Source of the DNA: Actinopolyspora erythraea
GTDB taxonomy: Bacteria > Actinomycetota > Actinomycetes > Mycobacteriales > Pseudonocardiaceae
Direction of reading: 5' to 3'
NCBI RefSeq assembly: GCF_002263515.1
Contig: NZ_CP022752.1
Span: 1,922,001 to 1,986,000 of the forward strand
DNA length: 64,000 nucleotides
Part shown: piece after piece, positions 1-64,000 of the stretch
Numbering within the stretch: position 1 is the stretch's first letter
Layout of the letters: each line of letters starts with the position of its first letter
The notes under the pieces: generated by a model
Databases searched by the model: none
Seen by the model: only the letters and a program-made list of their open reading frames with translations
Told to the model about the DNA's origin: nothing
Translations under genes and position numbers: made by a program

Positions 1-1851
1 GGGGAGGTGAACCGAGCGCTCCCGAGCGCCGTACTCGGTCACCGGGGCGACGAGCACGTCCGGCCCCAGCAGGAACTCGTCGTCCACCTCCCACGCGCGT
101 TCGTCGTCGGGATGGTCGACGAACAGCGGCCGCATCGGGGGCAGACCGCGTTCGTGGGCCACGCGCATCTGCTCCATGAGGTACGGCCGGAGCCGCTCCC
201 GCAGGAACAGCATCTCCCGGATCAGTTCGTAGGCCCGCTGACCGAACGACCACACCTCGTTGGGGCCACCGGTCATCTCGGGCCCCAGCGGCATGCGGGG
301 ATCGCGATTGCCGTGCAGCCGGAACAGCGGGCAGAAGACCCCGTACTGGAACCAGCGCACCACCAGCTCCCGGAAGTACTCCGAGTCGGGATCCCCACCG
401 TGGAACCCGCCGATGTCCGTGGTCCACCAGGGAATCCCGGACAGCGCGACGTTCAACCCGGCGCGCACCTGCGCCCGCAGCGACTCGAACGTGGCGTCGA
501 TGTCGCCGGACCACAGGGCCGCGCCGTAGCGCTGGCTCCCCGCCCACGCGGAGCGGCACAGTGACACGACCTCGGTCTCGCCCTCGGCCCGCATACCGTC
601 GTGGAAGCCCTGCGCGTGGCGCAGCGGGTACAGGTTGAAGACCTCCTGGCCGGGCCCCTCCTCGAACCGCAGGTTCTCCGGGGTTCCGGGCAGGACCTCC
701 GGTTCGCAAGCGTCCAGCCACCACACCCGGACGCCCAGGTCGTAGTAGTTCTCCCTGGCCCTGTCCCAGACGAACCGGCGAGCCCGGGGGTTCGTGGGGT
801 CGTAGAATGCCACGGGCATGGCGACGTCGAAGCCCTTGTCCCGCCACGGCGCGTGGTACGGCACACCGGCCTCGGTCCCGACCAGCATCCCCTCCCGGCT
901 CATCCGCTCGAAGTTCTCGCTGAGCGGGTTGACCGAGGGCCAGATCGAGACCATCAGCCGTACTCCGGCCTCGTCCAGCTCACGCATCATCGCGGCCGGG
1001 TCCGGGTACTCGACGGGGTCGAACCTCCACTCGCCGAGGTGGGGCCAGTGGAAGAAGTCGGAGACGATCACCGACAACGGCAGCTCGCGGCGCCGGTACT
1101 CCCGAACCACTTCCAGCAGTTCCTCCTGGGAGCGGTACCGCAGCTTGCTCTGCCAGAACCCCGCCGCCCACTCGGGAAGCATCGGCGGGTGCCCGGTGGC
1201 CTCGGCGTAGTGCCCCAGCAGTTCGGCCGGTGTTCCGCCCGTGGTGACCCAGTAGTCGAGCTGCCTGGTGCTGTCGGCGATCCATCGGGTTCCGTTGTGG
1301 GCGAACTCGACCCGGCCCACCGCGGGGTTGTTCCACAGGAAGCCGTACCCCCTGCTCGACAGCAGGAAGGGAATGGAGACCTCGGCGTTTCGCTGGACCA
1401 GGTCCAGCACGGTTCCCTTCTGGTCGAGCAGCCCGTGCGTGTGCTGCCCGAGCCCGTAGATCCGTTCCCCCTCGTAGGCCCGGAAGCACTGCTCCATGCG
1501 CCGGCTGTGACCCGACCCGGAGCCGTACAACCTCGGCCCGGGCCACCAGAAGTGCGCGGGCCGCTCGGCCAGCAGCTCCGCACCGTCGGCGTCGACGAAA
1601 CGCAGCATCCCCTCCGGATCGACCTCGGCGCACAGCGCACCGTGCGTGATCCGAGCGAGGGAGTCCCCGATGTCGATCACGGGGGACTCGCCCGAGCCGG
1701 GGCGCTCCCCGAGCGCGCTCGGCAGGTCGTCGAGCAGGGGAGCGAACCCGGCGCGTATCCGCAGACTGTCCGCGCCCCACGGTTCGATCCGCACGACCTC
1801 CTGGCCGCTCGTCCACTCCAGGGCCCCGTCGTTCTCGCGGGCACCTCGCAT
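1..1851 (-). CDS. GH31 alpha-xylosidase/alpha-glucosidase-like enzyme, 3' end outside window
   Basis: This reading frame has no stop before the window edge, so 617 residues are visible and the C-terminus is missing. It is a glycoside hydrolase of family 31 (YicI/XylS type), which removes terminal alpha-linked xylose or glucose with retention. The nucleophile motif WWLDACEPE is present with Asp near residue 380, followed by the SGDI acid/base region and PWWTTDIGGF, all typical of the (beta/alpha)8 barrel. No signal peptide is seen, so it should act in the cytoplasm on imported oligosaccharide. The ATG at 1851 follows an AGGAGG 8 nt upstream. It lies 136 nt downstream of the two sugar permeases on the same strand and is probably the last or next gene of that operon. 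Exact substrate cannot be told from the sequence; xyloglucan- or isoprimeverose-like sugars are a reasonable guess. Confidence 0.9.
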   Translation of the reverse strand, partial: MRGARENDGALEWTSGQEVVRIEPWGADSLRIRAGFAPLLDDLPSALGERPGSGESPVIDIGDSLARITHGALCAEVDPEGMLRFVDADGAELLAERPAHFWWPGPRLYGSGSGHSRRMEQCFRAYEGERIYGLGQHTHGLLDQKGTVLDLVQRNAEVSIPFLLSSRGYGFLWNNPAVGRVEFAHNGTRWIADSTRQLDYWVTTGGTPAELLGHYAEATGHPPMLPEWAAGFWQSKLRYRSQEELLEVVREYRRRELPLSVIVSDFFHWPHLGEWRFDPVEYPDPAAMMRELDEAGVRLMVSIWPSVNPLSENFERMSREGMLVGTEAGVPYHAPWRDKGFDVAMPVAFYDPTNPRARRFVWDRARENYYDLGVRVWWLDACEPEVLPGTPENLRFEEGPGQEVFNLYPLRHAQGFHDGMRAEGETEVVSLCRSAWAGSQRYGAALWSGDIDATFESLRAQVRAGLNVALSGIPWWTTDIGGFHGGDPDSEYFRELVVRWFQYGVFCPLFRLHGNRDPRMPLGPEMTGGPNEVWSFGQRAYELIREMLFLRERLRPYLMEQMRVAHERGLPPMRPLFVDHPDDERAWEVDDEFLLGPDVLVAPVTEYGARERSVHLP

Positions 1852-1987
1852 GATCCTGCCTCCTGTCGCGGTGGATGGTCGGGGCCGTCCGGCCCACGTC
1901 GCGGGAAGAGCGCACGTCGTCCCGAACCGGTTCCGGAAACGGGGCGCCGGGCGGTGCGGCCCCTCGTGACCGGTGATTGCCGTGGCC

Positions 1988-2806
1988 TCACTCCTTCACG
2001 CCGCCCCCGGTGATGCCCGCCGCCACGTACCGCTGCGCGGTGAGCAGCAGGAAAGCGGCCGGGATCGACGCCAGTACGGCGGTGGCCATGACGCCGTTCC
2101 AGTTCGTGGTCTGGTTGCCGACGAAGCGGTAGATGCCGACGGTGATCGGCTGGATGGTGTTGCCCGTGGTGAAGCTGACCGCGAACAGGAAGTCGGCCCA
2201 GGCGAACAGGAAGCTGAACAGACCGGCCGTGATCAGCGCGTTGCGGCACACCGGCAGCACCACCGACCCGAAGGTGCGCCATTGGCCGCAGCCGTCCACC
2301 CGGGCCGCCTCGATCAGCTCGCCGGGCACCCCGCTCATGAAGGTGCGCAGGATCAGAACCGCGAACGGGACGGTCAGCGTCGAGTCGGCCAGTATCATGC
2401 CGGCATAGCTGTCCAGCAGTCCGAGCTGGCTGAACACCGGGTAGAGGGAGTTGGCCATCACGATGCCGGGCACCATCTGCACCAGCAGCACTACCAGCAC
2501 CAGTGCCAGCGTGCCGCGCAGCCGGAACCTGGCGAGAGCGTAAGCGGCCGGCGCGCTCACCAGCAGGGTGAACAACACCGTGCCCAGTGCGATCACCAGG
2601 CTGGTGAGCAGGTGCGAACCCTGCGTGCGCAGGGCCTCGGCGTAGCCGCTCCAAGTGGGTTCGAAGGGGAACCACACCGGGGGCGTCCGCAGCAGCGCCT
2701 CACTGCTCTGCAACGACACGTTGATCATCCAGTAGACCGGTGCGAGGAAGACGAGCACCAGGACGACCCCGACGATCGTGTTGGTCACGCGTTGGGTGGT
2801 ACTCAT
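1988..2806 (-). CDS. Carbohydrate ABC transporter permease (MalG type)
   Basis: The 272-residue product is a membrane permease of the CUT1 sugar ABC family, the MalG-like partner. It has about six hydrophobic segments and the EAA loop EAARVDGCGQWRTF...LP that docks on the ATPase. The ATG at 2806 overlaps the stop of the preceding permease by 4 nt (ATGA), which implies translational coupling and fixes the start; a longer in-frame extension would run deep into the upstream gene. The operon has no ATP-binding gene inside the window. In actinomycetes such systems usually share the MsiK ATPase encoded elsewhere, which is inference here. Confidence 0.93.
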   Translation of the reverse strand: MSTTQRVTNTIVGVVLVLVFLAPVYWMINVSLQSSEALLRTPPVWFPFEPTWSGYAEALRTQGSHLLTSLVIALGTVLFTLLVSAPAAYALARFRLRGTLALVLVVLLVQMVPGIVMANSLYPVFSQLGLLDSYAGMILADSTLTVPFAVLILRTFMSGVPGELIEAARVDGCGQWRTFGSVVLPVCRNALITAGLFSFLFAWADFLFAVSFTTGNTIQPITVGIYRFVGNQTTNWNGVMATAVLASIPAAFLLLTAQRYVAAGITGGGVKE

Positions 2807-3765
2807 CCCCGCCCTCCCCGCGATTGGAAGGTGTCCCGGATGGATCGCAGGTAGAACAGCGCGAACACCAGCGCGATCACGATGAGGATGTTGCCCACCG
2901 CGGCCCCCTGCCCGAAGTCGAACTCCTCGAACGAGAGCGCGAACGACCAGGTGGTCAGCGTCTCGCTGGCGTTGGCGGGACCACCGCCGGTGAGGATCAT
3001 GATCATGTCGAACACCTTGAGCGTGTAGATCAGCCCCAACATCAGCACGATGGCGATCACGGGGCGCAGCAGCGGCAGGGTGATGTGCCGGAAGCGCTGC
3101 CACGGGCCCGCGCCGTCAAGGGCGGCCGCCTCGTAGAGCGAACCCGGCACGGCCTGCAGTCCGCTGTGGAGAATGACCAGGTTGAAGGGGACGCCCACCC
3201 AGACGTTGGCTATGATCGCCGAGAGCAGCGCGTACCGCGTGCTCGACAACCACGGGACCGGGTCCGAGATCAGGTGCAGCCCCAGCAGCAACTGGTTGAG
3301 CACCCCGAACCCCTCGTCGTAGATCCAGCGGAACACCGCACCGGAAACCACCAGTGGCAACAACCAAGGCAGCAGCAGTAGTCCGCGCAGCACCCCGCTG
3401 AGTGGAAAGCGCCGCTGGAAGAACACCGCCAGCCCCAGCCCGATCGCGAACTGCGGCGCCAGCGATCCCACCGTGAACAGGACGGTGTTGAGCACGGCGG
3501 TGCCGAAGATCGGATCGGTGAGTAGCCCCACGTAGTTGTCCAGCCCCACGAACGGGGAACCGCCCTCGTAGAACGAGGCCACGGTCCACTCCTGGAAACT
3601 CATCGTCAGGTTCCGCAGGACCGGGTAGCAGAAGAACAGCAGCAGGAAGACCACCATCGGCAGGACGAAGGTCCACTGGACCAGACGTTCCCGACCACCA
3701 CCCGTACCGCTCCGAACACGTCTTACCGGTGCGGTGCCGTTCACCGGTTCCGTTTTCGTCGTCAT
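2803..3765 (-). CDS. Carbohydrate ABC transporter permease (MalF type)
   Basis: This 320-residue protein is the MalF-like permease of the same importer. After a charged cytoplasmic tail of about 30 residues come six hydrophobic helices and the conserved EAA loop (EAAALDGAGPWQRF...LP) near the C-terminus. ATG at 3765 is preferred; an in-frame GTG at 3774 is an alternative, and the ribosome-binding site is weak in either case. The gene begins 28 nt after the binding-protein gene and overlaps the MalG-type gene by 4 nt, so binding protein, MalF-like and MalG-like proteins are made from one transcript and should form one complex. Confidence 0.93.
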   Translation of the reverse strand: MTTKTEPVNGTAPVRRVRSGTGGGRERLVQWTFVLPMVVFLLLFFCYPVLRNLTMSFQEWTVASFYEGGSPFVGLDNYVGLLTDPIFGTAVLNTVLFTVGSLAPQFAIGLGLAVFFQRRFPLSGVLRGLLLLPWLLPLVVSGAVFRWIYDEGFGVLNQLLLGLHLISDPVPWLSSTRYALLSAIIANVWVGVPFNLVILHSGLQAVPGSLYEAAALDGAGPWQRFRHITLPLLRPVIAIVLMLGLIYTLKVFDMIMILTGGGPANASETLTTWSFALSFEEFDFGQGAAVGNILIVIALVFALFYLRSIRDTFQSRGGRG

Positions 3766-3793
3766 GGCAACCACCCACTCGACAGCGTCGACG

Positions 3794-5137
3794 TCAGTCC
3801 GCGGTATCCGCGACGCGCGCGGCTCGTTGCAGTGCTTGTCGGGGGCTGGTCGACCCTGCGATCGTCGCCTGGATCGCGTCGGCCAATGCCTGTGAGACCT
3901 CGCGGTAGCGCGGGCCCAGTTCGGCGGTGCGGGCTCGGCCCGTCGCCACTTCCTCGACGAACGGCTCCATGACAGGACGCTCGCGGGCGTACTGCTCGGC
4001 CACCTCCGTGCGGGCGGGCACGTAGGCGTGGTCGGTCGTCCAGTCCAGCATGTTGTCCCGTTCGAGCAAGCAGCCCAGCACGCGCGCCGCGTCGCGCTGC
4101 CGTTCCGGAGTGGTCTCCGGGATCGCGCCGATCTCCCCGCCCAGCGGCACCACCGGTGGGGTGCCGGTGCTCGGCGTCGGAAGCGGGACGATCCCGTAGT
4201 CGGTCCCCGATTCGTCCAGCGAGGACAGCGCCCATGACCCGTTGATCATCATGGCGGCGTGTCCGCTGGTGAAGCGGTCGATGACGTCGTTCTGGTTCCA
4301 GTTGACCACCGATCTCGACGCCAGACCGTCCTCGACCAGGCCGGACCAGAACCGCAGTGCCTCGACCGATTTCCGAGAGTCCAGTTCGTCCAGTTCGCCG
4401 CCGTTGCTCCACAGGAAGGGTTCGAACTGCCATGCGCCCTCCTCGGAGGCGATGGCCGAGAACGCGATCCCGTGGGTGGATCCGCTGGTGAGCGCTCCTG
4501 CCGTTGCGCGCAGCTCCCGCCAGGTGTCCGGTGGTTCGAGGCCCGCCCGTTCGAACAGGGTGCGGTTGTAGAACAAGGCGAGTCCGTTCACCCCGGGGGC
4601 CAGCCCGTACAGTTCTCCCCGGTACCTACCGGCCTCGACGATGCCTGGGAAGTAGCCCTCCCCGCTGAGGCCGTACTGGCCGAGCTCGGTGAGCGCCCCG
4701 GTCTCGGCCACCGTCTTGAGATCCGGGTTGTCGACGAACAACAGGTCCGGAAGCGAGTGAGCGGTGGCGTCCCTGAGGACCTTGGGCATCAGCTGGTCCA
4801 CCGGAACGTTCTGCCTGCGGATCCGCAGTCCGAATCGTTCGGCGCACCGGTCGAGCACGGAGCGGAACTGCCTACTGGCCTCGGCGCTGGTGTAGTGGTC
4901 GAGCTCGACGACCACATCCGATGGGCGGGAACTCACCCCGCCGGCGCACCCGCTCGTGACCAGGGCCAGAGCCATTCCGACGGTGACGGTCCGCGCCGTC
5001 GGACGGGAGCGCGGTCGGGTCCGGTGGCGGAGCTTCGTGGGGCTTTCCGTTCGTCGGTGTTCCGACGAGTGGTGGATTCGGTGTGCTCTGGAACGAGGTT
5101 GTCGAAGCGATTCGACGATACGGGGAAGTAATCGCAC
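3794..5137 (-). CDS. Extracellular sugar-binding lipoprotein of the ABC importer
   Basis: The product is a family 1 solute-binding protein that would hand a sugar to the adjacent permeases. The lipobox LVTSGC is clear, and the mature part carries the typical FYNRTLF...P.TW.EL segment. The start is uncertain. ATG at 4975 would leave only nine residues before the lipobox Cys and no positive n-region. GTG at 5137, preceded by GAAGG 8 nt upstream, gives 447 residues but an unusually long Arg-rich leader of about 50 residues. No other NTG codon exists between them. If 5137 is right, the LacI-type palindrome at 5101-5116 lies inside the coding region. The rest of the family match is secure. Confidence 0.85.
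   Translation of the reverse strand: MRLLPRIVESLRQPRSRAHRIHHSSEHRRTESPTKLRHRTRPRSRPTARTVTVGMALALVTSGCAGGVSSRPSDVVVELDHYTSAEASRQFRSVLDRCAERFGLRIRRQNVPVDQLMPKVLRDATAHSLPDLLFVDNPDLKTVAETGALTELGQYGLSGEGYFPGIVEAGRYRGELYGLAPGVNGLALFYNRTLFERAGLEPPDTWRELRATAGALTSGSTHGIAFSAIASEEGAWQFEPFLWSNGGELDELDSRKSVEALRFWSGLVEDGLASRSVVNWNQNDVIDRFTSGHAAMMINGSWALSSLDESGTDYGIVPLPTPSTGTPPVVPLGGEIGAIPETTPERQRDAARVLGCLLERDNMLDWTTDHAYVPARTEVAEQYARERPVMEPFVEEVATGRARTAELGPRYREVSQALADAIQATIAGSTSPRQALQRAARVADTAD
5101..5116. promoter_or_regulatory. LacI-family operator-like palindrome, proximal
   Basis: GTCGAAGCGATTCGAC has two 6-bp arms (GTCGAA/TTCGAC) around a CG-containing centre, the usual form of LacI-family operators in actinomycete sugar operons. 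It lies just upstream of, or within, the 5' end of the sugar-binding lipoprotein gene, depending on the true start. The same core recurs at 5515-5528. No LacI-type regulator gene is in the window, so it is presumably encoded beyond the left edge or elsewhere. Confidence 0.65.
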
Positions 5138-5514
5138 CGCTGCCACCTTCTTCCGGTCCCGTGACGTGCCTGGCGTGCTCCGGGGGTGGGGTCCCGGCCC
5201 GTGCGTCGCAGCGGGCACGCCGGAGCGCACCGCCCCCGACGGATCCGGCGAGCCCGGAGAGCGCGGGCACGTTCGCGTCGTTGCACGGCGGAAGTTCGAC
5301 GGTGGTCACGTCACCGATGGGTCGGTGGGGCGTTCCCGCCGTCCCGGGTGGTCGGTGCCCCGTGAGATCGGGATGCTCTCCCGCGCTCTCCGGAACGGAC
5401 CACTCGTCACCGGTCACAGGGGGCGGAGTGCGGGTCGGGATCCGGCTGTGTCGGGCGGCGTCGGCGGTCGTTGGCATGCGCTGTTCTCATCCGTACCGAA
5501 CGAACTTCCACTTT

Positions 5515-5528
5515 TCGAAGCGCTTCGA
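5515..5528. promoter_or_regulatory. LacI-family operator-like palindrome, distal
   Basis: TCGAAGCGCTTCGA is a perfect 14-bp palindrome that shares the TCGAAGCG core with the site at 5101-5116. It sits at the far end of the region between the sugar operon and ltrA. The interval 5138-5650 holds these two sites and the hairpin at 5563-5609, but no gene that I can support. Two sites about 400 bp apart would allow looping by a tetrameric regulator or mark two promoters. Confidence 0.65.
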
Positions 5529-5562
5529 CAGTACGGTAGACAGTGATCGGCATCACGTCAAT

Positions 5563-5609
5563 GGACGATCTCGCCGAACGAGGAAGCGGAAGGTTCGGCG
5601 AGATCGTCC
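5563..5609 (-). terminator. Strong hairpin, likely terminator of the LtrA gene
   Basis: A perfect 17-bp stem (arms 5563-5579 and 5593-5609, loop 13 nt) lies about 40 nt past the stop of the leftward LtrA gene. It lacks a long T-run, as is common in actinomycetes. It would insulate ltrA from the sugar operon, which is transcribed in the same direction. Confidence 0.7.
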
Positions 5610-5650
5610 TGCGGGCGGGGAGCGCTGTCCGCTGTACCGGAGGGCGCGGT

Positions 5651-6859
5651 TCACCCCGCCGTGGTGGGGGATGTTCCTCGTGAGGTCAGCTGGGTGACCA
5701 CGGCCAGTGTCGCCATGACCGCGACGGTGGCCACTCCGATGGCCAGCGAGGGAACCGCGTGGCCGAGCACCAGGCCGAGGGCGCCGACGACGACCAGCGC
5801 CGTGGCGGCCACGTAGCGGGCGCGGGCCACCGCGCCGGTGCGCGAGCGCAGGAACAGGATGTTTCCGGCCAGGTAGATCAGCGGTCCACCCACGGTGGTC
5901 AGCACCACCGAGGGGTCGGTTTCGGTGTGGCTGATGCGCAGCTCGATGGAGACGGCCACGACGATCGCGCCCGCCACCATCAAGGCGTGGGCGTAGGCGA
6001 ACGCCGAGCGCAACGCCCTGGTGCTCGCGTCACCCCTGCTGGCCTGGGTGTCCTGCCCCGCCAGCGCGAAGTAGGCCCACCACAGCACGAACAGGCCGAC
6101 GAACCCGAGCAGTGTGGCCACGACGGCGCGGGAGGTGATCGGGTCGAGCTCGGAGAGCGTGAACCCCATGATCAGGATGGATTCGCCGAGTGCGATGATG
6201 AACACTCCCCGGTTGCGTTCGGCGAGGTGTTCGGGGTCGGTGGGCCAGGTGTGCATCGGTGCCGAACCCAGCCCGGGGAAGCGGAACTCGAATCGAGGGG
6301 CCGCCACGTCCACGACCAGCGCGACCAGCCAGACGACCAGTCGCGCGGTGGGGTCGAGAAACGCTCCCACGAGCCACAGCACGCCCGCTGAGGTGCTCCA
6401 GGCGAGCAGGTTCGTGTAGTTCTTCGCCAGCACGTGCCCACGCAGCGCCACGGCCATGAAGGCCGCTCGCCCGACCTGGGCGGCCACGTAGCAGGTCGCG
6501 AACAACAGGCCGTCCTCGGCGAAGGCGTGCGGCAGCCCGAGTGACATGCCCAGCGCTGCGAGCATCAGCAAGCCGTTGAGGACCCGCACGAGTCCGCTGC
6601 TGGGATCCAGCCAGTTCATCGCCCAGGCCGAGTAGTTCCAGGCCCACCACACCGCCCCGAACAGCAGGGCCACCTCCAGCACACCCAACCAGCTGAGGTG
6701 GGCGAGCAGCGTGTGCGAGACCTGGATGATCGCGAAGACGTAGACCAGGTCGAAGAACAGCTCGATCGGCGCGACTTCCGAACGTCGAGCACCCTCCGAC
6801 CGCATCAGGCGGGGCTGTTCCGGTTGTTGTGCTCGCTGCGGAGCGGGATCCTGGCTCAC
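5651..6859 (-). CDS. Low temperature requirement protein A (LtrA) family membrane protein
   Basis: The 402-residue protein is a polytopic membrane protein of the LtrA family, whose biochemical role is not established. It carries the family N-terminal signature VAPIELFFDLVYVFAI near residue 29, then about ten hydrophobic helices, including the ALGES segment (FIIALGESILI). Translation starts at a GTG preceded by AAGGAT. It stands alone, bounded by a strong hairpin on its 3' side, and nothing in its context says more about function. Confidence 0.88.
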   Translation of the reverse strand: MSQDPAPQRAQQPEQPRLMRSEGARRSEVAPIELFFDLVYVFAIIQVSHTLLAHLSWLGVLEVALLFGAVWWAWNYSAWAMNWLDPSSGLVRVLNGLLMLAALGMSLGLPHAFAEDGLLFATCYVAAQVGRAAFMAVALRGHVLAKNYTNLLAWSTSAGVLWLVGAFLDPTARLVVWLVALVVDVAAPRFEFRFPGLGSAPMHTWPTDPEHLAERNRGVFIIALGESILIMGFTLSELDPITSRAVVATLLGFVGLFVLWWAYFALAGQDTQASRGDASTRALRSAFAYAHALMVAGAIVVAVSIELRISHTETDPSVVLTTVGGPLIYLAGNILFLRSRTGAVARARYVAATALVVVGALGLVLGHAVPSLAIGVATVAVMATLAVVTQLTSRGTSPTTAG

Positions 6860-7295
6860 GAGATCCTTCCTGGCGGTGGGTGGGCCGTGTCGGAGGGGAT
6901 TCTAGGTCGCTTCGGCGGTCTCGGCTCGGAAAGTCCCGCCGGTCCGTCCGCGTGTCGTGCGTTCGGAAAGTCGTGAAGCCGCACGATCACGTCCGTCGTC
7001 CCCAGAGGTCGGTGCTGTCCAGTCGGGAAGAGGGAGATTCGCCAGCGACACCGACGGCGGGAGTGGAAGCGCGGACTCTGCTTGAGGGCGGCGAGACCGA
7101 CCAGGGAAGAGCGATGTTGCGGCAGCGGCGCTCCGTGCTGCTGCCGGAGCGGCCCAGTGCGGACCGACACGCCAGAGGTGGCGCCGCACGGCAGGAGGAG
7201 GGGTCGCCGGCCGAGGACTGATACACAGCTCGGGAGACTTCGCCGTGAACATCCGCAAGGAGACGAGCCGAGCCGGATGCGGCCGCGGGAACCGA
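6860..7295. other. Non-coding interval upstream of ltrA and left of the integrated element
   Basis: This stretch should hold the ltrA promoter. Frames open on either strand here have no family-like sequence, no good ribosome-binding site and poor codon bias, so I call no gene. The left boundary repeat of the integrated element starts at about 7296. Confidence 0.5.
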
Positions 7296-7397
7296 GATCG
7301 GCCGCTGTTGACACCGCCCCAGCGCAGCGGCCGGTTCTCGGGGAGTGGTGTGGGATACCCCGGTCCGACTCGAACGGACACCGCACGGAGTTTGAGT
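7296..7397. repeat. Left attachment-site repeat (att), imperfect copy of the tRNA 3' half and flank
   Basis: This segment repeats 12763-12863 in direct orientation. Two blocks are identical, 22 bp (7315-7336 versus 12782-12803) and 24 bp (7358-7381 versus 12824-12847), with partial matches between and after them. The 24-bp block is the T-arm and acceptor part of the tRNA at 12821-12894, and the match continues weakly to the anticodon loop (TTTGAGT). This is the arrangement expected for the remote att site of an element integrated in the 3' end of a tRNA gene. Confidence 0.8.
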
Positions 7398-7530
7398 GGT
7401 TCCGCGATCCTGCTCGTGACCTGCGACGTTGCTGACGCTCGGCTCGGGCTGTCCGTGTATCGGCCACCAGAGCCCCCGGAGCTTGCTACTGTGATCGTGC
7501 TGTGACCGTCAGCTGGCAGGAGGAGGCTTT

Positions 7531-7875
7531 GTGTCCGGTGGCCTTCCCGGCAGCGTGGAGAAGCTGACGCGGCTGATCAACGAGCTGGATCGTGCTGCCG
7601 ACCACATCACCGCGACGAACAGAGCGTTGAGCGATGCGAGAGGTCGTCACCGGAGCTCTGGGGGCGACAACGTCAGCGAGGAGTTCCGGGGCAGCTGGTC
7701 GCACGGGACCAGCAAGGTCGCCGAGGACGCCAAGGCAGTCGAGGCTTCGCGGACTGGAGGGAACGGACGGTCTGCTGAGGACAGCTTCACCACATTGAGC
7801 AACGCCTGTCGGATTGATGACAGCTCGTTGGTGCCCGAGGGATACCCAGCGAGTCCTGCCCTCACAGCGTCGTGA
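7531..7875 (+). CDS. Small helical hypothetical protein, possible WXG100-like partner
   Basis: The 114-residue product is not recognised. Its first half is predicted helical and amphipathic (SVEKLTRLINELDRAADHI), as in small ESX/WXG100 partners, but no WXG turn is present. Translation begins at GTG 7531 behind a strong AGGAGGAG. It lies 45 nt before the WXG-containing gene on the same strand, the usual place for a secretion partner, and its length suits that. The C-terminal half is Ser/Gly-rich and low in complexity. A role as chaperone or co-substrate of the next protein is inference from position only. Confidence 0.6.
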   Translation: MSGGLPGSVEKLTRLINELDRAADHITATNRALSDARGRHRSSGGDNVSEEFRGSWSHGTSKVAEDAKAVEASRTGGNGRSAEDSFTTLSNACRIDDSSLVPEGYPASPALTAS

Positions 7876-7920
7876 TGCGCACCGACTACTGCAGCAGCGA
7901 TTGGACGAGGAAAGCCGAGC

Positions 7921-9270
7921 ATGTCCGGAACTTCCGAGTACCCGGCGTTAGGGTTCGACCCCGCTCCCGGCGATGCGAGCACGGTCGAATCCGTGGCCGA
8001 GGACCTTCAGCAGGTCGCAACCAAGATGGGCAATGCCCGCGAAGCTCTGGCCGAGATCGGAGACCAGGATGGGCTTTGGGAGGGCAAGGCAGCCGAGGCG
8101 TTCCTGGGAACCGTGGGTGAACTGCCGAAGTACTTGGACCAGGCACACCGTTCGCTCAGTGGGGCTTCCAAGACCCTGACCCAGTGGTCGCACGACCTGA
8201 GCTCTATGCAGCAGAAGGCGCGTAGCTACGAGGCCGAGGCCGCTGCCGCGCGGCAGCGGGTCCGCGAGGCGGAGTCGAACCCGAACTTGGGACTGGCGAA
8301 TCAGCGCTTTTCCGACCAGGCATCCCTGCAGGAAGCCGAGCGCAAGCTGGCTGATGCCCGAGCTGCGTTGAACAAGGCCAATGCTGACCTGGAAGCGATC
8401 CTCGAACAGGCCAAGCGGTTGTTGCGGCAGCACGACGACGTGGCCCAGGACGTCGAGGACGCGTTGCGTCGGGCCGCCGACGAGGCTCCGGAGAAGCCCG
8501 GGTTGCTGGAACGTCTCGGTAACGCGCTCGAAGAGCTTGGCGAGAGTATTAGTGACGCCGCTGACCAGGCGTGGCAGTGGATCCAAGACCACGCGGACGT
8601 GATCGCGAAGGTCGGTGACGTGTTGAGCACCGTCGGCACGGTGCTCAGTGTCGTCGCGGCAGCGACGAGTTGGATTCCCGGCGTCAACGCCGTCACCGCG
8701 TGCGCGGCCGTCGGCGTGAGTGCCGCCGCGTTGGGTACACACGCGTTGGCGAAAGCAGCCGGTGCCGACGTGTCGTGGTCGAAGATGGCGTTCGACGCGA
8801 TCGGCATGATCCCCGGCGGCGGTGCCGCTAAAGGTGGTCTCGCCGCGGCCAAGGTCGTACCGAAGGCCGTCAAGTCGGGGAAGACTGCTGCCAAGTTCGC
8901 TGACACGGGCAAGGTCGCAGCTGGTGCGGAGGCCGCTGGCAAGACGTTGAACCGTGCGGGGGCGCAGGCTGTTGGATCTCGGGCGAACATGGTGAACAAG
9001 GCACTCAAACCGTTCGGTGGGGAGGGCGTCGCCCTGAATTCCTGGAAGACCGGCGAGCGTGCCATGGTGACCGGTTCGGAAAAGATGGCGCACACCGCTC
9101 AGAGCGGTGCGGCAGTAGCCGCCGGCACGGGTGTGCTCGCGGCCGAGAAGAGCGCCATCATGGTCGGAAAATGGGAAGCTCAGCCCTACATCGAGAAGGG
9201 CGAGAACGCTGTCAAGGACGCGGCAGGAAACGCGACTCGCGGCTTCCAGAACGCACTGGCTGCGCGGTGA
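7921..9270 (+). CDS. WXG/LXG-like putative type VII secretion substrate
   Basis: The 449-residue protein begins with a helical WXG100-like module carrying the turn W53-E54-G55 in GLWEGKAAEAF. A long coiled coil (about 80-200) and a glycine/alanine-rich hydrophobic segment (about 235-300) follow. This is the layout of the N-terminal part of T7SS-delivered polymorphic toxins. However, the C-terminus is Ala/Lys-rich and helical and has no recognisable toxin domain. The ATG at 7921 follows a GAGGAAAG-type site. Its stop overlaps the start of the next gene (GTGA). It may be an orphan delivery module that lost its toxin, or a carrier for the product of the small genes downstream. Confidence 0.7.
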   Translation: MSGTSEYPALGFDPAPGDASTVESVAEDLQQVATKMGNAREALAEIGDQDGLWEGKAAEAFLGTVGELPKYLDQAHRSLSGASKTLTQWSHDLSSMQQKARSYEAEAAAARQRVREAESNPNLGLANQRFSDQASLQEAERKLADARAALNKANADLEAILEQAKRLLRQHDDVAQDVEDALRRAADEAPEKPGLLERLGNALEELGESISDAADQAWQWIQDHADVIAKVGDVLSTVGTVLSVVAAATSWIPGVNAVTACAAVGVSAAALGTHALAKAAGADVSWSKMAFDAIGMIPGGGAAKGGLAAAKVVPKAVKSGKTAAKFADTGKVAAGAEAAGKTLNRAGAQAVGSRANMVNKALKPFGGEGVALNSWKTGERAMVTGSEKMAHTAQSGAAVAAGTGVLAAEKSAIMVGKWEAQPYIEKGENAVKDAAGNATRGFQNALAAR

Positions 9271-9914
9271 TAACCGTGACTACACCACATGAAGCGCCCG
9301 TCGCGCAGCGCGGCTTCCGCTTGGGCCTGCCTGACGGGTTCATACCGTTGCCGCTCGACGATTTCGATGTTGATATCGACTCCGAAGAGTTCAAGTCCCT
9401 GGCATTCTCGGTGGCGAAACGGTTCGGATTGTCCGAAACAGATGACAGCTCGATTGCCGCGGCAGCATCCTTCGCCTAACTGGGGTCAGTGATCGGGGAT
9501 GCCGGGGTCGACTATTCCGCGATCGCCTTCTACAAGTCACCGGATGATCCGATGCGGCCCATCATGGTGACACTGACCGGGATCGCGATGCCATCGGATC
9601 ACCACCGCAAGAGCGAAGCCGTCGCCGATCTCCTCGAACTCCACGGGGCATCCCCGGACAGTACTGCCGAGGAGATCCGGCTGCCGGTGGGGCCGGCCGT
9701 CGCGACGGTGACCGAAGAGGAGAACGCGCTGGTTGTGGGCGAGGAGCCCATCCACGTACTTACGCGGCAGCTGACAGCGTGGATTCCGGACCCGGACGGG
9801 ACGACGATCGCTGTAGTCTCCGTCATGACCAACTCGTTCCAGGACTGGGAGCACGTCTGCACGTTGGCGCTGGACATCTTCGACTCGTTTGGATGGGAGC
9901 CGCTCAGCGGTTGA
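9267..9914 (+). pseudogene. Split gene of unknown function, interrupted by one in-frame TAA
   Basis: GTG at 9267 overlaps the preceding stop and opens a frame of 70 codons, ending at TAA 9477-9479. The same frame then continues without shift to 9914 (resuming at GTG 9489, 141 codons). The junction reads smoothly from ...AAAASFA to LGSVIGDAGVDYSAIAFY, so a single codon substitution in an ancestral gene of about 215 residues is the simplest explanation. The protein looks like a soluble alpha/beta domain (GFRLGLPDGFIPLPL near the start). Two coupled genes with a GTG restart behind GGGG are a possible alternative. I do not recognise the family; similar proteins would be expected next to ESX-type substrates. 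Confidence 0.6.
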
Positions 9915-9915
9915 T

Positions 9916-10494
9916 ATGGGACGTGCGACGAATACACCGGTTTCCGAAGAGCATCGCGAGCAGGTCCGTCGCGTGGCGGCCCAACTCGCCGGCGAGACCA
10001 CCTCGGTGGTGCACTTCCCTGCTCGTTCCGTGGTCTACCGGGTGCCTGACCGGAGAACGGACGGCGCGCCCCGCGTAAGCAACAAGGCGAAGCGTTTTCT
10101 GCGTGCGGTGATGCTGGTGCCTTACACGATCCTCGTCCTCCCGGTCATCGTCGTCCTCGGCATGTTGGACGACATTGGTATTCAGTTCCGGTCGCGGACC
10201 AAGAGCAAGACCACCGTCCATGGTAACTCCCCCTCGTGCGAGGCACTGTCGTTCGCGGACGCGGTACGCGACGCCGAACACGAGCTGTGGCTGGCCTGGT
10301 CCCGTTCCCAGGTCGCATTACTGTGCGCGAACGGTGACCATCGGCCCGAGGTGCTGTGGCGAGCGACCGGACAGCAGCGCCCCAAACTGAAGATCACCAA
10401 GGCGAAACTGCACTGGCCGGATGAATCCAGCATCGACTTCGACCTCGCCGCTGCTGAACGCACGCGCGTAACCGAGTACCAGGGCAGTCCCTGA
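9916..10494 (+). CDS. Hypothetical single-pass membrane protein
   Basis: The 192-residue product has one strong hydrophobic helix at about residues 61-84 (FLRAVMLVPYTILVLPVIVV), flanked by Lys/Arg on the N-terminal side, so the first 60 residues are probably cytoplasmic. The C-terminal part is soluble, with no motif I recognise. ATG at 9916 sits one base after the preceding stop codon, so it is likely read from the same transcript as the WXG-like gene. It is the last intact member of that small operon. Function is unknown. Confidence 0.65.
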   Translation: MGRATNTPVSEEHREQVRRVAAQLAGETTSVVHFPARSVVYRVPDRRTDGAPRVSNKAKRFLRAVMLVPYTILVLPVIVVLGMLDDIGIQFRSRTKSKTTVHGNSPSCEALSFADAVRDAEHELWLAWSRSQVALLCANGDHRPEVLWRATGQQRPKLKITKAKLHWPDESSIDFDLAAAERTRVTEYQGSP

Positions 10495-10745
10495 GCTTGG
10501 AGCACATCCTGAGCGCAAGTGTTCCGTCGTCCTGTTGTTGACGCACTCGCGGGACTCGACACGTAACAGTTGGGAAAGGTGACGCGGCCGATTTACAGGC
10601 TGTTGGAGAGTTCAGGCAAACAGCTCCTTAGCCCGCGTTTGAGACTCAGAGTTCAAGTGCCTGGCTATTATGCTGTGGGTCAGGCATCGACACGGCCCTC
10701 GTTCAGGGGCATCATCACCCCATAGGAGAGGTAGCGTAAGCACGC

Positions 10746-10946
10746 GTGGAGCTTGTTCAGCGTGCTGTCGAGGTCGCCGAGTCGTTCGTGAAGCCGCTGG
10801 GCCGTCGGTGGCCGCACGTTCGAGCCGTCGCGGACCGTGCCGAGGAGTCGCGGCAGGCTGTGGCTCCTAACGAGCGGACGATGCTCGTGGCCGCCGCGTG
10901 GCTGCATCCATCGGCAAAGCGAGATCCAGTCGGTTCGGGTGGGTGA
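10746..10946 (+). pseudogene. Remnant of an HD-domain phosphohydrolase gene (N-terminal part)
   Basis: The 66-codon frame from GTG 10746 reads ...SFVKPLGRRWPHVRAVADRA...LVAAAWLHPSAKRD. This is the opening of actinomycete HD-domain proteins, where H of RW.HV and the H-D pair of AAWLHDIGY bind metal. Here the sequence leaves the family right after AAWLH, so the key Asp and the rest of the domain are absent. A truncated, inactive copy is the likely reading. The 10495-10745 stretch before it has no gene that I can support. Confidence 0.6.
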
Positions 10947-11270
10947 GCACGCTGGTGATGGTGTTGGAGCTTCCGACGTGTGTCGAGGAGACTTTCTTCT
11001 CCGTGTGCGAATGCCGGTAGTAGTCCGCGAGTGCTCCGGTTAGCTGGTGCTGGTCCACACGGCCGCGGAGAGATCGCCGGTCCTGCAAGACGTCTGAATC
11101 CAGACTTGCCAACCGCGAAGGCACTTCCTGACGTGCTTGTCCGCTGGACGATCCGGCTGTGCGTTCAACCTATTCGAGTGCGGCGCCAATACTTGAGTTC
11201 GAAACGAGGCGGTGCCGCCTCGTCCAGTTCTCGTTCCTCACTGGCTCGACACGCTGGAGGACGACGCCGC
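10947..11270. other. Interval before the integrase with a short palindrome
   Basis: No gene is supported here, although an excisionase would be expected at this place in a working element. A perfect hairpin ACGAGGCGGTGCCGCCTCGT lies at 11203-11222, about 50 nt before the integrase start. It could be a terminator shielding the integrase from upstream transcription or a protein-binding site. Confidence 0.45.
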
Positions 11271-12683
11271 ATGACCGAGACCACCTACGACGTCCGCGTT
11301 TGGAAGATCCAGAATCGTAAGAACGCCAAGGGCAAAGTCACCAGTTACCGAGTTCGTTGGGAAGTTGGTGGACAGGATCGTTCCGACTCCTTCAAGAACA
11401 AGGCCCAAGCCGAAAGCTTCCGTTCCGATCTGGTCAGTGCCGCACGCAAGGGCGAGGCGTTTCGAGTCGATACCGGTCTGCCGGTGTCGATGAGCCGCAC
11501 CGTCGAAGAGATGTCGTGGTTCGACTTCGCCTGTGCCTACGTGGATATGAAATGGCCGGAGCAGTCGGGCAACTCCCGGAAGGGCATCGCGGAGACGTTG
11601 ACCACGGTCACCCCGGCTTTGCTGGCCACTGAGCGGGGTAAGCCCGACGACAGGACGCTGCGGGACGCGCTGTTCGGGTGGGCGTTCAACCGGGACCGCA
11701 GGGACACGGTCGAGCAGCCCCAGCGGGTGCGGGCGGCGTTGAAGTGGCTGGCGTCCCACACCAAACCGGTCAGCGTACTGGCCGAACCCGCGGTGCTGCG
11801 TGAGGTACTGGGACTGATCGCCACGCGGCTGGACGGAAAACCCTCGGCCGCCTCGGTGGTCAGCCGCAAGCGCGCCGTGCTGCACAACGCGCTCGACTAC
11901 GCCGTCGAGCGCGGGCTGCTGGACTGCAACCGCTTGCCGGAGCTGAAGTGGTCGCCGCCGAAGAACGTGCAGGCTCTGGACAAGCGCACCGTGGTCAACC
12001 ATCAGCAGGCCCTGCGGCTGCTGGAAGCTGTGCGCAGCCAGGGGCCGAGCGGGCCACGGCTCATGGCCTTCTTCGGAGTGATGTACTACGCCGCCGCCCG
12101 GCCCGGCGAGGCGGTCAATCTGCACCGGCAGGACGTGACCCTGCCGTCACTCGTGCGCAATTCGCAGACGGGGGAGTGGGAGGAGCCTCCGAACGGTTGG
12201 GGAGAACTTCTCCTGTCCGAGTCGGCCCCGGAGACCGGGGCGCGCTGGAGCAGCACCGGCAGGCGCCGGGATCGCCGCCAGCTCAAACACCGGGGCAAGG
12301 GAGACACTCGCCCGGTGCCGTGTCCGCCGCCGCTGGTGCGGTTGCTGCGCGAACATATGTGGGCCTTCCCGCCCAAGCCCAGCGGGCAGCTGTTCTACGG
12401 CCTACGCGGTGGAGAGCTCTCGCAAAGCACCTACGGTCACGCCTGGGAACGCGCCCGCAAGGCCGCACTCACTCCGGCCGAGTTCGCCTCGCCGCTGGCG
12501 AAACGTCCCTATGATCTTCGGCACGCCGCCGTGTCCACCTGGCTGGCCGCCGGAGTGCCACCCACCCAGGTGGCCGAGTGGGCCGGACACAGCGTCAACG
12601 TGCTCCTCCAGATCTACGCCAAGGTACTGACCGGGCAAGAAGAAGCCTCGCGACGGCGTATTCAAGAAGTGCTCGACGAGTAG
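11271..12683 (+). CDS. int: Tyrosine recombinase/integrase of the tRNA-integrated element
   Basis: The 470-residue protein is a phage-type site-specific recombinase. The catalytic set is visible: R277 in AARPGEA, K339 followed by H340, R417 in YDLRHA, the GHSVN segment, and the nucleophile Y449 in LLQIYAK. The N-terminus (about 1-70) resembles an AP2-like arm-binding domain, and residues 90-200 the SAM-like core-binding domain. ATG 11271 follows GGAGG 10 nt upstream; the open frame extends further upstream but without family-like sequence. It lies 140 bp from the tRNA whose 3' end is duplicated at 7358-7381, which identifies that tRNA as its target. All catalytic residues are intact, so the enzyme may still be active. 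Confidence 0.92.
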   Translation: MTETTYDVRVWKIQNRKNAKGKVTSYRVRWEVGGQDRSDSFKNKAQAESFRSDLVSAARKGEAFRVDTGLPVSMSRTVEEMSWFDFACAYVDMKWPEQSGNSRKGIAETLTTVTPALLATERGKPDDRTLRDALFGWAFNRDRRDTVEQPQRVRAALKWLASHTKPVSVLAEPAVLREVLGLIATRLDGKPSAASVVSRKRAVLHNALDYAVERGLLDCNRLPELKWSPPKNVQALDKRTVVNHQQALRLLEAVRSQGPSGPRLMAFFGVMYYAAARPGEAVNLHRQDVTLPSLVRNSQTGEWEEPPNGWGELLLSESAPETGARWSSTGRRRDRRQLKHRGKGDTRPVPCPPPLVRLLREHMWAFPPKPSGQLFYGLRGGELSQSTYGHAWERARKAALTPAEFASPLAKRPYDLRHAAVSTWLAAGVPPTQVAEWAGHSVNVLLQIYAKVLTGQEEASRRRIQEVLDE

Positions 12684-12762
12684 GGGCCGAATCCGTGTCC
12701 GCACATTGGCCAGAGACACCCGCAGAGTGCCGTGTATCGCCGGGCACAGCCGCAGTCCCCAT

Positions 12763-12863
12763 GATCGGTCGCTGTTCGCATCGCCCCAGCGCAGCGGCCG
12801 GTTTCGGCTGATAGGAAGGGTGCCCCCGGTCCGACTCGAACGGACACTACACGGATTTTGAGT
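12763..12863. repeat. Right attachment-site repeat overlapping the tRNA 3' half
   Basis: This is the right copy of the imperfect direct repeat described at 7296-7397. It starts about 60 bp beyond the tRNA 3' end and runs through acceptor, T-arm and variable region to the anticodon loop. Homology reaching beyond the tRNA suggests that the element carries a long att core. Confidence 0.8.
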
Positions 12864-12894
12864 CCGCCGCCTCTGCCGATTGGGCTACGGGGGC
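12821..12894 (-). tRNA. tRNA with anticodon CAA (tRNA-Leu by anticodon)
   Basis: The 74-nt sequence folds into a full cloverleaf: acceptor GCCCCCG/CGGGGGC with discriminator A, D-arm GCC/GGC, anticodon stem GCGGA/TCCGT around CTCAAAA (anticodon CAA), a 5-nt variable region, and T-arm GTCCG/CGGAC with loop TTCGAGT. CCA is not encoded. CAA reads the Leu codon TTG, but leucine tRNAs normally have a long variable arm, and this one is short. The gene is the integration target of the neighbouring element; its 3' half is duplicated at 7358-7381. Confidence 0.9.
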
Positions 12895-12960
12895 CGCCGT
12901 CGGAAACAGTATACGACAGGGGTGATCATCCCTCGACAGCGGGGTGTGTGACCCCCTCAC

Positions 12961-13008
12961 GCACCGTTGTCGTGGCTCAGCCGCGTGACTGAGCCACGAC
13001 AACGGTGC
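12961..13008. other. Perfect 20-bp inverted repeat between divergent tRNA and pdtaR
   Basis: Arms 12961-12980 (GCACCGTTGTCGTGGCTCAG) and 12989-13008 are exact reverse complements around an 8-nt loop. The flanking genes are transcribed away from it, so it does not terminate either of them. It could be a large operator, a small structured RNA or the scar of an inserted element. The interval 12895-13155 otherwise holds only the expected promoters. Confidence 0.75.
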
Positions 13009-13155
13009 CGCGTTCACCTCGCGCGCCGGGCTCGGCCGGGGAGGTGTGCTCCGCCCGCGCTGCCCCTGCCGCTCAGGAGGGAGTGCGCAGGACGATAAGC
13101 TGCAGTCTCCGGTGCGACCGCACCGGCAGACCCGAGACTCATCCAGGAGGACCCG

Positions 13156-13785
13156 GTGACCACGCCGGCTGCCGAGGACCCGAACGCGGCGAGTGCGTCG
13201 AACGCTGCTCGGCACCGCGTACTCGTGGCCGAGGACGAGGCGCTGATCAGGCTCGATCTGGTGGAAATGCTTCGTGAGGAGGGATATGAGGTCGTCGGTG
13301 AGGCCGGTGACGGTGAGGAGGCGGTTCGTCTCGCGGAGGAACTGCGCCCCGACCTGGTGATCCTGGATGTCAAGATGCCGAAGATGGACGGCATCGAGGC
13401 CGCGTCTTCCATCGCGGGCGAACGCATCGCCCCTGTGGTGATCCTCACCGCCTTCAGCCAGCGCGACCTCGTGGAGCGGGCCAAGGATGCCGGAGCCATG
13501 GCCTACCTGGTCAAACCCTTCGCCAAGCGGGACCTGGTTCCGGCCATCGAACTCGCGGTCTCCAGGTTCACCGAGGTGCAGGCGCTGGAGGCCGAGGCCG
13601 CAAACCTCTCCGAGCGTCTGGAGTCGCGGAAGACGATCGAGCGGGCCAAGGGCCTGTTGATGAGCAACCACGACATGTCCGAGCCCGAGTCGTTCCGCTG
13701 GCTGCAGCGAACCGCCATGGACCGGCGAACCACCATGAAGGCGGTGGCCCAGGCGGTGCTCGACAGCATGGAGCAACCGGAGTAG
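13156..13785 (+). CDS. pdtaR: ANTAR-domain response regulator (PdtaR type)
   Basis: The 209-residue protein has a receiver domain (about 20-135) with the acidic pair in VAEDEALI, the phospho-acceptor Asp in LVILDVKMP and Lys in LVKPF. An ANTAR RNA-binding domain follows (about 145-205, ESRKTIERAKGLLM...ESFRWLQ). Such regulators are activated by the histidine kinase PdtaS and act as antiterminators by binding dual-hairpin RNA. GTG 13156 follows AGGAGG. The position upstream of polA and rpsA matches Rv1626 of Mycobacterium tuberculosis. The kinase gene is not in the window, as in mycobacteria. Confidence 0.93.
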   Translation: MTTPAAEDPNAASASNAARHRVLVAEDEALIRLDLVEMLREEGYEVVGEAGDGEEAVRLAEELRPDLVILDVKMPKMDGIEAASSIAGERIAPVVILTAFSQRDLVERAKDAGAMAYLVKPFAKRDLVPAIELAVSRFTEVQALEAEAANLSERLESRKTIERAKGLLMSNHDMSEPESFRWLQRTAMDRRTTMKAVAQAVLDSMEQPE

Positions 13786-13914
13786 CCACTGGCCGCTGCG
13801 CGGCCGCCCGGTCCGCACGGTGGATCAGGCGACCTCTCCCGAATCGGGAAACCGATGGGTTCGACGTCGGTGGCTCCCGAACCATGGCGGCGGGACGCTT
13901 TCCGCGCCGGCTGT

Positions 13915-14364
13915 TCAGCTCGCCGGCGGTTTCTCCCGCAGCAAGCAGGTCAGCCGGGCCGAACAGGTGCGTTTGTCGTTCTCGTCGGTGATGACGATCT
14001 CGAACGTGGCCGTGCCGCGCCCCCGGTGCAACGGAGTCGCCACGCCGGTGACGCTCCCCTCGGTGACCGCACGGTGGTGGGTGCACGACAGTTCCAGACC
14101 CACCGCGACTCGGTCCGCGCCCGCGTGCAGCGCTGCGGCGATGGAGCCGAGCTGTTCGGCCAGTACCGCGTTGGCGCCCCCGTGCAGCAGCCCGTACGGC
14201 TGGCGGTTGCCTGCCACCGGCATGGTTCCGACCACACGATCGGGGGCATACTCGGTCACCGTTATGCCCATTCGGTGCCCGAGCTGTTCCTCGGCCGGTA
14301 CCGCCGACACCGCTTCCAGGTCTTCCGCGCCGCTCAACGCCGTGGTATCCGTGTTCTCGGTCAC
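13915..14364 (-). CDS. PaaI-type hotdog-fold thioesterase
   Basis: The 149-residue protein is a hotdog-fold acyl-CoA thioesterase of the PaaI/YbaW group. The family segment NRQPYGLLHGGANAVLAEQLGS is present, with the His-Gly-Gly turn at the start of the long helix and a downstream acid on that helix. It would hydrolyse aryl- or acyl-CoA in the cytoplasm; substrate is not predictable. The gene is divergent from polA with about 60 nt between the starts, the same arrangement as Rv1627c/Rv1628c-polA territory in mycobacteria in broad terms. The stop at 13915 is convergent with pdtaR, 130 nt away. Confidence 0.88.
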   Translation of the reverse strand: MTENTDTTALSGAEDLEAVSAVPAEEQLGHRMGITVTEYAPDRVVGTMPVAGNRQPYGLLHGGANAVLAEQLGSIAAALHAGADRVAVGLELSCTHHRAVTEGSVTGVATPLHRGRGTATFEIVITDENDKRTCSARLTCLLREKPPAS

Positions 14365-14410
14365 TGTTCACACTCCTGCCCTGCACGCGACCCCTGTCGG
14401 GGGATAAGCC

Positions 14411-14416
14411 TAGACT
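14411..14416 (+). promoter_or_regulatory. -10 element of polA, leaderless type
   Basis: TAGACT ends 8 nt before the GTG-ATG start pair at 14425-14430. The transcript should therefore begin at or just before the start codon. No Shine-Dalgarno sequence is present, which supports a leaderless mRNA. Confidence 0.65.
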
Positions 14417-14427
14417 CGCATGCCGTG

Positions 14428-17118
14428 ATGGCATCCGAGCACCGACGCCTGCTGCTGATCGACGGCCACTCCATGGCCTACCGAGCGTTCTACGCACTGC
14501 CCAAGGAGAACTTCCAGACGGGTACCGGACAGCACACCAACGCGGTCTACGGCTTCACCTCGATGCTGATCAACCTGCTACGGGACGAGCAGCCCACGCA
14601 CCTCGGGGTGGCCTTCGACGTGTCGCGGCAGACCTTCCGATCCGAGACCTATCCCGACTACAAGGCCAACCGGGGTGCCACCCCCGAGGAGTTCCGCGGT
14701 CAGGTGAGCCTGATCCAGGAAGTGCTCGGTGCCCTCAACATACCGGTGTTGAGCAGGGAGAACTACGAGGCCGACGACGTTGTCGCGACCCTGGCGACCC
14801 AGGCCGTCGAGGCCGGTTTCGAGGTCAGCATCTGTACCGGCGACCGGGACGTGCTGCAACTGGTGAACCAGGACGTGACCGTGCTCTACCCCAGCAAGGG
14901 AGTCTCCGAGATGACCCGCTTCACCCCTGAGGCGGTCGAGGAGAAGTACGGACTCACGCCGGTGCAGTACCCGGACTTCGCCGCGCTGCGCGGTGATCCT
15001 TCCGACAACCTCCCCAAGATCGACGGTGTGGGGGAGAAGACGGTCACCAAGTGGATACAGCAGTTCGGCTCCCTGGACGAGCTCGTCGACAGGGCCGACG
15101 AGGTGAGGGGCAAGGCCGGGGAGAAGCTGCGCGACAACATCGCCCAGGTGCTGCTCAACCGGCAACTGACCCAGCTGGTCACCGATGTCTCGCTCGACTT
15201 CGCGCCCGAGGATCTGCGGATGGGCCAGTGGGACAGGGACGCGGTGCATCGGGTGTTCGACGATCTGGAGTTCCGGGTACTGCGGGACCGGCTGTTCGCC
15301 ACGCTGTCCACAGCGGAACCCGAGGTCGTCGAGGGGTTCGAGGTGTCGGGGGGAATCGCGGAACCGGGTACGCTGCGCTCCTGGTTGGACCGCCACGCGC
15401 GCGACGGTTCGCGCGTGGGCCTGGCCTGTGCCGGGCGCTGGGCCCAGAACAGCGGTGATCTGGAGGGCGTGGCCGTGGTCAGTGCCTCCGGTGCCGGGAT
15501 CTACGTGGACACCACGGCGCTGACCGCGGACGACGACAGCGCGTTCGCGGAGTGGCTGGCCGACTCCGACGTTCCCAAGGCGGCCCACGACGTCAAGGCG
15601 GCACTGCACGCGCTCCGCGAGCGTGGTTGGTCGCTCGCCGGGCTCACCAGCGACACGGCGCTGGCCGCCTACCTGGTCCGTCCGGGCCAGCGTTCCTTCG
15701 ACCTGCCCGACCTGGTGGTGCGTTACCTGCAGCGCGACCTGAACGCGGAGCCGGACAGCGGCGGCGGCCAGCTCTCGCTGCTCGAGGACGAGCAGCAGGT
15801 CAGGGAGAACGCCGCAGCGGCCGAACTGACCCGCGCCAAGGCGGTCCTCGAACTCGCCGACGCGCTGGACCAGCAGCTGCGTGCCATCGAGAACCACGGG
15901 TTGCTCACTGACCTGGAACTGCCGCTGTTGCTGGTGCTGGCCGATCTGGAGACGGCGGGGATCGCGGTCGACCGGGATCGGCTGAGCGAACTCGGCTCCC
16001 GGTTCTCCGCACGGGTCAAGCAGGCCGCCGAGGACGCCTACGCCGTGATCGGCAGGGAGATAAACCTCGGTTCGCCGAAACAGCTGCAGACGGTGCTGTT
16101 CGACGAGCTGGGCATGCCCAAGACCAAGCGCACCAAGACGGGCTACACCACCGACGCCGAGGCGTTGCAGGGCCTCTACGAGAAGACGGAGCACCCGTTC
16201 CTGCGGCACCTGTTGGAGCACCGCGACGCCACCAAGCTCAAGACCACGGTCGAAGGGCTGGACAAGGCGGTCACCTCCGACGGCAGGATCCACACCACGT
16301 TGAACCAGATGATCGCCTCGACCGGGCGGCTCTCGTCGACCGAGCCCAACCTGCAGAACATCCCGGTCCGCACCGAGGAGGGGCGCCGGATCCGCGAGGT
16401 GTTCGTGGTGGGGCAGGGCTACGAGACGCTGCTGACGGCGGACTACAGCCAGATCGAGATGCGGATCATGGCGCACCTCTCCGGCGACGAGGGGCTCATC
16501 GAGGCCTTCCGCACCGGTGAGGACCTGCACAACTACGTCGCGGCGCAGGCCTTCGGGGTGCCCATCGGTGAAGTCGACCACGAGCTGCGGCGGCGGGTGA
16601 AGGCGATGTCCTACGGCTTGGCCTACGGGCTGTCCGCCTACGGGCTGGCCCAGCAGCTGCAGATCTCCAACGAGGAGTCCAAGCAGCAGATGGAGGCCTA
16701 CTTCGCCCGGTTCGGGCGGGTGCGCGACTACCTGCACGAGATCGTCGAACGCGCGCGCAAGGACGGTTACACCTCCACGATCCTGGGGCGACGTCGGTAT
16801 CTTCCCGACTTGACCAGCGACAACCGGCAGCGTCGCGAGATGGCCGAGCGCATGGCGCTCAACGCTCCGATCCAGGGCAGCGCGGCCGACATCATCAAGG
16901 TGGCCATGCTCGGTGTGCACCGCGCGCTGGCAGAGGAGGGGTTGGCCTCCCGCATGTTGTTGCAGGTGCACGACGAACTGATCATCGAGGTGGCCGAGGG
17001 CGAGACGGAGGCCGTGGGCCGCCTGGTGCGCGAGCAGATGAGCTCGGCGGCCGAGCTCGACGTCCCGCTGGAGGTCTCGGTCGGTACCGGGGTTTCCTGG
17101 GACGCGGCGGCGCACTGA
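14428..17118 (+). CDS. polA: DNA polymerase I
   Basis: The 896-residue enzyme fills gaps in repair and processes Okazaki fragments. The N-terminal 5' nuclease domain (about 1-290) has acidic motifs LLIDGHS, YEADDVVA and CTGDRD. The middle domain (about 310-490) lacks the DxE exonuclease residues, as is usual in actinobacteria, so proofreading is probably absent. The polymerase domain (about 520-896) has motif A (TADYSQIEMR), motif B (RRRVKAMSYGLAYG) and motif C (LQVHDELI). ATG 14428 is used here; GTG 14425, directly before it, is an equally good leaderless start. The frame stays open far upstream but without polymerase-like sequence. Confidence 0.97.
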   Translation: MASEHRRLLLIDGHSMAYRAFYALPKENFQTGTGQHTNAVYGFTSMLINLLRDEQPTHLGVAFDVSRQTFRSETYPDYKANRGATPEEFRGQVSLIQEVLGALNIPVLSRENYEADDVVATLATQAVEAGFEVSICTGDRDVLQLVNQDVTVLYPSKGVSEMTRFTPEAVEEKYGLTPVQYPDFAALRGDPSDNLPKIDGVGEKTVTKWIQQFGSLDELVDRADEVRGKAGEKLRDNIAQVLLNRQLTQLVTDVSLDFAPEDLRMGQWDRDAVHRVFDDLEFRVLRDRLFATLSTAEPEVVEGFEVSGGIAEPGTLRSWLDRHARDGSRVGLACAGRWAQNSGDLEGVAVVSASGAGIYVDTTALTADDDSAFAEWLADSDVPKAAHDVKAALHALRERGWSLAGLTSDTALAAYLVRPGQRSFDLPDLVVRYLQRDLNAEPDSGGGQLSLLEDEQQVRENAAAAELTRAKAVLELADALDQQLRAIENHGLLTDLELPLLLVLADLETAGIAVDRDRLSELGSRFSARVKQAAEDAYAVIGREINLGSPKQLQTVLFDELGMPKTKRTKTGYTTDAEALQGLYEKTEHPFLRHLLEHRDATKLKTTVEGLDKAVTSDGRIHTTLNQMIASTGRLSSTEPNLQNIPVRTEEGRRIREVFVVGQGYETLLTADYSQIEMRIMAHLSGDEGLIEAFRTGEDLHNYVAAQAFGVPIGEVDHELRRRVKAMSYGLAYGLSAYGLAQQLQISNEESKQQMEAYFARFGRVRDYLHEIVERARKDGYTSTILGRRRYLPDLTSDNRQRREMAERMALNAPIQGSAADIIKVAMLGVHRALAEEGLASRMLLQVHDELIIEVAEGETEAVGRLVREQMSSAAELDVPLEVSVGTGVSWDAAAH

Positions 17119-17139
17119 GCGTCGGGGAGCCCGGTGCGC

Positions 17140-17178
17140 GGGGCCGCTTCCCGTTTTCCGGTGCGGGGAGGCGGCCCC
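17140..17178 (+). terminator. Terminator hairpin after polA
   Basis: GGGGCCGC (17140-17147) pairs with GCGGCCCC (17171-17178), extended inside by TTCCC/GGGGA. It lies about 20 nt after the polA stop. The remaining gap to 17428 holds no supported gene, only the leader of the VOC protein gene. Confidence 0.65.
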
Positions 17179-17428
17179 GGCGCCCGCGGTGGCTGCCTGG
17201 GACGCGCTGAACCGTGCCAGCCTGCTGCTCCGGCGATCAACGGCTGCCGTTAGGCTGCCCAGGATTCATCGATGCGTCGGCGGTACCGGCTCCGTCGGGG
17301 GTTCCGCCTGCCTCACTCGGTCAGGGGATTCGAATCGCCGGGGAGCCGACGTAGTCGGACGACACGAGAAACCGCGGTGTCGACGCGTGGTGTTGGGGGA
17401 GTGTGCCTGGCGTCGGCGAAGGAGGATC

Positions 17429-17836
17429 ATGATCAGCGTCGACAGACTGGACCACCTGGTGCTTACCGTGGCCGATGTCGAGCGTGCGTTGGACTTCTAC
17501 GAGAACATTCTCGGTATGGAGCCCGTGACGTTCCAGGAGGAACGGCGCGCGGTGCGTTTCGGACAGCAGACCATCAAACTGCACGCCGCCAGCGAGCTGG
17601 TGGAACCCACCGCCACACACCCGGTCCCCGGGTCGGCGAATCTGTGCCTGGTCACCGGCGACGCGCTCGGGGACGTCCAGGAGCATCTCCGCGCCAACGA
17701 CGTGCGGATCGAGGCGGGACCCGTGGTCCGCACCGGAACCAACGGGCCCATCACCTCGCTGTACCTGCGTGACCCCGATGGGAACCTGATCGAGGTCGCC
17801 CGTTACGACGAGCCCGAGGTGGGCCCCGAGCAGTGA
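17429..17836 (+). CDS. VOC-family (glyoxalase/dioxygenase fold) protein
   Basis: The 135-residue protein is a single vicinal-oxygen-chelate domain with the paired beta-alpha-beta-beta-beta modules. LDHLVLTVADVERALDFYENILGM supplies the first metal-ligand His, IKLHA and YLRDPDGNLIEV the later ligands including Glu. It probably acts on a small metabolite with a divalent metal, but substrate and reaction cannot be inferred. ATG 17429 follows AAGGAGG; the longer open frame upstream has no family sequence. It is a single-gene unit closed by a strong hairpin. Confidence 0.88.
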   Translation: MISVDRLDHLVLTVADVERALDFYENILGMEPVTFQEERRAVRFGQQTIKLHAASELVEPTATHPVPGSANLCLVTGDALGDVQEHLRANDVRIEAGPVVRTGTNGPITSLYLRDPDGNLIEVARYDEPEVGPEQ

Positions 17837-17841
17837 CGCAC

Positions 17842-17878
17842 GCGGGCGGTGGCCACCCTCGGCGGGGCCACCGCCCGC
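17842..17878. terminator. Bidirectional terminator between convergent VOC and YhgE genes
   Basis: A perfect 13-bp stem (GCGGGCGGTGGCC at 17842-17854, complement at 17866-17878) with an 11-nt loop lies between the converging 3' ends at 17836 and 17928. Confidence 0.75.
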
Positions 17879-17927
17879 GGCGGGAACACGGCTCGACAGC
17901 CGGTTCCCCCGAGTCCGTTCCGCTCCT

Positions 17928-19991
17928 TCAGAGGGACAGCTCCGGGCGGAGCCGTTTGGCCGTCCACACTCGTTGCCGCGCCGCCGCGGCCGTGCTCAGC
18001 AGCAGCCCGCCCAGCAGGTAGCTGCCCAGCACCAGCGCCGCGTGTGCCGCGTTGTCGAGCTGGCCCCCGTAGAGCAGCTGCCGCAGCCCGTCCACCACGT
18101 AGCTCAGTGGCAGCACGTGGTGCAGCGGGTGCAGTGCCTCCGGTGTCGTCTGCCACGGGAACGTTCCCCCCGCGCTGACCAGCTGCAGCACCAGGAACAC
18201 CAGCGCCAGGAACTTGCCGCGCGGCCCGAAGGCGGCGTTGAGCGAGTGCACCACGGCCGTGAACGCCAGCGAGGTCAGCACCAGGAAGGCCAGTGTCGCC
18301 ACCGGTTTGGCGGGCCAGATCTCCACCCCGAAGGTCACGACGACGTACAGCAGCACCGCCTGCACGGTTCCCACCACGGCGGCGGGCAGCCACCCACCGA
18401 TCGCGATGCGCCACGGGGCCACTCCGCCCGCCAGCGCGCGGTTGGACAGTGGCCGCATCAGCAGGAACAGCACGAACCCGCCTATCCACAGCGCCAGCCC
18501 CATGAAGTACGGAGCCAGCCCGGCCCCGTAACTGCCCGCACTGGTCTGCGCCTGATCGCGCACCGCGACCGGGTCACCGATGGTTTCGGCGGTGGCCTCG
18601 CGGGCCGAGTCGTCCGGGTTCGGGATCTCGTCGACCCCGTTGTCCAGCTTGCCCGCCAGTTCGGTCGAGCCGTCGGCCAGCTCCTCCGAACCGTTGGAGA
18701 GCCGGCTCGTTCCGTTGGCTAGGTCGTCGGCACCGGTGGTCAGCCGCTCGGTTCCGGAGACGGCCCGTCGCTGGTTCGTGGCCAGCTTCTCCAGCCCCTC
18801 GTCGAGTTGGGCGGCTCCCTCCGAGACGCGTCCCGAGGCGGTGTTGAGCTTGTCGATCCCGTTGGTCAGCTCCGGTGTCTGGTCGGCGAGCTGACGGGCC
18901 CCCTCCGCCACGCGTTCGGCGCCGTCGGAGAGCTGGGTCACGCGCTTGACCTCGTGTTGCACTCGCTTGTTGGTGTCGTCGACCGGCTGGTTCAGCTCGT
19001 CCAGCGTGCTGGTGATCCGTTCGATCTCCTGCTCGTCGAGGCCGAGCGCGCGCAGCTTGGCCGCGATCTTCTGGTTGGCGTCGTCGAGCTGGTCCACGAC
19101 GTGCTGCGAGAACCCGCCGAGGCGTTCGGCCGTGGCGGCCAGCTCGGCGTTGCCCTCGGCGACCCGTTCGGCGCCGTCGGCCAGCTGCTCGCTCTTGGCG
19201 GGCAGGTCGGCCGTCTTCTCGCGCAGTTCGCCCAAGCCCTCGTGGAGTCGCTCGTTGCCCTCGGCGACCCGGCCCGACCCCTCGGCCAGCTTCGCGGTGC
19301 CGTCGGCGAGTTTCCGCTGCGAGGTGAGTAGCTCGTGAGTGCCCGACGACAGCTGTTCGGCCCCCCGCGCGGCGTTGTCCAGCCCGGAGTCGAGATCCCC
19401 GGCCCCGTTCGCGAGGTCTCCCGCGCCGTCGGCGGCCTGGGCCGTGCGGTCGTGCACCGTGCTCAGCCCCAGCAACAGTTCGCGAGCCGCGTCACTGCTG
19501 GCATCCGCGGCCACGGACTGCTTCACCCTGGTGGCCACCTGGTCGGCGATGGTGCCGGCCAGGTAGTTGTTCGCGTCGTTGGTCACCAGCCGCAGTCGCG
19601 CCCGCTCCGGATCGAAGTCGCTGGGCGAGAGCAGCGCACTTGAGAACCCCTCGGGGATCACCAGCGCGAACGCGTAGTCCCCGTCCGAGACTCCGGTGGT
19701 GGCCCGTCGCTCGCTCACCCGGTGCCAGTCGAAGTCGCCGGAGTCGACGAGGCGGTCGTAGACCTTCTCGCCCGCGGTGAGCCTGCCGCCGTCCTCCCTG
19801 TCGGCCCCCTCGTCGTCGACGACGACAGCAGCGGGAACGGAGGAGAGGCGGTCATAGGGCTCGAGGTTGGCGTAGATATACATCGCGCCGTACAGCAGGG
19901 GCACGAGCGTGACCGCCACCAGCGCCAGTTTGGGTAACTTTCCTGAGGTCAACCGACGTAGTTCGGTTCGTGCCAGGCGGAACGTGGTCAT
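17928..19991 (-). CDS. YhgE/Pip-domain membrane protein
   Basis: The 687-residue protein has the YhgE/Pip layout. One helix near the N-terminus (about 22-42) is followed by a large extracytoplasmic region with many short repeats of the form ADGA.R.A.G..L (about 190-460), and then five to six helices at the C-terminus (about 495-680), as in ABC-2-type permeases. Family members export or scaffold cell-surface components; some serve as phage receptors. The start ATG is 10 nt after the stop of the ATP-binding gene on the same strand, so the two form a transporter-like pair. Confidence 0.9.
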   Translation of the reverse strand: MTTFRLARTELRRLTSGKLPKLALVAVTLVPLLYGAMYIYANLEPYDRLSSVPAAVVVDDEGADREDGGRLTAGEKVYDRLVDSGDFDWHRVSERRATTGVSDGDYAFALVIPEGFSSALLSPSDFDPERARLRLVTNDANNYLAGTIADQVATRVKQSVAADASSDAARELLLGLSTVHDRTAQAADGAGDLANGAGDLDSGLDNAARGAEQLSSGTHELLTSQRKLADGTAKLAEGSGRVAEGNERLHEGLGELREKTADLPAKSEQLADGAERVAEGNAELAATAERLGGFSQHVVDQLDDANQKIAAKLRALGLDEQEIERITSTLDELNQPVDDTNKRVQHEVKRVTQLSDGAERVAEGARQLADQTPELTNGIDKLNTASGRVSEGAAQLDEGLEKLATNQRRAVSGTERLTTGADDLANGTSRLSNGSEELADGSTELAGKLDNGVDEIPNPDDSAREATAETIGDPVAVRDQAQTSAGSYGAGLAPYFMGLALWIGGFVLFLLMRPLSNRALAGGVAPWRIAIGGWLPAAVVGTVQAVLLYVVVTFGVEIWPAKPVATLAFLVLTSLAFTAVVHSLNAAFGPRGKFLALVFLVLQLVSAGGTFPWQTTPEALHPLHHVLPLSYVVDGLRQLLYGGQLDNAAHAALVLGSYLLGGLLLSTAAAARQRVWTAKRLRPELSL

Positions 19992-20001
19992 GCTGGTTTC
20001 C

Positions 20002-20682
20002 TCACAACGAGCCGGAGTCGGCGACTGACGGGGTGGTCGTTTCGGCCTGCTCTTCCGGGGAGACGCCGTTGTGCTCGCCGATCCGTGCCGGAACCTCGCC
20101 CAGTTCCACGGCTGTGTGCGGTGAGCACAGCGCGACTACGGCGTGTCCGTGGTTCGCGGCCTCACGGGCCGCGGCGTACCAACGTGACGCCTCACCGCCG
20201 TGCCGGTCCGGGCAGTCCAGGACCAGCGCCTCGATCTCGCGTCCCGCGCGAGCCAGGTCCAGCAGCACCCGGGTGCGGCAGTGCGGGGGAAGCTGTTCGA
20301 ACCTGAGCCCCGCCTGCTGTCGCAGCCCGCGCTCGGCCAGCCAGGTCCGTACCGCGCCGGCGCCGAAGGGTTGCCCGGCGATCCCGAGTCCTTCGGCGAC
20401 CACCTCGCGCAGCTCGATGCTGCCCTCCGGCTCGGTGACACCGGGGGCGTCGACCACGGCCACGGTGCGGCGAAGCCCGGCGGGATCGCGCCTCCCGTTT
20501 CGCAGCACCGTTCCCGTGCCGGGGCGCAGCCGGCCCGCGAGCAGCAGTGCGAGTGCGGTGCGTCCCGATCTCGGCGGGCCGGTCGCCAACAGCAGTTCCC
20601 CCGAGCGTGCCCGCAGGGAGGTCGGTTCGAGTAGTGTCCCGTGCGGCCCGGTCACCCCGGCGCCCACTGCCACGATCTCCAC
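20002..20682 (-). CDS. ABC-like ATP-binding protein with degenerate motifs, partner of YhgE protein
   Basis: The 226-residue product resembles the nucleotide-binding subunit of an ABC system but is degenerate. Its P-loop reads GPPRSGRT (residues 35-42) with Arg41 in place of the usual Lys, no clear LSGGQ is visible, and the Walker B-like segment is EALVLDCPDRH. GTG 20682 has AAAGG 11 nt upstream; the longer open frame beyond it overlaps the GNAT gene and is not family-like. It is followed closely by the YhgE/Pip gene, so the pair probably works together. Whether it hydrolyses ATP is uncertain. Confidence 0.72.
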   Translation of the reverse strand: MEIVAVGAGVTGPHGTLLEPTSLRARSGELLLATGPPRSGRTALALLLAGRLRPGTGTVLRNGRRDPAGLRRTVAVVDAPGVTEPEGSIELREVVAEGLGIAGQPFGAGAVRTWLAERGLRQQAGLRFEQLPPHCRTRVLLDLARAGREIEALVLDCPDRHGGEASRWYAAAREAANHGHAVVALCSPHTAVELGEVPARIGEHNGVSPEEQAETTTPSVADSGSL

Positions 20683-20729
20683 GGCTCGGTGTGCCTTTCG
20701 CGTCGGCGACCGGCACCCTCGTCGACGCC

Positions 20730-21707
20730 TCAGCGAAGCGCGGTTGCCGGTCGGATCTCCCAGAGCGTCCACAGCGGGCGGTAGCCCTGGCGGTGCCAGA
20801 ACACCGGGGACAGCGGGTTCGCCGGGTTGTAGTAGAGGTAGCTGCCCACCGCGCCCGCGGTGGCGAAGTCCTCGTGGACCCGCGACATCAGCTCTCGTCC
20901 GATGCCGGTGCCCCGCTCCTCCTCGCGCACCGAGAGGCAGTTGACGTAACCCCAGAGCCCGTTGCCGAGCCGGTGTCCACTGTGGTGGTTGTCGGCGTCG
21001 ACCCAGCCGCATTCGGCCAGTCCGACCGGCTTTCCGTTCCGCTCGGCCAACCAGACCGGGTCACCCTGTGGTGCGCCGTCCCCGCGGCGGATGCCGCGCG
21101 GCCCGCTCTTCGTCCGCAGCCGGACCCTGACGGCGTGGCGTTTGAGGTCGGCCGCCCCGGAGCGCGGGACGGAGGCGCCGACGAGACTGGCGTACTCGAG
21201 CTCGATCATCGCCAACTCCACGACACTGTCCACGTCGGCGGGTTCCGCCCGGCGCATTTTTACGGTACCAGACAGTTCCGTATCTATCGTCGCAGCGGGT
21301 GTACGTATCGCCAGGCACGAGAGCGGGACGAAACCGTGATCCAGCAGCGCGCGGCTCGCCCCGACGTCCCTGCTGGGCCAGGTGACCAGGCACGAGGAAT
21401 CCGCCTCCGGGGCTCGCAGTCGTTCGACCTGCCGTCGGAAGGCGTGGAGCAGGACGTCCATGCCTTCCCGCGGGGCCTCGCCCAGTAATGGGAAGAGTTC
21501 GTAGGTCTCCCTGGTCGACCACAGGCTCGCAAGGGACGCCGGTGGCTGACTGGTGTGGGCCGTCAGCCCGGCGACCGGCTCGCCGTCCCGGAGCCGGGCC
21601 ATCACCGGTTCGCCGCCGCGCGGCAGCGGATAGGCCTCCGGCAGCGCCGGGTCCATCCGGCGGAACCGTGCCTGCTGGATTTCCAGTAGTTGCTGAGCGC
21701 TGGTCAA
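20730..21707 (-). CDS. GNAT-family N-acetyltransferase
   Basis: The 325-residue protein ends in a GNAT domain (about 165-320). The acetyl-CoA-binding segment is SVREEERGTGIGRELM (R-x-x-G-x-G/A type), followed by YLYYNPANPLSPVFWHRQGYRP, typical of motif B. The N-terminal half looks like a second, degenerate GNAT repeat. It would transfer an acetyl group to an unknown amine. The start is uncertain: TTG 21707 has AAGG 8 nt upstream, whereas GTG 21752 would add 15 residues with no ribosome-binding site. It precedes the ABC-like gene by 47 nt on the same strand and may share its transcript. Confidence 0.82.
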   Translation of the reverse strand: MTSAQQLLEIQQARFRRMDPALPEAYPLPRGGEPVMARLRDGEPVAGLTAHTSQPPASLASLWSTRETYELFPLLGEAPREGMDVLLHAFRRQVERLRAPEADSSCLVTWPSRDVGASRALLDHGFVPLSCLAIRTPAATIDTELSGTVKMRRAEPADVDSVVELAMIELEYASLVGASVPRSGAADLKRHAVRVRLRTKSGPRGIRRGDGAPQGDPVWLAERNGKPVGLAECGWVDADNHHSGHRLGNGLWGYVNCLSVREEERGTGIGRELMSRVHEDFATAGAVGSYLYYNPANPLSPVFWHRQGYRPLWTLWEIRPATALR

Positions 21708-21891
21708 GACACTGCCTTGCTTCCTGTGCGGAGCCTGCCGCTCGTGTGGCACCCGCTCGCCGAGTTAGCCCCGGTTCGCGGTGCGCGGAGGTGGTCGCGT
21801 CGCGGGCCCGGTGCCGAACGGTCCTTCGTCCGCCGACTTGACATCCCGGCCGAACTCCGGGGCGTCCCGCTCCGGCTCTCCCTCGCGCCGA

Positions 21892-22761
21892 CTACTCCGC
21901 GAGCCTGCACCGGAAGATAGCGGTGCCGGGCAGGGTCCTGCCGCGCAGCGGGCTCCACTGCCCCCACGTCTCGGTTAGGTCGTCCGGCCACTCGGGTTCG
22001 ACGAGGTCGCAGAGCCGGAACCCGGCCTCGTTGATCTGGGTGACGTAGTCGCCGAGCGTGCGGTGGTGCTCGACGTAGGTCGCCCTGCCCGTGCCGTTGA
22101 TCTCCACGTACGGGCTGCGGTCGAAGTACGAGCCCACGGCGGTGAGTCCCCTGGGGCCGGGGTCGTCCGGGAAGACCCAGCGGATCGGGTGCGTGACCGC
22201 GAACACCCACAGTCCTCCCGGGCGCAATGAGCGCGCGACCTCACGCATGACCGCCCCGGAGTCGGCTACGAACGGTACGCCGCCGAACGCGGAGCAGGCG
22301 ACGTCGAACGAGTCGGCGGCGAACGGCAGCATGTCGGCACTGCCCTGCACCAGCGGCACGTGGATCCCGCTGCGCTCGTTGCCGGCGCGGGCGTGCCCCA
22401 GCATCCCGCCGGAGATGTCCAGCCCCACCGGGTGGGCTCCCCGCCCGGCCAGCCACCGGGAGCAGGAGGCGGCTCCGCAGCCGATCTCCAGCACGCGTGC
22501 CCCCTTGACGTCGCCGAGCAGGTTGGCCTCCCGCTCCAGGAGCCGCTCCGGGCACCACACGAATTCGGTGTCCCCCAGGAACGGACCGTGCTCGGCCTGG
22601 TAGTCGTCCGCGTCGGCGTCCCACCAGAGCCTGCTGGCCGAGCGGGACTCGGTCCCGCCCGCCGCACGGCTGGCCACCCCGATCGTCCCGAGAATTCGTT
22701 CGGCGTTGCTGTGCTGCGACTCCGCCGCTTCGTCCGTCGGTCCGAATGCGGGATTCGTCAC
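21892..22761 (-). CDS. Class I SAM-dependent methyltransferase
   Basis: The 289-residue protein has a Rossmann methyltransferase fold. Motif I is VLEIGCGAASCSRWL (about 90-104), motif II lies around VGLDISGGML, and the post-I acidic loop is VQGSADMLPFAADSFDVA. Substrate is unknown; the fold is that of small-molecule methyltransferases (UbiE/type 11). GTG 22761 has AGGAGGAGG directly upstream, which decides the start over the longer open frame. It is transcribed leftward and divergently from rpsA. Confidence 0.88.
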   Translation of the reverse strand: MTNPAFGPTDEAAESQHSNAERILGTIGVASRAAGGTESRSASRLWWDADADDYQAEHGPFLGDTEFVWCPERLLEREANLLGDVKGARVLEIGCGAASCSRWLAGRGAHPVGLDISGGMLGHARAGNERSGIHVPLVQGSADMLPFAADSFDVACSAFGGVPFVADSGAVMREVARSLRPGGLWVFAVTHPIRWVFPDDPGPRGLTAVGSYFDRSPYVEINGTGRATYVEHHRTLGDYVTQINEAGFRLCDLVEPEWPDDLTETWGQWSPLRGRTLPGTAIFRCRLAE

Positions 22762-23197
22762 CGTCGCCTCCTCCTGGGACTCGTGTGCTGTGGGTGTGTG
22801 CCGTGTCGACCTTCCGTGGAGACCGCCGGGCGATTTGCCCCACGATCGCCGAGACGGGTACGCTATCGCTCGCACCAGGGGTCTGTCTCCGTCAGGGCCC
22901 GTGTTCACGCACGGCGCCGGGAGTCGCCCGTTTTCGCGTGGTCCGGCCGCTCCTCGTGACTCGTTCTCGAAGCGGTCATTCTCGAGGAAACACCGCGCGG
23001 GAAGCCACCGGCCGTGCTGCTTCCCGCCGGAAGCTGCGGCTTCCGGGCGGAAGGCGACGTCCGGTGTTCGGGGACGGTGATTTCCGTCGTCCGGGGCGCC
23101 GGGGCCGCAATGGGGGTGGTCCGTGCGGAGTCGATCCGGGTGCATGAGAACCTAGAGACCCGACAACCGATCTATCCGTACCGGAGCAACCCACCTG
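22762..23197. other. Divergent promoter region between the methyltransferase gene and rpsA
   Basis: No gene is supported in this 436-bp interval. It should contain the rpsA promoter and leader on the right and the methyltransferase promoter on the left; a TAGCGT hexamer at 22860-22865 (minus strand) is a possible -10 for the latter. Frames open here are antisense extensions of neighbouring genes. Confidence 0.45.
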
Positions 23198-24700
23198 ATG
23201 TCCACCGACACCACCACCGTCCCGACTGCAGCCGCCACCAAGCCGCAGGTCGCAGTGAACGACGTCGGGACGGAGGAGGACTTCCTCGCCGCCGTCGACC
23301 AGACCATCAAGTACTTCAACGATGGGGACATCGTCGAAGGCACTATCGTCAAGGTCGACAAGGACGAGGTCCTGCTCGACATCGGCTACAAGACCGAGGG
23401 GGTCATTCCCTCCCGGGAGCTTTCGATCAAGCACGATGTCGACCCCGCCGAGGTCGTGGCCGTCGGCGACTTTGTCGAGGCTCTTGTCCTGCAGAAGGAG
23501 GACAAGGAAGGCCGCCTGATCCTGTCGAAGAAGCGCGCACAGTACGAACGTGCCTGGGGCACGATCGAGGAGCTCAAGGAGAAGGACGAGCCCGTGCGCG
23601 GCTCCGTCATCGAGGTCGTCAAGGGTGGTCTCATCCTCGACATCGGCCTGCGCGGCTTCCTGCCCGCCTCGTTGGTGGAGATGCGGCGCGTCCGCGACCT
23701 GCAGCCCTACGTGGGGCGGGAGCTCGAGGCCAAGATCATCGAGCTGGACAAGAACCGCAACAACGTCGTCCTCTCCCGCCGCGCCTGGCTGGAGCAGACC
23801 CAGTCCGCCGTGCGCAGCGAGTTCCTCAACCAGCTGCAGAACGGCCAGGTCCGCAAGGGCGTCGTTTCCTCCATCGTCAACTTCGGTGCGTTCGTCGATC
23901 TGGGTGGGGTCGACGGACTGGTCCACGTCTCGGAACTGTCCTGGAAGCACATCGATCACCCCAGCGAGGTCGTCGAGGTCGGCCAGGAAGTCACCGTCGA
24001 GGTCCTCGACGTGGACATGGACCGGGAGCGGGTCTCGCTCTCGCTGAAGGCGACCCAGGAGGACCCCTGGCGGCAGTTCGCCCGTACGCACGCGATCGGC
24101 CAGATCGTGCCGGGCAAGGTCACCAAGCTCGTGCCCTTCGGCGCGTTCGTTCGCGTCGACGAGGGCATCGAGGGTCTGGTGCACATCTCCGAGCTGGCCG
24201 AGCGCCACGTCGACATTCCCGAGCAGGTCGCGCAGGTCGGTGACGAGGTCATGGTCAAGGTCATCGACATCGACCTGGAGCGCAGGCGCATCTCGCTCTC
24301 GCTGAAGCAGGCCAACGAGGGCTTCACGCCGGACTCGGACTTCGACCCGACGCAGTACGGCATGGCCGCCGAGTACGACAACGACGGCAACTACATCTAC
24401 CCCGAGGGCTTCGACCCGGAGACCCAGGAGTGGCGGGAAGGCTACGAGGCCCAGCGCGAGGAGTGGGAGCGGCAGTACGCCGAGGCCCTGGAACGCTACG
24501 AGGCCCACATGCGCCAGGTCGCCAAGGCCGCGGAGGCGGACGCCGCGGCGGCCGCCTCCGGTGGCGACGAGGAGCAGCAGCAGGAGGGCAACTACACCTC
24601 CGGCGGTGGCGCCGCCGAGGAGGAAGAGCAGGAGCCGAGCGCGATGGCCAGCGACGCCCAGCTGGCCGCTCTCCGCGAGAAGCTCTCCGGCGGTGCGTGA
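23198..24700 (+). CDS. rpsA: 30S ribosomal protein S1
   Basis: The 500-residue protein contains four S1 (OB-fold) RNA-binding repeats at about 35-105, 120-187, 205-275 and 292-362. The third and fourth have the canonical FGAFV...GLVHISEL pattern. It helps recruit mRNA to the 30S subunit. The C-terminal 130 residues are highly acidic, with Glu/Gln and Gly runs, as in actinobacterial S1. The ATG follows GGAG at a long spacing. The order polA, rpsA, coaE matches Mycobacterium. Confidence 0.97.
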   Translation: MSTDTTTVPTAAATKPQVAVNDVGTEEDFLAAVDQTIKYFNDGDIVEGTIVKVDKDEVLLDIGYKTEGVIPSRELSIKHDVDPAEVVAVGDFVEALVLQKEDKEGRLILSKKRAQYERAWGTIEELKEKDEPVRGSVIEVVKGGLILDIGLRGFLPASLVEMRRVRDLQPYVGRELEAKIIELDKNRNNVVLSRRAWLEQTQSAVRSEFLNQLQNGQVRKGVVSSIVNFGAFVDLGGVDGLVHVSELSWKHIDHPSEVVEVGQEVTVEVLDVDMDRERVSLSLKATQEDPWRQFARTHAIGQIVPGKVTKLVPFGAFVRVDEGIEGLVHISELAERHVDIPEQVAQVGDEVMVKVIDIDLERRRISLSLKQANEGFTPDSDFDPTQYGMAAEYDNDGNYIYPEGFDPETQEWREGYEAQREEWERQYAEALERYEAHMRQVAKAAEADAAAAASGGDEEQQQEGNYTSGGGAAEEEEQEPSAMASDAQLAALREKLSGGA

Positions 24701-24733
24701 CGTTCGGCCGACTGACGGCTGACACCTTCGCGA

Positions 24734-24767
24734 CGGCCCCGTCCCCGCACGAGCGGGGGCGGGGCCG
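24734..24767 (+). terminator. rho-independent-like terminator after rpsA
   Basis: CGGCCCCGTCCCCGC (24734-24748) pairs with GCGGGGGCGGGGCCG (24753-24767), one G-U pair, 4-nt loop. It is followed by TTGTTCGTCTT, a weak T-rich tract, 34 nt after the rpsA stop. Confidence 0.85.
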
Positions 24768-24883
24768 TTGTTCGTCTTCCGGGTTCCGCCAGTGCCCGAC
24801 TCGGACGAGGCCTCGGTCACATCTCCTCCAGTGGGACTCGGGCCGCCTCGGCTCGGTGGGAGGTGCCTGGCAGGATGATGTGG

Positions 24884-26083
24884 ATGTTGCGTGTTGGCCT
24901 CACCGGAGGAATCGGTTCGGGTAAGTCGACGGTCGCCGAGCGGCTGGCGCGGCTGGGAGCCGTCGTGATCGACGCCGACCGGATCTCCAGGGAGGTGGTC
25001 GCGTCCGGGACCGAGGGACTGGCCGAGATAGCGGCCCGGTTCGGGACGGGGGTGCTCGACGGCGACGGCGCGTTGGACCGGGCCGCCATGGCGCGTCTCG
25101 TCTTCGCCGACGAGGAGGCCAGGCGCGACCTGAACGGTATCGTCCACCCCAGGGTCGCCGCGCGTACTTCGGAACTGGTGGCCGAAGCCGGCGCCGACGC
25201 GGTCGTGGTCCACGACGTCCCGCTGCTCGTGGAGAACGGCTACCAGGCGGACTACCACTTGGTGATCGTCGTCGACGCGCCGGTCGAACAGCGCGTCCGA
25301 CGGCTCGTGGAACGCGGGCTGCCGGAGGAGGACGCCCGGGCTCGGATCGATGCGCAGGTGAGCGAGGAACGGCGTCGGGAGGCCGCCGACGTCTGGCTGG
25401 ACAACGACGCCGAGCTGGAGCGGCTGCACGCCGCCGTCGACGAGCTCTGGTGGGAGCGGCTCGTGCCCTTCGAGACGAACCTCCGTTCCCACCGCCCGTG
25501 TCCGCTCGGCGGGCCGAGGGTCGTCGAGCCGGACCCGGAGTGGCCACGGCGGGCGCGCAGGCTGCTGGCGAGGATCGACAAGGCGCTCGGTGAGCGTGCG
25601 CCGAGGGCGGACCACATCGGTTCGACCTCGGTTCCGGGACTGCCGGGCAGGGACGTGATCGACCTGCAGCTGACCGTCCGCGACCTTTCCGAGGCCGACG
25701 AACTCGCGGTCCCGCTGGCCGAGGCGGGCCTGCCCCCGCTGCCGGGGTCCGACGCGGACGAGGCGCACGACGGGACCTCCGATCCGGCGCAGTGGCGCAA
25801 GCGGACGCACGTCTCGGCCGATCCCGGTCAACGGGTGAACCTGCACCTGCGGGTGGCGGGCGCGGCGAACTGGCGGTTCGCGCTGTTGTGCACGGCCTGG
25901 TTGCGCGCCGACGAAGCGGCCTGTCGGGAGTACGCGGCGCTCAAGCGCGATCTCGCCGTGCGGTTCGGTTCGGACCCCGACCCGCGGCGCTACGTCGAGG
26001 CCAAGCAGCCCTGGTTCGGAAGCGCGCTGCCCCGCGCCGAACGGTGGGCCGCCGAGTCGGGCTGGCGACCACCACGGGTGTGA
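24884..26083 (+). CDS. coaE: Dephospho-CoA kinase fused to a GrpB-like domain
   Basis: The first ~200 residues are dephospho-CoA kinase, the last step of coenzyme A synthesis: P-loop GLTGGIGSGKST near the N-terminus, DADRISREVV, and the lid with RRLVERGL. Residues from about 210 to 399 form a GrpB/UPF0157 nucleotidyltransferase-like domain with DHIGSTSVPGLPGRDVIDLQ. The same fusion is known in mycobacteria and relatives; the role of the GrpB part is unclear. ATG 24884 has AGGA about 9 nt upstream and matches the family start MLRVGLTGG; in-frame starts at 24863, 24875 and 24878 are possible. Confidence 0.93.
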   Translation: MLRVGLTGGIGSGKSTVAERLARLGAVVIDADRISREVVASGTEGLAEIAARFGTGVLDGDGALDRAAMARLVFADEEARRDLNGIVHPRVAARTSELVAEAGADAVVVHDVPLLVENGYQADYHLVIVVDAPVEQRVRRLVERGLPEEDARARIDAQVSEERRREAADVWLDNDAELERLHAAVDELWWERLVPFETNLRSHRPCPLGGPRVVEPDPEWPRRARRLLARIDKALGERAPRADHIGSTSVPGLPGRDVIDLQLTVRDLSEADELAVPLAEAGLPPLPGSDADEAHDGTSDPAQWRKRTHVSADPGQRVNLHLRVAGAANWRFALLCTAWLRADEAACREYAALKRDLAVRFGSDPDPRRYVEAKQPWFGSALPRAERWAAESGWRPPRV

Positions 26084-26113
26084 GCACCGCCTCGGTCGGA
26101 GTGGTCCCTCGGC

Positions 26114-26632
26114 CTACGGAACGGCGAAGACCCCTCGGTGAGCCAGCCACTGCTCGACGTCGCGGTGCAGGCGGACCTCTTCGTAGGTGTGGTGCACCGT
26201 GCACACCGCCAGGTCGGCTTCCTCAGGGGTGAGCAGACCGTCGCTGACGGCGGTGGCGAACTCCTCGGAGTTGACGATCCTGGCGGCGCCGTGCTCCGGT
26301 ACTTCCAGCCCGAGCAGCAGGTCAGTGGTTATCCAGGAACGAGCGTCCCGGTCTATCCGCACCGCGCTGAGCAGGCTGCCGTCCGGCCGGGCGTGCCTGC
26401 TGCGCGGTCGGTAGCGCGTCAGCCGCAGTCCCAGCTCGGGGAGCAGCCAGATAACTTCGCTGCTGTGCACCGGGTCGTCGGGTGTGCCGCGTTCCAGGCA
26501 CAACCCCCACCGTTCCAGCCGGCAGTGGTCCAGCTGCTGGGTGATCCCGGAGCCCAGGTGTCGCCGTGCACCGGCGACATCGACGACGTCAACGTGCTGA
26601 GGAGTGATCACCGAACCCACGAACTCGACCAT
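26114..26632 (-). CDS. DUF402 (FomD-like) protein, copy A
   Basis: The 172-residue protein has the DUF402 beta-barrel pattern, with WGLCLERG, EVIWLLPELGLRLTRY and an acidic DRDARSWITTDLLL segment where the family binds a metal. FomD, a member, hydrolyses a CMP-linked phosphonate, and others act on nucleoside di/triphosphates; the substrate here is unknown. It converges with coaE and is followed on the same strand by a second DUF402 gene upstream, so the two are tandem paralogues. Confidence 0.82.
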   Translation of the reverse strand: MVEFVGSVITPQHVDVVDVAGARRHLGSGITQQLDHCRLERWGLCLERGTPDDPVHSSEVIWLLPELGLRLTRYRPRSRHARPDGSLLSAVRIDRDARSWITTDLLLGLEVPEHGAARIVNSEEFATAVSDGLLTPEEADLAVCTVHHTYEEVRLHRDVEQWLAHRGVFAVP

Positions 26633-26783
26633 AACCCCGGAAAAACTGTGAAATGATCAACAATATGGATCCGTTACGTAACTTTTGAATGTTGTATACG
26701 TCACGGTCGAGTTATGTTCGATAGATTCGGAAATCCGGCGGTTGCGCAATGTGTCCGGCGCGTGGTGACATATCCCGCTTCGA

Positions 26784-27335
26784 TCATTTCGCGTGGCGCC
26801 AGCCCAGCTCGATTCCGAAGGTCCGCAACCAGGCCGGAAGGTCGTAGTCGCACCGGGCCAGCCCGTCCACCACGAGGTGGGTGGTGTCCATCGCCCGCCG
26901 GGCGGTATCGCCGTCCAGCAGTTCGGCCCGCAACGCGGTGACGAACTCGTCGCTGTCCAGTACCCGAGCCTCCTTCCGTTGTGTGACGGCGACGTCCAGG
27001 TACAGGTCGATGGTGCGCCAGCGGTGCTCACCGGGCTCTATTCGCACGATGTCGAGGTAGAAGTCCTGGTTCCCGCTGTGTCCGGGACGACCGCGGTAGT
27101 CGCTGATCCGCAGCCCCAGCTCGGGCAGCAACCACGACTCCAGATAGTCCAGGCTGGGGTGGTCGACCATGGGGCGCGCCATGTATAGCCCGCACGGTTC
27201 CACCCGGTACTCGTCCACCGGCCGCACCTGTCGCTTGGCATCGGTGTTCGTCCGGTCGGTCAGGTCGAAGATCTCCACTTTCGGGGGATGAATTGGCAGG
27301 CCGAGGCTCGCGGCGATCTCCCGTTGCGTCGTCAC
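26784..27335 (-). CDS. DUF402 (FomD-like) protein, copy B
   Basis: The 183-residue protein is a paralogue of the adjacent copy A, sharing PCGLYMARP, ESWLLPELGLRISDY and a DIVRIEPGEHRWRTIDLYLDV stretch in the same order. It is divergent from uvrB. The start GTG 27335 lies 6 nt after a TAGAGT hexamer (27342-27347 on the minus strand), so the mRNA is probably leaderless. The DUF402-uvrB neighbourhood resembles Rv1632c-uvrB of mycobacteria; I infer, but cannot confirm, that the two are orthologous. Confidence 0.82.
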   Translation of the reverse strand: MTTQREIAASLGLPIHPPKVEIFDLTDRTNTDAKRQVRPVDEYRVEPCGLYMARPMVDHPSLDYLESWLLPELGLRISDYRGRPGHSGNQDFYLDIVRIEPGEHRWRTIDLYLDVAVTQRKEARVLDSDEFVTALRAELLDGDTARRAMDTTHLVVDGLARCDYDLPAWLRTFGIELGWRHAK

Positions 27336-27419
27336 AGCGCCACTCTACGAGTTCGAAGGGGGCGCTGTCCGCACCCGAGAACGGTGCCACGGCGGCGGCG
27401 TGATGTCGTACTCGGCTCG

Positions 27420-27425
27420 TAAGCT
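27420..27425 (+). promoter_or_regulatory. -10 element of uvrB, leaderless type
   Basis: TAAGCT ends 7 nt before the GTG at 27432, so transcription should start at the initiation codon. A GTCG at about -30 weakly recalls the PafBC (RecA-independent) damage promoter, but most of that motif is missing. I see no LexA box. Confidence 0.5.
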
Positions 27426-27431
27426 GGGGGA

Positions 27432-29594
<2,163 letters not shown>

Positions 29595-29600
29595 ACGGCG

Positions 29601-29631
29601 CGGGGTGGGTGAGCACGTCCCACCCACCCCG
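29601..29631. terminator. Bidirectional terminator after uvrB
   Basis: CGGGGTGGGTG (29601-29611) pairs perfectly with 29621-29631 around a 9-nt loop. It lies between the converging 3' ends of uvrB and the acyl-CoA dehydrogenase gene. Confidence 0.8.
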
Positions 29632-29648
29632 TGGTTCCGCTCGGTGCG

Positions 29649-30833
29649 TCAGGCGAAGGCGCTCTGACCGGTGATCGACTTGCCCACGATCAGCGTGTTC
29701 ATCTCCCTGCTGCCCTCGAAGGAGTAGACGGCCTCCGCGTCGGCGAAGAACTTGGCCACCTCGTAGTCCAGCACGATCCCGTTGCCGCCGAACAGCTCGC
29801 GTGCCCACGAGACGCACTCGCGCATCCTGGTCGTGGTGAAGCTCTTGGCCAGCGCGGCGTGGTCGGGCCCCGCCGTGCCGTCCGCCATCTTCTGGGCGAG
29901 CCGGGTGACCATCCCGAACATGGCCGTTATGTTGCCCAGCATCTTGACCAGCAGGTCCTGGACGAGCTGGAAACCCCCGATGGGCTTGCCGAACTGCTCG
30001 CGGGTCACCGCGTACTCCCGGGCCAGCTCGTAGGCACGCACGGCCACGCCGAGGGCCTGCCAGGCCACGTTCCCCCTGGTCTTGGCCAGGACCTTCGCGG
30101 TGTCGCGGAAGTTCTCGATGTTCTGCAGTCGGTTGTCCTCCGGCACACGCACGTTCTCCAGCGACAGGTCCGCGTTCTGCACCGATCGCAGCGCGATCTT
30201 GCCTTCGATCTTGCTCGCGTGAAAGCCCGGCATGCCCTTCTCGACCACGAAGCCCTTGACGCTGCCGTCTGCCTCGTCGCGTGCCCAGATGACCACCAGG
30301 TCGGCGAACGTGCCGTTGCCGATCCAGCGCTTGGCCCCGTTGAGCACCCACTCGTCGCCCTCACGGCGGGCGGTGGTGCGCATTCCCCCCGCTACGTCGG
30401 AGCCTCCCTCGGGCTCGGTCAGCCCGAACGCTCCGATCTTGTTCCAGGCCACCAGCTCCGGCATCCAGCGATCCCGCTGGCGCTGGTCACCGCCGCCGTA
30501 GATGCTGCCCATCGCCAGCCCGGTGTGCACCCCGGAGGCCACGGCCAGCGAGGGGTCCACCTTGTTCAGCTCGACGCTCAGGAATCCGTTGAACAGTGGT
30601 CGGCGAGCGAAGCCGTCGCCGTACTCGGGGAACTGGAACCCCGCGATGCCGAGCTTCGCGAAGGTCTCGATGGCCTCGAACGGGAACTCCGCCCGGTCCC
30701 AGGCCTGGTTGGCGATCGGTTTGATCTCGCGCCGCAGGACCTCGCGGATCCACGCCAGCTCGTTGCGCTCCTCCTCGGTGAGCAGTTCCTCGAAACCGAA
30801 GAAGTCGGAATCGGTGTTGGCTGTCTTGGCCAT
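29649..30833 (-). CDS. Acyl-CoA dehydrogenase (glutaryl-CoA dehydrogenase-like)
   Basis: The 394-residue flavoprotein oxidises an acyl-CoA at the alpha-beta bond and passes electrons to ETF. FAD-binding segments GAFGLTEPEGGSD and RWIGNGTFADLVVIWARD are intact. The catalytic Glu lies in YSFEGSREMNTLIVGKSITG at the C-terminus, where glutaryl-CoA dehydrogenases also keep Glu. ATG 30833 is used; GTG 30842 with AGGAG just upstream is an alternative adding three residues. It is the last gene of the leftward operon headed by the CoA-transferase at 34682. Substrate specificity is a guess from overall similarity. Confidence 0.9.
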   Translation of the reverse strand: MAKTANTDSDFFGFEELLTEEERNELAWIREVLRREIKPIANQAWDRAEFPFEAIETFAKLGIAGFQFPEYGDGFARRPLFNGFLSVELNKVDPSLAVASGVHTGLAMGSIYGGGDQRQRDRWMPELVAWNKIGAFGLTEPEGGSDVAGGMRTTARREGDEWVLNGAKRWIGNGTFADLVVIWARDEADGSVKGFVVEKGMPGFHASKIEGKIALRSVQNADLSLENVRVPEDNRLQNIENFRDTAKVLAKTRGNVAWQALGVAVRAYELAREYAVTREQFGKPIGGFQLVQDLLVKMLGNITAMFGMVTRLAQKMADGTAGPDHAALAKSFTTTRMRECVSWARELFGGNGIVLDYEVAKFFADAEAVYSFEGSREMNTLIVGKSITGQSAFA

Positions 30834-30909
30834 GGTGATCACCCGTCTCCTGCTGTGGTGGTTCTCGTGGGTGGTGGTGCGAGCGGTTCCCCGACCGGAG
30901 GGGTCACGT

Positions 30910-31920
30910 CTACGAGCGGTCGGAGCCGAGAGCGGAGCTCGTGCGCCGCCGAGCGGTCCGATCCGCCCTCCCCGCGTCGCGCACGGCCTCGTTCACCGCG
31001 AGTTGCTTGTCGTCCCTCGCCCGGCTCCTGGCCAGGTAGGTCTCGGTGCCGGTGCCGTAGGCGCTCTCCGTCTGCCGCACCAGGGTCTCGACCGCGCTCT
31101 CGGTGAGTTCGGGGGCGCTGAGGTCCTTCCAGCGTTCGGCCATGCCCCTGCCCAGGTGCTCGATCATGTGCCGAATGCCCTCGCCGCCTCCGCCGAGGTG
31201 GAAGCTCTCGAACGGTCCCACCGTCGCCCACCGGCCGCCGAGCGAGTTCTTCATGACCGTGTCCAGCTCCTCGACGCCGATCACGCCGCGGAGGACGAGA
31301 CCGAACGACTCGGCCATCACCGCGCTCTGCAGCCGGTTGGCGACGAAGCCGGGTACTTCGCGGCGCAGCCGCACCGGCGTTTTGCCCAGCTCGGTGTAGA
31401 ACGCGAACGCGGCGTCGACGACCCCCTCCGAGGTGCGCTCACCCGGCACCAACTCGACCAGCGGCACTATGTGCGGCGGGTTGAACGGGTGGGCGACCAG
31501 GACCCGCGCCGCCACCTCCTCCGGTAGCGGCTCGGCCATGCGGGACGGCAGCAGGCCGGAGCTCGAGGAGGCCAGTACCGCGTGCTCCGGCGCGGCCCGG
31601 GCTGCCTCGGCGAGCAGTTCCCGCTTGAACTCCAGCCGTTCGGGACCGTTCTCCTGCACCAGGTCAGCTCCCGACACCGCCCATGCCGTGTCGTCGCCGA
31701 GCTCGATGCGTTCCCGCAGCAGCGCCGGATCCGGCTCACCGGGCAGACCGGGCGTGAGCTGGGGCAGGGTTTCGTCGAGCGTGTGCCGCAGGTCCGACCT
31801 GGGGTCGGAGAGTCGTACCCGCATCCCGTGCGCGGCGAACAGCCCGGCCCACGCCAGCCCGATGGTTCCGGCTCCCAGCACCGCCGCGGTTTCGAAGCGG
31901 TGATCGCCGCGTTCTGTCAT
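30910..31920 (-). CDS. 3-hydroxyacyl-CoA dehydrogenase family protein
   Basis: The 336-residue oxidoreductase starts with an NAD-binding Rossmann motif (VLGAGTIGLAWAGLFAAHG). The dehydrogenase core includes SSSSGLLPS, HPFNPPHIVPLVE and EVPGFVANRLQ, which carry the catalytic Ser, His and Asn of the family. The C-terminal half resembles the lambda-crystallin/L-gulonate and carnitine dehydrogenase branch more than the fatty-acid oxidation enzymes, so the true substrate may be a free 3-hydroxy acid. ATG 31920 has AAAGGAG upstream, which decides it over the long open frame. The C-terminal 40 residues are Arg-rich and unconserved-looking. Confidence 0.87.
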   Translation of the reverse strand: MTERGDHRFETAAVLGAGTIGLAWAGLFAAHGMRVRLSDPRSDLRHTLDETLPQLTPGLPGEPDPALLRERIELGDDTAWAVSGADLVQENGPERLEFKRELLAEAARAAPEHAVLASSSSGLLPSRMAEPLPEEVAARVLVAHPFNPPHIVPLVELVPGERTSEGVVDAAFAFYTELGKTPVRLRREVPGFVANRLQSAVMAESFGLVLRGVIGVEELDTVMKNSLGGRWATVGPFESFHLGGGGEGIRHMIEHLGRGMAERWKDLSAPELTESAVETLVRQTESAYGTGTETYLARSRARDDKQLAVNEAVRDAGRADRTARRRTSSALGSDRS

Positions 31921-31940
31921 GATCCACTCCTTTCCGCGGG

Positions 31941-32681
31941 TCACGCCGAAGCCAGGTAGTCGTGGACCGGCACCGCCGGTCCCAGCGTCAGGTCGGCGAG
32001 AAGGTGACTGGCCGAGACCACCTCCCGCACCGGCAGGTCGGCCAGCGGTGCCAGCGCGTGTTCGAAGAGCTGCAACCGTGCCGGTGCGGTCCACGCCTGG
32101 GTGACTGTGATGTCGGTGATCTCGGTCCGGACCAGCTCGCACACCCGTGGTTCGCGATCACGGCCGGGCAGGACGTCCAACATGTAGGTGGGGACCGTGA
32201 TCTGTCGCGCCGCCTGCTCGACCGGCAGCGCGTGGTGCTTATAGCCCATGGTGGCCGTGGCCACTCGCTCGTTACCGTAGTCCAGCGTGCCCACCAGGGC
32301 AGCGTGCTCGGTGCGCAGCCGTGGTGCGGCCAGCACCTTGGGGTAGGCGCTGAGCTCGCGTCCCGAAGCGGTGGCCGGGAAGTTGTCCAGGTACATGGCG
32401 TGCAGGTACTCACCGCGCTCGTCACCGAACCGCACGGGTATCGCCTGCCCCGCCTCGGTGTAGGGCCCGAACGAGGTGACCTCGTTCATCCGCATGATCT
32501 CGAAGCGCACCAGCGGCTCGTCGATCTCCAGGGGCTCCGGCACGACGGTGCGCAGCGCGTCGGGATCGGTGCGGTAGACGATGTTGAGGTACTCCCGGTC
32601 GGTGAACCTGGGGACGGTGGCCGCGAAGGCCGGGCTGGTCAGCGGTGTGGTCAGTACCTGGCGCACTTGTTCGGCACGCAT
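31941..32681 (-). CDS. Acetoacetate decarboxylase family protein
   Basis: The 246-residue protein belongs to the acetoacetate decarboxylase family. Its ELSAYPK segment places Lys115 exactly where the Schiff-base lysine of the clostridial enzyme lies. Family members decarboxylate beta-keto acids, but related proteins do aldol or hydratase chemistry, so the reaction here is open. ATG 32681 has AGGAGG upstream. The start is 10 nt from the stop of the enoyl-CoA hydratase gene and the stop 20 nt from the next start, a tight operon arrangement. In this pathway it could release CO2 from a 3-oxo acid formed by the neighbouring dehydrogenase. Confidence 0.88.
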   Translation of the reverse strand: MRAEQVRQVLTTPLTSPAFAATVPRFTDREYLNIVYRTDPDALRTVVPEPLEIDEPLVRFEIMRMNEVTSFGPYTEAGQAIPVRFGDERGEYLHAMYLDNFPATASGRELSAYPKVLAAPRLRTEHAALVGTLDYGNERVATATMGYKHHALPVEQAARQITVPTYMLDVLPGRDREPRVCELVRTEITDITVTQAWTAPARLQLFEHALAPLADLPVREVVSASHLLADLTLGPAVPVHDYLASA

Positions 32682-32691
32682 CTCGTCCTCC

Positions 32692-33468
32692 TCACCGTGC
32701 GGACCAGCTCGGTGCCCGGCGTTCCGCGAACGCGCGGGCCCCTTCGGCGAAGTCCTCGGACCGCAGCAGCTCGCGGATCTCCCCACGTTGCGCTTCGAGG
32801 GCCCGCCGCTCGGACTCGTGTGCCGCCAGGCGGGAGATCCGCTTGGCGGCGGACACGGCCAGGGGCGCGTTCTCGGTCAGCCGCGCGGCCAGGTTGAGTG
32901 CCTCCTGCTCGGCCGCCCCGTCCGTCGTTACCCGGTTGACCAGTCCGAGCTCGGCCGCGCGCTCCGCCGTGATCGGGTCGCCGGTCAGTATCAGTTCCAT
33001 GGCCAGGTGGTAGGGGATTCTGCTCGGCAGGCGCGCGGCACCACCGCCGCCGGCGATCAGCCCGCGCTTGACCTCGGGCAGGGCGAACTTCGCGCCCGTG
33101 CCCGCCACGACGAGGTCGCAGGCCAGGGCCATCTCGAAGCCGCCACCCATCGCGTATCCTTCGACCGCCGCGATCAGCGGTTTGCCCGGTTCCCGCTCGG
33201 TGAGTCCCGCGAAGCCCGCTCCCTCGACGTCGGCCGAGTCGCCGTTGGCCGCGGCCTTGAGGTCCATGCCCGCGCTGAACACGCCCTCGGACCCGGTGAG
33301 GACGCCGACGCGCAGGCCCGGGTCCTCCTCCAGGCGCCGAACGGCGTCCGCGAGCCCGTGGGCCACCCGGGAGTCGACCGCGTTGCGGGCTCCGGGGCGG
33401 TCGATGGTCATCACGAGGGTGCGTTCGTGGGTGTCGGTACGCACCACGGGAGGTTCGCCTGGTGTCAT
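32692..33468 (-). CDS. Enoyl-CoA hydratase/isomerase (crotonase) family protein
   Basis: The 258-residue crotonase-fold protein has both oxyanion-hole elements (FSAGMDLKAA and EGYAMGGGFEMALACD) and the active-site region FALPEVKRGLIAGGGG with Glu in the usual place. It would hydrate or isomerise a 2-enoyl-CoA made by the acyl-CoA dehydrogenase of the operon. ATG 33468 lies 9 nt after GAGG and just beyond the stop of the CoA-transferase gene; GTG 33474 would overlap that stop. The carnitinyl-CoA dehydratase (CaiD) group is one alternative, since a CaiB-type gene is adjacent. Confidence 0.9.
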   Translation of the reverse strand: MTPGEPPVVRTDTHERTLVMTIDRPGARNAVDSRVAHGLADAVRRLEEDPGLRVGVLTGSEGVFSAGMDLKAAANGDSADVEGAGFAGLTEREPGKPLIAAVEGYAMGGGFEMALACDLVVAGTGAKFALPEVKRGLIAGGGGAARLPSRIPYHLAMELILTGDPITAERAAELGLVNRVTTDGAAEQEALNLAARLTENAPLAVSAAKRISRLAAHESERRALEAQRGEIRELLRSEDFAEGARAFAERRAPSWSAR

Positions 33469-33470
33469 GA

Positions 33471-34682
33471 TCACTCCTCGGAATCAGTCGACATCCGGGA
33501 CCCGCCGAGCACCTCGGCGGTGTGCTGGCCGGGACGAGGCGCGTGCCTGCGGATCGACGCCGGAGTGCGGGAGAACGTCGTCGGCACGCCGATCTGCCGG
33601 TAGCTTCCCTCGGTCGGGTGGTCGGCCACGTCCAGCAGGTGCCCCTCCCGCACGTAGGGGTCCGCGGTGGCTTCCTCCAGGCGCAGCACCGGTGCCACCG
33701 GGATGCTGTGCTTGGTGCCCACCTCGATCCATTCCGAGGTGCTCAGTTCGGGGGTCACCGATTCGATCAGCGCGGCCAGATCGGGCCCGTCCCGGCGCAC
33801 GTCGATGAACTCCCCGTTCACTCGCGGGTCCTCGGCCAGGTCGGGGCGTCCGGCGGCCGCGAACAGGTCGCGGAAGTTCTGCGGGGTGTACGGGATGATC
33901 ATGACGAACCCGTCCCGGCTGGGGCGCGCCCGGTGCCCCTCGTTGAGGGAGTTCGGGAAGCCGGTGGGGCCGAGCGGCGGGTCGAAGGTGTGGCCCTGCA
34001 GGTGCTCGACCATGTTGAACGAGATCAGGGTGTCGGCCATCGGGATCTCCACCCGCTGGCCCTCACCGGTGGCGCGCTGGTGCAGCAGCGCCGCCGTCGT
34101 CGAGTAGGCGATGGTCAGCGCGGTGATCTTGTCCGCGAGGATGCTGGGCAGCACGGCTGGCACGCCGAGGTCGTCGGCGCGGTGGGCCATGTCGATCATG
34201 CCGGAGGCCGCCTGCACCGTCTCGTCGTAGGCGGCCAGCTCGGCTCTGTCGGAGTCCGGGCGGAACCCCTGGGCGTGGGCGTAGACCAGGGCCGGGTTCC
34301 GCTCCGCGAGCGACTCGTAGTCCATCCCCAGCCGTCGCAGCGCACCGACCCGCATGTTGGTGATCAGCAGGTCGGCCCCGTCGATCAGCTCGAGAGCGTG
34401 CCGCCGTCCCTCCTCGTCCTTGAGGTCGAGCTCGACGCTGCGCTTGTTCCGGTTGACGTTGAGGTACAGCGGGGTCATCCCCGGCGAGCGGTAGGTCGTG
34501 CCGAGCCGGGCGCTGTCCCGCGGCGACTCGATCCTGACGACGTCGGCGCCGAGGTCCCCCAGTATCTGTGCCGCGTACGGCCCCATCACGACCGTGGACA
34601 TGTCGACTATCCGGACACCGTGCAGCGGTCCGGGGGCGACTTCCTCGTTGGTTCCCGCTTCGTGAGCGGTCGTCTGCCACAT
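33471..34682 (-). CDS. Class III CoA-transferase (CaiB/BaiF family)
   Basis: The 403-residue enzyme transfers CoA between carboxylic acids. The N-terminal LHGVRIVDMSTVVMGPYAAQ and ILGDLGADVVRIE segments are family hallmarks, NRNKRSVELDLK forms part of the CoA site, and LQGHTF...GPTGFPN and related C-terminal parts follow. The catalytic Asp expected near residue 170 is probably in SGMIDMAH. ATG 34682 has AGGAG upstream and an AT-rich leader, so it heads the operon with crotonase, decarboxylase family protein and two dehydrogenases. It would activate an organic acid as its CoA ester. Confidence 0.9.
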   Translation of the reverse strand: MWQTTAHEAGTNEEVAPGPLHGVRIVDMSTVVMGPYAAQILGDLGADVVRIESPRDSARLGTTYRSPGMTPLYLNVNRNKRSVELDLKDEEGRRHALELIDGADLLITNMRVGALRRLGMDYESLAERNPALVYAHAQGFRPDSDRAELAAYDETVQAASGMIDMAHRADDLGVPAVLPSILADKITALTIAYSTTAALLHQRATGEGQRVEIPMADTLISFNMVEHLQGHTFDPPLGPTGFPNSLNEGHRARPSRDGFVMIIPYTPQNFRDLFAAAGRPDLAEDPRVNGEFIDVRRDGPDLAALIESVTPELSTSEWIEVGTKHSIPVAPVLRLEEATADPYVREGHLLDVADHPTEGSYRQIGVPTTFSRTPASIRRHAPRPGQHTAEVLGGSRMSTDSEE

Positions 34683-34777
34683 GAGTGCTCCTGTAGAGCA
34701 GGGAAATTACTTAACCTCACTAATGACATTACGAGCGTACTGGTTCGGTTTCAAACGATTCGCGCGATCAATTCACG

Positions 34778-34806
34778 AAAAACGGCGTGACCGCTGTGGT
34801 CACGCC
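34778..34806 (-). terminator. Rho-independent terminator of the LysR gene
   Basis: On the minus strand a 9-bp stem GGCGTGACC/GGTCACGCC with a 5-nt loop is followed by GTTTTTCG. It lies directly after the LysR stop at 34833 and before the operon that LysR may control. Confidence 0.85.
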
Positions 34807-34832
34807 TTTCGTGGTCGAATGTCCGGAAAGGG

Positions 34833-35774
34833 TTACCGTGTCGCCTTCTGCCGTTCCACGGTTTCGGGACGGTTCTCGTCCGGCAGTACGCTCCTGGCGG
34901 CCTCGAGTGCTTCGTACAGCCCGGAATCCCGCTCGTCCCGGTCGCAGCGCCACACCAGGCCGGTGGACAGGGCGGGGGAGAAGTCCTCGAACGGGAGTAC
35001 GATCTGCTCTCCCGTGCGGTACTTGTGCATACTGCTCTCCGGGTCGAGCATGGAAATGGCGAAAGCCGAACCGTTGCCGACCAGTTCCCCGATGCCCGAG
35101 TAGTCACCCGTGCTGAGGTGGATTCTCTTCTTCACCCCGGCTTTGTCCAGCCGCCTTTCCAATTGTTCGAAATACACCGGCGCGGTTTCCGGGGCCGGAA
35201 CCACGTAGGAATAGTCGGTCAGTTCCGAGAGCGAAACACTGGTGTGGTCGCCGAACTCCTCGCGGGGAAGTACGGCGCCGAGCGGTTCCCGCATCACCTC
35301 CCGGACCTCGAGCCCCACCGCGTGCACCGGCAGGTGCACCAGTGCCATGTCGAGCTCACCGCGACGGACCGAACGCACCAGGCTGTCGGTGTTGGCAGGC
35401 CATCGTTTGACGCTGTGACCTGGCGCACAGCGACGTTCCAGCTCGCCGAGTCGCTCGCGGACCCGCGAGTGCAGTCCCGGCGCTACGCCGATGAACACCG
35501 TGGGGACGGTGTTGACGGCCATGCGGCGTATCCGCCCGGGAATGTCGTCGAACCGGTTCAGCACGTCCTGGGCGACCGGCAGTAGCTGATTTCCCGCCTC
35601 GGTCAGCGCCACGTTGTGCGAGTCGCGTTCGAACAGCGTCACGTCCAGCTCTCGCTCCAGGTCGCGGATTCGCTGGCTCAGCGGTGAGGTGGCCATGTGC
35701 AGTTGCCGGGCCGCACGCGAGAAACTGAGATTCTCCGCGACAGCGAGAAAGTAACGCAGGTGGAATATCTCCAT
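34833..35774 (-). CDS. LysR-family transcriptional regulator
   Basis: The 313-residue protein has an N-terminal winged helix-turn-helix (FHLRYFLAVAENLSFSRAARQLHMATSPLSQRIRDLE, residues 4-39) and a C-terminal co-inducer-binding domain (about 90-295). It is encoded just upstream of, and in the same direction as, the acyl-CoA operon, separated by a terminator, so it is the likely but unproven regulator of that operon. ATG 35774 is the family-like start; no good ribosome-binding site precedes it. The effector is unknown. Confidence 0.9.
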   Translation of the reverse strand: MEIFHLRYFLAVAENLSFSRAARQLHMATSPLSQRIRDLERELDVTLFERDSHNVALTEAGNQLLPVAQDVLNRFDDIPGRIRRMAVNTVPTVFIGVAPGLHSRVRERLGELERRCAPGHSVKRWPANTDSLVRSVRRGELDMALVHLPVHAVGLEVREVMREPLGAVLPREEFGDHTSVSLSELTDYSYVVPAPETAPVYFEQLERRLDKAGVKKRIHLSTGDYSGIGELVGNGSAFAISMLDPESSMHKYRTGEQIVLPFEDFSPALSTGLVWRCDRDERDSGLYEALEAARSVLPDENRPETVERQKATR

Positions 35775-35943
35775 CGTCGCCGAGACTACTCCGGAAGGCC
35801 GGTGGTCGCGGCCGTGGCACTTCCCCCGGATGGCGGTGTCCCGCTCCACGCCGGTAACGCCGTGTCGGCCCGACCGAACGGGCGATCCCCACTAGGATGG
35901 CGGTGCTACCGCAGGAGCTCTTCGAACAGCGAGGTGTTGGTCC

Positions 35944-36366
35944 GTGGCGAAGCCCCCGTTCCCCGAGCAGGTCACCAAGCTGCTGTCGGCCCCGAACCCC
36001 TCGGTGATAACCACGGTGCGTCCCGACGGCCAACCGGTGTCGGTGGCCACCTGGTACCTCCTTGAGAACGGCCGGATCCTCGTCAACATGGACGAGGGCC
36101 GGAAGCGGTTGGAGTACGTGCGCGCCGAACCGAGGGTCTCGCTGACCGTGCTCGCCTCCGATGACTGGTACACCCACGTCAGCCTGCAGGGACACGTCAC
36201 CGCCCTGCTGGACGACCCCGGGCTCTCCGACATCGACCGGCTCGCCCGGCACTACACCGGAGGGCCGTACCACGTGCGTGACCGGGCCCGGGTCAGTGCC
36301 TGGATCGACGTGGACCGCTGGCACGGTTGGGGAGCGGCCGAGAACGAGGACGTCACACACCACTGA
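35944..36366 (+). CDS. PPOX-class F420-dependent oxidoreductase
   Basis: The 140-residue protein has the split-barrel flavin/deazaflavin fold. NPSVITTVRPDGQPVSVATWYLLENGRILVNM is the typical first half of the Rv1155-like group, which use reduced F420. It would act as a small dimeric reductase in the cytoplasm; the substrate is unknown. Translation starts at GTG 35944 with a weak GAGGTG site. It stands alone and diverges from the LysR gene. Confidence 0.85.
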   Translation: MAKPPFPEQVTKLLSAPNPSVITTVRPDGQPVSVATWYLLENGRILVNMDEGRKRLEYVRAEPRVSLTVLASDDWYTHVSLQGHVTALLDDPGLSDIDRLARHYTGGPYHVRDRARVSAWIDVDRWHGWGAAENEDVTHH

Positions 36367-36496
36367 CCGAAGTTCCCCGCTCCCTCCGGGGCGCTCCTCG
36401 GCCTGCTCTTCCGCCGGTTCGCGGCCGGTACAGGGGGGACGGCTTCCGCGCACCGCGCGGGCGAACCGAGACCGGGATTTCGACGGCCCGCGGGGA

Positions 36497-37408
36497 TCAG
36501 TCGGTGATGTCGGCTCGGTGGAACCGCACCAGCGCGGCGGTGACGAAGATCGCCGCGTAGGCGGTGGCGGACAGCGTCCCGTTCGCCATGTCGGTCCAGT
36601 CCACGTGGGTGTCCAGCAGGTCCGTCCACGCGGTGGCGTGGTGGCTGGGGAGCAGGATGCGGAACCGGTCCAGCCGGGGGATCTCGTCCAGGATCTGCGA
36701 GAGGACCGAGACTCCCAGCGTCGCGCCCACCGCCGCCAGCGGGTTGTCGGTCATCACGCTGAACAGCAGCGCCAGGCTGGCCACCCACGTCAGGTGAATC
36801 GCCAGGTAACCGCAGATCGCCAGCAGGACCAGTACGTTCCACGGGGCGTGCAGCACTCCCTCGTGCGGCGTCCGCAACCCCCCGCCGCCGTACCAGAGAG
36901 TGCCCAGCGCCAGCGCCGCGCCGGTGAGCACGAGCAGACTCAGGCAGGAAAGCAGGCCGGCGACCAGTCCTTTCTGCCGCAACAACCGATGTCTGGGAAC
37001 CGGGATGGCGACCAGGTAACGCAGGCTCGCCCAGGAGGACTCGCCCGCGATCGCGTCGCCGAAGAACAGCGCCACGAGCAGCACCAGCAGCAGGTGCGTG
37101 CACAGCAGCAGTGTGAAGACCGCGAAGTTCGGTCCGGTGGTGGTGGCCAGATCGCCGTAGTTCGTGGGGGGAGCCGAGGGTGACTCGTCACCGCCCAGTG
37201 CGAAGGTGCCGATCAGCAGCAGCGGCAGTGCCGCCAGGCAAGCCAGCACCAGCTTGCTGCGGCCGCGTGCCAGCTGCCTGCGGAGCTCCACGTTCAGCGG
37301 AAGGGTGCGGCTGGCGCGGTAACCCGGCGCGCTGCCGTCGGTGGCTCGCGCCGTGGGCGTGGCCGGTTCGACGGCGCGCTCGGTCGACCGGTCCCGCTCG
37401 TGCTGCAT
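36497..37408 (-). CDS. ABC-2-type transporter permease
   Basis: The 303-residue membrane protein has a 40-residue charged N-terminal tail and about six hydrophobic helices in ABC-2 layout, including a long loop after the first helix (GGDESPSAPPTNYGDL). It begins at the base where the hydrolase-ATPase fusion gene ends, so the two are translationally linked and should form one exporter. The cargo is unknown. Confidence 0.88.
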   Translation of the reverse strand: MQHERDRSTERAVEPATPTARATDGSAPGYRASRTLPLNVELRRQLARGRSKLVLACLAALPLLLIGTFALGGDESPSAPPTNYGDLATTTGPNFAVFTLLLCTHLLLVLLVALFFGDAIAGESSWASLRYLVAIPVPRHRLLRQKGLVAGLLSCLSLLVLTGAALALGTLWYGGGGLRTPHEGVLHAPWNVLVLLAICGYLAIHLTWVASLALLFSVMTDNPLAAVGATLGVSVLSQILDEIPRLDRFRILLPSHHATAWTDLLDTHVDWTDMANGTLSATAYAAIFVTAALVRFHRADITD

Positions 37409-40260
37409 CAGTGGTCCTCTCCGACCAGTTCCAGAAACGCGTCCTCGAGTTTGCGGTGGGGGCCCACGCGCTTGATGGAGACGTCGGAGGCGACCAGCAC
37501 GTTGACCGCCGTCGCCGTCGAGTGCCCGGCCAGCTCGGCGTAGACCACCTCACCCACGGTCCGCACGCTGCCGATCCCCTCCAGGCAGCGCAGGGTCCGT
37601 GCGGCGAGGTCCGGCTGATCGACGTGGAAGGCGATCAGCGATTCCCCGGCGGTGATCTCGTCCACCGTTCCACCCGCCACCCGGCGTCCTTCGTGCATCA
37701 CGATCACGTGCGTACAGGTCTGCTCGACCTCGCTGAGCAGGTGGCTCGACAGCAGGACGGTGCGCCCGGTCCTCGCGTACTCCCGGATCACCTCACGCAT
37801 CCGTTGCGTGTGCGCGGGGTCCAGCGCGTTCATCGGCTCGTCGAGCACGAGCAGATCCGGCAGTCCCAGCATTGCCTGGGCCAGCGCCACCCGCTGCCGC
37901 ATGCCCGGGCCGTAAGTACGCACCTTGCGGTCGGCCGCCGAGCCCAGCGCGGCTATCCGCACCACTTCGTCCAGCCGTGCCTGCTCCATCGGTCTGCCGG
38001 TCGCCCGCCAGTAGCTGCGCAGGTTCTCCAGCCCCGTCAGATGCGGCAGCAGTCCAGGCGACTCCACTAGTCCGCCCACGCGTGACAGCACGGGCGCACT
38101 CGGTGCCACCAGGTGACCGAACAGGTGGATGCGGCCCGTGTCGGCTCTGGTCATGCCGAGCACCATGCGAAGCAGGCTGGTCTTGCCCGCGCCGTTCGGT
38201 CCGAGCAGCCCGACTATCTGGCCTGCCTCGACCCGCAGCGACAGGTCGTGTATCGCGTCCGGGTGTCCGGGATAGGACTTGCTCACGTCCTCCACCGCGA
38301 GCGGGACGTCCGCGAGTTCCGGGTTCGGCGGTTTCCGCCGGGAGCGTTCGAACCTGATCGCCAGCACTCCGGCCACCACGAGCAGCACCACGAACGCCGC
38401 GATGCCCATCAGGGCACCCAGCGGAGCCGAGGTGTCCTCGACCGGAGTGGCCGAGACCGAGGGGAGCGAGACGCTTCTCCCGCCGGCGAGGGCGATCCGG
38501 TGAACCGCGGTGTCCCGGGGGCCGGTGTAGGCGCCGTCGGTGGTGCTCACCCGCAGCTCCAGCCGGTGTCCTGGTTGGAGGGTGTGCATCGTGGCGGGGA
38601 GGGCGACGTCCACCCGAACCGCTGTTCCGTCCTCGGGCAGTCCGCTCACCCGGAGTGGTGCACTTCCGTCGCCGACGGGGGCACGGGAACCGTCGGGGCC
38701 GACGTCGAGCAGTCTGGCGAACAACACGGCCTGGGAATCGCCCGGCTGTCCGGGGACCGAGGCCACCGACAGCCGGGTCCGCGGTAGCCCGGTGATCCGC
38801 GTGGCGCGTTCGACCCGTGTGGTTTCGAACACCGCGACCTCGGCTGAGTTGGTTCCCCGCCTGCTGAGTCGAGGGCTCCGGCTCGCCGTGGGGGGTCCGG
38901 TCTCTCGTTCTCCGGCGGCGGTGTTCCCGGAGGAGCCTGTGGTGTCCGCGCCGTTGCCCGGCGGATTGATCACGCTGGCGGGGGTGCCCCGCAGCGGGAG
39001 CTCGAAGCGCGCCACCTCGCCCGAGCCCAGGCCCGGGTATCCGTCGGCCCGCCAGGTCGTCGGTGGGGAACGTTCCGGGGTGAGCCGGTCGACCAGCTGG
39101 TACTCGAATCCGATGTCCGGAGCGGGTGGGCGGGACTCGTCGGAGTCGTGCAGGTGGTGGGAGAACCAGTCCGCCACCTTTCCCCAGACGTGGGCGGGCA
39201 GCTCGCCGCGGTCACCGCCCTCCAACCAGAGCATCCGCACCGTGCCGCCCGCGTTGTTGATCTGTCGCGCGTTCGCGTCGGCCTGTTCCAGGCCGAACAG
39301 CGTGCCGCGCTGGCGCTGTACCAGCAGAGTGGGGATATCGATGTTATCCGTCACGCTGCTGGGGGAGGCAGCTTCGAGCAGGTCGAGCGTATCCTGCCCT
39401 GCTTGCCCGGTTCGGGCCAGCTCGGTGTAGGCACGACACACCCTGGGAGCGAGGTTTCCGCAGGTCAGGGATCGGCTTCCTGCGCCGGAGGGCTCCTCGG
39501 GCGGGGGCGGTGCGGTCGACGAGGTGTCCGGGGCCCGCGAGGTGCTCCGCTCGGACTGGGGGCGGGTGGCCATCCGGAACAGCGAGCGTGCCCACGCCCG
39601 GCGGAACACTCCCCGGTCCGCGTCGCCGCCCCGCGCGGCTGTGGTGGTCGAGATCGGCTCGGTGGAGGCGTCGTTGGGCAGCATCGCCGTGCGCAGGTCG
39701 TTGTAGGTCGTCAGCGGGGCGATCGCGTCGACTCGGTCGTCGTTGCCCGCCAGCAACATGCTCAGGGCACCGCCGTAGGAGACTCCGCCGACTCCGACGA
39801 GCGGGTCGCCCTGGTCCTGGGTGGCGACCTCGGGTTGGCGGGCGAGCCAGTCCAGTATTCGGCGAGCGTCGGTCACTTCGTAGTCCGGTGTGTTCAGCGC
39901 GATCCTGCCGGTGCTGTGGCCGAAGCCCCGGGCCGAGTAGGTCAGTACGGTGAAGCCGTGCGCGGCCAGCCGCCGCGCCGGTACCGCGAGTTCGGTCTTG
40001 TCGCCGTTGAAGCCGTGTGCCAGCACCACCGCGGGGGCGGGGGTGCGCTCGGGGACGAAGAGCCTCAGATCGAGCTGGACCCGTTCCCGCTGTCCCGGCC
40101 CGTCCAGCACGTCGATGCGCGCGTCCCGGGCGTCGACCCGGGGAGGGCTGTCGGCCGGATCCGGTTCGGAGAACCACATCGCGGTGGCTGCCACGATCAG
40201 GGCGACCAGCAGGATCGGCAGCAGCGCGAAGTTCGGGACATACCGGCGGGACGGGAACAC
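37408..40260 (-). CDS. Fusion of extracytoplasmic alpha/beta hydrolase and ABC transporter ATPase
   Basis: The 950-residue protein joins two activities. After an N-terminal membrane helix (about 10-30) comes an X-Pro peptidase/CocE-like alpha/beta hydrolase (about 45-390) with the nucleophile motif GVSYGG, and then a beta-sandwich-like region (about 410-625). A second membrane helix (about 632-655) leads to a cytoplasmic ABC ATPase (about 680-900) with GPNGAGKTS, TYGPGMRQR as signature and LLVLDEPMNALD. With two helices the hydrolase would be outside and the ATPase inside. The ABC-2 permease follows with no gap. GTG 40260 follows TAGAGT by 7 nt, which suggests a leaderless mRNA. Confidence 0.88.
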   Translation of the reverse strand: MFPSRRYVPNFALLPILLVALIVAATAMWFSEPDPADSPPRVDARDARIDVLDGPGQRERVQLDLRLFVPERTPAPAVVLAHGFNGDKTELAVPARRLAAHGFTVLTYSARGFGHSTGRIALNTPDYEVTDARRILDWLARQPEVATQDQGDPLVGVGGVSYGGALSMLLAGNDDRVDAIAPLTTYNDLRTAMLPNDASTEPISTTTAARGGDADRGVFRRAWARSLFRMATRPQSERSTSRAPDTSSTAPPPPEEPSGAGSRSLTCGNLAPRVCRAYTELARTGQAGQDTLDLLEAASPSSVTDNIDIPTLLVQRQRGTLFGLEQADANARQINNAGGTVRMLWLEGGDRGELPAHVWGKVADWFSHHLHDSDESRPPAPDIGFEYQLVDRLTPERSPPTTWRADGYPGLGSGEVARFELPLRGTPASVINPPGNGADTTGSSGNTAAGERETGPPTASRSPRLSRRGTNSAEVAVFETTRVERATRITGLPRTRLSVASVPGQPGDSQAVLFARLLDVGPDGSRAPVGDGSAPLRVSGLPEDGTAVRVDVALPATMHTLQPGHRLELRVSTTDGAYTGPRDTAVHRIALAGGRSVSLPSVSATPVEDTSAPLGALMGIAAFVVLLVVAGVLAIRFERSRRKPPNPELADVPLAVEDVSKSYPGHPDAIHDLSLRVEAGQIVGLLGPNGAGKTSLLRMVLGMTRADTGRIHLFGHLVAPSAPVLSRVGGLVESPGLLPHLTGLENLRSYWRATGRPMEQARLDEVVRIAALGSAADRKVRTYGPGMRQRVALAQAMLGLPDLLVLDEPMNALDPAHTQRMREVIREYARTGRTVLLSSHLLSEVEQTCTHVIVMHEGRRVAGGTVDEITAGESLIAFHVDQPDLAARTLRCLEGIGSVRTVGEVVYAELAGHSTATAVNVLVASDVSIKRVGPHRKLEDAFLELVGEDH

Positions 40261-40267
40261 GCGGGTG

Positions 40268-40273
40268 ACTCTA
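40268..40273 (-). promoter_or_regulatory. -10 element of the hydrolase-ATPase gene, leaderless type
   Basis: On the minus strand TAGAGT is followed by 7 nt and then the GTG start at 40260, with no ribosome-binding site between. The region from here to about 40640 contains no gene that I can support. Confidence 0.6.
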
Positions 40274-40659
40274 GGGCAACGGATCGTTTCGCGGGGGTGC
40301 TCGATCCGCTGCGGGCGAAGAAGCTATGAATCGGATATCGGGACGCAATCGCATCGCGATGGGAATATTCCACAACCGCTGTCCTCGGGGTGTTCCGGCG
40401 GGCGGGGATAGCCGTTCACCGGGTGACGAACCCCGAGGGCGCGGTACCCCTTCCGGTGCCGCGATGTGCGCCGGTGCGAGCGTCGTGTGCCCCGAGCGGT
40501 CCGCGAGGCGAAACCACCCCGTCTCGGGGACATCATCGTGCCGGAACCCTCATTCAACCACTCGATGGTGACTTTGGCCACAGTTGTCGTTGGTGTGTCG
40601 CCGTGTCGTCCCCCGGGTGGTGCCCGTTTTCGGACGTGGGTGACAATTCACGAGGTTGT

Positions 40660-40778
40660 GGAGGGGAGTATTCCTGTCGCGACGGTGTCGTCATCACGGA
40701 TCGATCTCCGGCTGGTCCGGCGGTTCGCTCCCGGTGCCGTCGGCCGGCTCCGCCGGTGGGAGAGACCTCCGGTCCCCG
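40660..40778 (+). ncRNA. yybP-ykoY (Mn2+-sensing) riboswitch upstream of terC
   Basis: The stretch starts with GGAGGGGAGTA, contains GTCGTCATCACGG, and ends with AGAGACC shortly before TCCCC. These are the conserved blocks of the yybP-ykoY riboswitch in the right order, and GGGGA (40663-40667) pairs with TCCCC (40773-40777) to close P1. Two GC-rich arms lie between. The ribosome-binding site GGAGGTGATC of terC lies about 20 nt downstream, so control of translation initiation is possible. Members of this class bind Mn2+ and commonly sit upstream of TerC-family genes, which is the case here. Confidence 0.8.
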
Positions 40779-40805
40779 GCATCAGCCCTGTACCGGAGGT
40801 GATCG

Positions 40806-41840
40806 ATGCGCGTCGGAACGAACGTGCTGGCGGAAGCGACGCAACGGAATCAACAGGACACTCTCGGTGTCCCCTGGTGGGTGTGGCTGGCGACCCTGGG
40901 CGGGCTGGCCGTGCTGTTGTTGCTGGACCTGGTGATCGTGGATCGTAAACCCCACGAGGTCAAGGCCGGCGAGGCAGTGCGGTGGGTGGTCTTCTACGTC
41001 GCCTGCGCGATCCTGTTCGGACTGGGAGTGTGGTGGTTCGGGGGCGACCACTTCGCGGTCGAGTACTTCACGGGGTACGTGGTGGAGTACTCGTTGAGTG
41101 TGGACAATCTGTTCATCTTCATGGTGATCATGTCCAGTTTCGCGGTTCCCTCGATCCACCAGCACCGGGTCCTGCTCATCGGCATCGTGCTCGCACTGCT
41201 GTTCCGCGGTCTGTTCATCGCCATCGGTGCCCAGCTGATCTCCCGCTTCGTGTGGGTGTTCTTCGTCTTCGGCGCCTTCCTGCTCTGGACGGCGATCAGC
41301 ATGCTCCGCGACAAGGGGGAGAGCGAGGAGCCGGAGAACGCGGTCGTGCGATGGGTTCGCAAGGCCTATCCGGTCACGGAGCGGTTCCACGGCACCAGGA
41401 TGTCGGTCAAGGTCGACGGCAAGCGGTGGTTGACGCCGATGTTCATCGTGATCGTGGCGATCGGCAGTGCCGACGTCATGTTCGCCGTGGACTCGATTCC
41501 CGCGATCTTCGGGATCACGCAGGAACCCTTCCTGGTGTTTGCCGCCAACGCCTTCGCGTTGATGGGACTGCGTCAGCTGTACTTCCTGCTCGGCGATCTC
41601 GTGGACAGGCTGGTCTACCTCTCCGTCGGGCTCTCGGTGATCCTGGCGTTCATCGGCTTCAAACTGATCGTGCACGCGCTGCACGAGTACGCGCTGATCC
41701 CTCACTGGTTCGAGATAGGCAACTTCCTGTCTCTCGGTGTGATCGCCTTGGTGCTGTTCGTCACCGCCGTGGCCAGTCTGCTCAAGTCCCGTGGACAGCA
41801 GCGGGACGCCGTGAACACGGAGAGCGCGGAGAAGGGCTGA
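40806..41840 (+). CDS. TerC-family integral membrane protein, putative manganese exporter
   Basis: The 344-residue protein has about nine transmembrane helices. The TerC signature is present, with acidic residues inside helices (LLLLDLVIVDRKPHEV, EYSLSVDNLFIFMVI and IGSADVMFAVDSIPAIFGIT), which form the proposed metal site. TerC/Alx/MeeF proteins export Mn2+ or load it on secreted enzymes; the riboswitch upstream supports that role over tellurite resistance. ATG 40806 follows a near-perfect anti-SD match, GGAGGTGATC. Confidence 0.93.
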   Translation: MRVGTNVLAEATQRNQQDTLGVPWWVWLATLGGLAVLLLLDLVIVDRKPHEVKAGEAVRWVVFYVACAILFGLGVWWFGGDHFAVEYFTGYVVEYSLSVDNLFIFMVIMSSFAVPSIHQHRVLLIGIVLALLFRGLFIAIGAQLISRFVWVFFVFGAFLLWTAISMLRDKGESEEPENAVVRWVRKAYPVTERFHGTRMSVKVDGKRWLTPMFIVIVAIGSADVMFAVDSIPAIFGITQEPFLVFAANAFALMGLRQLYFLLGDLVDRLVYLSVGLSVILAFIGFKLIVHALHEYALIPHWFEIGNFLSLGVIALVLFVTAVASLLKSRGQQRDAVNTESAEKG

Positions 41841-41860
41841 GCGCTTCCGGTGTGGTTTTC

Positions 41861-41918
41861 GCGCCCTGGCCGGGCGGGTCGTCGGCGAGCGAGCCCCGGG
41901 GACCCCCGGCCAGGGCGC
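41861..41918 (+). terminator. Terminator hairpin after terC
   Basis: A perfect 14-bp stem (GCGCCCTGGCCGGG at 41861-41874, complement at 41905-41918) begins 20 nt after the terC stop. It also separates terC from the converging toxin gene. Confidence 0.75.
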
Positions 41919-41996
41919 GCCGGTTTCCCGGGGACTCGCAGCGGGGTGTGCGCGGTACGTACGCGACGCGGTCCGGTGAGCCGACGTGCCGATGTC

Positions 41997-42653
41997 CTAG
42001 TTCAGCAGGGTGTAACCGAGCTCGCCGCAAACGCGCCCGAGCGGCAGGTCGAGGCCGGAGTGCTCCAGCGGCAACAGCAGGTCGGGGGCCTCCGGCAGCA
42101 CCGTCGCGGCCGGAGGGTCCCACAGGCACACCGAGGGTTGTCCGGCGTCCATCGAGGACCGGTACCAGAGCCCGTCCAGCTCCGGGTAGGCCGCCCGGAT
42201 GGAACGGGCCCAGGACTGGGTGCGTTCCTTGGTCCCGTTGCTGATCGCCTGGGAGGCACCGGCTCTGGTCGGCCACAGCCCGGAGAGGTCGAGCAGCCGG
42301 ACCGTCCGACGTGGCCGGAATATCACCAGTTGGGGGGCCCGAGTCCTTCGGTCCACTGTGGACGTGGCCTGGAAGACCTCGGCGATGCAGGTCTGCACCG
42401 CCAACGAGAAGTACAGCACGCCGTGCTCCCGTGTGACGGTGGGTCCGCCCTGCGGGGTCGGTGGGTGCGGATCGAACCGCGCGTGCGGCAGCGGACCGGC
42501 GTAGCGGAAGCTGTCCCACTGCTGCGGGTGATTACCGCCCGAAGCGAAGATCCGCACGAGACGGGTACCGGCGGGAAGCGCGACGACGTCCTCGGTACGG
42601 CGAAGTATCGCCTGCAGCACCGCGGGGGCGGGCGGCTGTGGTAGCCGAGCCAT
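41997..42653 (-). CDS. RES-domain toxin (putative NAD+-degrading)
   Basis: The 218-residue protein is a RES-domain toxin. Family landmarks are an Arg in LVRIFASGG, RFDPHPPT, the YFSLAVQTCIAEVFQA helix with the conserved Glu, and the late WDPPAATVLPE part. RES toxins such as MbcT and Rv1989c deplete NAD+ by phosphorolysis or hydrolysis. It lies 24 nt downstream of a gene with an antitoxin-type domain on the same strand, the usual RES-Xre order. Here the toxin is somewhat longer than average. Confidence 0.85.
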   Translation of the reverse strand: MARLPQPPAPAVLQAILRRTEDVVALPAGTRLVRIFASGGNHPQQWDSFRYAGPLPHARFDPHPPTPQGGPTVTREHGVLYFSLAVQTCIAEVFQATSTVDRRTRAPQLVIFRPRRTVRLLDLSGLWPTRAGASQAISNGTKERTQSWARSIRAAYPELDGLWYRSSMDAGQPSVCLWDPPAATVLPEAPDLLLPLEHSGLDLPLGRVCGELGYTLLN

Positions 42654-42677
42654 TCGTGGTCCTGTGTCTGTCGGCGA

Positions 42678-43262
42678 CTAGGCGGGAGTTCCGATGACCG
42701 AGGCCAGTTCGGCGACCCGCTGCGGGTTGCCGCGCGCCATGAGCCAGTCACGCGGGCTCACGGGGCGGTCTCCCAGTTCCAGGTCCTCCTGCGGAGTGGT
42801 CATGAAGTTGGCCAGGACCAGGGCGGGCTGGTCACTCGGCATGGCGGTCAGCACCGTTTCCAGTCCGGGCAGCACGTCGTCCTCGGTGAACTGCCAGGCC
42901 GGCAGTCGCCAGCCCCCGCGGTCCTTCCAGCCGATCAGCCTCCTGGAAGCCACGCGGTGCCTGATGCGGCTGCTGTCCACTCCTACGAGCTCCGCGGCCT
43001 GACCCACCGACAGCGCGGTGTCGCGCAGCACGGTCTGTTCCGCCACCGCTCGGGCGCGGGGGTCGGTCTCCCGCTCGTCCAGGGGTGACAGGTCCAGGCC
43101 GGTTTCGGTGAGCGCGGCCTGTTCCGATTCGTCGAAGTGCGCGCTGGGGTCCGCCTCCGGCGGCGTGAGCCTCTTGGCCGCGTCCTCGACCAGTACGAGG
43201 AATTCGTGCGCGGTCACCTTCAAACCGGCTCTGGCGAGCACGGTCTCCAGCGCGACTGTCAT
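42678..43262 (-). CDS. Xre/MbcA/ParS-type antitoxin with helix-turn-helix
   Basis: The 194-residue protein has a central DNA-binding helix-turn-helix (SVGQAAELVGVDSSRIRHRVASRRLIGWKDRG, about 95-128), close to excisionase/MerR-like folds. The C-terminal toxin-binding domain contains GDRPVSPRDWLMARGNPQRVAELA, as in MbcA/ParS antitoxins. It would neutralise the adjacent RES toxin and repress its own promoter. It is encoded first in the pair, as expected. The 80-residue N-terminal part is acidic and not recognised. Confidence 0.82.
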   Translation of the reverse strand: MTVALETVLARAGLKVTAHEFLVLVEDAAKRLTPPEADPSAHFDESEQAALTETGLDLSPLDERETDPRARAVAEQTVLRDTALSVGQAAELVGVDSSRIRHRVASRRLIGWKDRGGWRLPAWQFTEDDVLPGLETVLTAMPSDQPALVLANFMTTPQEDLELGDRPVSPRDWLMARGNPQRVAELASVIGTPA

Positions 43263-43590
43263 GGTTCCAGCTTAACCGCTGAGTGCGAGATTGTGTGCGC
43301 CAGCGTGCGGGTTGTCAGAAGAATCACATTCAGTAGTTAATATATCGCTTTGTGTAATCAAACTTCGGAAAAGCGCAGAAAAGTGGACGACTTTCCACCG
43401 ATCGCGGCTTCGGGTCGTCCACTTTCAGCGGGACACCGTGTCCGGAAATGTGTTAGGGGCTCGCGAACGCGCCCCGGCCGGATGGCGCTCGCGCGACCGC
43501 CGTTCCAGCGGCCGCGGGCCCGTGCCCGCCCCGGCCGTCTCGGCGTGCGGGATGGCCGTCGCCTTCACGGGCCCGCGGTCGCCGCGAAGG
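43263..43590. other. Interval between antitoxin promoter and chitinase 3' end
   Basis: No gene is supported. Next to the antitoxin start is an AT-rich stretch (about 43328-43372) that should contain its promoter and operator. A 12-bp inverted repeat AAAGTGGACGAC with its complement (43380-43391 and 43414-43425) follows, and then the GC-rich hairpin listed at 43508-43582. Confidence 0.55.
43508..43582 (-). terminator. Long GC-rich hairpin, likely chitinase terminator
   Basis: Arms 43508-43524 and 43566-43582 (core CGCGGGCCCGTG and its complement, one mismatch outside the core) enclose about 40 nt. They start just past the chitinase stop at 43591 on the minus strand. Confidence 0.6.
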
Positions 43591-44616
43591 TCAGGGCAGG
43601 GTGTCCAGGTGCGCGCCGACCGCGTCGGAGAAAGCGGTGCCGTTGCTGACGTCCCAGTTGATCGACCAGGTCATCACGCCGCTGATCGAGGGGTAGGACT
43701 GCTCGGGGGTGAACTGGCCGCAGTTGGTCGTCGAGGCCAGGCAGTCCAGGGCGTCGGTCACCACCGAGGGCGCCACGTGGCCGCTGCCCGCGGCGGAGGG
43801 GGAGGCGGGCAGTCCCAGCGCGACCTGATCAGGGCGGAGCTTGTCCAGCAGGATGCACGCCTGGGCGGTGATGAAGTCCACCGACCCCTGGCTGTACACC
43901 TGCTGGTCACAACCGAGCATCGAACCCGAGTTGTAGTACTGGGTGTGCACCGTGGTGATGATGTCGCTGAGGTTGTCGATCAGCTGCATGTACGAGCCAC
44001 CGGGCTGTACGTACAGCGTCTGCGGAGCCATGGTCAGCAGGAAGTCCTGGCCGAAGTGGTTCCGGAGCTGGCGTGCGGCGCTGGTGAGCCCGGCGGTGTC
44101 GAAACTGTGTTCCAGGTCGATGTCGAGACCGTTCAGGCCGTAGTCCTCGATGATCGTGGTCATCGAGTCCACGAAGTTGTTCACGCGTTGCTCGGTGCTC
44201 AGGTTCAGCGAACCCTTGGCGCCGCCGATGGACATCACGAAATCGGTGCCCTGGCTCTGCTTCGCGGCGATGTCGGCCTTGAGCCGCGCGTCGGAGTAGC
44301 CGCCCAGTGCCGCGGAGAGTTCCGGATCGACGCTGAACTTCACGGCCCCCGGCCGGGTCGCGTCCGACTGCGCGAACGCGAGCGCGACCAGGTCGTAGTT
44401 GTCCGGAACATCGCTCACGCGCAGTGGCTCGGCGTTGTTGACGAAGTTCTGCCAGTAGCCGGTCAGCTGGTGTTCGGGTAACGCGGCGCTGCCGACGGTG
44501 GTGCTCGGGCGGGGCTCGCCCTCTCCGTTGTCGGGGGCTGCCGCGGCCGGGCCCGCGCCCATGGTCAGGGGGATGGCGATCGCGGCTATGGCGGCGGTGA
44601 TGCGGCGGATGTGCAT
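43591..44616 (-). CDS. Secreted GH18 chitinase
   Basis: The 341-residue precursor has a Sec signal peptide (MHIRRITAAIAAIAIPLTMGA, cleavage near residue 27) and a single GH18 catalytic domain; no chitin-binding module is seen. The substrate-assisted active-site motif reads N162-G-L-D165-I-D167-L-E169, so the first Asp of DxxDxDxE is Asn while the acid Glu169 is kept. Activity is still likely. It would hydrolyse chitin outside the cell. ATG 44616 has GGAGG upstream, and a DasR-like operator lies at 44653-44664. Confidence 0.92.
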   Translation of the reverse strand: MHIRRITAAIAAIAIPLTMGAGPAAAAPDNGEGEPRPSTTVGSAALPEHQLTGYWQNFVNNAEPLRVSDVPDNYDLVALAFAQSDATRPGAVKFSVDPELSAALGGYSDARLKADIAAKQSQGTDFVMSIGGAKGSLNLSTEQRVNNFVDSMTTIIEDYGLNGLDIDLEHSFDTAGLTSAARQLRNHFGQDFLLTMAPQTLYVQPGGSYMQLIDNLSDIITTVHTQYYNSGSMLGCDQQVYSQGSVDFITAQACILLDKLRPDQVALGLPASPSAAGSGHVAPSVVTDALDCLASTTNCGQFTPEQSYPSISGVMTWSINWDVSNGTAFSDAVGAHLDTLP

Positions 44617-44652
44617 CGGAACCTCCGGAGTTGCGGGTCGAGTAACCGAAGC

Positions 44653-44664
44653 TGGACTAGACCA
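44653..44664. promoter_or_regulatory. DasR-responsive-element-like site of the chitinase gene
   Basis: TGGACTAGACCA differs by one base from the palindrome TGGTCTAGACCA found as dre site and direct repeat before Streptomyces chitinase genes. It lies about 40 nt upstream of the chitinase start, the expected place for repression relieved by glucosamine-6-phosphate. Confidence 0.7.
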
Positions 44665-44714
44665 ATGGATCTCGTCAAGAGTCGTTCGGTTTTCCGCCGT
44701 GTTTCGGACGCGGG

Positions 44715-44763
44715 TTGACGTGGCCGGGTGTAATCAGTCTACTGGGCGTACCGACTGGTCGGT
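44715..44763 (+). promoter_or_regulatory. Promoter of acyl-CoA synthetase gene with TetR-type operator (site 1)
   Basis: TTGACG (44715-44720), 17 nt, then TCTACT (44738-44743) gives a plausible sigma-A promoter. The palindrome ACCGACTGGTCGGT (44750-44763) covers the expected transcription start and ends 17 nt before the ATG. It matches, with one change, the operators before the TetR gene at 48280 and after it at 49003. Confidence 0.75.
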
Positions 44764-44780
44764 CTTGCGGAGGTGTGTTC

Positions 44781-46445
44781 ATGTCCAGTGTCTATGACCA
44801 ACGCCCCTGGCTGGATCGCTACGCCGAGAACGAGCCCGCCGACATCACGCCGCCGTACGAGGATATGCTGTCCGTGCTGGCGGACACGCGTTCGCGGTTT
44901 CCCGAGCGGGTCGCGCTGACCTACTTCGGCACCGAGATCACGTATCGTGAGCTGGACGAGCTCGCCAACGGGGTGGCCCACCACCTCGCCGACAAGGGGT
45001 TCGGCGGTGGGGACCGCCTCGCGGTGTACCTGCAGAACGTTCCCCAGTTCGCAGTCGCCGTGCTGGCCGGGTGGAAGCTGGGCGGCATCGTGGTTCCGCT
45101 CAACCCCATGTACCGCTCCCACGAGCTGATCACCATCCTGGGTGACGCCCAGCCCGTCGCCGTGGTCTCCTCGGAGCGGGGCTGGCACGACGTGCTGGGA
45201 GAAGTCGCCTCCGCCAACGGCGTCACGGTCGCGCTCACCACCAGTGAGCTGGACCTGGCCGCCGAGCACGAGGGGACCCCGCTGGGCTCGCTGGAGCGCG
45301 ACCGCCCGGCGGAGACCGACGATCTCCTGGAAACGGCCACCGCCCGGCGTACGGCCACACCACCGACCGTCCGGGTGTACCCGGACGACATAGCGCTGCT
45401 GACCTACACCTCGGGAACCGGCGGCGCTCCGAAAGGCGCGACGAACACCCACCGCAACCTCAGCTTCAACACGCAGGCGTTCACGCGGCGCGCCGGTAGC
45501 GAAGAGGGCAGCGGTATGATCGCGCTGGCACCGCTGTTCCACATAACAGGTCTGGTGTGCCAGTTCGGCGCGGTGCTGGCGCTGGGAGGTCGCCTCGACC
45601 TCGTCTACCGCTTCGAACCGTCGGTGGTGCTGCGAGCGCTGCGCCGGTGGCGCCCGCGGTACATGATCGGTCCGTCCACGGCCTACACGGCGCTGATGAA
45701 CCACCCCGAGGCCAGTGCCGACGACTTCCGTTCGTTCGAACAGGTCTACGCGGGCGGTGCGCCGCTGCCTTCGGCCATGGTCGAGCGCTTCCGCGCCGAG
45801 TTCGGCCTCTACATCCGCAACGGCTACGGGCTCACCGAGACCACGGCCACGGCGACCTCAGTACCACCACACCTGGAGGCACCGGTGGACGAGGAGACCG
45901 GAACGATCAGCGTCGGTGTCCCGACGTTCAACTGCGTCCTGCGCGTGGTGGACGACGACGGGATGGACCTCCCGGTGCGGTCGGTCGGCGAGATCGTCGT
46001 GGAGGGGCCGATGGTGGTGCCCTCCTACTGGAACCGGCCGGAGCAGACCGAGGCGGCGTTGCCGGAGGGCCGGCTGTACACCGGGGACGTGGGGTTCATG
46101 GACGAACAGGGCTGGTTCTACGTCGTCGACCGGAAGAAGGACATGATCAACGCTTCCGGGTTCAAGATCTGGCCGAGAGAGGTAGAGGACGTGCTCTACT
46201 CCCACCCCTCCGTCCGGGAGGCGGCCGTGGTGGGAGTTCCCGACTCCTACCGGGGCGAGACGGTCCGGGCCTACGTCAGCCTGGTCCCCGGCCGAACCGC
46301 GACGGTGGAGGAACTCGCCGAACACTGCAAGCAGCGGTTGGCGGCCTACAAGTACCCGCGCGAGGTGGAACTGCTCGAAGAGCTGCCCAAGACCGCCACC
46401 GGCAAGATCCTCCGGCGGCGGCTTCGGGACGAGGCGCGCGGCTGA
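44781..46445 (+). CDS. AMP-dependent acyl-CoA synthetase (class I adenylate-forming)
   Basis: The 554-residue enzyme activates a carboxylic acid with ATP and CoA. Motifs are in order: P-loop LLTYTSGTGGAPKGA (about 210-225), GYGLTETT (about 350), YTGDVGFMDEQGWFYVVDRKKDMI (about 430-455) and the catalytic Lys in PKTATGKILRRRL at the C-terminus. It resembles medium-chain fatty-acid and 4-coumarate ligases. ATG 44781 follows GGAGGTG. It heads a unit with two SDR dehydrogenases and is preceded by operator site 1. In the proposed pathway it plays the part of LvaE. Confidence 0.92.
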   Translation: MSSVYDQRPWLDRYAENEPADITPPYEDMLSVLADTRSRFPERVALTYFGTEITYRELDELANGVAHHLADKGFGGGDRLAVYLQNVPQFAVAVLAGWKLGGIVVPLNPMYRSHELITILGDAQPVAVVSSERGWHDVLGEVASANGVTVALTTSELDLAAEHEGTPLGSLERDRPAETDDLLETATARRTATPPTVRVYPDDIALLTYTSGTGGAPKGATNTHRNLSFNTQAFTRRAGSEEGSGMIALAPLFHITGLVCQFGAVLALGGRLDLVYRFEPSVVLRALRRWRPRYMIGPSTAYTALMNHPEASADDFRSFEQVYAGGAPLPSAMVERFRAEFGLYIRNGYGLTETTATATSVPPHLEAPVDEETGTISVGVPTFNCVLRVVDDDGMDLPVRSVGEIVVEGPMVVPSYWNRPEQTEAALPEGRLYTGDVGFMDEQGWFYVVDRKKDMINASGFKIWPREVEDVLYSHPSVREAAVVGVPDSYRGETVRAYVSLVPGRTATVEELAEHCKQRLAAYKYPREVELLEELPKTATGKILRRRLRDEARG

Positions 46446-46473
46446 ACGACGAACGACAACGGAGAGGAAACGC

Positions 46474-47229
46474 ATGAGCAAGCGGTTCGACGGTCGAGTG
46501 GCGATCGTGACCGGAGCCAGCAGGGGAATCGGTTTCGGCATCGCGCAGCGGCTGGTGTCGGAGGGGGCCAGGGTGTGCCTCACCGCCCGCAAACCCGAAT
46601 CCCTGGCGGAGGCGGTCGAGAGCCTCGGAGGTGCCGAGCACGCGCTCGCCGTCGCGGGCAAGGCCGACGACGCCGAGCACCAGGCCGACGCGGTCAGCCG
46701 CACCCTGGACACCTTCGGCCGGGTCGACATGCTGGTCAACAACACCGGTATCAATCCCGCTTACGGACCGCTGATCGAGCTCGACCACGGTGTCGCCCGC
46801 AAGACCTTCGAGGTCAACGTGCTGGCTTCGTTGGCGTGGACGCAGCTGGTCCACCGCGAGTGGATGTCGGCCAACGGCGGAGCGGTGCTCAACGTCACCT
46901 CGCTGGCGGGCTCGAACCCGGCTCCCGGCATCGGCTACTACGGGGCCACCAAGGCGATGCTCAGCCACATCACCCGTGAACTGGCCGTCGAGCTAGGTCC
47001 GGGCGTGCGGGTGAACGCGGTGGCCCCCGCCGTGGTCAAGACGCAGTTCGCCACCGCGCTCTACCAGGACAACGAGGACGAGGTGGCGGGGCAGTACCCG
47101 ATGCGCAGGTTGGGGGTTCCCTCCGACATCGCCGGGGCCGCCGCCTACCTGCTCTCGGACGAGGCCTCCTGGGTCACCGGTCAGATCCTGACGCTGGACG
47201 GCGGGGTGTCACTCACCGGGGGGATGTGA
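46474..47229 (+). CDS. SDR-family oxidoreductase (FabG-like)
   Basis: The 251-residue short-chain dehydrogenase has the cofactor motif TGASRGIG, LVNNTG in place of NNAG, Ser in NVTSLAG, and YYGATK with the catalytic Tyr and Lys. It ends in the FabG-like WVTGQILTLDGG. It would interconvert a hydroxy- and an oxo-acyl group. It starts 28 nt after the acyl-CoA synthetase stop, so it is in the same transcript and probably acts on the CoA ester made there; an LvaD-like 4-oxo reduction is possible. Confidence 0.9.
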   Translation: MSKRFDGRVAIVTGASRGIGFGIAQRLVSEGARVCLTARKPESLAEAVESLGGAEHALAVAGKADDAEHQADAVSRTLDTFGRVDMLVNNTGINPAYGPLIELDHGVARKTFEVNVLASLAWTQLVHREWMSANGGAVLNVTSLAGSNPAPGIGYYGATKAMLSHITRELAVELGPGVRVNAVAPAVVKTQFATALYQDNEDEVAGQYPMRRLGVPSDIAGAAAYLLSDEASWVTGQILTLDGGVSLTGGM

Positions 47230-47365
47230 GTCCCCGGCGAGCGTGGGCGACGCGGCGGTGGCCGCTCGCTCGCGTCGTCGGTGGGTACTCGGTGCCGGGC
47301 CTCGTCCGGTGCTGGTACCCCGCTCGCCAGTCGGTTTCGCAACAACAGGGACAAGGAGGTCCGTC

Positions 47366-48133
47366 ATGCGGCTCGCCGGCTCCGTGGCCGTGATCACCGG
47401 TGCGGGTAACGGTATAGGCGCTTCCATGGGACGTGAGTTCGCCTCCCGTGGCGCGAGCGTGGTCGTCAACGACATCGATGCCGGGGCGGCGCGAGACGTG
47501 GCCGCGGAGATCGGTGGCATCGCCGTGCCCGGGGACGCCGCCAGCGACTCGGGAGCGCGTGAGCTCGTTGGCGGGGCGTTGGAAGCCCACGGCAGGATAG
47601 ATCTGTTCTGTGCCAACGCCGGTGTCGCCACCGCCGGTGGTCCGGAAGCCCCGGACGAGGACTGGGACCGGGCGTGGCAGCTCAACGTCATGTCGCACGT
47701 GCGGGCGGCGCGGGCGGTGCTGCCGCACTGGCTGGAAGCGGGCGGCGGACACTTTCTGGCCACGGTCTCGGCGGCGGGGTTGCTCACCATGCTCGGTGCC
47801 GCGCCCTACTCGGTGACCAAGCACGCTTCCCTCGGCTTCGCCGAGTGGTTGTCGGTGACCTACGGCGATCGCGGAATCACGGTCCAGGCGCTGTGCCCGC
47901 AGGGTGTGCGGACCGGAATGCTCGCCGACAGCGGTGAGACCGGTCGGCGACTGCTCGACGCCAATGCCGTCGAACCCGCGGAGGTGGCGGAGGTGGTCGC
48001 CGATTCGCTGGGTGGTGAGTTCCTGATCCTGCCGCACCCCGAGGTGGCCAAACGCTACGCCCAGCGTGCGAGTGATCCGGACCGGTGGTTGGCTGGGATG
48101 CGTTCGCTGCGCGGCCAGGTCGAGCGGTCCTGA
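47366..48133 (+). CDS. SDR-family oxidoreductase, second copy
   Basis: The 255-residue classical SDR has TGAGNGIG for cofactor, CANAGV, Ser in VSAAG and YSVTKHA with catalytic Tyr and Lys. The C-terminal part differs from FabG and resembles SDRs of lipid and steroid pathways. ATG 47366 follows AAGGAGG; the longer frame upstream is not SDR-like. A 136-nt gap separates it from the first SDR on the same strand, so it may be in the same operon. Substrate unknown. Confidence 0.88.
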   Translation: MRLAGSVAVITGAGNGIGASMGREFASRGASVVVNDIDAGAARDVAAEIGGIAVPGDAASDSGARELVGGALEAHGRIDLFCANAGVATAGGPEAPDEDWDRAWQLNVMSHVRAARAVLPHWLEAGGGHFLATVSAAGLLTMLGAAPYSVTKHASLGFAEWLSVTYGDRGITVQALCPQGVRTGMLADSGETGRRLLDANAVEPAEVAEVVADSLGGEFLILPHPEVAKRYAQRASDPDRWLAGMRSLRGQVERS

Positions 48134-48279
48134 ACCGCGGATGGTTTCGACGGGGCCCGGCGGGCCCAGCCCAGCGGCCGGGTGCGGGGCATGTGCCTCG
48201 TCCTTCCGCGCGGTCGGGACCGCTCGCCAGACCGGGCCCGCCGTGCCCGCGACGGGCCCGTCGACTTACGCAACCGAGG

Positions 48280-48293
48280 ACCGACCGGTCGGT
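48280..48293. promoter_or_regulatory. TetR-type operator before its own gene (site 2)
   Basis: ACCGACCGGTCGGT is a perfect 14-bp palindrome 40 nt upstream of the TetR start at 48334. The same sequence recurs at 49003-49016 and, with one change, at 44750-44763. Its form ACCGNNCGNNCGGT resembles the core reported for the TetR-family phenylacetate regulator PaaR of corynebacteria. Confidence 0.78.
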
Positions 48294-48333
48294 ACCCTGG
48301 GGTGTCGAGCGGCACCAGTCATGGGAGGAAGCG

Positions 48334-48963
48334 ATGGCACCGAGCTCGTTCACCGAGGAAGGCGGCACCGCCGAGCGAACGCAACACAGTGAGCAGGAGC
48401 CGGTGCCGCAGCGGTTGTTGAGCGCGGCCACCCGGCTGTTCGCCGAGCAGGGCTTCGAGACGACCTCGGTGCAACAGATCGTGGACGCGGCAGGTGTCAC
48501 GAAGGGGGCCATGTATCACTACTTCGGCTCCAAGGACGACCTGCTCTACGAGATCTACGCCCGCGTGCTGCGGGTTCAGATGGCCCGGATGGAGCAGGCC
48601 GCGGACAGCTCGGAATCAGTCGAGCGGCGGCTCAGGGCGGTGGCCGCGGACGTCGTGGTGACCACGGTCGCCTACCTGGACGACACCGTGATCTTCTTCC
48701 GCTCCATGCACCTGCTGCACCCGGACAAGCAGGCCGAGGTGCGCGCGCAACGCCGGCGCTATCACGAAAGGGTGAGGCAACTGATCGAGGAAGGGCAACG
48801 GACCGGAGTGTTCCGCACGGACCGTTCTCCCGAACTCGTGGTGGATTTCTTCTTCGGCGCCGTGCACCACCTGGGCACCTGGTACCGCAGGGACGGGCCG
48901 ATGAGTGGGCAGCAGGTGGGCGAGCAGTTCGCGGACCTGCTGCTGGACGCGCTGCGCGCCTGA
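48334..48963 (+). CDS. TetR-family transcriptional regulator, proposed regulator of the acyl-CoA regulon
   Basis: The 209-residue protein has an N-terminal helix-turn-helix (RLLSAATRLFAEQGFETTSVQQIVDAAGVTKGAMYHYFGSK, about 27-67) and an all-helical ligand-binding domain. It is similar in form to KstR2/FadR-like regulators of acyl-CoA metabolism, which bind CoA esters. ATG 48334 follows GGGAGGAAG; open frame further upstream is not family-like. Operator site 2 lies just upstream and a second perfect copy just downstream, so it is probably autoregulated and controls the flanking genes. Confidence 0.88.
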   Translation: MAPSSFTEEGGTAERTQHSEQEPVPQRLLSAATRLFAEQGFETTSVQQIVDAAGVTKGAMYHYFGSKDDLLYEIYARVLRVQMARMEQAADSSESVERRLRAVAADVVVTTVAYLDDTVIFFRSMHLLHPDKQAEVRAQRRRYHERVRQLIEEGQRTGVFRTDRSPELVVDFFFGAVHHLGTWYRRDGPMSGQQVGEQFADLLLDALRA

Positions 48964-49002
48964 GTCCGGTCGCATCCGAGGGCGGCGGCACAACCGCGGC
49001 AT

Positions 49003-49016
49003 ACCGACCGGTCGGT
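49003..49016. promoter_or_regulatory. TetR-type operator between TetR gene and quinone oxidoreductase gene (site 3)
   Basis: ACCGACCGGTCGGT is identical to site 2. It lies 40 nt after the TetR stop and about 255 nt before the next start at 49271, so it may mark a promoter with a long leader that includes the hairpin at 49181-49218. No gene is supported between 48964 and 49270. A further palindrome GTTCGATCGTCGAAC lies at 49163-49177. Confidence 0.7.
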
Positions 49017-49180
49017 GCCCCGGTTCGGGCGGCGGCGTCCGAGACGCGGAGCGGGTGCCGTGCGTTCGGATCACTCCGGCCCGCATCACCACCGGTGGCT
49101 TCGCGTAGCCGCGAGGACCCCACATCGGCTCCAGCCGGGCGGCCTCCCCTGCCCGGCGGGGAGTTCGATCGTCGAACGAC

Positions 49181-49218
49181 GGTCCACCCGGAATCACCGA
49201 AGCGGTTCCGGGTGGACC
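49181..49218 (+). terminator. Hairpin between TetR and quinone oxidoreductase genes
   Basis: GGTCCACCCGGAA (49181-49193) pairs perfectly with 49206-49218 around a 12-nt loop. It is a probable terminator of the TetR transcript, or an attenuator if transcription from site 3 runs through it. Confidence 0.6.
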
Positions 49219-49270
49219 GACCACTCCTCCCGGTCGTTTCCGACCGGGGGCAACACTGGAGGTGTGATCA

Positions 49271-50257
49271 GTGCAGTCACTCAGAGTATCCGAGCTGGGC
49301 GATCCACGCGACGTGCTCGAGCTCGTCGAGTCACCGACCCCGGAGCCGGGCCCCGACCAGGTTCTGGTCCGGGTCTCCGCCTGTCCGGTCAACTTTCCCG
49401 ACGCGTTGATGTGTCGAGGCCAGTACCAGGTCAAACCGGATACGCCGTTCACCCCCGGCGTCGAGCTCTGTGGTGAGATAGTCGAGGCCGGTTCCGGGGT
49501 CACGGGGCTGGGGACGGGCGAACGGGTCATCGGGGCCGGCGCCGTCCCCGCCGGCGGGTTCGCGGAGTACGCCCTCATGGACGCCACGCGTACCTTCCCC
49601 GCTCCCGAGGCTCTTTCCGACGCCGAGGCCGCCTCGTTGTTCATCGGTTACCAGACCGGATGGTTCGGCCTGCACCGCCGTGCCGCGCTGCGGGAGGGGG
49701 AGACGTTGCTCGTGCACGCCGCCTCCGGTGGTGTGGGCAGCGCCGCGATACAGCTGGGGAAGGCGGCCGGAGCCACCGTGATCGGCGTCGTCGGGGGCCC
49801 GGAGAAGGCCGAGGTGGCCCGGAAGCTCGGGGCCGACGTGGTCGTGGACCGGTACACCGAGGACTTCGTGAGCGTGGTCAAGGAGCGGACCGGTGGTAGA
49901 GGGGCCGACGTGATCTACGATCCGGTCGGCGGTGAGACCTACGAGCGCTCCACCAAGTGCGTCGCCTTCGAGGGGCGCATCCTGATCGTCGGGTTCGCCG
50001 GTGGCACCATCCCCACCCCGGGGCTGAACCACGCGTTGATCAAGAATTACTCGATCGTCGGGCTGCACTGGGGGCTCTACAACGAGCGTGACCCGGCTGC
50101 CGTCCGCCGGGCGCACGACGAGCTGTGCCGGATGGCGAATGAGGGGGGAGTGTCGCCGCTGGTCAGTGAGCGGGTCGCGCTCCCGGAACTGCCCGGGGCC
50201 ACGCAGCGAGTCGCCGACGGGCACACCGTCGGGAGGGTGGTCTACGTCAACGCGTGA
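49271..50257 (+). CDS. NADPH:quinone oxidoreductase-like MDR protein
   Basis: The 328-residue protein belongs to the medium-chain dehydrogenase/reductase superfamily, zinc-free quinone oxidoreductase branch. The N-terminal GroES-like domain has CPVNFPDALMCRGQYQ and PGVELCGEIVEAG; the Rossmann domain has HAASGGVGSAAIQLGKAAGA and DVIYDPVGG. Catalytic zinc ligands are absent. It would reduce an enone or quinone with NADPH and may act as an enoyl reductase. Translation begins at GTG 49271 behind GGAGGTG. Confidence 0.9.
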   Translation: MQSLRVSELGDPRDVLELVESPTPEPGPDQVLVRVSACPVNFPDALMCRGQYQVKPDTPFTPGVELCGEIVEAGSGVTGLGTGERVIGAGAVPAGGFAEYALMDATRTFPAPEALSDAEAASLFIGYQTGWFGLHRRAALREGETLLVHAASGGVGSAAIQLGKAAGATVIGVVGGPEKAEVARKLGADVVVDRYTEDFVSVVKERTGGRGADVIYDPVGGETYERSTKCVAFEGRILIVGFAGGTIPTPGLNHALIKNYSIVGLHWGLYNERDPAAVRRAHDELCRMANEGGVSPLVSERVALPELPGATQRVADGHTVGRVVYVNA

Positions 50258-50291
50258 GCGCTCCGGCCGGGACCGGTGGGCCCGGTGTCGG

Positions 50292-50332
50292 CCGGACGGC
50301 TTCCGGCTTCTCGGAGACCGGAAGCCGTCCGG
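50292..50332 (+). terminator. Terminator after the quinone oxidoreductase gene
   Basis: A perfect 15-bp stem (CCGGACGGCTTCCGG at 50292-50306, complement at 50318-50332) with an 11-nt loop starts 35 nt after the stop. A second, GC-rich hairpin with a one-base bulge follows at about 50369-50396. Confidence 0.85.
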
Positions 50333-50382
50333 AGCTCTCGTCGCCCGTGCCGGGAGAGTCCCGAACCGGTCCCGGTTCCCCA

Positions 50383-50416
50383 TGGGGACCGGGACCTCGT
50401 GGGGACCGGGACCTCG
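50383..50416. repeat. Tandem duplication of a 17-bp unit
   Basis: TGGGGACCGGGACCTCG occurs twice without gap (50383-50399, 50400-50416). The first copy is one arm of a hairpin with the complementary run at about 50369-50382, so the duplication probably arose by slippage in a terminator. Confidence 0.8.
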
Positions 50417-50425
50417 GACGGGCGA

Positions 50426-50878
50426 TCAGAACATCACGCGGGAGAGCACCTCGGCGACGCAGGCAGGTTTCTCCTCACCGTCTATCTCCACCGTGGTGCT
50501 CATGGTGAGTTGCAGCGCGTCACCGGATTCGGCGACGTCGGCGAGGCGGGAGTGCGCGCGCACGCGGCTGTTCACCTTGACCGGGTTCGGGAACCGAACC
50601 TTGTTCAATCCGTAGTTGATCACCATGCGAGCCCCCCGCACACCGTAGATCTCGGCGTTGAGCGCGCTGAGCATGCTCAGGGTCAGGAACCCGTGCGCGA
50701 TCGTGGTCCCGAACGGGCCGGCCGCCGCCCGTTCGGAATCGACGTGGATCCACTGGTGGTCCCCCGTCGCCTCGGCGAACTTGTCGATCATCTCCTGGGT
50801 GACCGTCCACCACTGGCTGCTTCCGAGGTCGGTGCCGTTGGCGGCGTGCAGTTCCTCGGCACTGCTGAACACGGGCAT
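50426..50878 (-). CDS. MaoC-like (R)-specific enoyl-CoA hydratase
   Basis: The 150-residue hotdog-fold protein has the hydratase motif: ATGDHQWIHVD with Asp and His, then GPFGTTIAHGFLTLSM. It hydrates trans-2-enoyl-CoA to (R)-3-hydroxyacyl-CoA or does the reverse. It follows the acyl-CoA dehydrogenase by 123 nt on the same strand, so it is probably the last gene of the HAD-kinase-dehydrogenase operon. It could hydrate the enoyl-CoA that the dehydrogenase makes. Confidence 0.9.
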   Translation of the reverse strand: MPVFSSAEELHAANGTDLGSSQWWTVTQEMIDKFAEATGDHQWIHVDSERAAAGPFGTTIAHGFLTLSMLSALNAEIYGVRGARMVINYGLNKVRFPNPVKVNSRVRAHSRLADVAESGDALQLTMSTTVEIDGEEKPACVAEVLSRVMF

Positions 50879-51001
50879 GTTCGACTCCTCCTGATCGTTT
50901 CCTGCTGTGGTTCCGGCGGGGACGGCGGCACGGCAACGTGCGGTGCCGCCGCGTCGGGGTGCTCTCCGTCGGGAGCGCGCTTCGGAGAGGGGTGTAGCCG
51001 A

Positions 51002-52210
51002 TCACCGGTACCGCTTGAGCTCGCGGCGAGCCAGCGAGCGGCGGTGCACCTCGTCCGGGCCGTCGACCAGGTGCAGCGTTCTGGCGTGCGCGTACAGGTT
51101 GGCCAGCGGGGTGTCCTGGCTGACCCCGGCACCCCCGTGCGCCTGAATGGCACGGTCGATCACGGTGGTCGCCATCTCCGGCACGGCCACCTTGATCGCC
51201 TGGATCTCGGTGTGCGCACCTTGGTTGCCGACGGTGTCCATCAGCCAGGCCGTTTTCAGCACCAGCAGGCGGACCGACTCGATCCGCACCCGGGCCTCGG
51301 CGATCCAGTGCTGGACCACGCCCTGGTCGGCCAGCGGACGTCCGAACGCCTCGCGGTCCGTGACCCGACGGCACATCAGCTCCAGCGCGCGCTCGGCCAT
51401 CCCGATGGCCCGCATGCAGTGGTGGATGCGTCCCGGTCCCAACCTGGCCTGGGCGATGGCGAACCCCTCGCCCTCCCCGGAGATGATGTTGGCCGCTGGG
51501 ACCCGCACCTCGTTGAAGTCGATCTCGGCGTGGCCGCCGTGGTCACCGTCGGTGTAGCCGAACACGTGCATGCCGCGCCGGATCTCGACTCCGGGGGTGT
51601 CCACCGGAACGAGGATCATGCTCTGCTGCCGGTGCCGCTCGGCCTCGGGGTCCGTCTTGCCCATGACGATCAGCACGCGGCAGTTCGGGTTCATCGCCCC
51701 GGACGACCACCACTTGCGTCCGGTGATGACGTACTCGTCGCCCTCCCTGCGGATGCGAGTGGCGATGTTGTTCGCGTCCGAGGAGGCGACGTCGGGTTCG
51801 GTCATGCAGAACGCGGAGCGGATCTCGCCGCGCAGCAGCGGTTCCAACCACTCCTCGCGCTGCCGCTGGTCGCCGAACATGGCGAGTACTTCCATGTTCC
51901 CCGTGTCGGGGGCCGCGCAGTTCATGGCGGGCGGGGCCAGGTGCGGACTGCGTCCCGTGATCTCGGCGAGCGGGGCGTACTGCAGATTGGTCAGTCCGGC
52001 ACCGTGGTCGCCGGGCAGGAACAGGTTCCAGAGCCCGCGGCTACGTGCCTCCCGCTTGAGGTCCTCGACGACAGGTGGCACCGACCAGGGATCGTCGCTC
52101 CCGTTCGTCTGCCGCTCGAATTCCTCCTCGGCCGGATGAATGTGGCTGTCCATGAAGGAATTGATCTCCGAGCGGAGGCTCTCGGTCCGCTCATCAAAAG
52201 TGAAATACAT
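51002..52210 (-). CDS. Acyl-CoA dehydrogenase of the ACAD10/ACAD11 type
   Basis: The 402-residue flavoprotein has [16 protein letters not shown] and [20 protein letters not shown] as FAD/substrate segments and ends in [34 protein letters not shown]. Where ordinary acyl-CoA dehydrogenases have catalytic Glu-Gly in this last loop, it has Asp-Gly (VDGPDEVH), as in the ACAD10/11 group and LvaC. The ATG follows directly on the stop of the kinase gene. In that group the enzyme works on 4-phosphorylated acyl-CoA; the same is inferred here from the neighbouring kinase. Confidence 0.9.
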
Positions 52211-53251
52211 TCATTTCTCCGGAATGTTCGCGAGTCCCTGCTCGATCAACGGTTCGACCAGTGCTCCGACGTGTTCGAAGCCTTCGCCGACGGTCTGGTT
52301 CTGCGTGAACCGGTAGTGGATTCCCTCCAGGATCACCGCGATCTTGAAGAACCCGAAAGCCACGTACCAGTCGAGTTCGGAGGTGTCGATCCGGTTGAGC
52401 TCGGCGTAGTGCCGCAGCATCTCGCGCGCACCGGGGAAGCCGAATTCCGGTCCCACCCCCTTGGCGACGGGGTTGTCAGCTATTCCGCTGAAGCCCTCCC
52501 AGTAAACGACCAGTAGCCCCAGGTCGGTGAGTGGATCACCGAGTGTGGCCATCTCCCAGTCCAGCACCGCCCGAATGTCGCAGTCCTGGTCGACCAGCAC
52601 GTTGTCCAACCTGTAGTCACCGTGCACGATCGCGACCCTGCCGTTCGTGGGTACGCCCTCGGCCAGTCGGTCCCGCAGTTCGGTGACCCCGCGCAGTTCC
52701 CGCTGCTGTGAGGCGGCCAGCTGTTTGCTCCAGCGGCGGAGCTGGCGTTCCAGGAAGCCGTCGGGCTTGCCGAAGTCGCCGAGTCCGACCGACTCGGGGT
52801 CTACCGCGTGCAGCCGCGCCAGGACTTCGACCAGTCGCATCGCCAGGTCCCGGCGCTGTTCGGTGCTCAGTGCCCGGGTCTGCTCCTCACTGCGGTAGGC
52901 CGTACCGGAGACCAGGTCCATGATGAAGAACGGGGCGCCGAGCACCTGCTCGTCCTCGCAGAGCAGGTAGGTGCGCGGCACCGGTACGTCGGTGTCGGCC
53001 AGCGCGCTGAGCACCCGGTACTCGCGGCTCATGTCGTGCGCGGTGGCAAGCACGTGTCCCAGCGGTGGGCGCCGCAGCACCCAGTGCCGCGTACCGTCGC
53101 CGATCACGTAGGTGAGGTTGGAGCGTCCGCCCTGGATCAGCTCTCCGGACAGCTCGCCCTCGACCAGGCCGGGATGCTCCCGTTCCAGGTAGGCGCGCAG
53201 CCGGTCGAGGTCCAGCCCCGGTGGTGGCTGTGCTGTCGTGTCGTCGGCCAT
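52211..53251 (-). CDS. APH-family phosphotransferase (LvaA/ACAD11 kinase type)
   Basis: The 346-residue protein has an aminoglycoside-phosphotransferase/choline-kinase fold. The catalytic loop is VHGDYRLDNVLVD and the metal-binding motif LDWEMATLGDPLTDLG. Similar domains are fused to the dehydrogenase in ACAD10/11, and LvaA of Pseudomonas putida phosphorylates 4-hydroxyacyl-CoA. ATG 53251 has AGGAG upstream and lies next to the HAD stop at 53254; the dehydrogenase follows with no gap. A 4-hydroxyacyl-CoA kinase is more likely than an antibiotic-resistance enzyme. Confidence 0.9.
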   Translation of the reverse strand: MADDTTAQPPPGLDLDRLRAYLEREHPGLVEGELSGELIQGGRSNLTYVIGDGTRHWVLRRPPLGHVLATAHDMSREYRVLSALADTDVPVPRTYLLCEDEQVLGAPFFIMDLVSGTAYRSEEQTRALSTEQRRDLAMRLVEVLARLHAVDPESVGLGDFGKPDGFLERQLRRWSKQLAASQQRELRGVTELRDRLAEGVPTNGRVAIVHGDYRLDNVLVDQDCDIRAVLDWEMATLGDPLTDLGLLVVYWEGFSGIADNPVAKGVGPEFGFPGAREMLRHYAELNRIDTSELDWYVAFGFFKIAVILEGIHYRFTQNQTVGEGFEHVGALVEPLIEQGLANIPEK

Positions 53252-53253
53252 GG

Positions 53254-53916
53254 TCACTCCTGCTGGTCGGCGGTATCGAGGTCGGGGACGAGTTCGGCGA
53301 TTCGGGCGCGGGTGCGTGTCGCGTCCCGGTGCAGGATCGTGTGCATACCGAGCTCCTCGGCGGTGGCGACGTTGGCCCTGACGTCGTCGACGAACAGTGC
53401 CCGCTCGGGCGCCACCTCCAGTCGTTCCAGCGCCAGTCGGTAGATCCTGGGGTCCGGTTTGCGCATACCGACCTCGCCGGAGACGACCACGTGGTCGAAC
53501 ATTCCGCTCAGTCGTTGCCACGGATAGCTGTTGCCCCAGCTGTTGGACAGCAGGCCCGTTCGCCTGCCCGAGCGGCGCAGCATCGTGACCAGCCGCATCA
53601 TCTCCTCGTCCGGTCGCATGAACGAGAACATCCGGGAGAGCAGACCCTCGGCCACGACCGGTCGCCCGTCACGTTGCCGCAGTCGCTCGGCGAGCATCCT
53701 GTCGAACTCCTCCAGGGAGAGCTCGCCCGTCTCGAGCCGGTGGATCGGGGTGTTGTCCGGGGCGTCGTGCCCGACCCACTCCTTCAGGACGGCGGAGAAG
53801 CTCTCCGGCCGGATCCCCTCGGCGTGTGTCCAGGACTCGACGGCAGTCCGTCCCGGTGTGGTCAGCACTCCGCCGTAGTCGAACACCACGGTGGTTATGG
53901 CGGGTTCCGTCCGCAT
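53254..53916 (-). CDS. HAD-superfamily hydrolase (ACAD10 N-domain-like)
   Basis: The 220-residue protein is a HAD subfamily IA hydrolase: nucleophile Asp13 in VVFDYGGVL, Ser/Asn in LLSNSWG, Lys in GMRKPDPRIY, and VDDVRANV with the acidic pair. Animal ACAD10 carries such a domain before its kinase and dehydrogenase domains, the same order as the three genes here. ATG 53916 lies 7 nt after TATGCT, so the mRNA is probably leaderless; upstream in-frame codons are not family-like. Its natural substrate may be a misphosphorylated intermediate, which is inference. Confidence 0.88.
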   Translation of the reverse strand: MRTEPAITTVVFDYGGVLTTPGRTAVESWTHAEGIRPESFSAVLKEWVGHDAPDNTPIHRLETGELSLEEFDRMLAERLRQRDGRPVVAEGLLSRMFSFMRPDEEMMRLVTMLRRSGRRTGLLSNSWGNSYPWQRLSGMFDHVVVSGEVGMRKPDPRIYRLALERLEVAPERALFVDDVRANVATAEELGMHTILHRDATRTRARIAELVPDLDTADQQE

Positions 53917-53923
53917 GGTGCGG

Positions 53924-53942
53924 AGCATACCGACTAGCCGGT
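53924..53942 (-). promoter_or_regulatory. Promoter of the HAD-led operon with TetR-type operator variant (site 4)
   Basis: On the minus strand the -10 TATGCT (53924-53929) is overlapped by a palindrome whose core is ACCGACTAGCCGGT (53929-53942), flanked by GCAT/ATGC. It keeps the ACCG...CGGT arms of sites 1-3 with a different centre. A repressor bound here would block RNA polymerase. Confidence 0.65.
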
Positions 53943-54228
53943 ATGCTGACCAGAGCACAGCCCTGATGAAGTGTTCCGCCGTGTCGAGGGTAGCGACTTC
54001 GGAACGTGGCCTCATCCGATGTCTCGGTAACGTAGCTCACACGCGAACGGGGGAAAAACGAAGATCCCTCGGGTGGCGGAGTGTGCGAACTGTGCGTGTT
54101 GTCTATCCGCTGAAAGCGTGACTCCGCTCGGCCGGTTACTGCTGTTTTTCGGTGAAATCTTTTCTTTGATTCTATCACGGGTCGTATTCTGTTTCGGATC
54201 TGTCTTTCGAAGGGCGAGGGGAGCGTTA
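53943..54228. other. AT-rich intergenic stretch between HAD operon and secreted-protein gene
   Basis: No gene is supported. About 54130-54235 is clearly richer in A/T than the rest of the window (for example GCTGTTTTTCGGTGAAATC), which suits a divergent promoter region. It leads into the promoter at 54229. Confidence 0.5.
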
Positions 54229-54260
54229 TTGACGAAAAGGCCTACTGGTCGGTAGATACT
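54229..54260 (+). promoter_or_regulatory. Promoter of the secreted-protein gene with operator-like site (site 5)
   Basis: TTGACG (54229-54234) is followed by CTACTGGTCGGTAG (54242-54255) and a TAGATACT -10-like stretch. The 10-bp ACTGGTCGGT is identical to the right part of site 1, so this is a possible weaker or half site for the same regulator. Confidence 0.5.
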
Positions 54261-54325
54261 TTGGTTGCCGCGCGGTATTCCAGACGGAATCCACGTGTTC
54301 GACAACAATTTTCGAGGTGGTACCA

Positions 54326-54967
54326 ATGGCAACGTCGATTCGTTCGGGCGGAGCGCGCTTATTGGCGGCGGCGGCTTTCGCTATCGCCCCCGTGGTGGCT
54401 TTCGCCCAGCCCGCCGCTGCGGAAAGCTTCTCGCACAACTTCGAGTGCTCCGGCGACTCCCCGCTCGGCGCGCAGGAATTCAGCTACCAGCAGGACTCGG
54501 AGGTCACGGCTCCGGCCAGCGTCGCTCCGGGCGAGCAGTTCCAGATCGTCATCGATCCGGCCGTCAACACCGTGCCCACGGAGGTCAACGGCTTCGGCGT
54601 GGAGCAGATCGACGGTCTGGACCTCAAGCTGCCGATCCCGGAGAACGCCACCCACGTCTCGACCACCCAGAGCGGTGGCTCCAACCTCGGCAGCCCGGCA
54701 CCCACGATCGACGTCAGTGACGGGATCGCCACACTGCACGTTTCCGGGCCGATTTCCGGCGGGGCGGAGTTCGAGCTGCCCACCGTGACCGCCACCCTGC
54801 AGGCGGGCGATTCCGGTGCGATCGAAACCCACCTCTACGGTGACAGCTACGACAATCCGGGACTCACGTTCAACGCACAGGTCTCCTCTATTCTCGGAAG
54901 CATCGACGTCCCCACTAGTTGCTATCCGTCCCCCAACCCTGTGCTGACCACCACCAACATCAGCTGA
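54326..54967 (+). CDS. Secreted protein of unknown function
   Basis: The 213-residue precursor has a clear Sec signal peptide (Arg-rich start, LLAAAAFAIAPVVAFAQPAAA, cleavage near residue 33). The mature part, about 180 residues, is acidic, Ser/Thr-rich and predicted beta-rich, with two Cys (near the start and end) that could form a disulfide. It resembles small exported immunoglobulin-like or lipid-binding proteins of mycobacteria in general character, but I do not recognise the family. ATG 54326 follows GAGGTGG. It has its own promoter with operator-like site 5 and a strong terminator. Confidence 0.8.
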   Translation: MATSIRSGGARLLAAAAFAIAPVVAFAQPAAAESFSHNFECSGDSPLGAQEFSYQQDSEVTAPASVAPGEQFQIVIDPAVNTVPTEVNGFGVEQIDGLDLKLPIPENATHVSTTQSGGSNLGSPAPTIDVSDGIATLHVSGPISGGAEFELPTVTATLQAGDSGAIETHLYGDSYDNPGLTFNAQVSSILGSIDVPTSCYPSPNPVLTTTNIS

Positions 54968-54974
54968 CACGAAA

Positions 54975-55010
54975 AAACTGGAGGGCTTTCCGCGGAAAGC
55001 CCTCCAGTTT
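54975..55010. terminator. Bidirectional terminator, perfect 17-bp stem
   Basis: AAACTGGAGGGCTTTCC (54975-54991) pairs perfectly with 54994-55010 and has A-rich and T-containing flanks. It lies between the converging secreted-protein and choline oxidase genes. Confidence 0.9.
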
Positions 55011-55036
55011 CGTTTCCGGCCGGGCCGGAAGTGGCG

Positions 55037-56593
55037 TCAGGCGGCGTCCTCCTTGAGCATGTCGGAACATTTCTCGCCGATCGCCATGGTGGTGATGTTC
55101 GGGTTGACCGCCACCAGGAAGGGCATCGCCGACGCGTCGGCCACCCGCAGACCGTGCACACCCTTCACCCGCAGCCGGGCGTCCAGCGGCGCGTTCGGGT
55201 CGTCTCCCATCGGAACCGAGGCCGCCGGGTGGTACACCGTGTTGTGCGTGGCACGGAGGTAGTCGGCGATCTCGTCGTCGGAGCGCACGTCCGGGCCGGG
55301 GTGCAGCTCGGCCCCCGCCCACTCGCGCATCGCGGGCTGCCCCACGATCTCGCGTGCCAGCTTGATGCCGTGAGTCATCACCCGGATGTCGTGTGGATCC
55401 GTGAAGTACCGGGGGTCCACGGCCGGCTTGTCCCGGAAGTCCCTGCTGCGCAGCCGCACCGTTCCCACCGAGCGGCTCCGCGTCACGTTCGGAGTCAGGC
55501 AGAACCCGTTCTCGGTGCTGGGGTAGCCCTGGCGCACGGTGTGCATGTCGAACGGCACCGAACCGAAGTGGAACATCAGGTCGGGCCGGTCCAGCCCAGG
55601 CTCGGTGGTCGTGAAGATGCCGATCTCCCACCACTGGGTGGAGTCCTGCACCATGGGCTTGGCGGCGTCCCAGCCGATGACTCCCTCGGGGTGATCCTGC
55701 AGGTTGGAACCCACGCCGGGCGAGTCGACCAGCACGTCGACCCCGACCGAACGCAGGTGCTCGGCCGGACCGATGCCGGACAGCATCAGCAGTTTCGGGG
55801 TGTCGATGGCCCCGGAGCTCAGCACGACCTCCCGGCGGGCGGTGACCCGCTTGGTCCGGAGGCCGTCGGGGGCCAGGTAGTCCACGCCGGTGGCTCGGTT
55901 CCCGTCGAAGACCACCTGCTTCGCCCTGGCGTCGGTACGCACCTGCAGGTTCGGACGGTTGCCCATGATCGGATGCAGGTACGACACCGAGGAGGACGCC
56001 CGCGTGCCGTCCTCGCGGGCGTTGATCTGGAACCAGTTGGCACCGTGGGTGACCGTCCGACCCGAGTTGAACTCCGTGATCGGGATGCCGGTCTGCTCAC
56101 AGGCCTGGAGCAGCGCACTGCCGCAGGGATCGTGCGGCGGGACGTTGCGTAGCCGCACGGGACCCTCGTGGCCGTGGTGCTCTCCCGGCGACTCGTTGTT
56201 CTCCAACCTGCGGTACAGCGGGAAGACGTCCGCGGCGCCCCAGCCCGTGGCACCCATCGACTCCCACTCGTCGAGGTCCTCGGCCGGAGCCCAGAAGGCG
56301 ATGCAGGAGTTGTGCGAGGAGCAGCCGCCGAGCACTTTCGCCCGTGCGTGTCGCATGAACGAGTTGCCGCTCTCCTGCGGTTCGATCGGGTAGTCCCAGT
56401 CGAATCCGGACTCCAACAGCGACATCCACTGCTTCAGCTCCAGGACCTCGCGCTTGTCCTCGTCGGTGGGGCCCGCTTCCAGCAGGCACACCGTGACCTC
56501 CGGGTCCTCCGACAGTCGTGCGGCGAGTGCGGCACCTCCACTGCCGCCACCCACGACGACGTAGTCGAAAGCGGTCGCCTCATCGCTCATCAT
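55037..56593 (-). CDS. codA: Choline oxidase (GMC oxidoreductase)
   Basis: The 518-residue flavoenzyme oxidises choline to betaine aldehyde and on to glycine betaine. It has the FAD-binding YVVVGGGSGGAALAARL near residue 11, the GGCSSHNSCIAFWAP segment with His94, the residue that links FAD covalently in the Arthrobacter enzyme, and YHPAASVPMG plus NPNITTMAIG with the catalytic His and Asn. The close match to the choline-oxidase signature favours oxidase over BetA dehydrogenase. ATG 56593 and ATG 56590 are adjacent, with GGAG upstream. It follows the aldehyde dehydrogenase gene by about 200 nt. Confidence 0.9.
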   Translation of the reverse strand: MMSDEATAFDYVVVGGGSGGAALAARLSEDPEVTVCLLEAGPTDEDKREVLELKQWMSLLESGFDWDYPIEPQESGNSFMRHARAKVLGGCSSHNSCIAFWAPAEDLDEWESMGATGWGAADVFPLYRRLENNESPGEHHGHEGPVRLRNVPPHDPCGSALLQACEQTGIPITEFNSGRTVTHGANWFQINAREDGTRASSSVSYLHPIMGNRPNLQVRTDARAKQVVFDGNRATGVDYLAPDGLRTKRVTARREVVLSSGAIDTPKLLMLSGIGPAEHLRSVGVDVLVDSPGVGSNLQDHPEGVIGWDAAKPMVQDSTQWWEIGIFTTTEPGLDRPDLMFHFGSVPFDMHTVRQGYPSTENGFCLTPNVTRSRSVGTVRLRSRDFRDKPAVDPRYFTDPHDIRVMTHGIKLAREIVGQPAMREWAGAELHPGPDVRSDDEIADYLRATHNTVYHPAASVPMGDDPNAPLDARLRVKGVHGLRVADASAMPFLVAVNPNITTMAIGEKCSDMLKEDAA

Positions 56594-56797
56594 TGCTCTC
56601 CTGTTCTGTGCGCGCCGCCGTGATCCGCCCGGGACGGAACCGGAGCCACGGACGGCCCGGAACTCACCGTCTAGCCCTCGGCGGGCAGCGCCACGGGCGT
56701 CGGCGTCGGGACTCGAAGTGGTTGCGGATCGGTGGGCGAGCAGTGCGCTCGCAGCCCGTTGCTCGCCCGCCGTGAGCCGGTGCCTGGCGGCCGGACC

Positions 56798-58345
56798 TCA
56801 CGCGTTCGAGTCAGGTCCGGCGAACCAGTACTGCGGGCCGGGGCGGAGGTTCTGGTAAACGTGCTTGGCCTCCTGGTACTCCCGGAGCCCGCCGCCACCG
56901 AGCTCCCGCCCGATGCCGGACTGCTTGAAACCGCCCCACTCGGCCTGGGGCAGGTAGGGGTGGAAGTCGTTGATCCACACGGTGCCGTGCCGCAGTTTCC
57001 CGGCCACTCGCTGCGCCTTGCTCACGTCCGAGGTGAACACCGCACCGGCCAGTCCGTAGTGCGTCTCGTTCGCGATGCGCACAGCGTCGTCCTCGTCGTG
57101 GAACCGTTCCACGGTCAGTACCGGACCGAAGGACTCCTCGGTCACGGCGGTCGAGCCCTGCCGCACCTCGTCGAGCACGGTGGGGAGGTAGAAGTAGCCG
57201 GACTCCAGCCCGGTTTCCTTCGGCCGTGCTCCGCCGGTGCGCAGCACCGCCCCCTCGGCCGTCGAACGCGCCACGTAGTCCTCGACCTTGGCGCGGTGCT
57301 CGGCGGAGATCAGCGGTCCGGTCTCGGCCGTCTCGTCGAAGGGGCCGCCGAGTTTGATCAGTTCGGCGCGCCGCACGATCTCGTCGACCAGGGCGTCGTG
57401 GATCTCGTCCTGCACGATCAGTCGGGCGCCCGCGGAGCAGACCTGGCCGGAGTGCAGGAAGATGGCGGTCAGCGCGTAGTCCACGGCGGTCTCGAAGTCC
57501 GCGTCGGCGAACACCACGTTCGGGTTCTTCCCGCCCAGTTCGAGGGCGACCCGCTTCACGGTCGCGGCCGCCGAGGCGGCGATGGCCCGTCCGGTCTGCA
57601 GGCCGCCGGTGAACGAGACCAGGTCGACGTCGGGGTGCTCGGCCAGCGGCGCCCCGGTCTCGGCGCCGTTGCCGAGTACCAGGTTGCCAACTCCCGCCGG
57701 CATTCCCGCTTCCCGGAGGGCGCGCATCAGCAGCATCGCGGTGCTCGGGGTCAGCTCGCTCGGCTTGAGCACGAAGGTGTTGCCGGCCGCGAGCGCGGGA
57801 GCGACCTTCCAGGCCACCTGCAGCAGCGGGAAGTTCCAGGGGGTGATCAGGCCGCACACGCCGACGGGTTCGTAGTCGACCCTGCTGATGGCCTCGGTGG
57901 AACCGGTGTTGACGACGTGTCCGGCGTCGGTTCCGGCGATCTTGCCGTAGTAGCGGAAGCACGCGGCGATGTCGTCCATGTCGTAACCGCTTTCGACCAG
58001 CCGCTTGCCGGTGTCCAGCGATTCGGCCCGTGCGAACTCCTGCCGGTCGCGCACCAGGATGTCGCTCACCCGCAGCAGCAGGTCCCCGCGTTCCCAGGGC
58101 GAGGTCGCCGACCACGTTCCCTCGTCGAAAGCGGCCCTGGCGGCCGCGATCGCACGCTCGGTGTCGGTGCGGTCCCCCTCCGAGACCGTGATGACGGGGG
58201 AACCGTCGGCGGGGCAGCGGATCTCGCGGGTTCTCCCGGCCGAGGCCGCCTGCCACACACCATCGATGAACAGGGTGCCCGAGGCGGTCGGATCTCCTGT
58301 GCGTGTGCTGACCGACTCGTTCGGCGGGGCGTGGGTCTGCGACAT
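56798..58345 (-). CDS. betB: Betaine-aldehyde dehydrogenase
   Basis: The 515-residue NAD(P)-dependent aldehyde dehydrogenase has ITPWNFPLLQVAWKVAPALAAGN, LELGGKNPNVVFADAD with the general-base Glu, and GQVCSAGARL with the nucleophile Cys. It would convert betaine aldehyde to the osmoprotectant glycine betaine, as supported by the adjacent choline oxidase and divergent TetR gene. ATG 58345 has AGGGA upstream; the longer open frame is not family-like. Other small aldehydes are possible substrates. Confidence 0.9.
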   Translation of the reverse strand: MSQTHAPPNESVSTRTGDPTASGTLFIDGVWQAASAGRTREIRCPADGSPVITVSEGDRTDTERAIAAARAAFDEGTWSATSPWERGDLLLRVSDILVRDRQEFARAESLDTGKRLVESGYDMDDIAACFRYYGKIAGTDAGHVVNTGSTEAISRVDYEPVGVCGLITPWNFPLLQVAWKVAPALAAGNTFVLKPSELTPSTAMLLMRALREAGMPAGVGNLVLGNGAETGAPLAEHPDVDLVSFTGGLQTGRAIAASAAATVKRVALELGGKNPNVVFADADFETAVDYALTAIFLHSGQVCSAGARLIVQDEIHDALVDEIVRRAELIKLGGPFDETAETGPLISAEHRAKVEDYVARSTAEGAVLRTGGARPKETGLESGYFYLPTVLDEVRQGSTAVTEESFGPVLTVERFHDEDDAVRIANETHYGLAGAVFTSDVSKAQRVAGKLRHGTVWINDFHPYLPQAEWGGFKQSGIGRELGGGGLREYQEAKHVYQNLRPGPQYWFAGPDSNA

Positions 58346-58816
58346 AGTGAGTTTCCCTGTCGAGGCTGCTTGCTTGTTCACCGGACCGTGCTTCACCCGG
58401 CCGCCGGGCCCCGTGACCGGGAACGCCGGGCGGAGTCACGGGGGCGGGGCGGGCCCGACCCTCGCGTGTCCGTCGTGCCGGGATCGGCGGGCAGTTCTCG
58501 TCGTGGTGCGGCTGTCCGGTGCGGTCACCGTTCCCGTGGTCGCGCGCCCGGCGGGCCGGGCGGCACGCGTCTCGACGGCTGCCGGGGCCGAACTCTAGCA
58601 GTTTTTGTGTACAGATGTACACATACTTGTTCCGGTGGTGGCCCGACTCATCTTTGTCGAGGCTGTGACCAGGGAACAAATGGAATTCGTGAGGTAGGTC
58701 GCATCGCCGTTCCGGGGGTTCGTGGCAAGGTGTGATCCGCTCGAAGGGCCGGAACCGCCGAGGTGTTCCGGTGGGCACCAGCTGTGATCGAACCGACGGA
58801 GGGCGCACGAGAGGCG
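58346..58816. other. Divergent promoter region of betB and the TetR gene
   Basis: No gene is supported in this 471-bp stretch. It contains an 18-bp palindrome (58606-58623) and, just left of it, a minus-strand -10-like TAGAGT (58592-58597), which would give betB a leader of about 240 nt. Confidence 0.5.
58606..58623. promoter_or_regulatory. 18-bp operator-like palindrome between betB and TetR gene
   Basis: TGTGTACAGATGTACACA has 8-bp arms that are perfect complements around GA. It lies next to promoter-like sequences in the divergent region and is the best candidate binding site of the TetR protein encoded at 58817. Confidence 0.72.
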
Positions 58817-59428
58817 ATGACCACGACGGACTCCGAGTCGCTCCGCGCGGCGGCCGACGAGCGGCGGGGCAGGAACGGCGGCTCGCGCAAGGACCCGGGG
58901 CGGCGTGAGCGGATCGCCAGGGCGGCGATCGGCGTTGTCGCCGAACGTGGCATCGAGAAGGTCACCCATCGTGCCGTGGCCGCCGCCGCGGGTGTTCCGC
59001 TCGGTTCCACCACCTACCATTTCGCCACACTGGACGATCTGCTCGCGATGGCGCTGCGTCAGGCGGCCCAGGACAACGTCGCGGAACTGCGCGAGTGGGC
59101 GGAGGGCATGGACTCCGGTGTCGATCTGCCCGCGGTGTTGACCGACCTGGTGCTGCGCTACCTCGGCCCCGAGCGGGAACGTACCGTGGTGGAGCACGAA
59201 CTCTACGTCGCCGCGCTGCACCGGCCGGCCCTGCGCTCCGCCAGCACCGAGTGGGACGCGGCGTTGCGTGACCTTTTCACCGCCTACACCGACGAGGTGT
59301 CGGGCAAGATGCTCGCGGCCGTGTTCTGCGGTCTGCTGTGGCAGGGAGTCGTTCGCGAACCGCTACCAGATCGCGACGAGATCGAGATGATCTTCCGGCG
59401 TGCCATCGGCGGCAACTGTTCCGGCTGA
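58817..59428 (+). CDS. TetR-family regulator (BetI-like)
   Basis: The 203-residue protein has a TetR helix-turn-helix (RRERIARAAIGVVAERGIEKVTHRAVAAAAGVPLGSTTYHFATLDDLL, about 31-78) and a C-terminal regulatory domain. It is divergent from the choline-betaine genes and probably represses them, in the manner of BetI. ATG 58817 has GAGAGG 5 nt upstream; GTG 58763 would add 18 residues. The gap 59429-59697 downstream holds no supported gene. Confidence 0.85.
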   Translation: MTTTDSESLRAAADERRGRNGGSRKDPGRRERIARAAIGVVAERGIEKVTHRAVAAAAGVPLGSTTYHFATLDDLLAMALRQAAQDNVAELREWAEGMDSGVDLPAVLTDLVLRYLGPERERTVVEHELYVAALHRPALRSASTEWDAALRDLFTAYTDEVSGKMLAAVFCGLLWQGVVREPLPDRDEIEMIFRRAIGGNCSG

Positions 59429-59697
59429 TCCTGTTGCCTCGTATTGTCCGGCACGACACCGGAGGGTTACCCGTTTTTTCGCCCTGGCCGTTGATTGTGT
59501 CGCTCGTTGGTGTGGACAATGTTCGGAAGCGATCCGTTCGACACCGTGTGCACAGTGCGATGTGAACCGTCCGTAGTTCAGTCGGCCGGCGGACATCGCG
59601 GGACGCGTTTCGGGTGTACAACGGAAACTGCCGCGTCGGGGGCGTGGCTCGCTCCAACCGCGTGCAACCACTGAGTGATCAGGGATGGGGTGAGACC

Positions 59698-60693
59698 GTG
59701 GGGCACAATGACAGCCGTGAGCTCGTGCCGCTGAAGTCGGATTTCGATGTCGTGTGGCGAGGATTCCGACGTTCGCAGGTGCAGTTCTACATTCAGCAGA
59801 CCGAGGCCGAGGTCCGGATGCTGACCGAGGACCGCGATTCCGCGCTCAGTCAGGTCTCGGATCTCAACGCGCAGCTCGAACAGGCGCGTGCTGAGATCGA
59901 CTCGCTGCGCAGGCAACTGGACGATGTCTGCCGTACACCGGTCGAGGAGACGGCGCTCTCGGACCGGTTACGCCGGATGGTGCAACTCGCCAACGACGAG
60001 GCCGCCGAGATCATCGCCTCGGCCCGCGCGACCGCCGAGCACGAGTGGTCACGTTCGGAGCAGGCCGCCTCCGAACTGCGTGCCAGGTACGAGAGCCTGG
60101 TGGCCGAGGCGGACGAGTGGCGGCAGCAGGCGCAGGACCAGCGGCAGCAGGCCCTGGAACAGACCAGCCGTGAGATCGAGCGAATGGCCGACGAGGCCGA
60201 GCAGCACCGACGCAGGCTGGACCGGGACGCCGAACAGCGGCGCAACGAGATCGAGCGCGACTTCGAGATCTCGATGGCGGCACGTCGCCAGGAGGCCATG
60301 CGGGAACTGGCCGAACGTGACCGCGCCAGCAGGCAGGAGGCCGAGCGTCGGATCAGCGAGGCCGCTGCCGAGGCGGAGCGGCGCACCAAGCGAGCCAACG
60401 AGCAGGTCGAGGCCATGCGGGCGCTGCGTCGCAACATGGCCGAGCAGGTCAGGGCGGGACAGCAGTTGCTCAATGAGGCGGAGCCGTTCCTGGCCGCTTC
60501 GGTGACCGGGACCGAGTCCGAACAGGCCGATGCCTACGCGCTGGTGGGTACCGAGGAGACCTCGGAAGAGGTCCGGGCCGAACCGGTGGAGCTGCCCAGG
60601 CAGCGTGCGGTCGCCCAGAGCTCGGACGCCCCGGCGGACGGGGAGAGCACGGTGCTGTCCGGCGCCTCCGGTGCGCAGGGCGGGACGAGCTGA
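59698..60693 (+). CDS. DivIVA-like coiled-coil protein
   Basis: The 331-residue protein starts with a DivIVA-type segment (LVPLKSDFDVVWRGFRRSQVQFYIQQTEAEV, about 9-40). A long coiled coil rich in Gln, Glu, Arg and Ala follows (about 40-275), then an acidic disordered tail. Such proteins assemble on curved membrane and organise polar growth or septation in actinomycetes; this one is shorter than Wag31-like DivIVA variants with two coiled coils and nearer to the FilP/Scy-associated group. GTG 59698 is behind GGGGTGAG. Its partners are not in the window. Confidence 0.8.
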   Translation: MGHNDSRELVPLKSDFDVVWRGFRRSQVQFYIQQTEAEVRMLTEDRDSALSQVSDLNAQLEQARAEIDSLRRQLDDVCRTPVEETALSDRLRRMVQLANDEAAEIIASARATAEHEWSRSEQAASELRARYESLVAEADEWRQQAQDQRQQALEQTSREIERMADEAEQHRRRLDRDAEQRRNEIERDFEISMAARRQEAMRELAERDRASRQEAERRISEAAAEAERRTKRANEQVEAMRALRRNMAEQVRAGQQLLNEAEPFLAASVTGTESEQADAYALVGTEETSEEVRAEPVELPRQRAVAQSSDAPADGESTVLSGASGAQGGTS

Positions 60694-61334
60694 GCGGTTC
60701 AGCACCCGCCCACCATGGAACGGCCCTTCCGCCTGTCCCGGCGGGGTGGGGACGGGCCCTCGTGGGAAACACCGGTGTGCTGATTCGGCTCGCACGGTGT
60801 GCGGTGCCCGCTCTCGGTACTTCCGGAACGGGCACCGGGCACGTGCGACCAGCGGCGCGCTCGGTGTTCGGATGCCGTGTGGTGTGACCGTCGTTGGTTC
60901 CCGGCGAGTCCGTCCCGGCCCGGCGGGACTGGGTATCCCGACGTTTCGAGGGTGCTCGTCTCGTTGCGGGCTGGAACGGTCCCGGTGCGCGAGCTCGTGC
61001 CCGGCACCGGAGCAGCGGCGAGCACGCCGCGATGCCGCGAGCGGACCCGCCGCTAGGGTGCCGAGGGGAGCGGTGACCGCGTGCCGCCGGCGGGGACACC
61101 GTCGTGGATCCACCGTTCCAGGCCGTGCGCGCGGTGGAGCCAGGCCGGTACGACTCGGCACCGCCCCCGTGGAACGCCCACGCCATCACCTCTCGCGGTG
61201 ACCGGGCTCGGGCACCTCGCCCGCCGCGGCGATGGGCTGGCGTTCGACACGAGGTGTTCGTCCACCGGCCGATGACCGGCGGCCCCGGACGTGGGGTTCC
61301 GCCGCGCCTCGGCCTCGCGGAGCGCGGTGGTCGC
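60694..61334. other. 641-bp interval without a supported gene
   Basis: Right after the DivIVA-like gene are short GC-rich hairpins suitable for termination. Open frames in the rest of this interval lack ribosome-binding sites, family motifs and good codon bias. The most gene-like is a plus-strand frame from 61104 that runs antisense into the SixA-like gene, which argues against it. Confidence 0.45.
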
Positions 61335-61835
61335 TCAGGACGTTCCCGACCGGCGCGGTGTGACGTGCGTCTCCAGCCGGGCCCAGCCGCCGCCCGCCTC
61401 GTTCCACTCCCCGGAGGCGCGCAGCACGGCGATGCCCGAGGTCTTGAGCTCGACAGTCGTGCCGCTCAGCAGTGCGACCAGTTCCTCCAATCCGGGATTG
61501 TGCGCGATCAGCAGCGCGTGGTGGTCCTCGGCGGGGAGGTCGTGCACCACCTCGAGCAGCTCCCCCGTGCCCCCGCCGTAGAGCCTCGGATCGTACTCGA
61601 CCCTCGGGGGCCCGGCGAGTTCCGGAAGCAGCAGTTCTCCGGTCTGCCGCGCCCGCGTCGCCGTGGAGCAGCGGACGAGGTCGACAGGTTCTTCGTGCTC
61701 GCGCAGCCATTCACCCGCCAGCGGGGCCTCGTTCCGGCCGCGTGCGGCGAGCGGTCGGTCGTGGTCGGCACCGGCGACGGTGCGATCCGACTTGGCGTGC
61801 CGAACCAGGACGAGTCCGCGTGATCGGTCCCGCAT
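61335..61835 (-). CDS. SixA-like histidine phosphatase
   Basis: The 166-residue protein belongs to the histidine-phosphatase superfamily, SixA branch. The active-site motif LVLVRHAKSD (RHxK type) is at residues 7-16 and the second His is in LLIAHNPGLEEL. SixA removes phosphate from histidine in phosphotransfer proteins, but many actinobacterial members act on small phosphate esters or nucleotides. ATG 61835 has GGGAG upstream. It is followed upstream by the DUF2237 gene on the same strand, about 90 nt away. Confidence 0.9.
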   Translation of the reverse strand: MRDRSRGLVLVRHAKSDRTVAGADHDRPLAARGRNEAPLAGEWLREHEEPVDLVRCSTATRARQTGELLLPELAGPPRVEYDPRLYGGGTGELLEVVHDLPAEDHHALLIAHNPGLEELVALLSGTTVELKTSGIAVLRASGEWNEAGGGWARLETHVTPRRSGTS

Positions 61836-61928
61836 CGTCCGATGCTCCCTTCTCGGTCGAGGGGCCTTCGAGTGCTCGTGCACGACGGCGGTGGGCCTTG
61901 TCTCCCGGGCCTCCCGCCTCGGTGGGAC

Positions 61929-62321
61929 TCAGCTCAACGCGCTCGGGTCCGCGGGGACGTCCACGGCGTGCTCGCGCAGCACCTCCAGTGCGACGACCTC
62001 GACGGCGCGTTCGTGCGTGGCCGCCAGCACGACGGGAGGAGCCACCCCGGCGCGGTACGCCTCCAGCCAGCGGGAGGCGCAGACGCACCAGCGGTCGCCC
62101 GGCTGCAGGCCGGGGAAACCGAACTGGGGCAGCGCGGCCGTGAGGTCGTTGCCCGACTCGCGCTGCTGTTCCAGGAACTCCTTGGTGACCACCGCGCACA
62201 CCGAGTGGTTTCCGGTGTCCTCCGGTCCGCTCGCGCAGCAACCGTCGCGGTAGAAGCCTGTCAGGGGATCGGTTCCGCACTCTTCGAGGGGCTCGCCGAG
62301 GACGTTGCGCTCGTTGCTCAT
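61929..62321 (-). CDS. DUF2237 family protein
   Basis: The 130-residue protein matches DUF2237 along its whole length: NVLGEPLEECGTDPLTGFYRDGCC, HSVCAVVTKEFLEQQRESGNDL, and GLQPGDRWCVCASRWLEA with conserved Cys residues. The function of the family is not known. It is short, soluble and probably cytoplasmic. It stands just upstream of the SixA-like gene on the same strand. Confidence 0.9.
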   Translation of the reverse strand: MSNERNVLGEPLEECGTDPLTGFYRDGCCASGPEDTGNHSVCAVVTKEFLEQQRESGNDLTAALPQFGFPGLQPGDRWCVCASRWLEAYRAGVAPPVVLAATHERAVEVVALEVLREHAVDVPADPSALS

Positions 62322-62578
62322 ACCCCCAGGATGGCAGCCGACGCGACATGGATCACCGGTGCTTCGGAACTCCGGCGACGGGGGATAGGCTCGTCGTGGT
62401 GTGGTTCGGACCTCGCTGCCGCCGTTCCACGGCGACGAGCGTCGACGCGGCGAATCGATTTGGACACGTGGAGTGACGTATCGGTTCGTCGGCTACTACC
62501 TACGGGGGCAATCTAGGTAGTCGTGTACGTGTTTTCCGGTGGTTACGTGCACGCTGAGTGCTGGGAGTCTGGGGACTC
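62322..62578. promoter_or_regulatory. Divergent promoter region with an inverted repeat before the GH25 gene
   Basis: The DUF2237 and GH25 genes diverge from this 257-bp interval. ACTACCTA (62495-62502) pairs with TAGGTAGT (62514-62521) around an 11-nt loop, 58 nt before the GH25 start. It could be an operator or a leader RNA hairpin; I cannot assign it to a known riboswitch. Confidence 0.45.
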
Positions 62579-64000
62579 GTGAATACCCCCGGCCAATACA
62601 ACCCCGAAGAAGACCCCCGTGAACCGGTCGGCTCTTCCGAGTCGGCAGACGCCACCGAGCGTCGAGCGAACCCGGAGCGCCCCCCGAACGCACCGGGTGC
62701 TTCCACCGGTTGGCAGCGCGCCGCGCGCGGAACCGAGCGGTTCGCGCGTGACACCGCCGACCGGCTGCGCCCAGTCGCGCGTCGAACCACCGACCGGATC
62801 GTTCGGTGGTTGCGGCGAGTACTGGCCACATTGGCGGCGTTGTCCGAACGTGTGGTGCGTCGGGCGGCTCCGTACGCGCGGCGCGCGCACGAGCGGCTGA
62901 TCCCCGCCATCGAGAGCGCGCAGCGCCGAATCGCCCCGCTCTTGCGGCGCGTGTGGCAGCGGCTCTCCCCGACGGTCGAACGTGTCCGGCGGCGCCTCTC
63001 CCCCGCCGTGCGGCGGGTCCGCGCCGAACTCGAACCCCGGCTGGCCAAGCTGCGCGCGAAGCTGCCGGAGAGCTCCGCCCGGCACCGTGCTTCGGTGCGC
63101 AGTCGTTCGGTACAGCTGACCGCGGCTGTCGCCGCGTTCGGTGTGCTGGCGATCATCGTCGGTACGGCCGGCCCCGACACCGGCGAGCGGACGACCCCCG
63201 CCGCTCACACCGTCGAACTGCGTTCCCCCGACCAGGCGCAGTCCGAGCAGGGCGCCGATTCGGACTCCGGTCAGAGCGGGACGGGGCAGGACTCCTCCTC
63301 GTCGGAGGGGAAGCGGGACAAGGCCCTGGGGGCCACCCCGGAGCCCGGGAGCGGCCCGCACTCGGACAGCGCCCCGTCGAAGCACGAGGTCGACATACCG
63401 CCGAACGCGCACGGCATCGACGTTTCCAACCACAACGGCCCCATCGACTGGAACCAGGTGGCCGCCTCGGGTGAGCACTACGCCTTCGTGCTGGCCACCG
63501 ACGGTGGGAACTTCACCAACCCGATGTTCCAGCAGCAGTTCAACGGTGCCAAGAACGCGGGCATGCTCGCCGGTGCCTACCACTTCGGCAGGCCGAACGG
63601 TTCCGCTGTCGCGCAGGCGGACCGGCTGATGGACACCATGGGGACCATCAACGACGGACGCACCCTGCCTCCGGTGCTGGACCTGGAGGTCTCGCCCAAC
63701 ACCGGTGGTTGCTACGGCAAGACCCCGGGGCAGATGCACGCCTGGACGCAGACCTTCCTGGACCGCGTCAAGTCCAGGACCGGGGACGAGGCCATCGTCT
63801 ACGCCAACCCCTCGTTCTGGAGCACCTGCATGGCGGGCTCGCAGGCCTTCTCCGAGCACCCGCTCTGGCTGGCTTCCTACGGGGTCCCCCAGCCGAGCAT
63901 GTTCGGTGGTTGGAACGCCTACTCGTTCTGGCAGTACACCGAAAAGGGGAGCGTGCCCGGCATAACCGGCCCGGTGGACAGGAACCTGTTCCAGGGCAGC
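62579..64000 (+). CDS. Membrane-anchored GH25 lysozyme with Arg-rich N-terminus, 3' end outside window
   Basis: The frame is open to the window edge (474 residues seen). Residues 1-175 are a cytoplasmic-looking, strongly Arg-rich helical region with repeated RR-L-SP-V-RRVR-like units. A single membrane helix (about 178-198) and an acidic Ser/Gly linker (about 200-270) come next. From about residue 277 a GH25 muramidase domain begins with HGIDVSNHNGPIDW and has the catalytic pair D368 and E370 in LDLEVS. The domain faces outside and would cut peptidoglycan. GTG 62579 has GGGGA just upstream. Very few residues of the domain should be missing. Confidence 0.9.
   Translation, partial: MNTPGQYNPEEDPREPVGSSESADATERRANPERPPNAPGASTGWQRAARGTERFARDTADRLRPVARRTTDRIVRWLRRVLATLAALSERVVRRAAPYARRAHERLIPAIESAQRRIAPLLRRVWQRLSPTVERVRRRLSPAVRRVRAELEPRLAKLRAKLPESSARHRASVRSRSVQLTAAVAAFGVLAIIVGTAGPDTGERTTPAAHTVELRSPDQAQSEQGADSDSGQSGTGQDSSSSEGKRDKALGATPEPGSGPHSDSAPSKHEVDIPPNAHGIDVSNHNGPIDWNQVAASGEHYAFVLATDGGNFTNPMFQQQFNGAKNAGMLAGAYHFGRPNGSAVAQADRLMDTMGTINDGRTLPPVLDLEVSPNTGGCYGKTPGQMHAWTQTFLDRVKSRTGDEAIVYANPSFWSTCMAGSQAFSEHPLWLASYGVPQPSMFGGWNAYSFWQYTEKGSVPGITGPVDRNLFQGS

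Follow-up and report, generated by a model that had tools for sequence, protein, structure and literature searches.

Actinopolyspora erythraea is a salt-loving soil bacterium. Within the window of its genome considered here (the whole stretch of DNA analyzed, 64,000 nt), consecutive genes encode a HAD-family protein, an APH-type kinase, and an acyl-CoA dehydrogenase (ACAD), which raises the question of what pathway they serve and how they are related to ACAD10, the animal protein in which the same three parts occur in the same order.

Layout and recurrence of the HAD, kinase, and ACAD genes

Gene calls and Pfam agree that the three are separate genes in the domain order of animal ACAD10, as a sequence-only reading of the window had proposed (Table 1). 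That reading also described a run with almost no gaps. This holds for the HAD and kinase genes (2 nt apart) and for the kinase and ACAD genes (0 nt, the ATG of the latter at 52210 lying immediately past the kinase stop) but not for the gene encoding the MaoC-type hydratase, which is separated from the ACAD gene by 123 nt.

Table 1. Features of the window cluster
Feature	Position	Strand	Remarks
Operator-like palindrome ACCGACTGGTCGGT	44750..44763		17 nt before synthetase ATG (44781)
AMP-binding acyl-CoA synthetase	44781..46445	+	
SDR 1	46474..47229	+	
SDR 2	47366..48133	+	
Operator-like palindrome ACCGACCGGTCGGT	48280..48293		upstream of TetR gene
TetR-family regulator	48334..48963	+	homologue of Thermus PfmR (TTHB023), 34% over 188 aa
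Operator-like palindrome ACCGACCGGTCGGT	49003..49016		in the TetR-QOR intergenic region; 254 nt to the QOR start used
PIG3-like NAD(P)H:quinone oxidoreductase (QOR)	49271..50257	+	below NCBIfam cut-off
MaoC-type hydratase, 150 aa	50426..50878	-	predicted enoyl-CoA hydratase
ACAD10/11-type dehydrogenase, 402 aa	51002..52210	-	predicted 4-phosphoacyl-CoA phosphate-eliminating; from score, tree, residues
APH-type kinase, 346 aa	52211..53251	-	predicted 4-hydroxyacyl-CoA kinase; PF01636; ATG 53251
HAD-family protein	53254..53916	-	PF00702; motif I D-Y-G; ACAD10-HAD-like; ATG 53916 or 53928 (longer start possible); stop ends at 53254
Operator-like palindrome, one mismatch, ACCGGCTAGTCGGT	53929..53942	-	directly upstream of HAD start

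The arrangement recurs. Among 41 genomes, including that of A. erythraea itself, a kinase match sits immediately 5' of the ACAD match in 24 of 36 ACAD-bearing genomes (15 genera), the other 12 lacking a kinase of the window type in direct adjacency; the HAD gene immediately precedes the kinase gene in 17 of 25 HAD-bearing genomes (8 genera). Flanks were taken from 35 of the 41 ACAD places, three of which end at contig ends. When named loci were anchored on the HAD gene instead, 43 of 80 had the kinase and then the ACAD downstream on the same strand, thus repeating the ACAD10 domain order, with the three genes directly adjacent in 35 and spaced in 8. A divergent ACAD only was present in 8 loci, a kinase only in 4, and neither partner nearby in 25, some loci being cut by contig ends. 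All 47 kinases counted (the nearest one, at least 100 bits) are downstream of the HAD gene on the same strand. Overall, the order HAD, kinase, ACAD is beyond chance. Among the open-licence PMC papers listed, in lists of capped length, no bacterial operon of this kind is the subject as judged by title and the start of the abstract; a search of the same literature for Actinopolyspora acyl-CoA dehydrogenases found none, and one for fadE36 returned nothing relevant.

Family membership of the three proteins

Score, tree, and published substrate-contact residues agree in placing the dehydrogenase in the ACAD10/11 type, the assignment made by the sequence-only reading. The window ACAD matches ACAD11 (8v3u) with 493 bits, compared to 155 bits for the next conventional ACAD in the PDB; 4hr3, at 453 bits, is also inside the ACAD10/11 clade. 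This clade (65 rows) is split from seven conventional ACADs of the same genome with an SH-aLRT of 100. Both the ACAD and the kinase trees are quick ones without bootstrap and cover ACAD10/11 and bacterial rows other than LvaA and LvaC; in the ACAD tree, the conventional rows form long branches. The near-identical congeners L071 to L073 were dropped from both trees and L085 from the ACAD tree; the last carries the full ACAD10/11 residue set.

All six equivalents of H597, R626, R631, H634, R637, and D753 are present in the window ACAD, and these include the residues described as uniquely shared by ACAD10/11 and LvaC (PMC12440821). The phosphate contacts R626, H634, and R637 correspond to R256, H264, and R267, and the catalytic Asp, D753 in ACAD11, corresponds to D383 in the motif VDGPDEVH. 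Asp occupies this position in 66 of 66 family rows, whereas the conventional set (L002 to L008, the seven aligned from 13 other ACAD matches in the genome) has Glu in six rows and Gly in one, which bears out the Asp-Gly noticed earlier in place of the usual Glu-Gly. R626, H634, R637, and D753 occur together in 64 of 66 family rows, the other two (L044 and L051) having Tyr instead of H634; not one of the seven conventional rows has the full combination. Rashan et al. found nonconservative changes at R626, H634, and R637 to be the most disruptive, and a mutant of the catalytic Asp halted at the phospho-intermediate (PMC12440821). The window ACAD is thus predicted to eliminate phosphate from 4-phosphoacyl-CoA.

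In the kinase, predicted to be a 4-hydroxyacyl-CoA kinase, the catalytic residues and those proposed to contact CoA are conserved: D212 (D220), N217 (N225), R169 (R176), and, next to the alpha-C Glu, R76. (The Arg beside this Glu is R86 by the numbering of the published work and 84 by our count.) Nearly all of the 78 kinase rows used share this set, so it does not single out a subfamily. In the quick tree, the ACAD10/11 kinases cluster with 3dxp, L080, and P0030 (14 rows; SH-aLRT of 99), and the window kinase is placed apart from them among actinobacterial rows. A kinase-ACAD fusion of 731 aa, P0001, which groups with actinobacterial rows, has 59% identity to the joined window pair over 96%. 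Like ACAD11, P0001 has the kinase followed by the ACAD with the same residues as in the window; unlike the window genes, both are fused and lack a HAD part.

By sequence comparison, the operon HAD protein is homologous to the HAD domain of ACAD10. It is 28 to 36% identical to nine animal HAD-kinase-ACAD proteins, with E values of 5e-18 to 8e-28, the database comprising only 19 proteins. (One animal row, P0119, has the source name ACAD11 but contains the HAD domain and was treated as ACAD10-like.) With the Mytilus ACAD10 HAD as the query, the operon protein scores 82 bits and the next of nine matches in the genome 35 bits. The motif is D-x-G in 29 of 30 rows and D-x-C in one, an incomplete DxD in which the first Asp is kept and the second lost.

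What the HAD protein does is a subquestion compatible with the pathway proposed below. That it regulates by acting on the kinase has, in our estimate, somewhat less than an even chance. Published work describes the phosphatase activity of the ACAD10 HAD as negligible (data not shown there) and reports that kinase output rose when the Asp was changed to Ala (PMC11342911). A true phosphatase that clears stalled 4-phospho-acids or other phosphate esters, which those two results argue against, seems to us about equally plausible. The nucleophile Asp, the Ser, the Lys, and the Asp-Asp pair are invariant in a 12-row alignment (A1), and the best solved relative by sequence is the N-terminal part of bifunctional epoxide hydrolase 2. 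D-x-G was rejected as proof of an inactive phosphatase, since E. coli YihX, annotated as an alpha-D-glucose-1-phosphate phosphatase, also has it.

The window genes and animal ACAD10 share the order of the parts, the HAD motif (D-x-G, or D-x-C in one), the ACAD contact residues, and the Asp base, but in the window three separate genes encode these parts, next to an operator-like site of a bacterial TetR regulator. The possibility that ACAD10 descends directly from the window operon was considered and rejected, as the animal kinases (SH-aLRT of 99) and, less firmly, the animal ACADs (SH-aLRT of 87, not starred) fall among other rows, outside the actinobacterial clade of the window. With both the window kinase and the ACAD on an actinobacterial branch, the order is apparently shared with ACAD10 by some route other than direct descent. 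The lva operon of Pseudomonas putida resembles the window in combining kinase and ACAD with a CoA synthetase (PMC11342911, PMC12440821) but has no HAD homologue (PMC12440821). The likening of the synthetase to LvaE and of an SDR to LvaD in the sequence-only reading is a candidate assignment.

An operator-like palindrome and the Thermus PfmR regulon

The palindrome ACCGACYRGTCGGT is found upstream of the synthetase, TetR, QOR, and HAD genes. It is conserved before the synthetase gene in six of six aligned rows and before the HAD gene in nine of nine, with one mismatch in each of the latter. (Position 53942, where the span marked by the sequence-only reading ended, is the end of the HAD-upstream palindrome, just outside the HAD start.) Genome-wide, there are eight places in 5.24 Mb, four of them in the 9.2-kb window cluster, compared to none for the reversed-pattern control; the motif was derived from this cluster, so its density there is not independent evidence. 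In all 10 congeneric genomes, the palindrome also stands before an enone-reductase gene that is unlinked to the cluster. A second enone-reductase paralogue exists (e.g., at G000:C1:696197). Nine genomes of other genera have 0 to 5 exact places each, with 0 to 3 for the reversed controls.

The 80 HAD loci contain 40 palindrome sites (reversed control, 1), and 32 of these are no more than 450 nt upstream of the HAD gene (reversed control, 0). Such sites accompany 23 of 35 directly adjacent loci, 7 of 8 divergent HAD/ACAD loci, and 2 of 25 loci without either partner; none was found near the HAD gene in the eight spaced or the four kinase-only loci. The shared palindrome supports coregulation of the synthetase/SDR run with the TetR, QOR, and HAD transcripts, in keeping with the coregulation assumed in the sequence-only reading.

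The best PDB match of the window TetR protein is 3dcf (93.8 bits), closely followed by PfmR (92.8 bits), and the exact palindrome lies upstream of the PfmR gene in Thermus thermophilus HB8. The PfmR operon also encodes SDRs, an AMP-binding protein, a MaoC protein, a kinase, and an ACAD (TTHB015) with all six ACAD10/11 residues. However, no HAD protein is among the genes listed, and its ACAD and kinase are only 36% and 29% identical to those of the window. With a PfmR homologue and a predicted operator before both the regulator gene and pathway genes, the window cluster can be classed, as far as sequence tells, as PfmR type. Among the open-licence PMC papers listed, again in capped lists and judged by title and abstract start, none is about PfmR as a 4-hydroxyacyl-CoA regulator.

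Candidate pathway and alternatives

We consider it probable that the window encodes a TetR-controlled catabolic regulon for 4-hydroxyacyl-CoAs with the free-standing ACAD10-type HAD protein as a partner. The synthetase would activate a 4-oxo or 4-hydroxy acid to its CoA thioester, and an SDR, the family to which LvaD also belongs, would reduce 4-oxo to 4-hydroxy where needed. The kinase would then add phosphate to the 4-hydroxyl, and the ACAD would eliminate it to give 2-enoyl-CoA, with the FAD redox-active but the reaction net-redox-neutral and Asp383 as the base. Hydration by MaoC would yield a 3-hydroxyacyl-CoA for beta-oxidation. As the counterpart of the ACAD10 N-terminal domain, the HAD protein most likely limits net 4-phosphoacyl-CoA, as a slow phosphatase or through the kinase. 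The TetR protein may repress the window transcripts via the palindrome, with a pathway acyl-CoA as the probable effector that releases it. Against this reading, the kinase branches apart from those of ACAD10/11, APH-family kinases phosphorylate many things, the partner genes are missing beside part of the ACAD and HAD genes in other genomes, and the MaoC gene is set off by 123 nt.

A wider scope, which we hold to be rather unlikely, is a regulon for oxidized lipids, covering 4-oxo- and 4-hydroxy-alkenals along with 4-hydroxy acids, with the PfmR regulon serving the same pathway. The operator-linked enone reductase (prostaglandin-reductase family) and the PIG3-type reductase would saturate the enone and the SDRs reduce the ketone; synthetase, kinase, ACAD, and MaoC would complete the breakdown while the HAD protein limits the phospho-intermediate. 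If so, a single TetR/operator pair would be a marker of 4-hydroxyacyl-CoA breakdown in more than one phylum.

With the same chemistry, the substrate could instead be a hydroxyacyl-CoA that is bulky or cyclic, be it terpenoid, steroid-like, or derived from a lactone, in place of linear 4-hydroxy acids, although we regard this as improbable for the window. Two further ACAD genes lie beside the pair in the sister operons L041, L043, L047, L048, L052, L056, and a Tsukamurella plasmid (L076), the first being closest in the PDB to Tcur3483 and then to 4x28, both steroid-CoA ACADs. A gene of the phosphotriesterase family, some members of which are lactonases, lies beside the pair in L076 and L047 (best PDB match, 4if2); it occurs in 13 of 41 genomes, and five of the ten congeneric genomes have it at a distance of about 9 kb from the ACAD gene. 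However, these additional genes are missing from the window operon, and the A. erythraea genome has no match to the steroid-type ACAD (E ≤ 1e-30, in a search without a positive control) or to the phosphotriesterase (E ≤ 1e-50). A steroid-type ACAD pair and a phosphotriesterase-marked gamma-lactone catabolism were therefore both rejected for the window.

Two other explanations seem to us very unlikely. An ordinary beta-oxidation cluster, with a fatty-acyl ACAD, an unrelated kinase and phosphatase, and no phosphorylated acyl-CoA, would fit the generic Pfam labels of the operon proteins (ACAD, APH, HAD), none of which reaches an NCBIfam equivalog cut-off, but it is at odds with the Asp base and complete phosphate contacts, the linkage and fusions of kinase and ACAD, and the published result that ACAD10/11 were inactive when assayed with ordinary acyl-CoAs (PMC12440821). 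A PaaR-like regulon, with a TetR protein that senses phenylacetyl-CoA and genes for aromatic acid breakdown, is equally hard to credit. The palindrome equals a Burkholderia cenocepacia repeat, ACCGACCGGTCGGT, on which negative control of paaA, attributed to PaaR, depends (PMC2770484); thus, the palindrome does not by itself name the pathway. The PfmR regulon, for its part, takes its name from phenylacetate and fatty acids (PMC7022988). However, no paa ring-degradation gene is found among the genes inspected at the operator places, namely those of the window and ten proteins at the four outside places, and the PfmR operon itself has the kinase and an ACAD10/11-type ACAD.

For the preferred reading, a 4-hydroxyacyl-CoA regulon, the shared operator-like site defines a testable regulon, suggests a rereading of the Thermus PfmR regulon, and, through the unlinked enone reductase, hints at upstream chemistry. 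The HAD part of ACAD10 is puzzling in that it is reported to restrain the kinase despite having little phosphatase activity. In many actinomycetes, HAD, kinase, and ACAD are separate codirectional genes, which can be deleted one at a time and their products purified and recombined, and this third part of ACAD10 could be studied alone in bacteria.

Operon layout and its conservation

The genome that contains the window is complete (5.24 Mb, single contig), and the HAD, APH kinase, ACAD, and MaoC genes all lie on the minus strand of the window. The kinase ATG follows the HAD stop after 2 nt, the ACAD ATG comes directly after the kinase stop, and the MaoC gene is found 123 nt beyond the ACAD gene. 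The order HAD, kinase, ACAD with tight spacing, proposed in the sequence-only reading as that of the animal ACAD10 fusion protein, is thus borne out, with gaps of 2 and 0 nt. The operon kinase has one match in its own genome (E ≤ 1e-3). There is also one ACAD of the operon type (self-match, 925 bits), and 13 other ACAD matches score ≤170 bits each. A second acyl-CoA catabolic run, labeled from reading the ORFs, is present elsewhere in the window (see the table).

Of 41 genomes (its own and 40 relatives), 36 have the ACAD (E ≤ 1e-120), 34 have the kinase (E ≤ 1e-60), and 25 have the HAD (E ≤ 1e-25). The kinase gene is directly 5' of the ACAD gene in 24 of the 41 genomes (15 genera), and the HAD gene is directly 5' of the kinase gene in 17 (8 genera). 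The HAD gene lies ≤2.5 kb from a kinase or ACAD gene in 20 of its 25 genomes and is unlinked in five, with some of these five assemblies fragmented. A survey of named genomes anchored on the HAD took the 80 best of 569 loci. Of these, 35 have HAD-kinase-ACAD at gaps of <300 nt (14 genus labels, some of them MAGs), and 8 have the three genes more widely spaced; 4 show a kinase but no ACAD of this type, 8 show a divergent ACAD, and 25 show neither partner. All 47 counted kinases are downstream of the HAD on the same strand. The closest named HAD matches in this set are from Actinopolyspora alba (80%) and A. biskrensis (66%). The order kinase then HAD occurs in 4 of 25 phylum-wide kinase loci (L096, L100, L101, and L105, from other families), with no ACAD within ~1.5 kb. 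Homologues of the SDR, QOR, MaoC, and TetR proteins accompany the kinase-ACAD pair in several genera, and a Tsukamurella plasmid carries, in a single run, genes for a thiolase, SDRs, QOR, HAD, FabG, MaoC, the kinase, three ACADs, a phosphotriesterase, and a ligase. A kinase-ACAD pair also lies near AfsA-like and ketosynthase genes on a plasmid of Streptomyces sp. NBC_00388, possibly a butyrolactone-type cluster.

Dehydrogenase, kinase, and HAD proteins

In a PDB comparison, the operon ACAD scored 493 and 491 bits against 8v3u and 8v3v, which are mouse ACAD11 going by the numbering in PMC12440821, and 489 bits against a second ACAD11 entry, 2wbi, identified there as human. The score against 4hr3 was 453 bits, whereas the best conventional ACAD reached 155 bits. 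In a quick tree of 72 rows, in which the conventional branches are long, the 65 ACAD10/11-like rows (including 4hr3) separate from seven conventional ACADs encoded by the genome containing the window, with an SH-aLRT of 100. Rashan et al. (PMC12440821) describe R626, H634, and R637 of ACAD11 as touching the 4-phosphate, D753 as the base, and R631 as common to ACADs generally. Alignment places equivalents of all five, and of H597, in the operon ACAD. Of 66 family rows, 64 carry the full R626/H634/R637/D753 set and two have Tyr at H634; none of seven conventional rows has the set. The scores, the tree split, and this residue set, Asp base included, uphold the earlier assignment to the ACAD10/11 type.

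The solved structures closest to the kinase are 9o56 (215 bits), 3dxp (198 bits), and ACAD11 (172 bits). It retains the catalytic Asp and Asn, R176, and the Arg beside the alpha-C Glu, as do nearly all 78 kinase rows. In the kinase tree, the ACAD10/11 kinases group with 3dxp, a Methylobacterium row, and the compared protein P0030 (14 rows, support 99), and the operon kinase groups with actinobacterial rows; because of this placement, it is judged to belong to the same broad family as the ACAD10/11 kinases, outside their sub-branch. A fusion survey covered the best 120 of 8000 scored protein matches, among which the organism-named HAD-kinase-ACAD fusions are all animal. Protein P0001 is a kinase-ACAD fusion of 731 aa with 59% identity to the joined operon kinase and ACAD, P0003 is a shorter one, and P0004 and P0008 are fused in reverse order; all four fall among bacterial rows in the ACAD tree. 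Such fusions support a probable joint action of kinase and ACAD.

The operon HAD is 28 to 36% identical to nine animal HAD-kinase-ACAD proteins (E between 5e-18 and 8e-28; database of 19 proteins). With the Mytilus ACAD10 HAD as the query, it is the best of nine matches in its own genome (82 versus 35 bits). According to Paquay et al. (PMC11342911), the ACAD10 HAD is without a complete DxD, its phosphatase activity is negligible, and it restrains the kinase. The nucleophile Asp is present in 30 of 30 HAD rows, of which 29 have Gly at the second motif position and one has Cys. The D-x-G motif as proof of inactivity was ruled out, because E. coli YihX, an annotated phosphatase, has D-L-G and the remaining motif residues are invariant across 12 aligned HADs.

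The predicted operator

The claim that the synthetase and its neighbors are co-regulated with the operon gains support from a predicted operator site common to the regions before the synthetase, TetR, QOR, and HAD genes.

Operator-like palindromes and other gene runs in the window
Feature	Position	Strand	Context or basis
ACCGACYRGTCGGT	44750		before synthetase gene
ACCGACYRGTCGGT	48280		before TetR gene
ACCGACYRGTCGGT	49003		before QOR gene
ACCGACYRGTCGGT, one mismatch	53929		before HAD gene
ACAD, 3-hydroxyacyl-CoA dehydrogenase, acetoacetate-decarboxylase-like, enoyl-CoA hydratase, CaiB-type CoA-transferase, then LysR	29649-34682	-	ORF reading
Choline-dehydrogenase-like GMC oxidoreductase, aldehyde dehydrogenase, TetR	55037-59428		GMC below NCBIfam cut-off; last two by reading

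A looser pattern, ACCGACYRGYCGGT, with one mismatch allowed, gave nine strand-matches in the window versus 0.48 expected, at these four places and at 57044. The genes at 55037-59428 perhaps serve glycine-betaine synthesis, in keeping with a halophile.

The palindrome was discovered in this very cluster, so tests outside it weigh more. It recurs upstream of the HAD gene in 9 of 9 aligned rows (one mismatch in each) and of the synthetase gene in 6 of 6. The whole genome holds eight places, four of them inside the cluster, compared with ~0.5 forward matches expected from base composition and none for the reversed pattern. When one mismatch is tolerated, the best 80 HAD loci, which are not mutually independent, contain 40 sites, against 1 for the reversed control. 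Of the 40, 32 are ≤450 nt upstream of HAD (control, 0), spread over 32 loci. Such a site is found at 23 of 35 direct HAD-kinase-ACAD loci, 7 of 8 divergent HAD/ACAD loci, and 2 of 25 loci with neither partner, and at none of the 8 spaced or 4 kinase-only loci. Exact copies number 0 to 5 in each of ten named genomes, one from A. alba and nine from other genera; with 0 to 3 matches for the reversed pattern, they are not decisive by themselves in this set.

One unlinked site in the same genome is 80 nt upstream of a gene for an NADPH enone reductase, nearest to curcumin reductase (below cut-off) and then to leukotriene B4 12-hydroxydehydrogenase. Across 30 loci, the exact site recurs in 10 of 10 congeneric genomes and in one from another genus; the other 19 lack it. 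Of the three remaining copies, one sits within the 3'-terminal part of an AMP-ligase gene, ahead of FabG-type SDR and conventional ACAD genes (G000:C1:1824895; compared locus L197, near 6896), one is ~400 nt before a nucleoside transporter gene, and one is inside an ORF without a Pfam match.

Related regulators and the proposed route

The best PDB matches of the window TetR are 3dcf (93.8 bits) and 3vpr (92.8 bits); the aligned letters of 3vpr are those of TTHB023 (PfmR), to which the window TetR is 34% identical. The PfmR consensus and operon are described in PMC7022988, and the TTHB023 promoter holds ACCGACCGGTCGGT. Over 222 aa, the phosphotransferase of this Thermus thermophilus operon (L230, pTT27, 38-7747) shares 29% identity with the window kinase. 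Its ACAD TTHB015 is only 36% identical to the window ACAD, yet has all six residues, whereas its other ACAD, TTHB022, is without the set. The kinase, together with an ACAD whose 4-phosphoacyl-CoA residue set is complete, suggests that the PfmR operon may act on a substrate different from that in its name. In B. cenocepacia, an identical repeat is required for negative control of paaA, ascribed to PaaR in PMC2770484; the site alone therefore cannot name the pathway.

Enzyme classes, gene order, and co-regulation together support a candidate 4-hydroxyacyl-CoA route, in which all reactions are inferred. As a bold reading, the enone reductase of the regulon suggests upstream chemistry of 4-oxo or 4-hydroxy enals or enoates. 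The kind of pathway is already known from lva and ACAD10/11; the variant here is a free-standing ACAD10-type HAD-kinase-ACAD set linked to a predicted operator.
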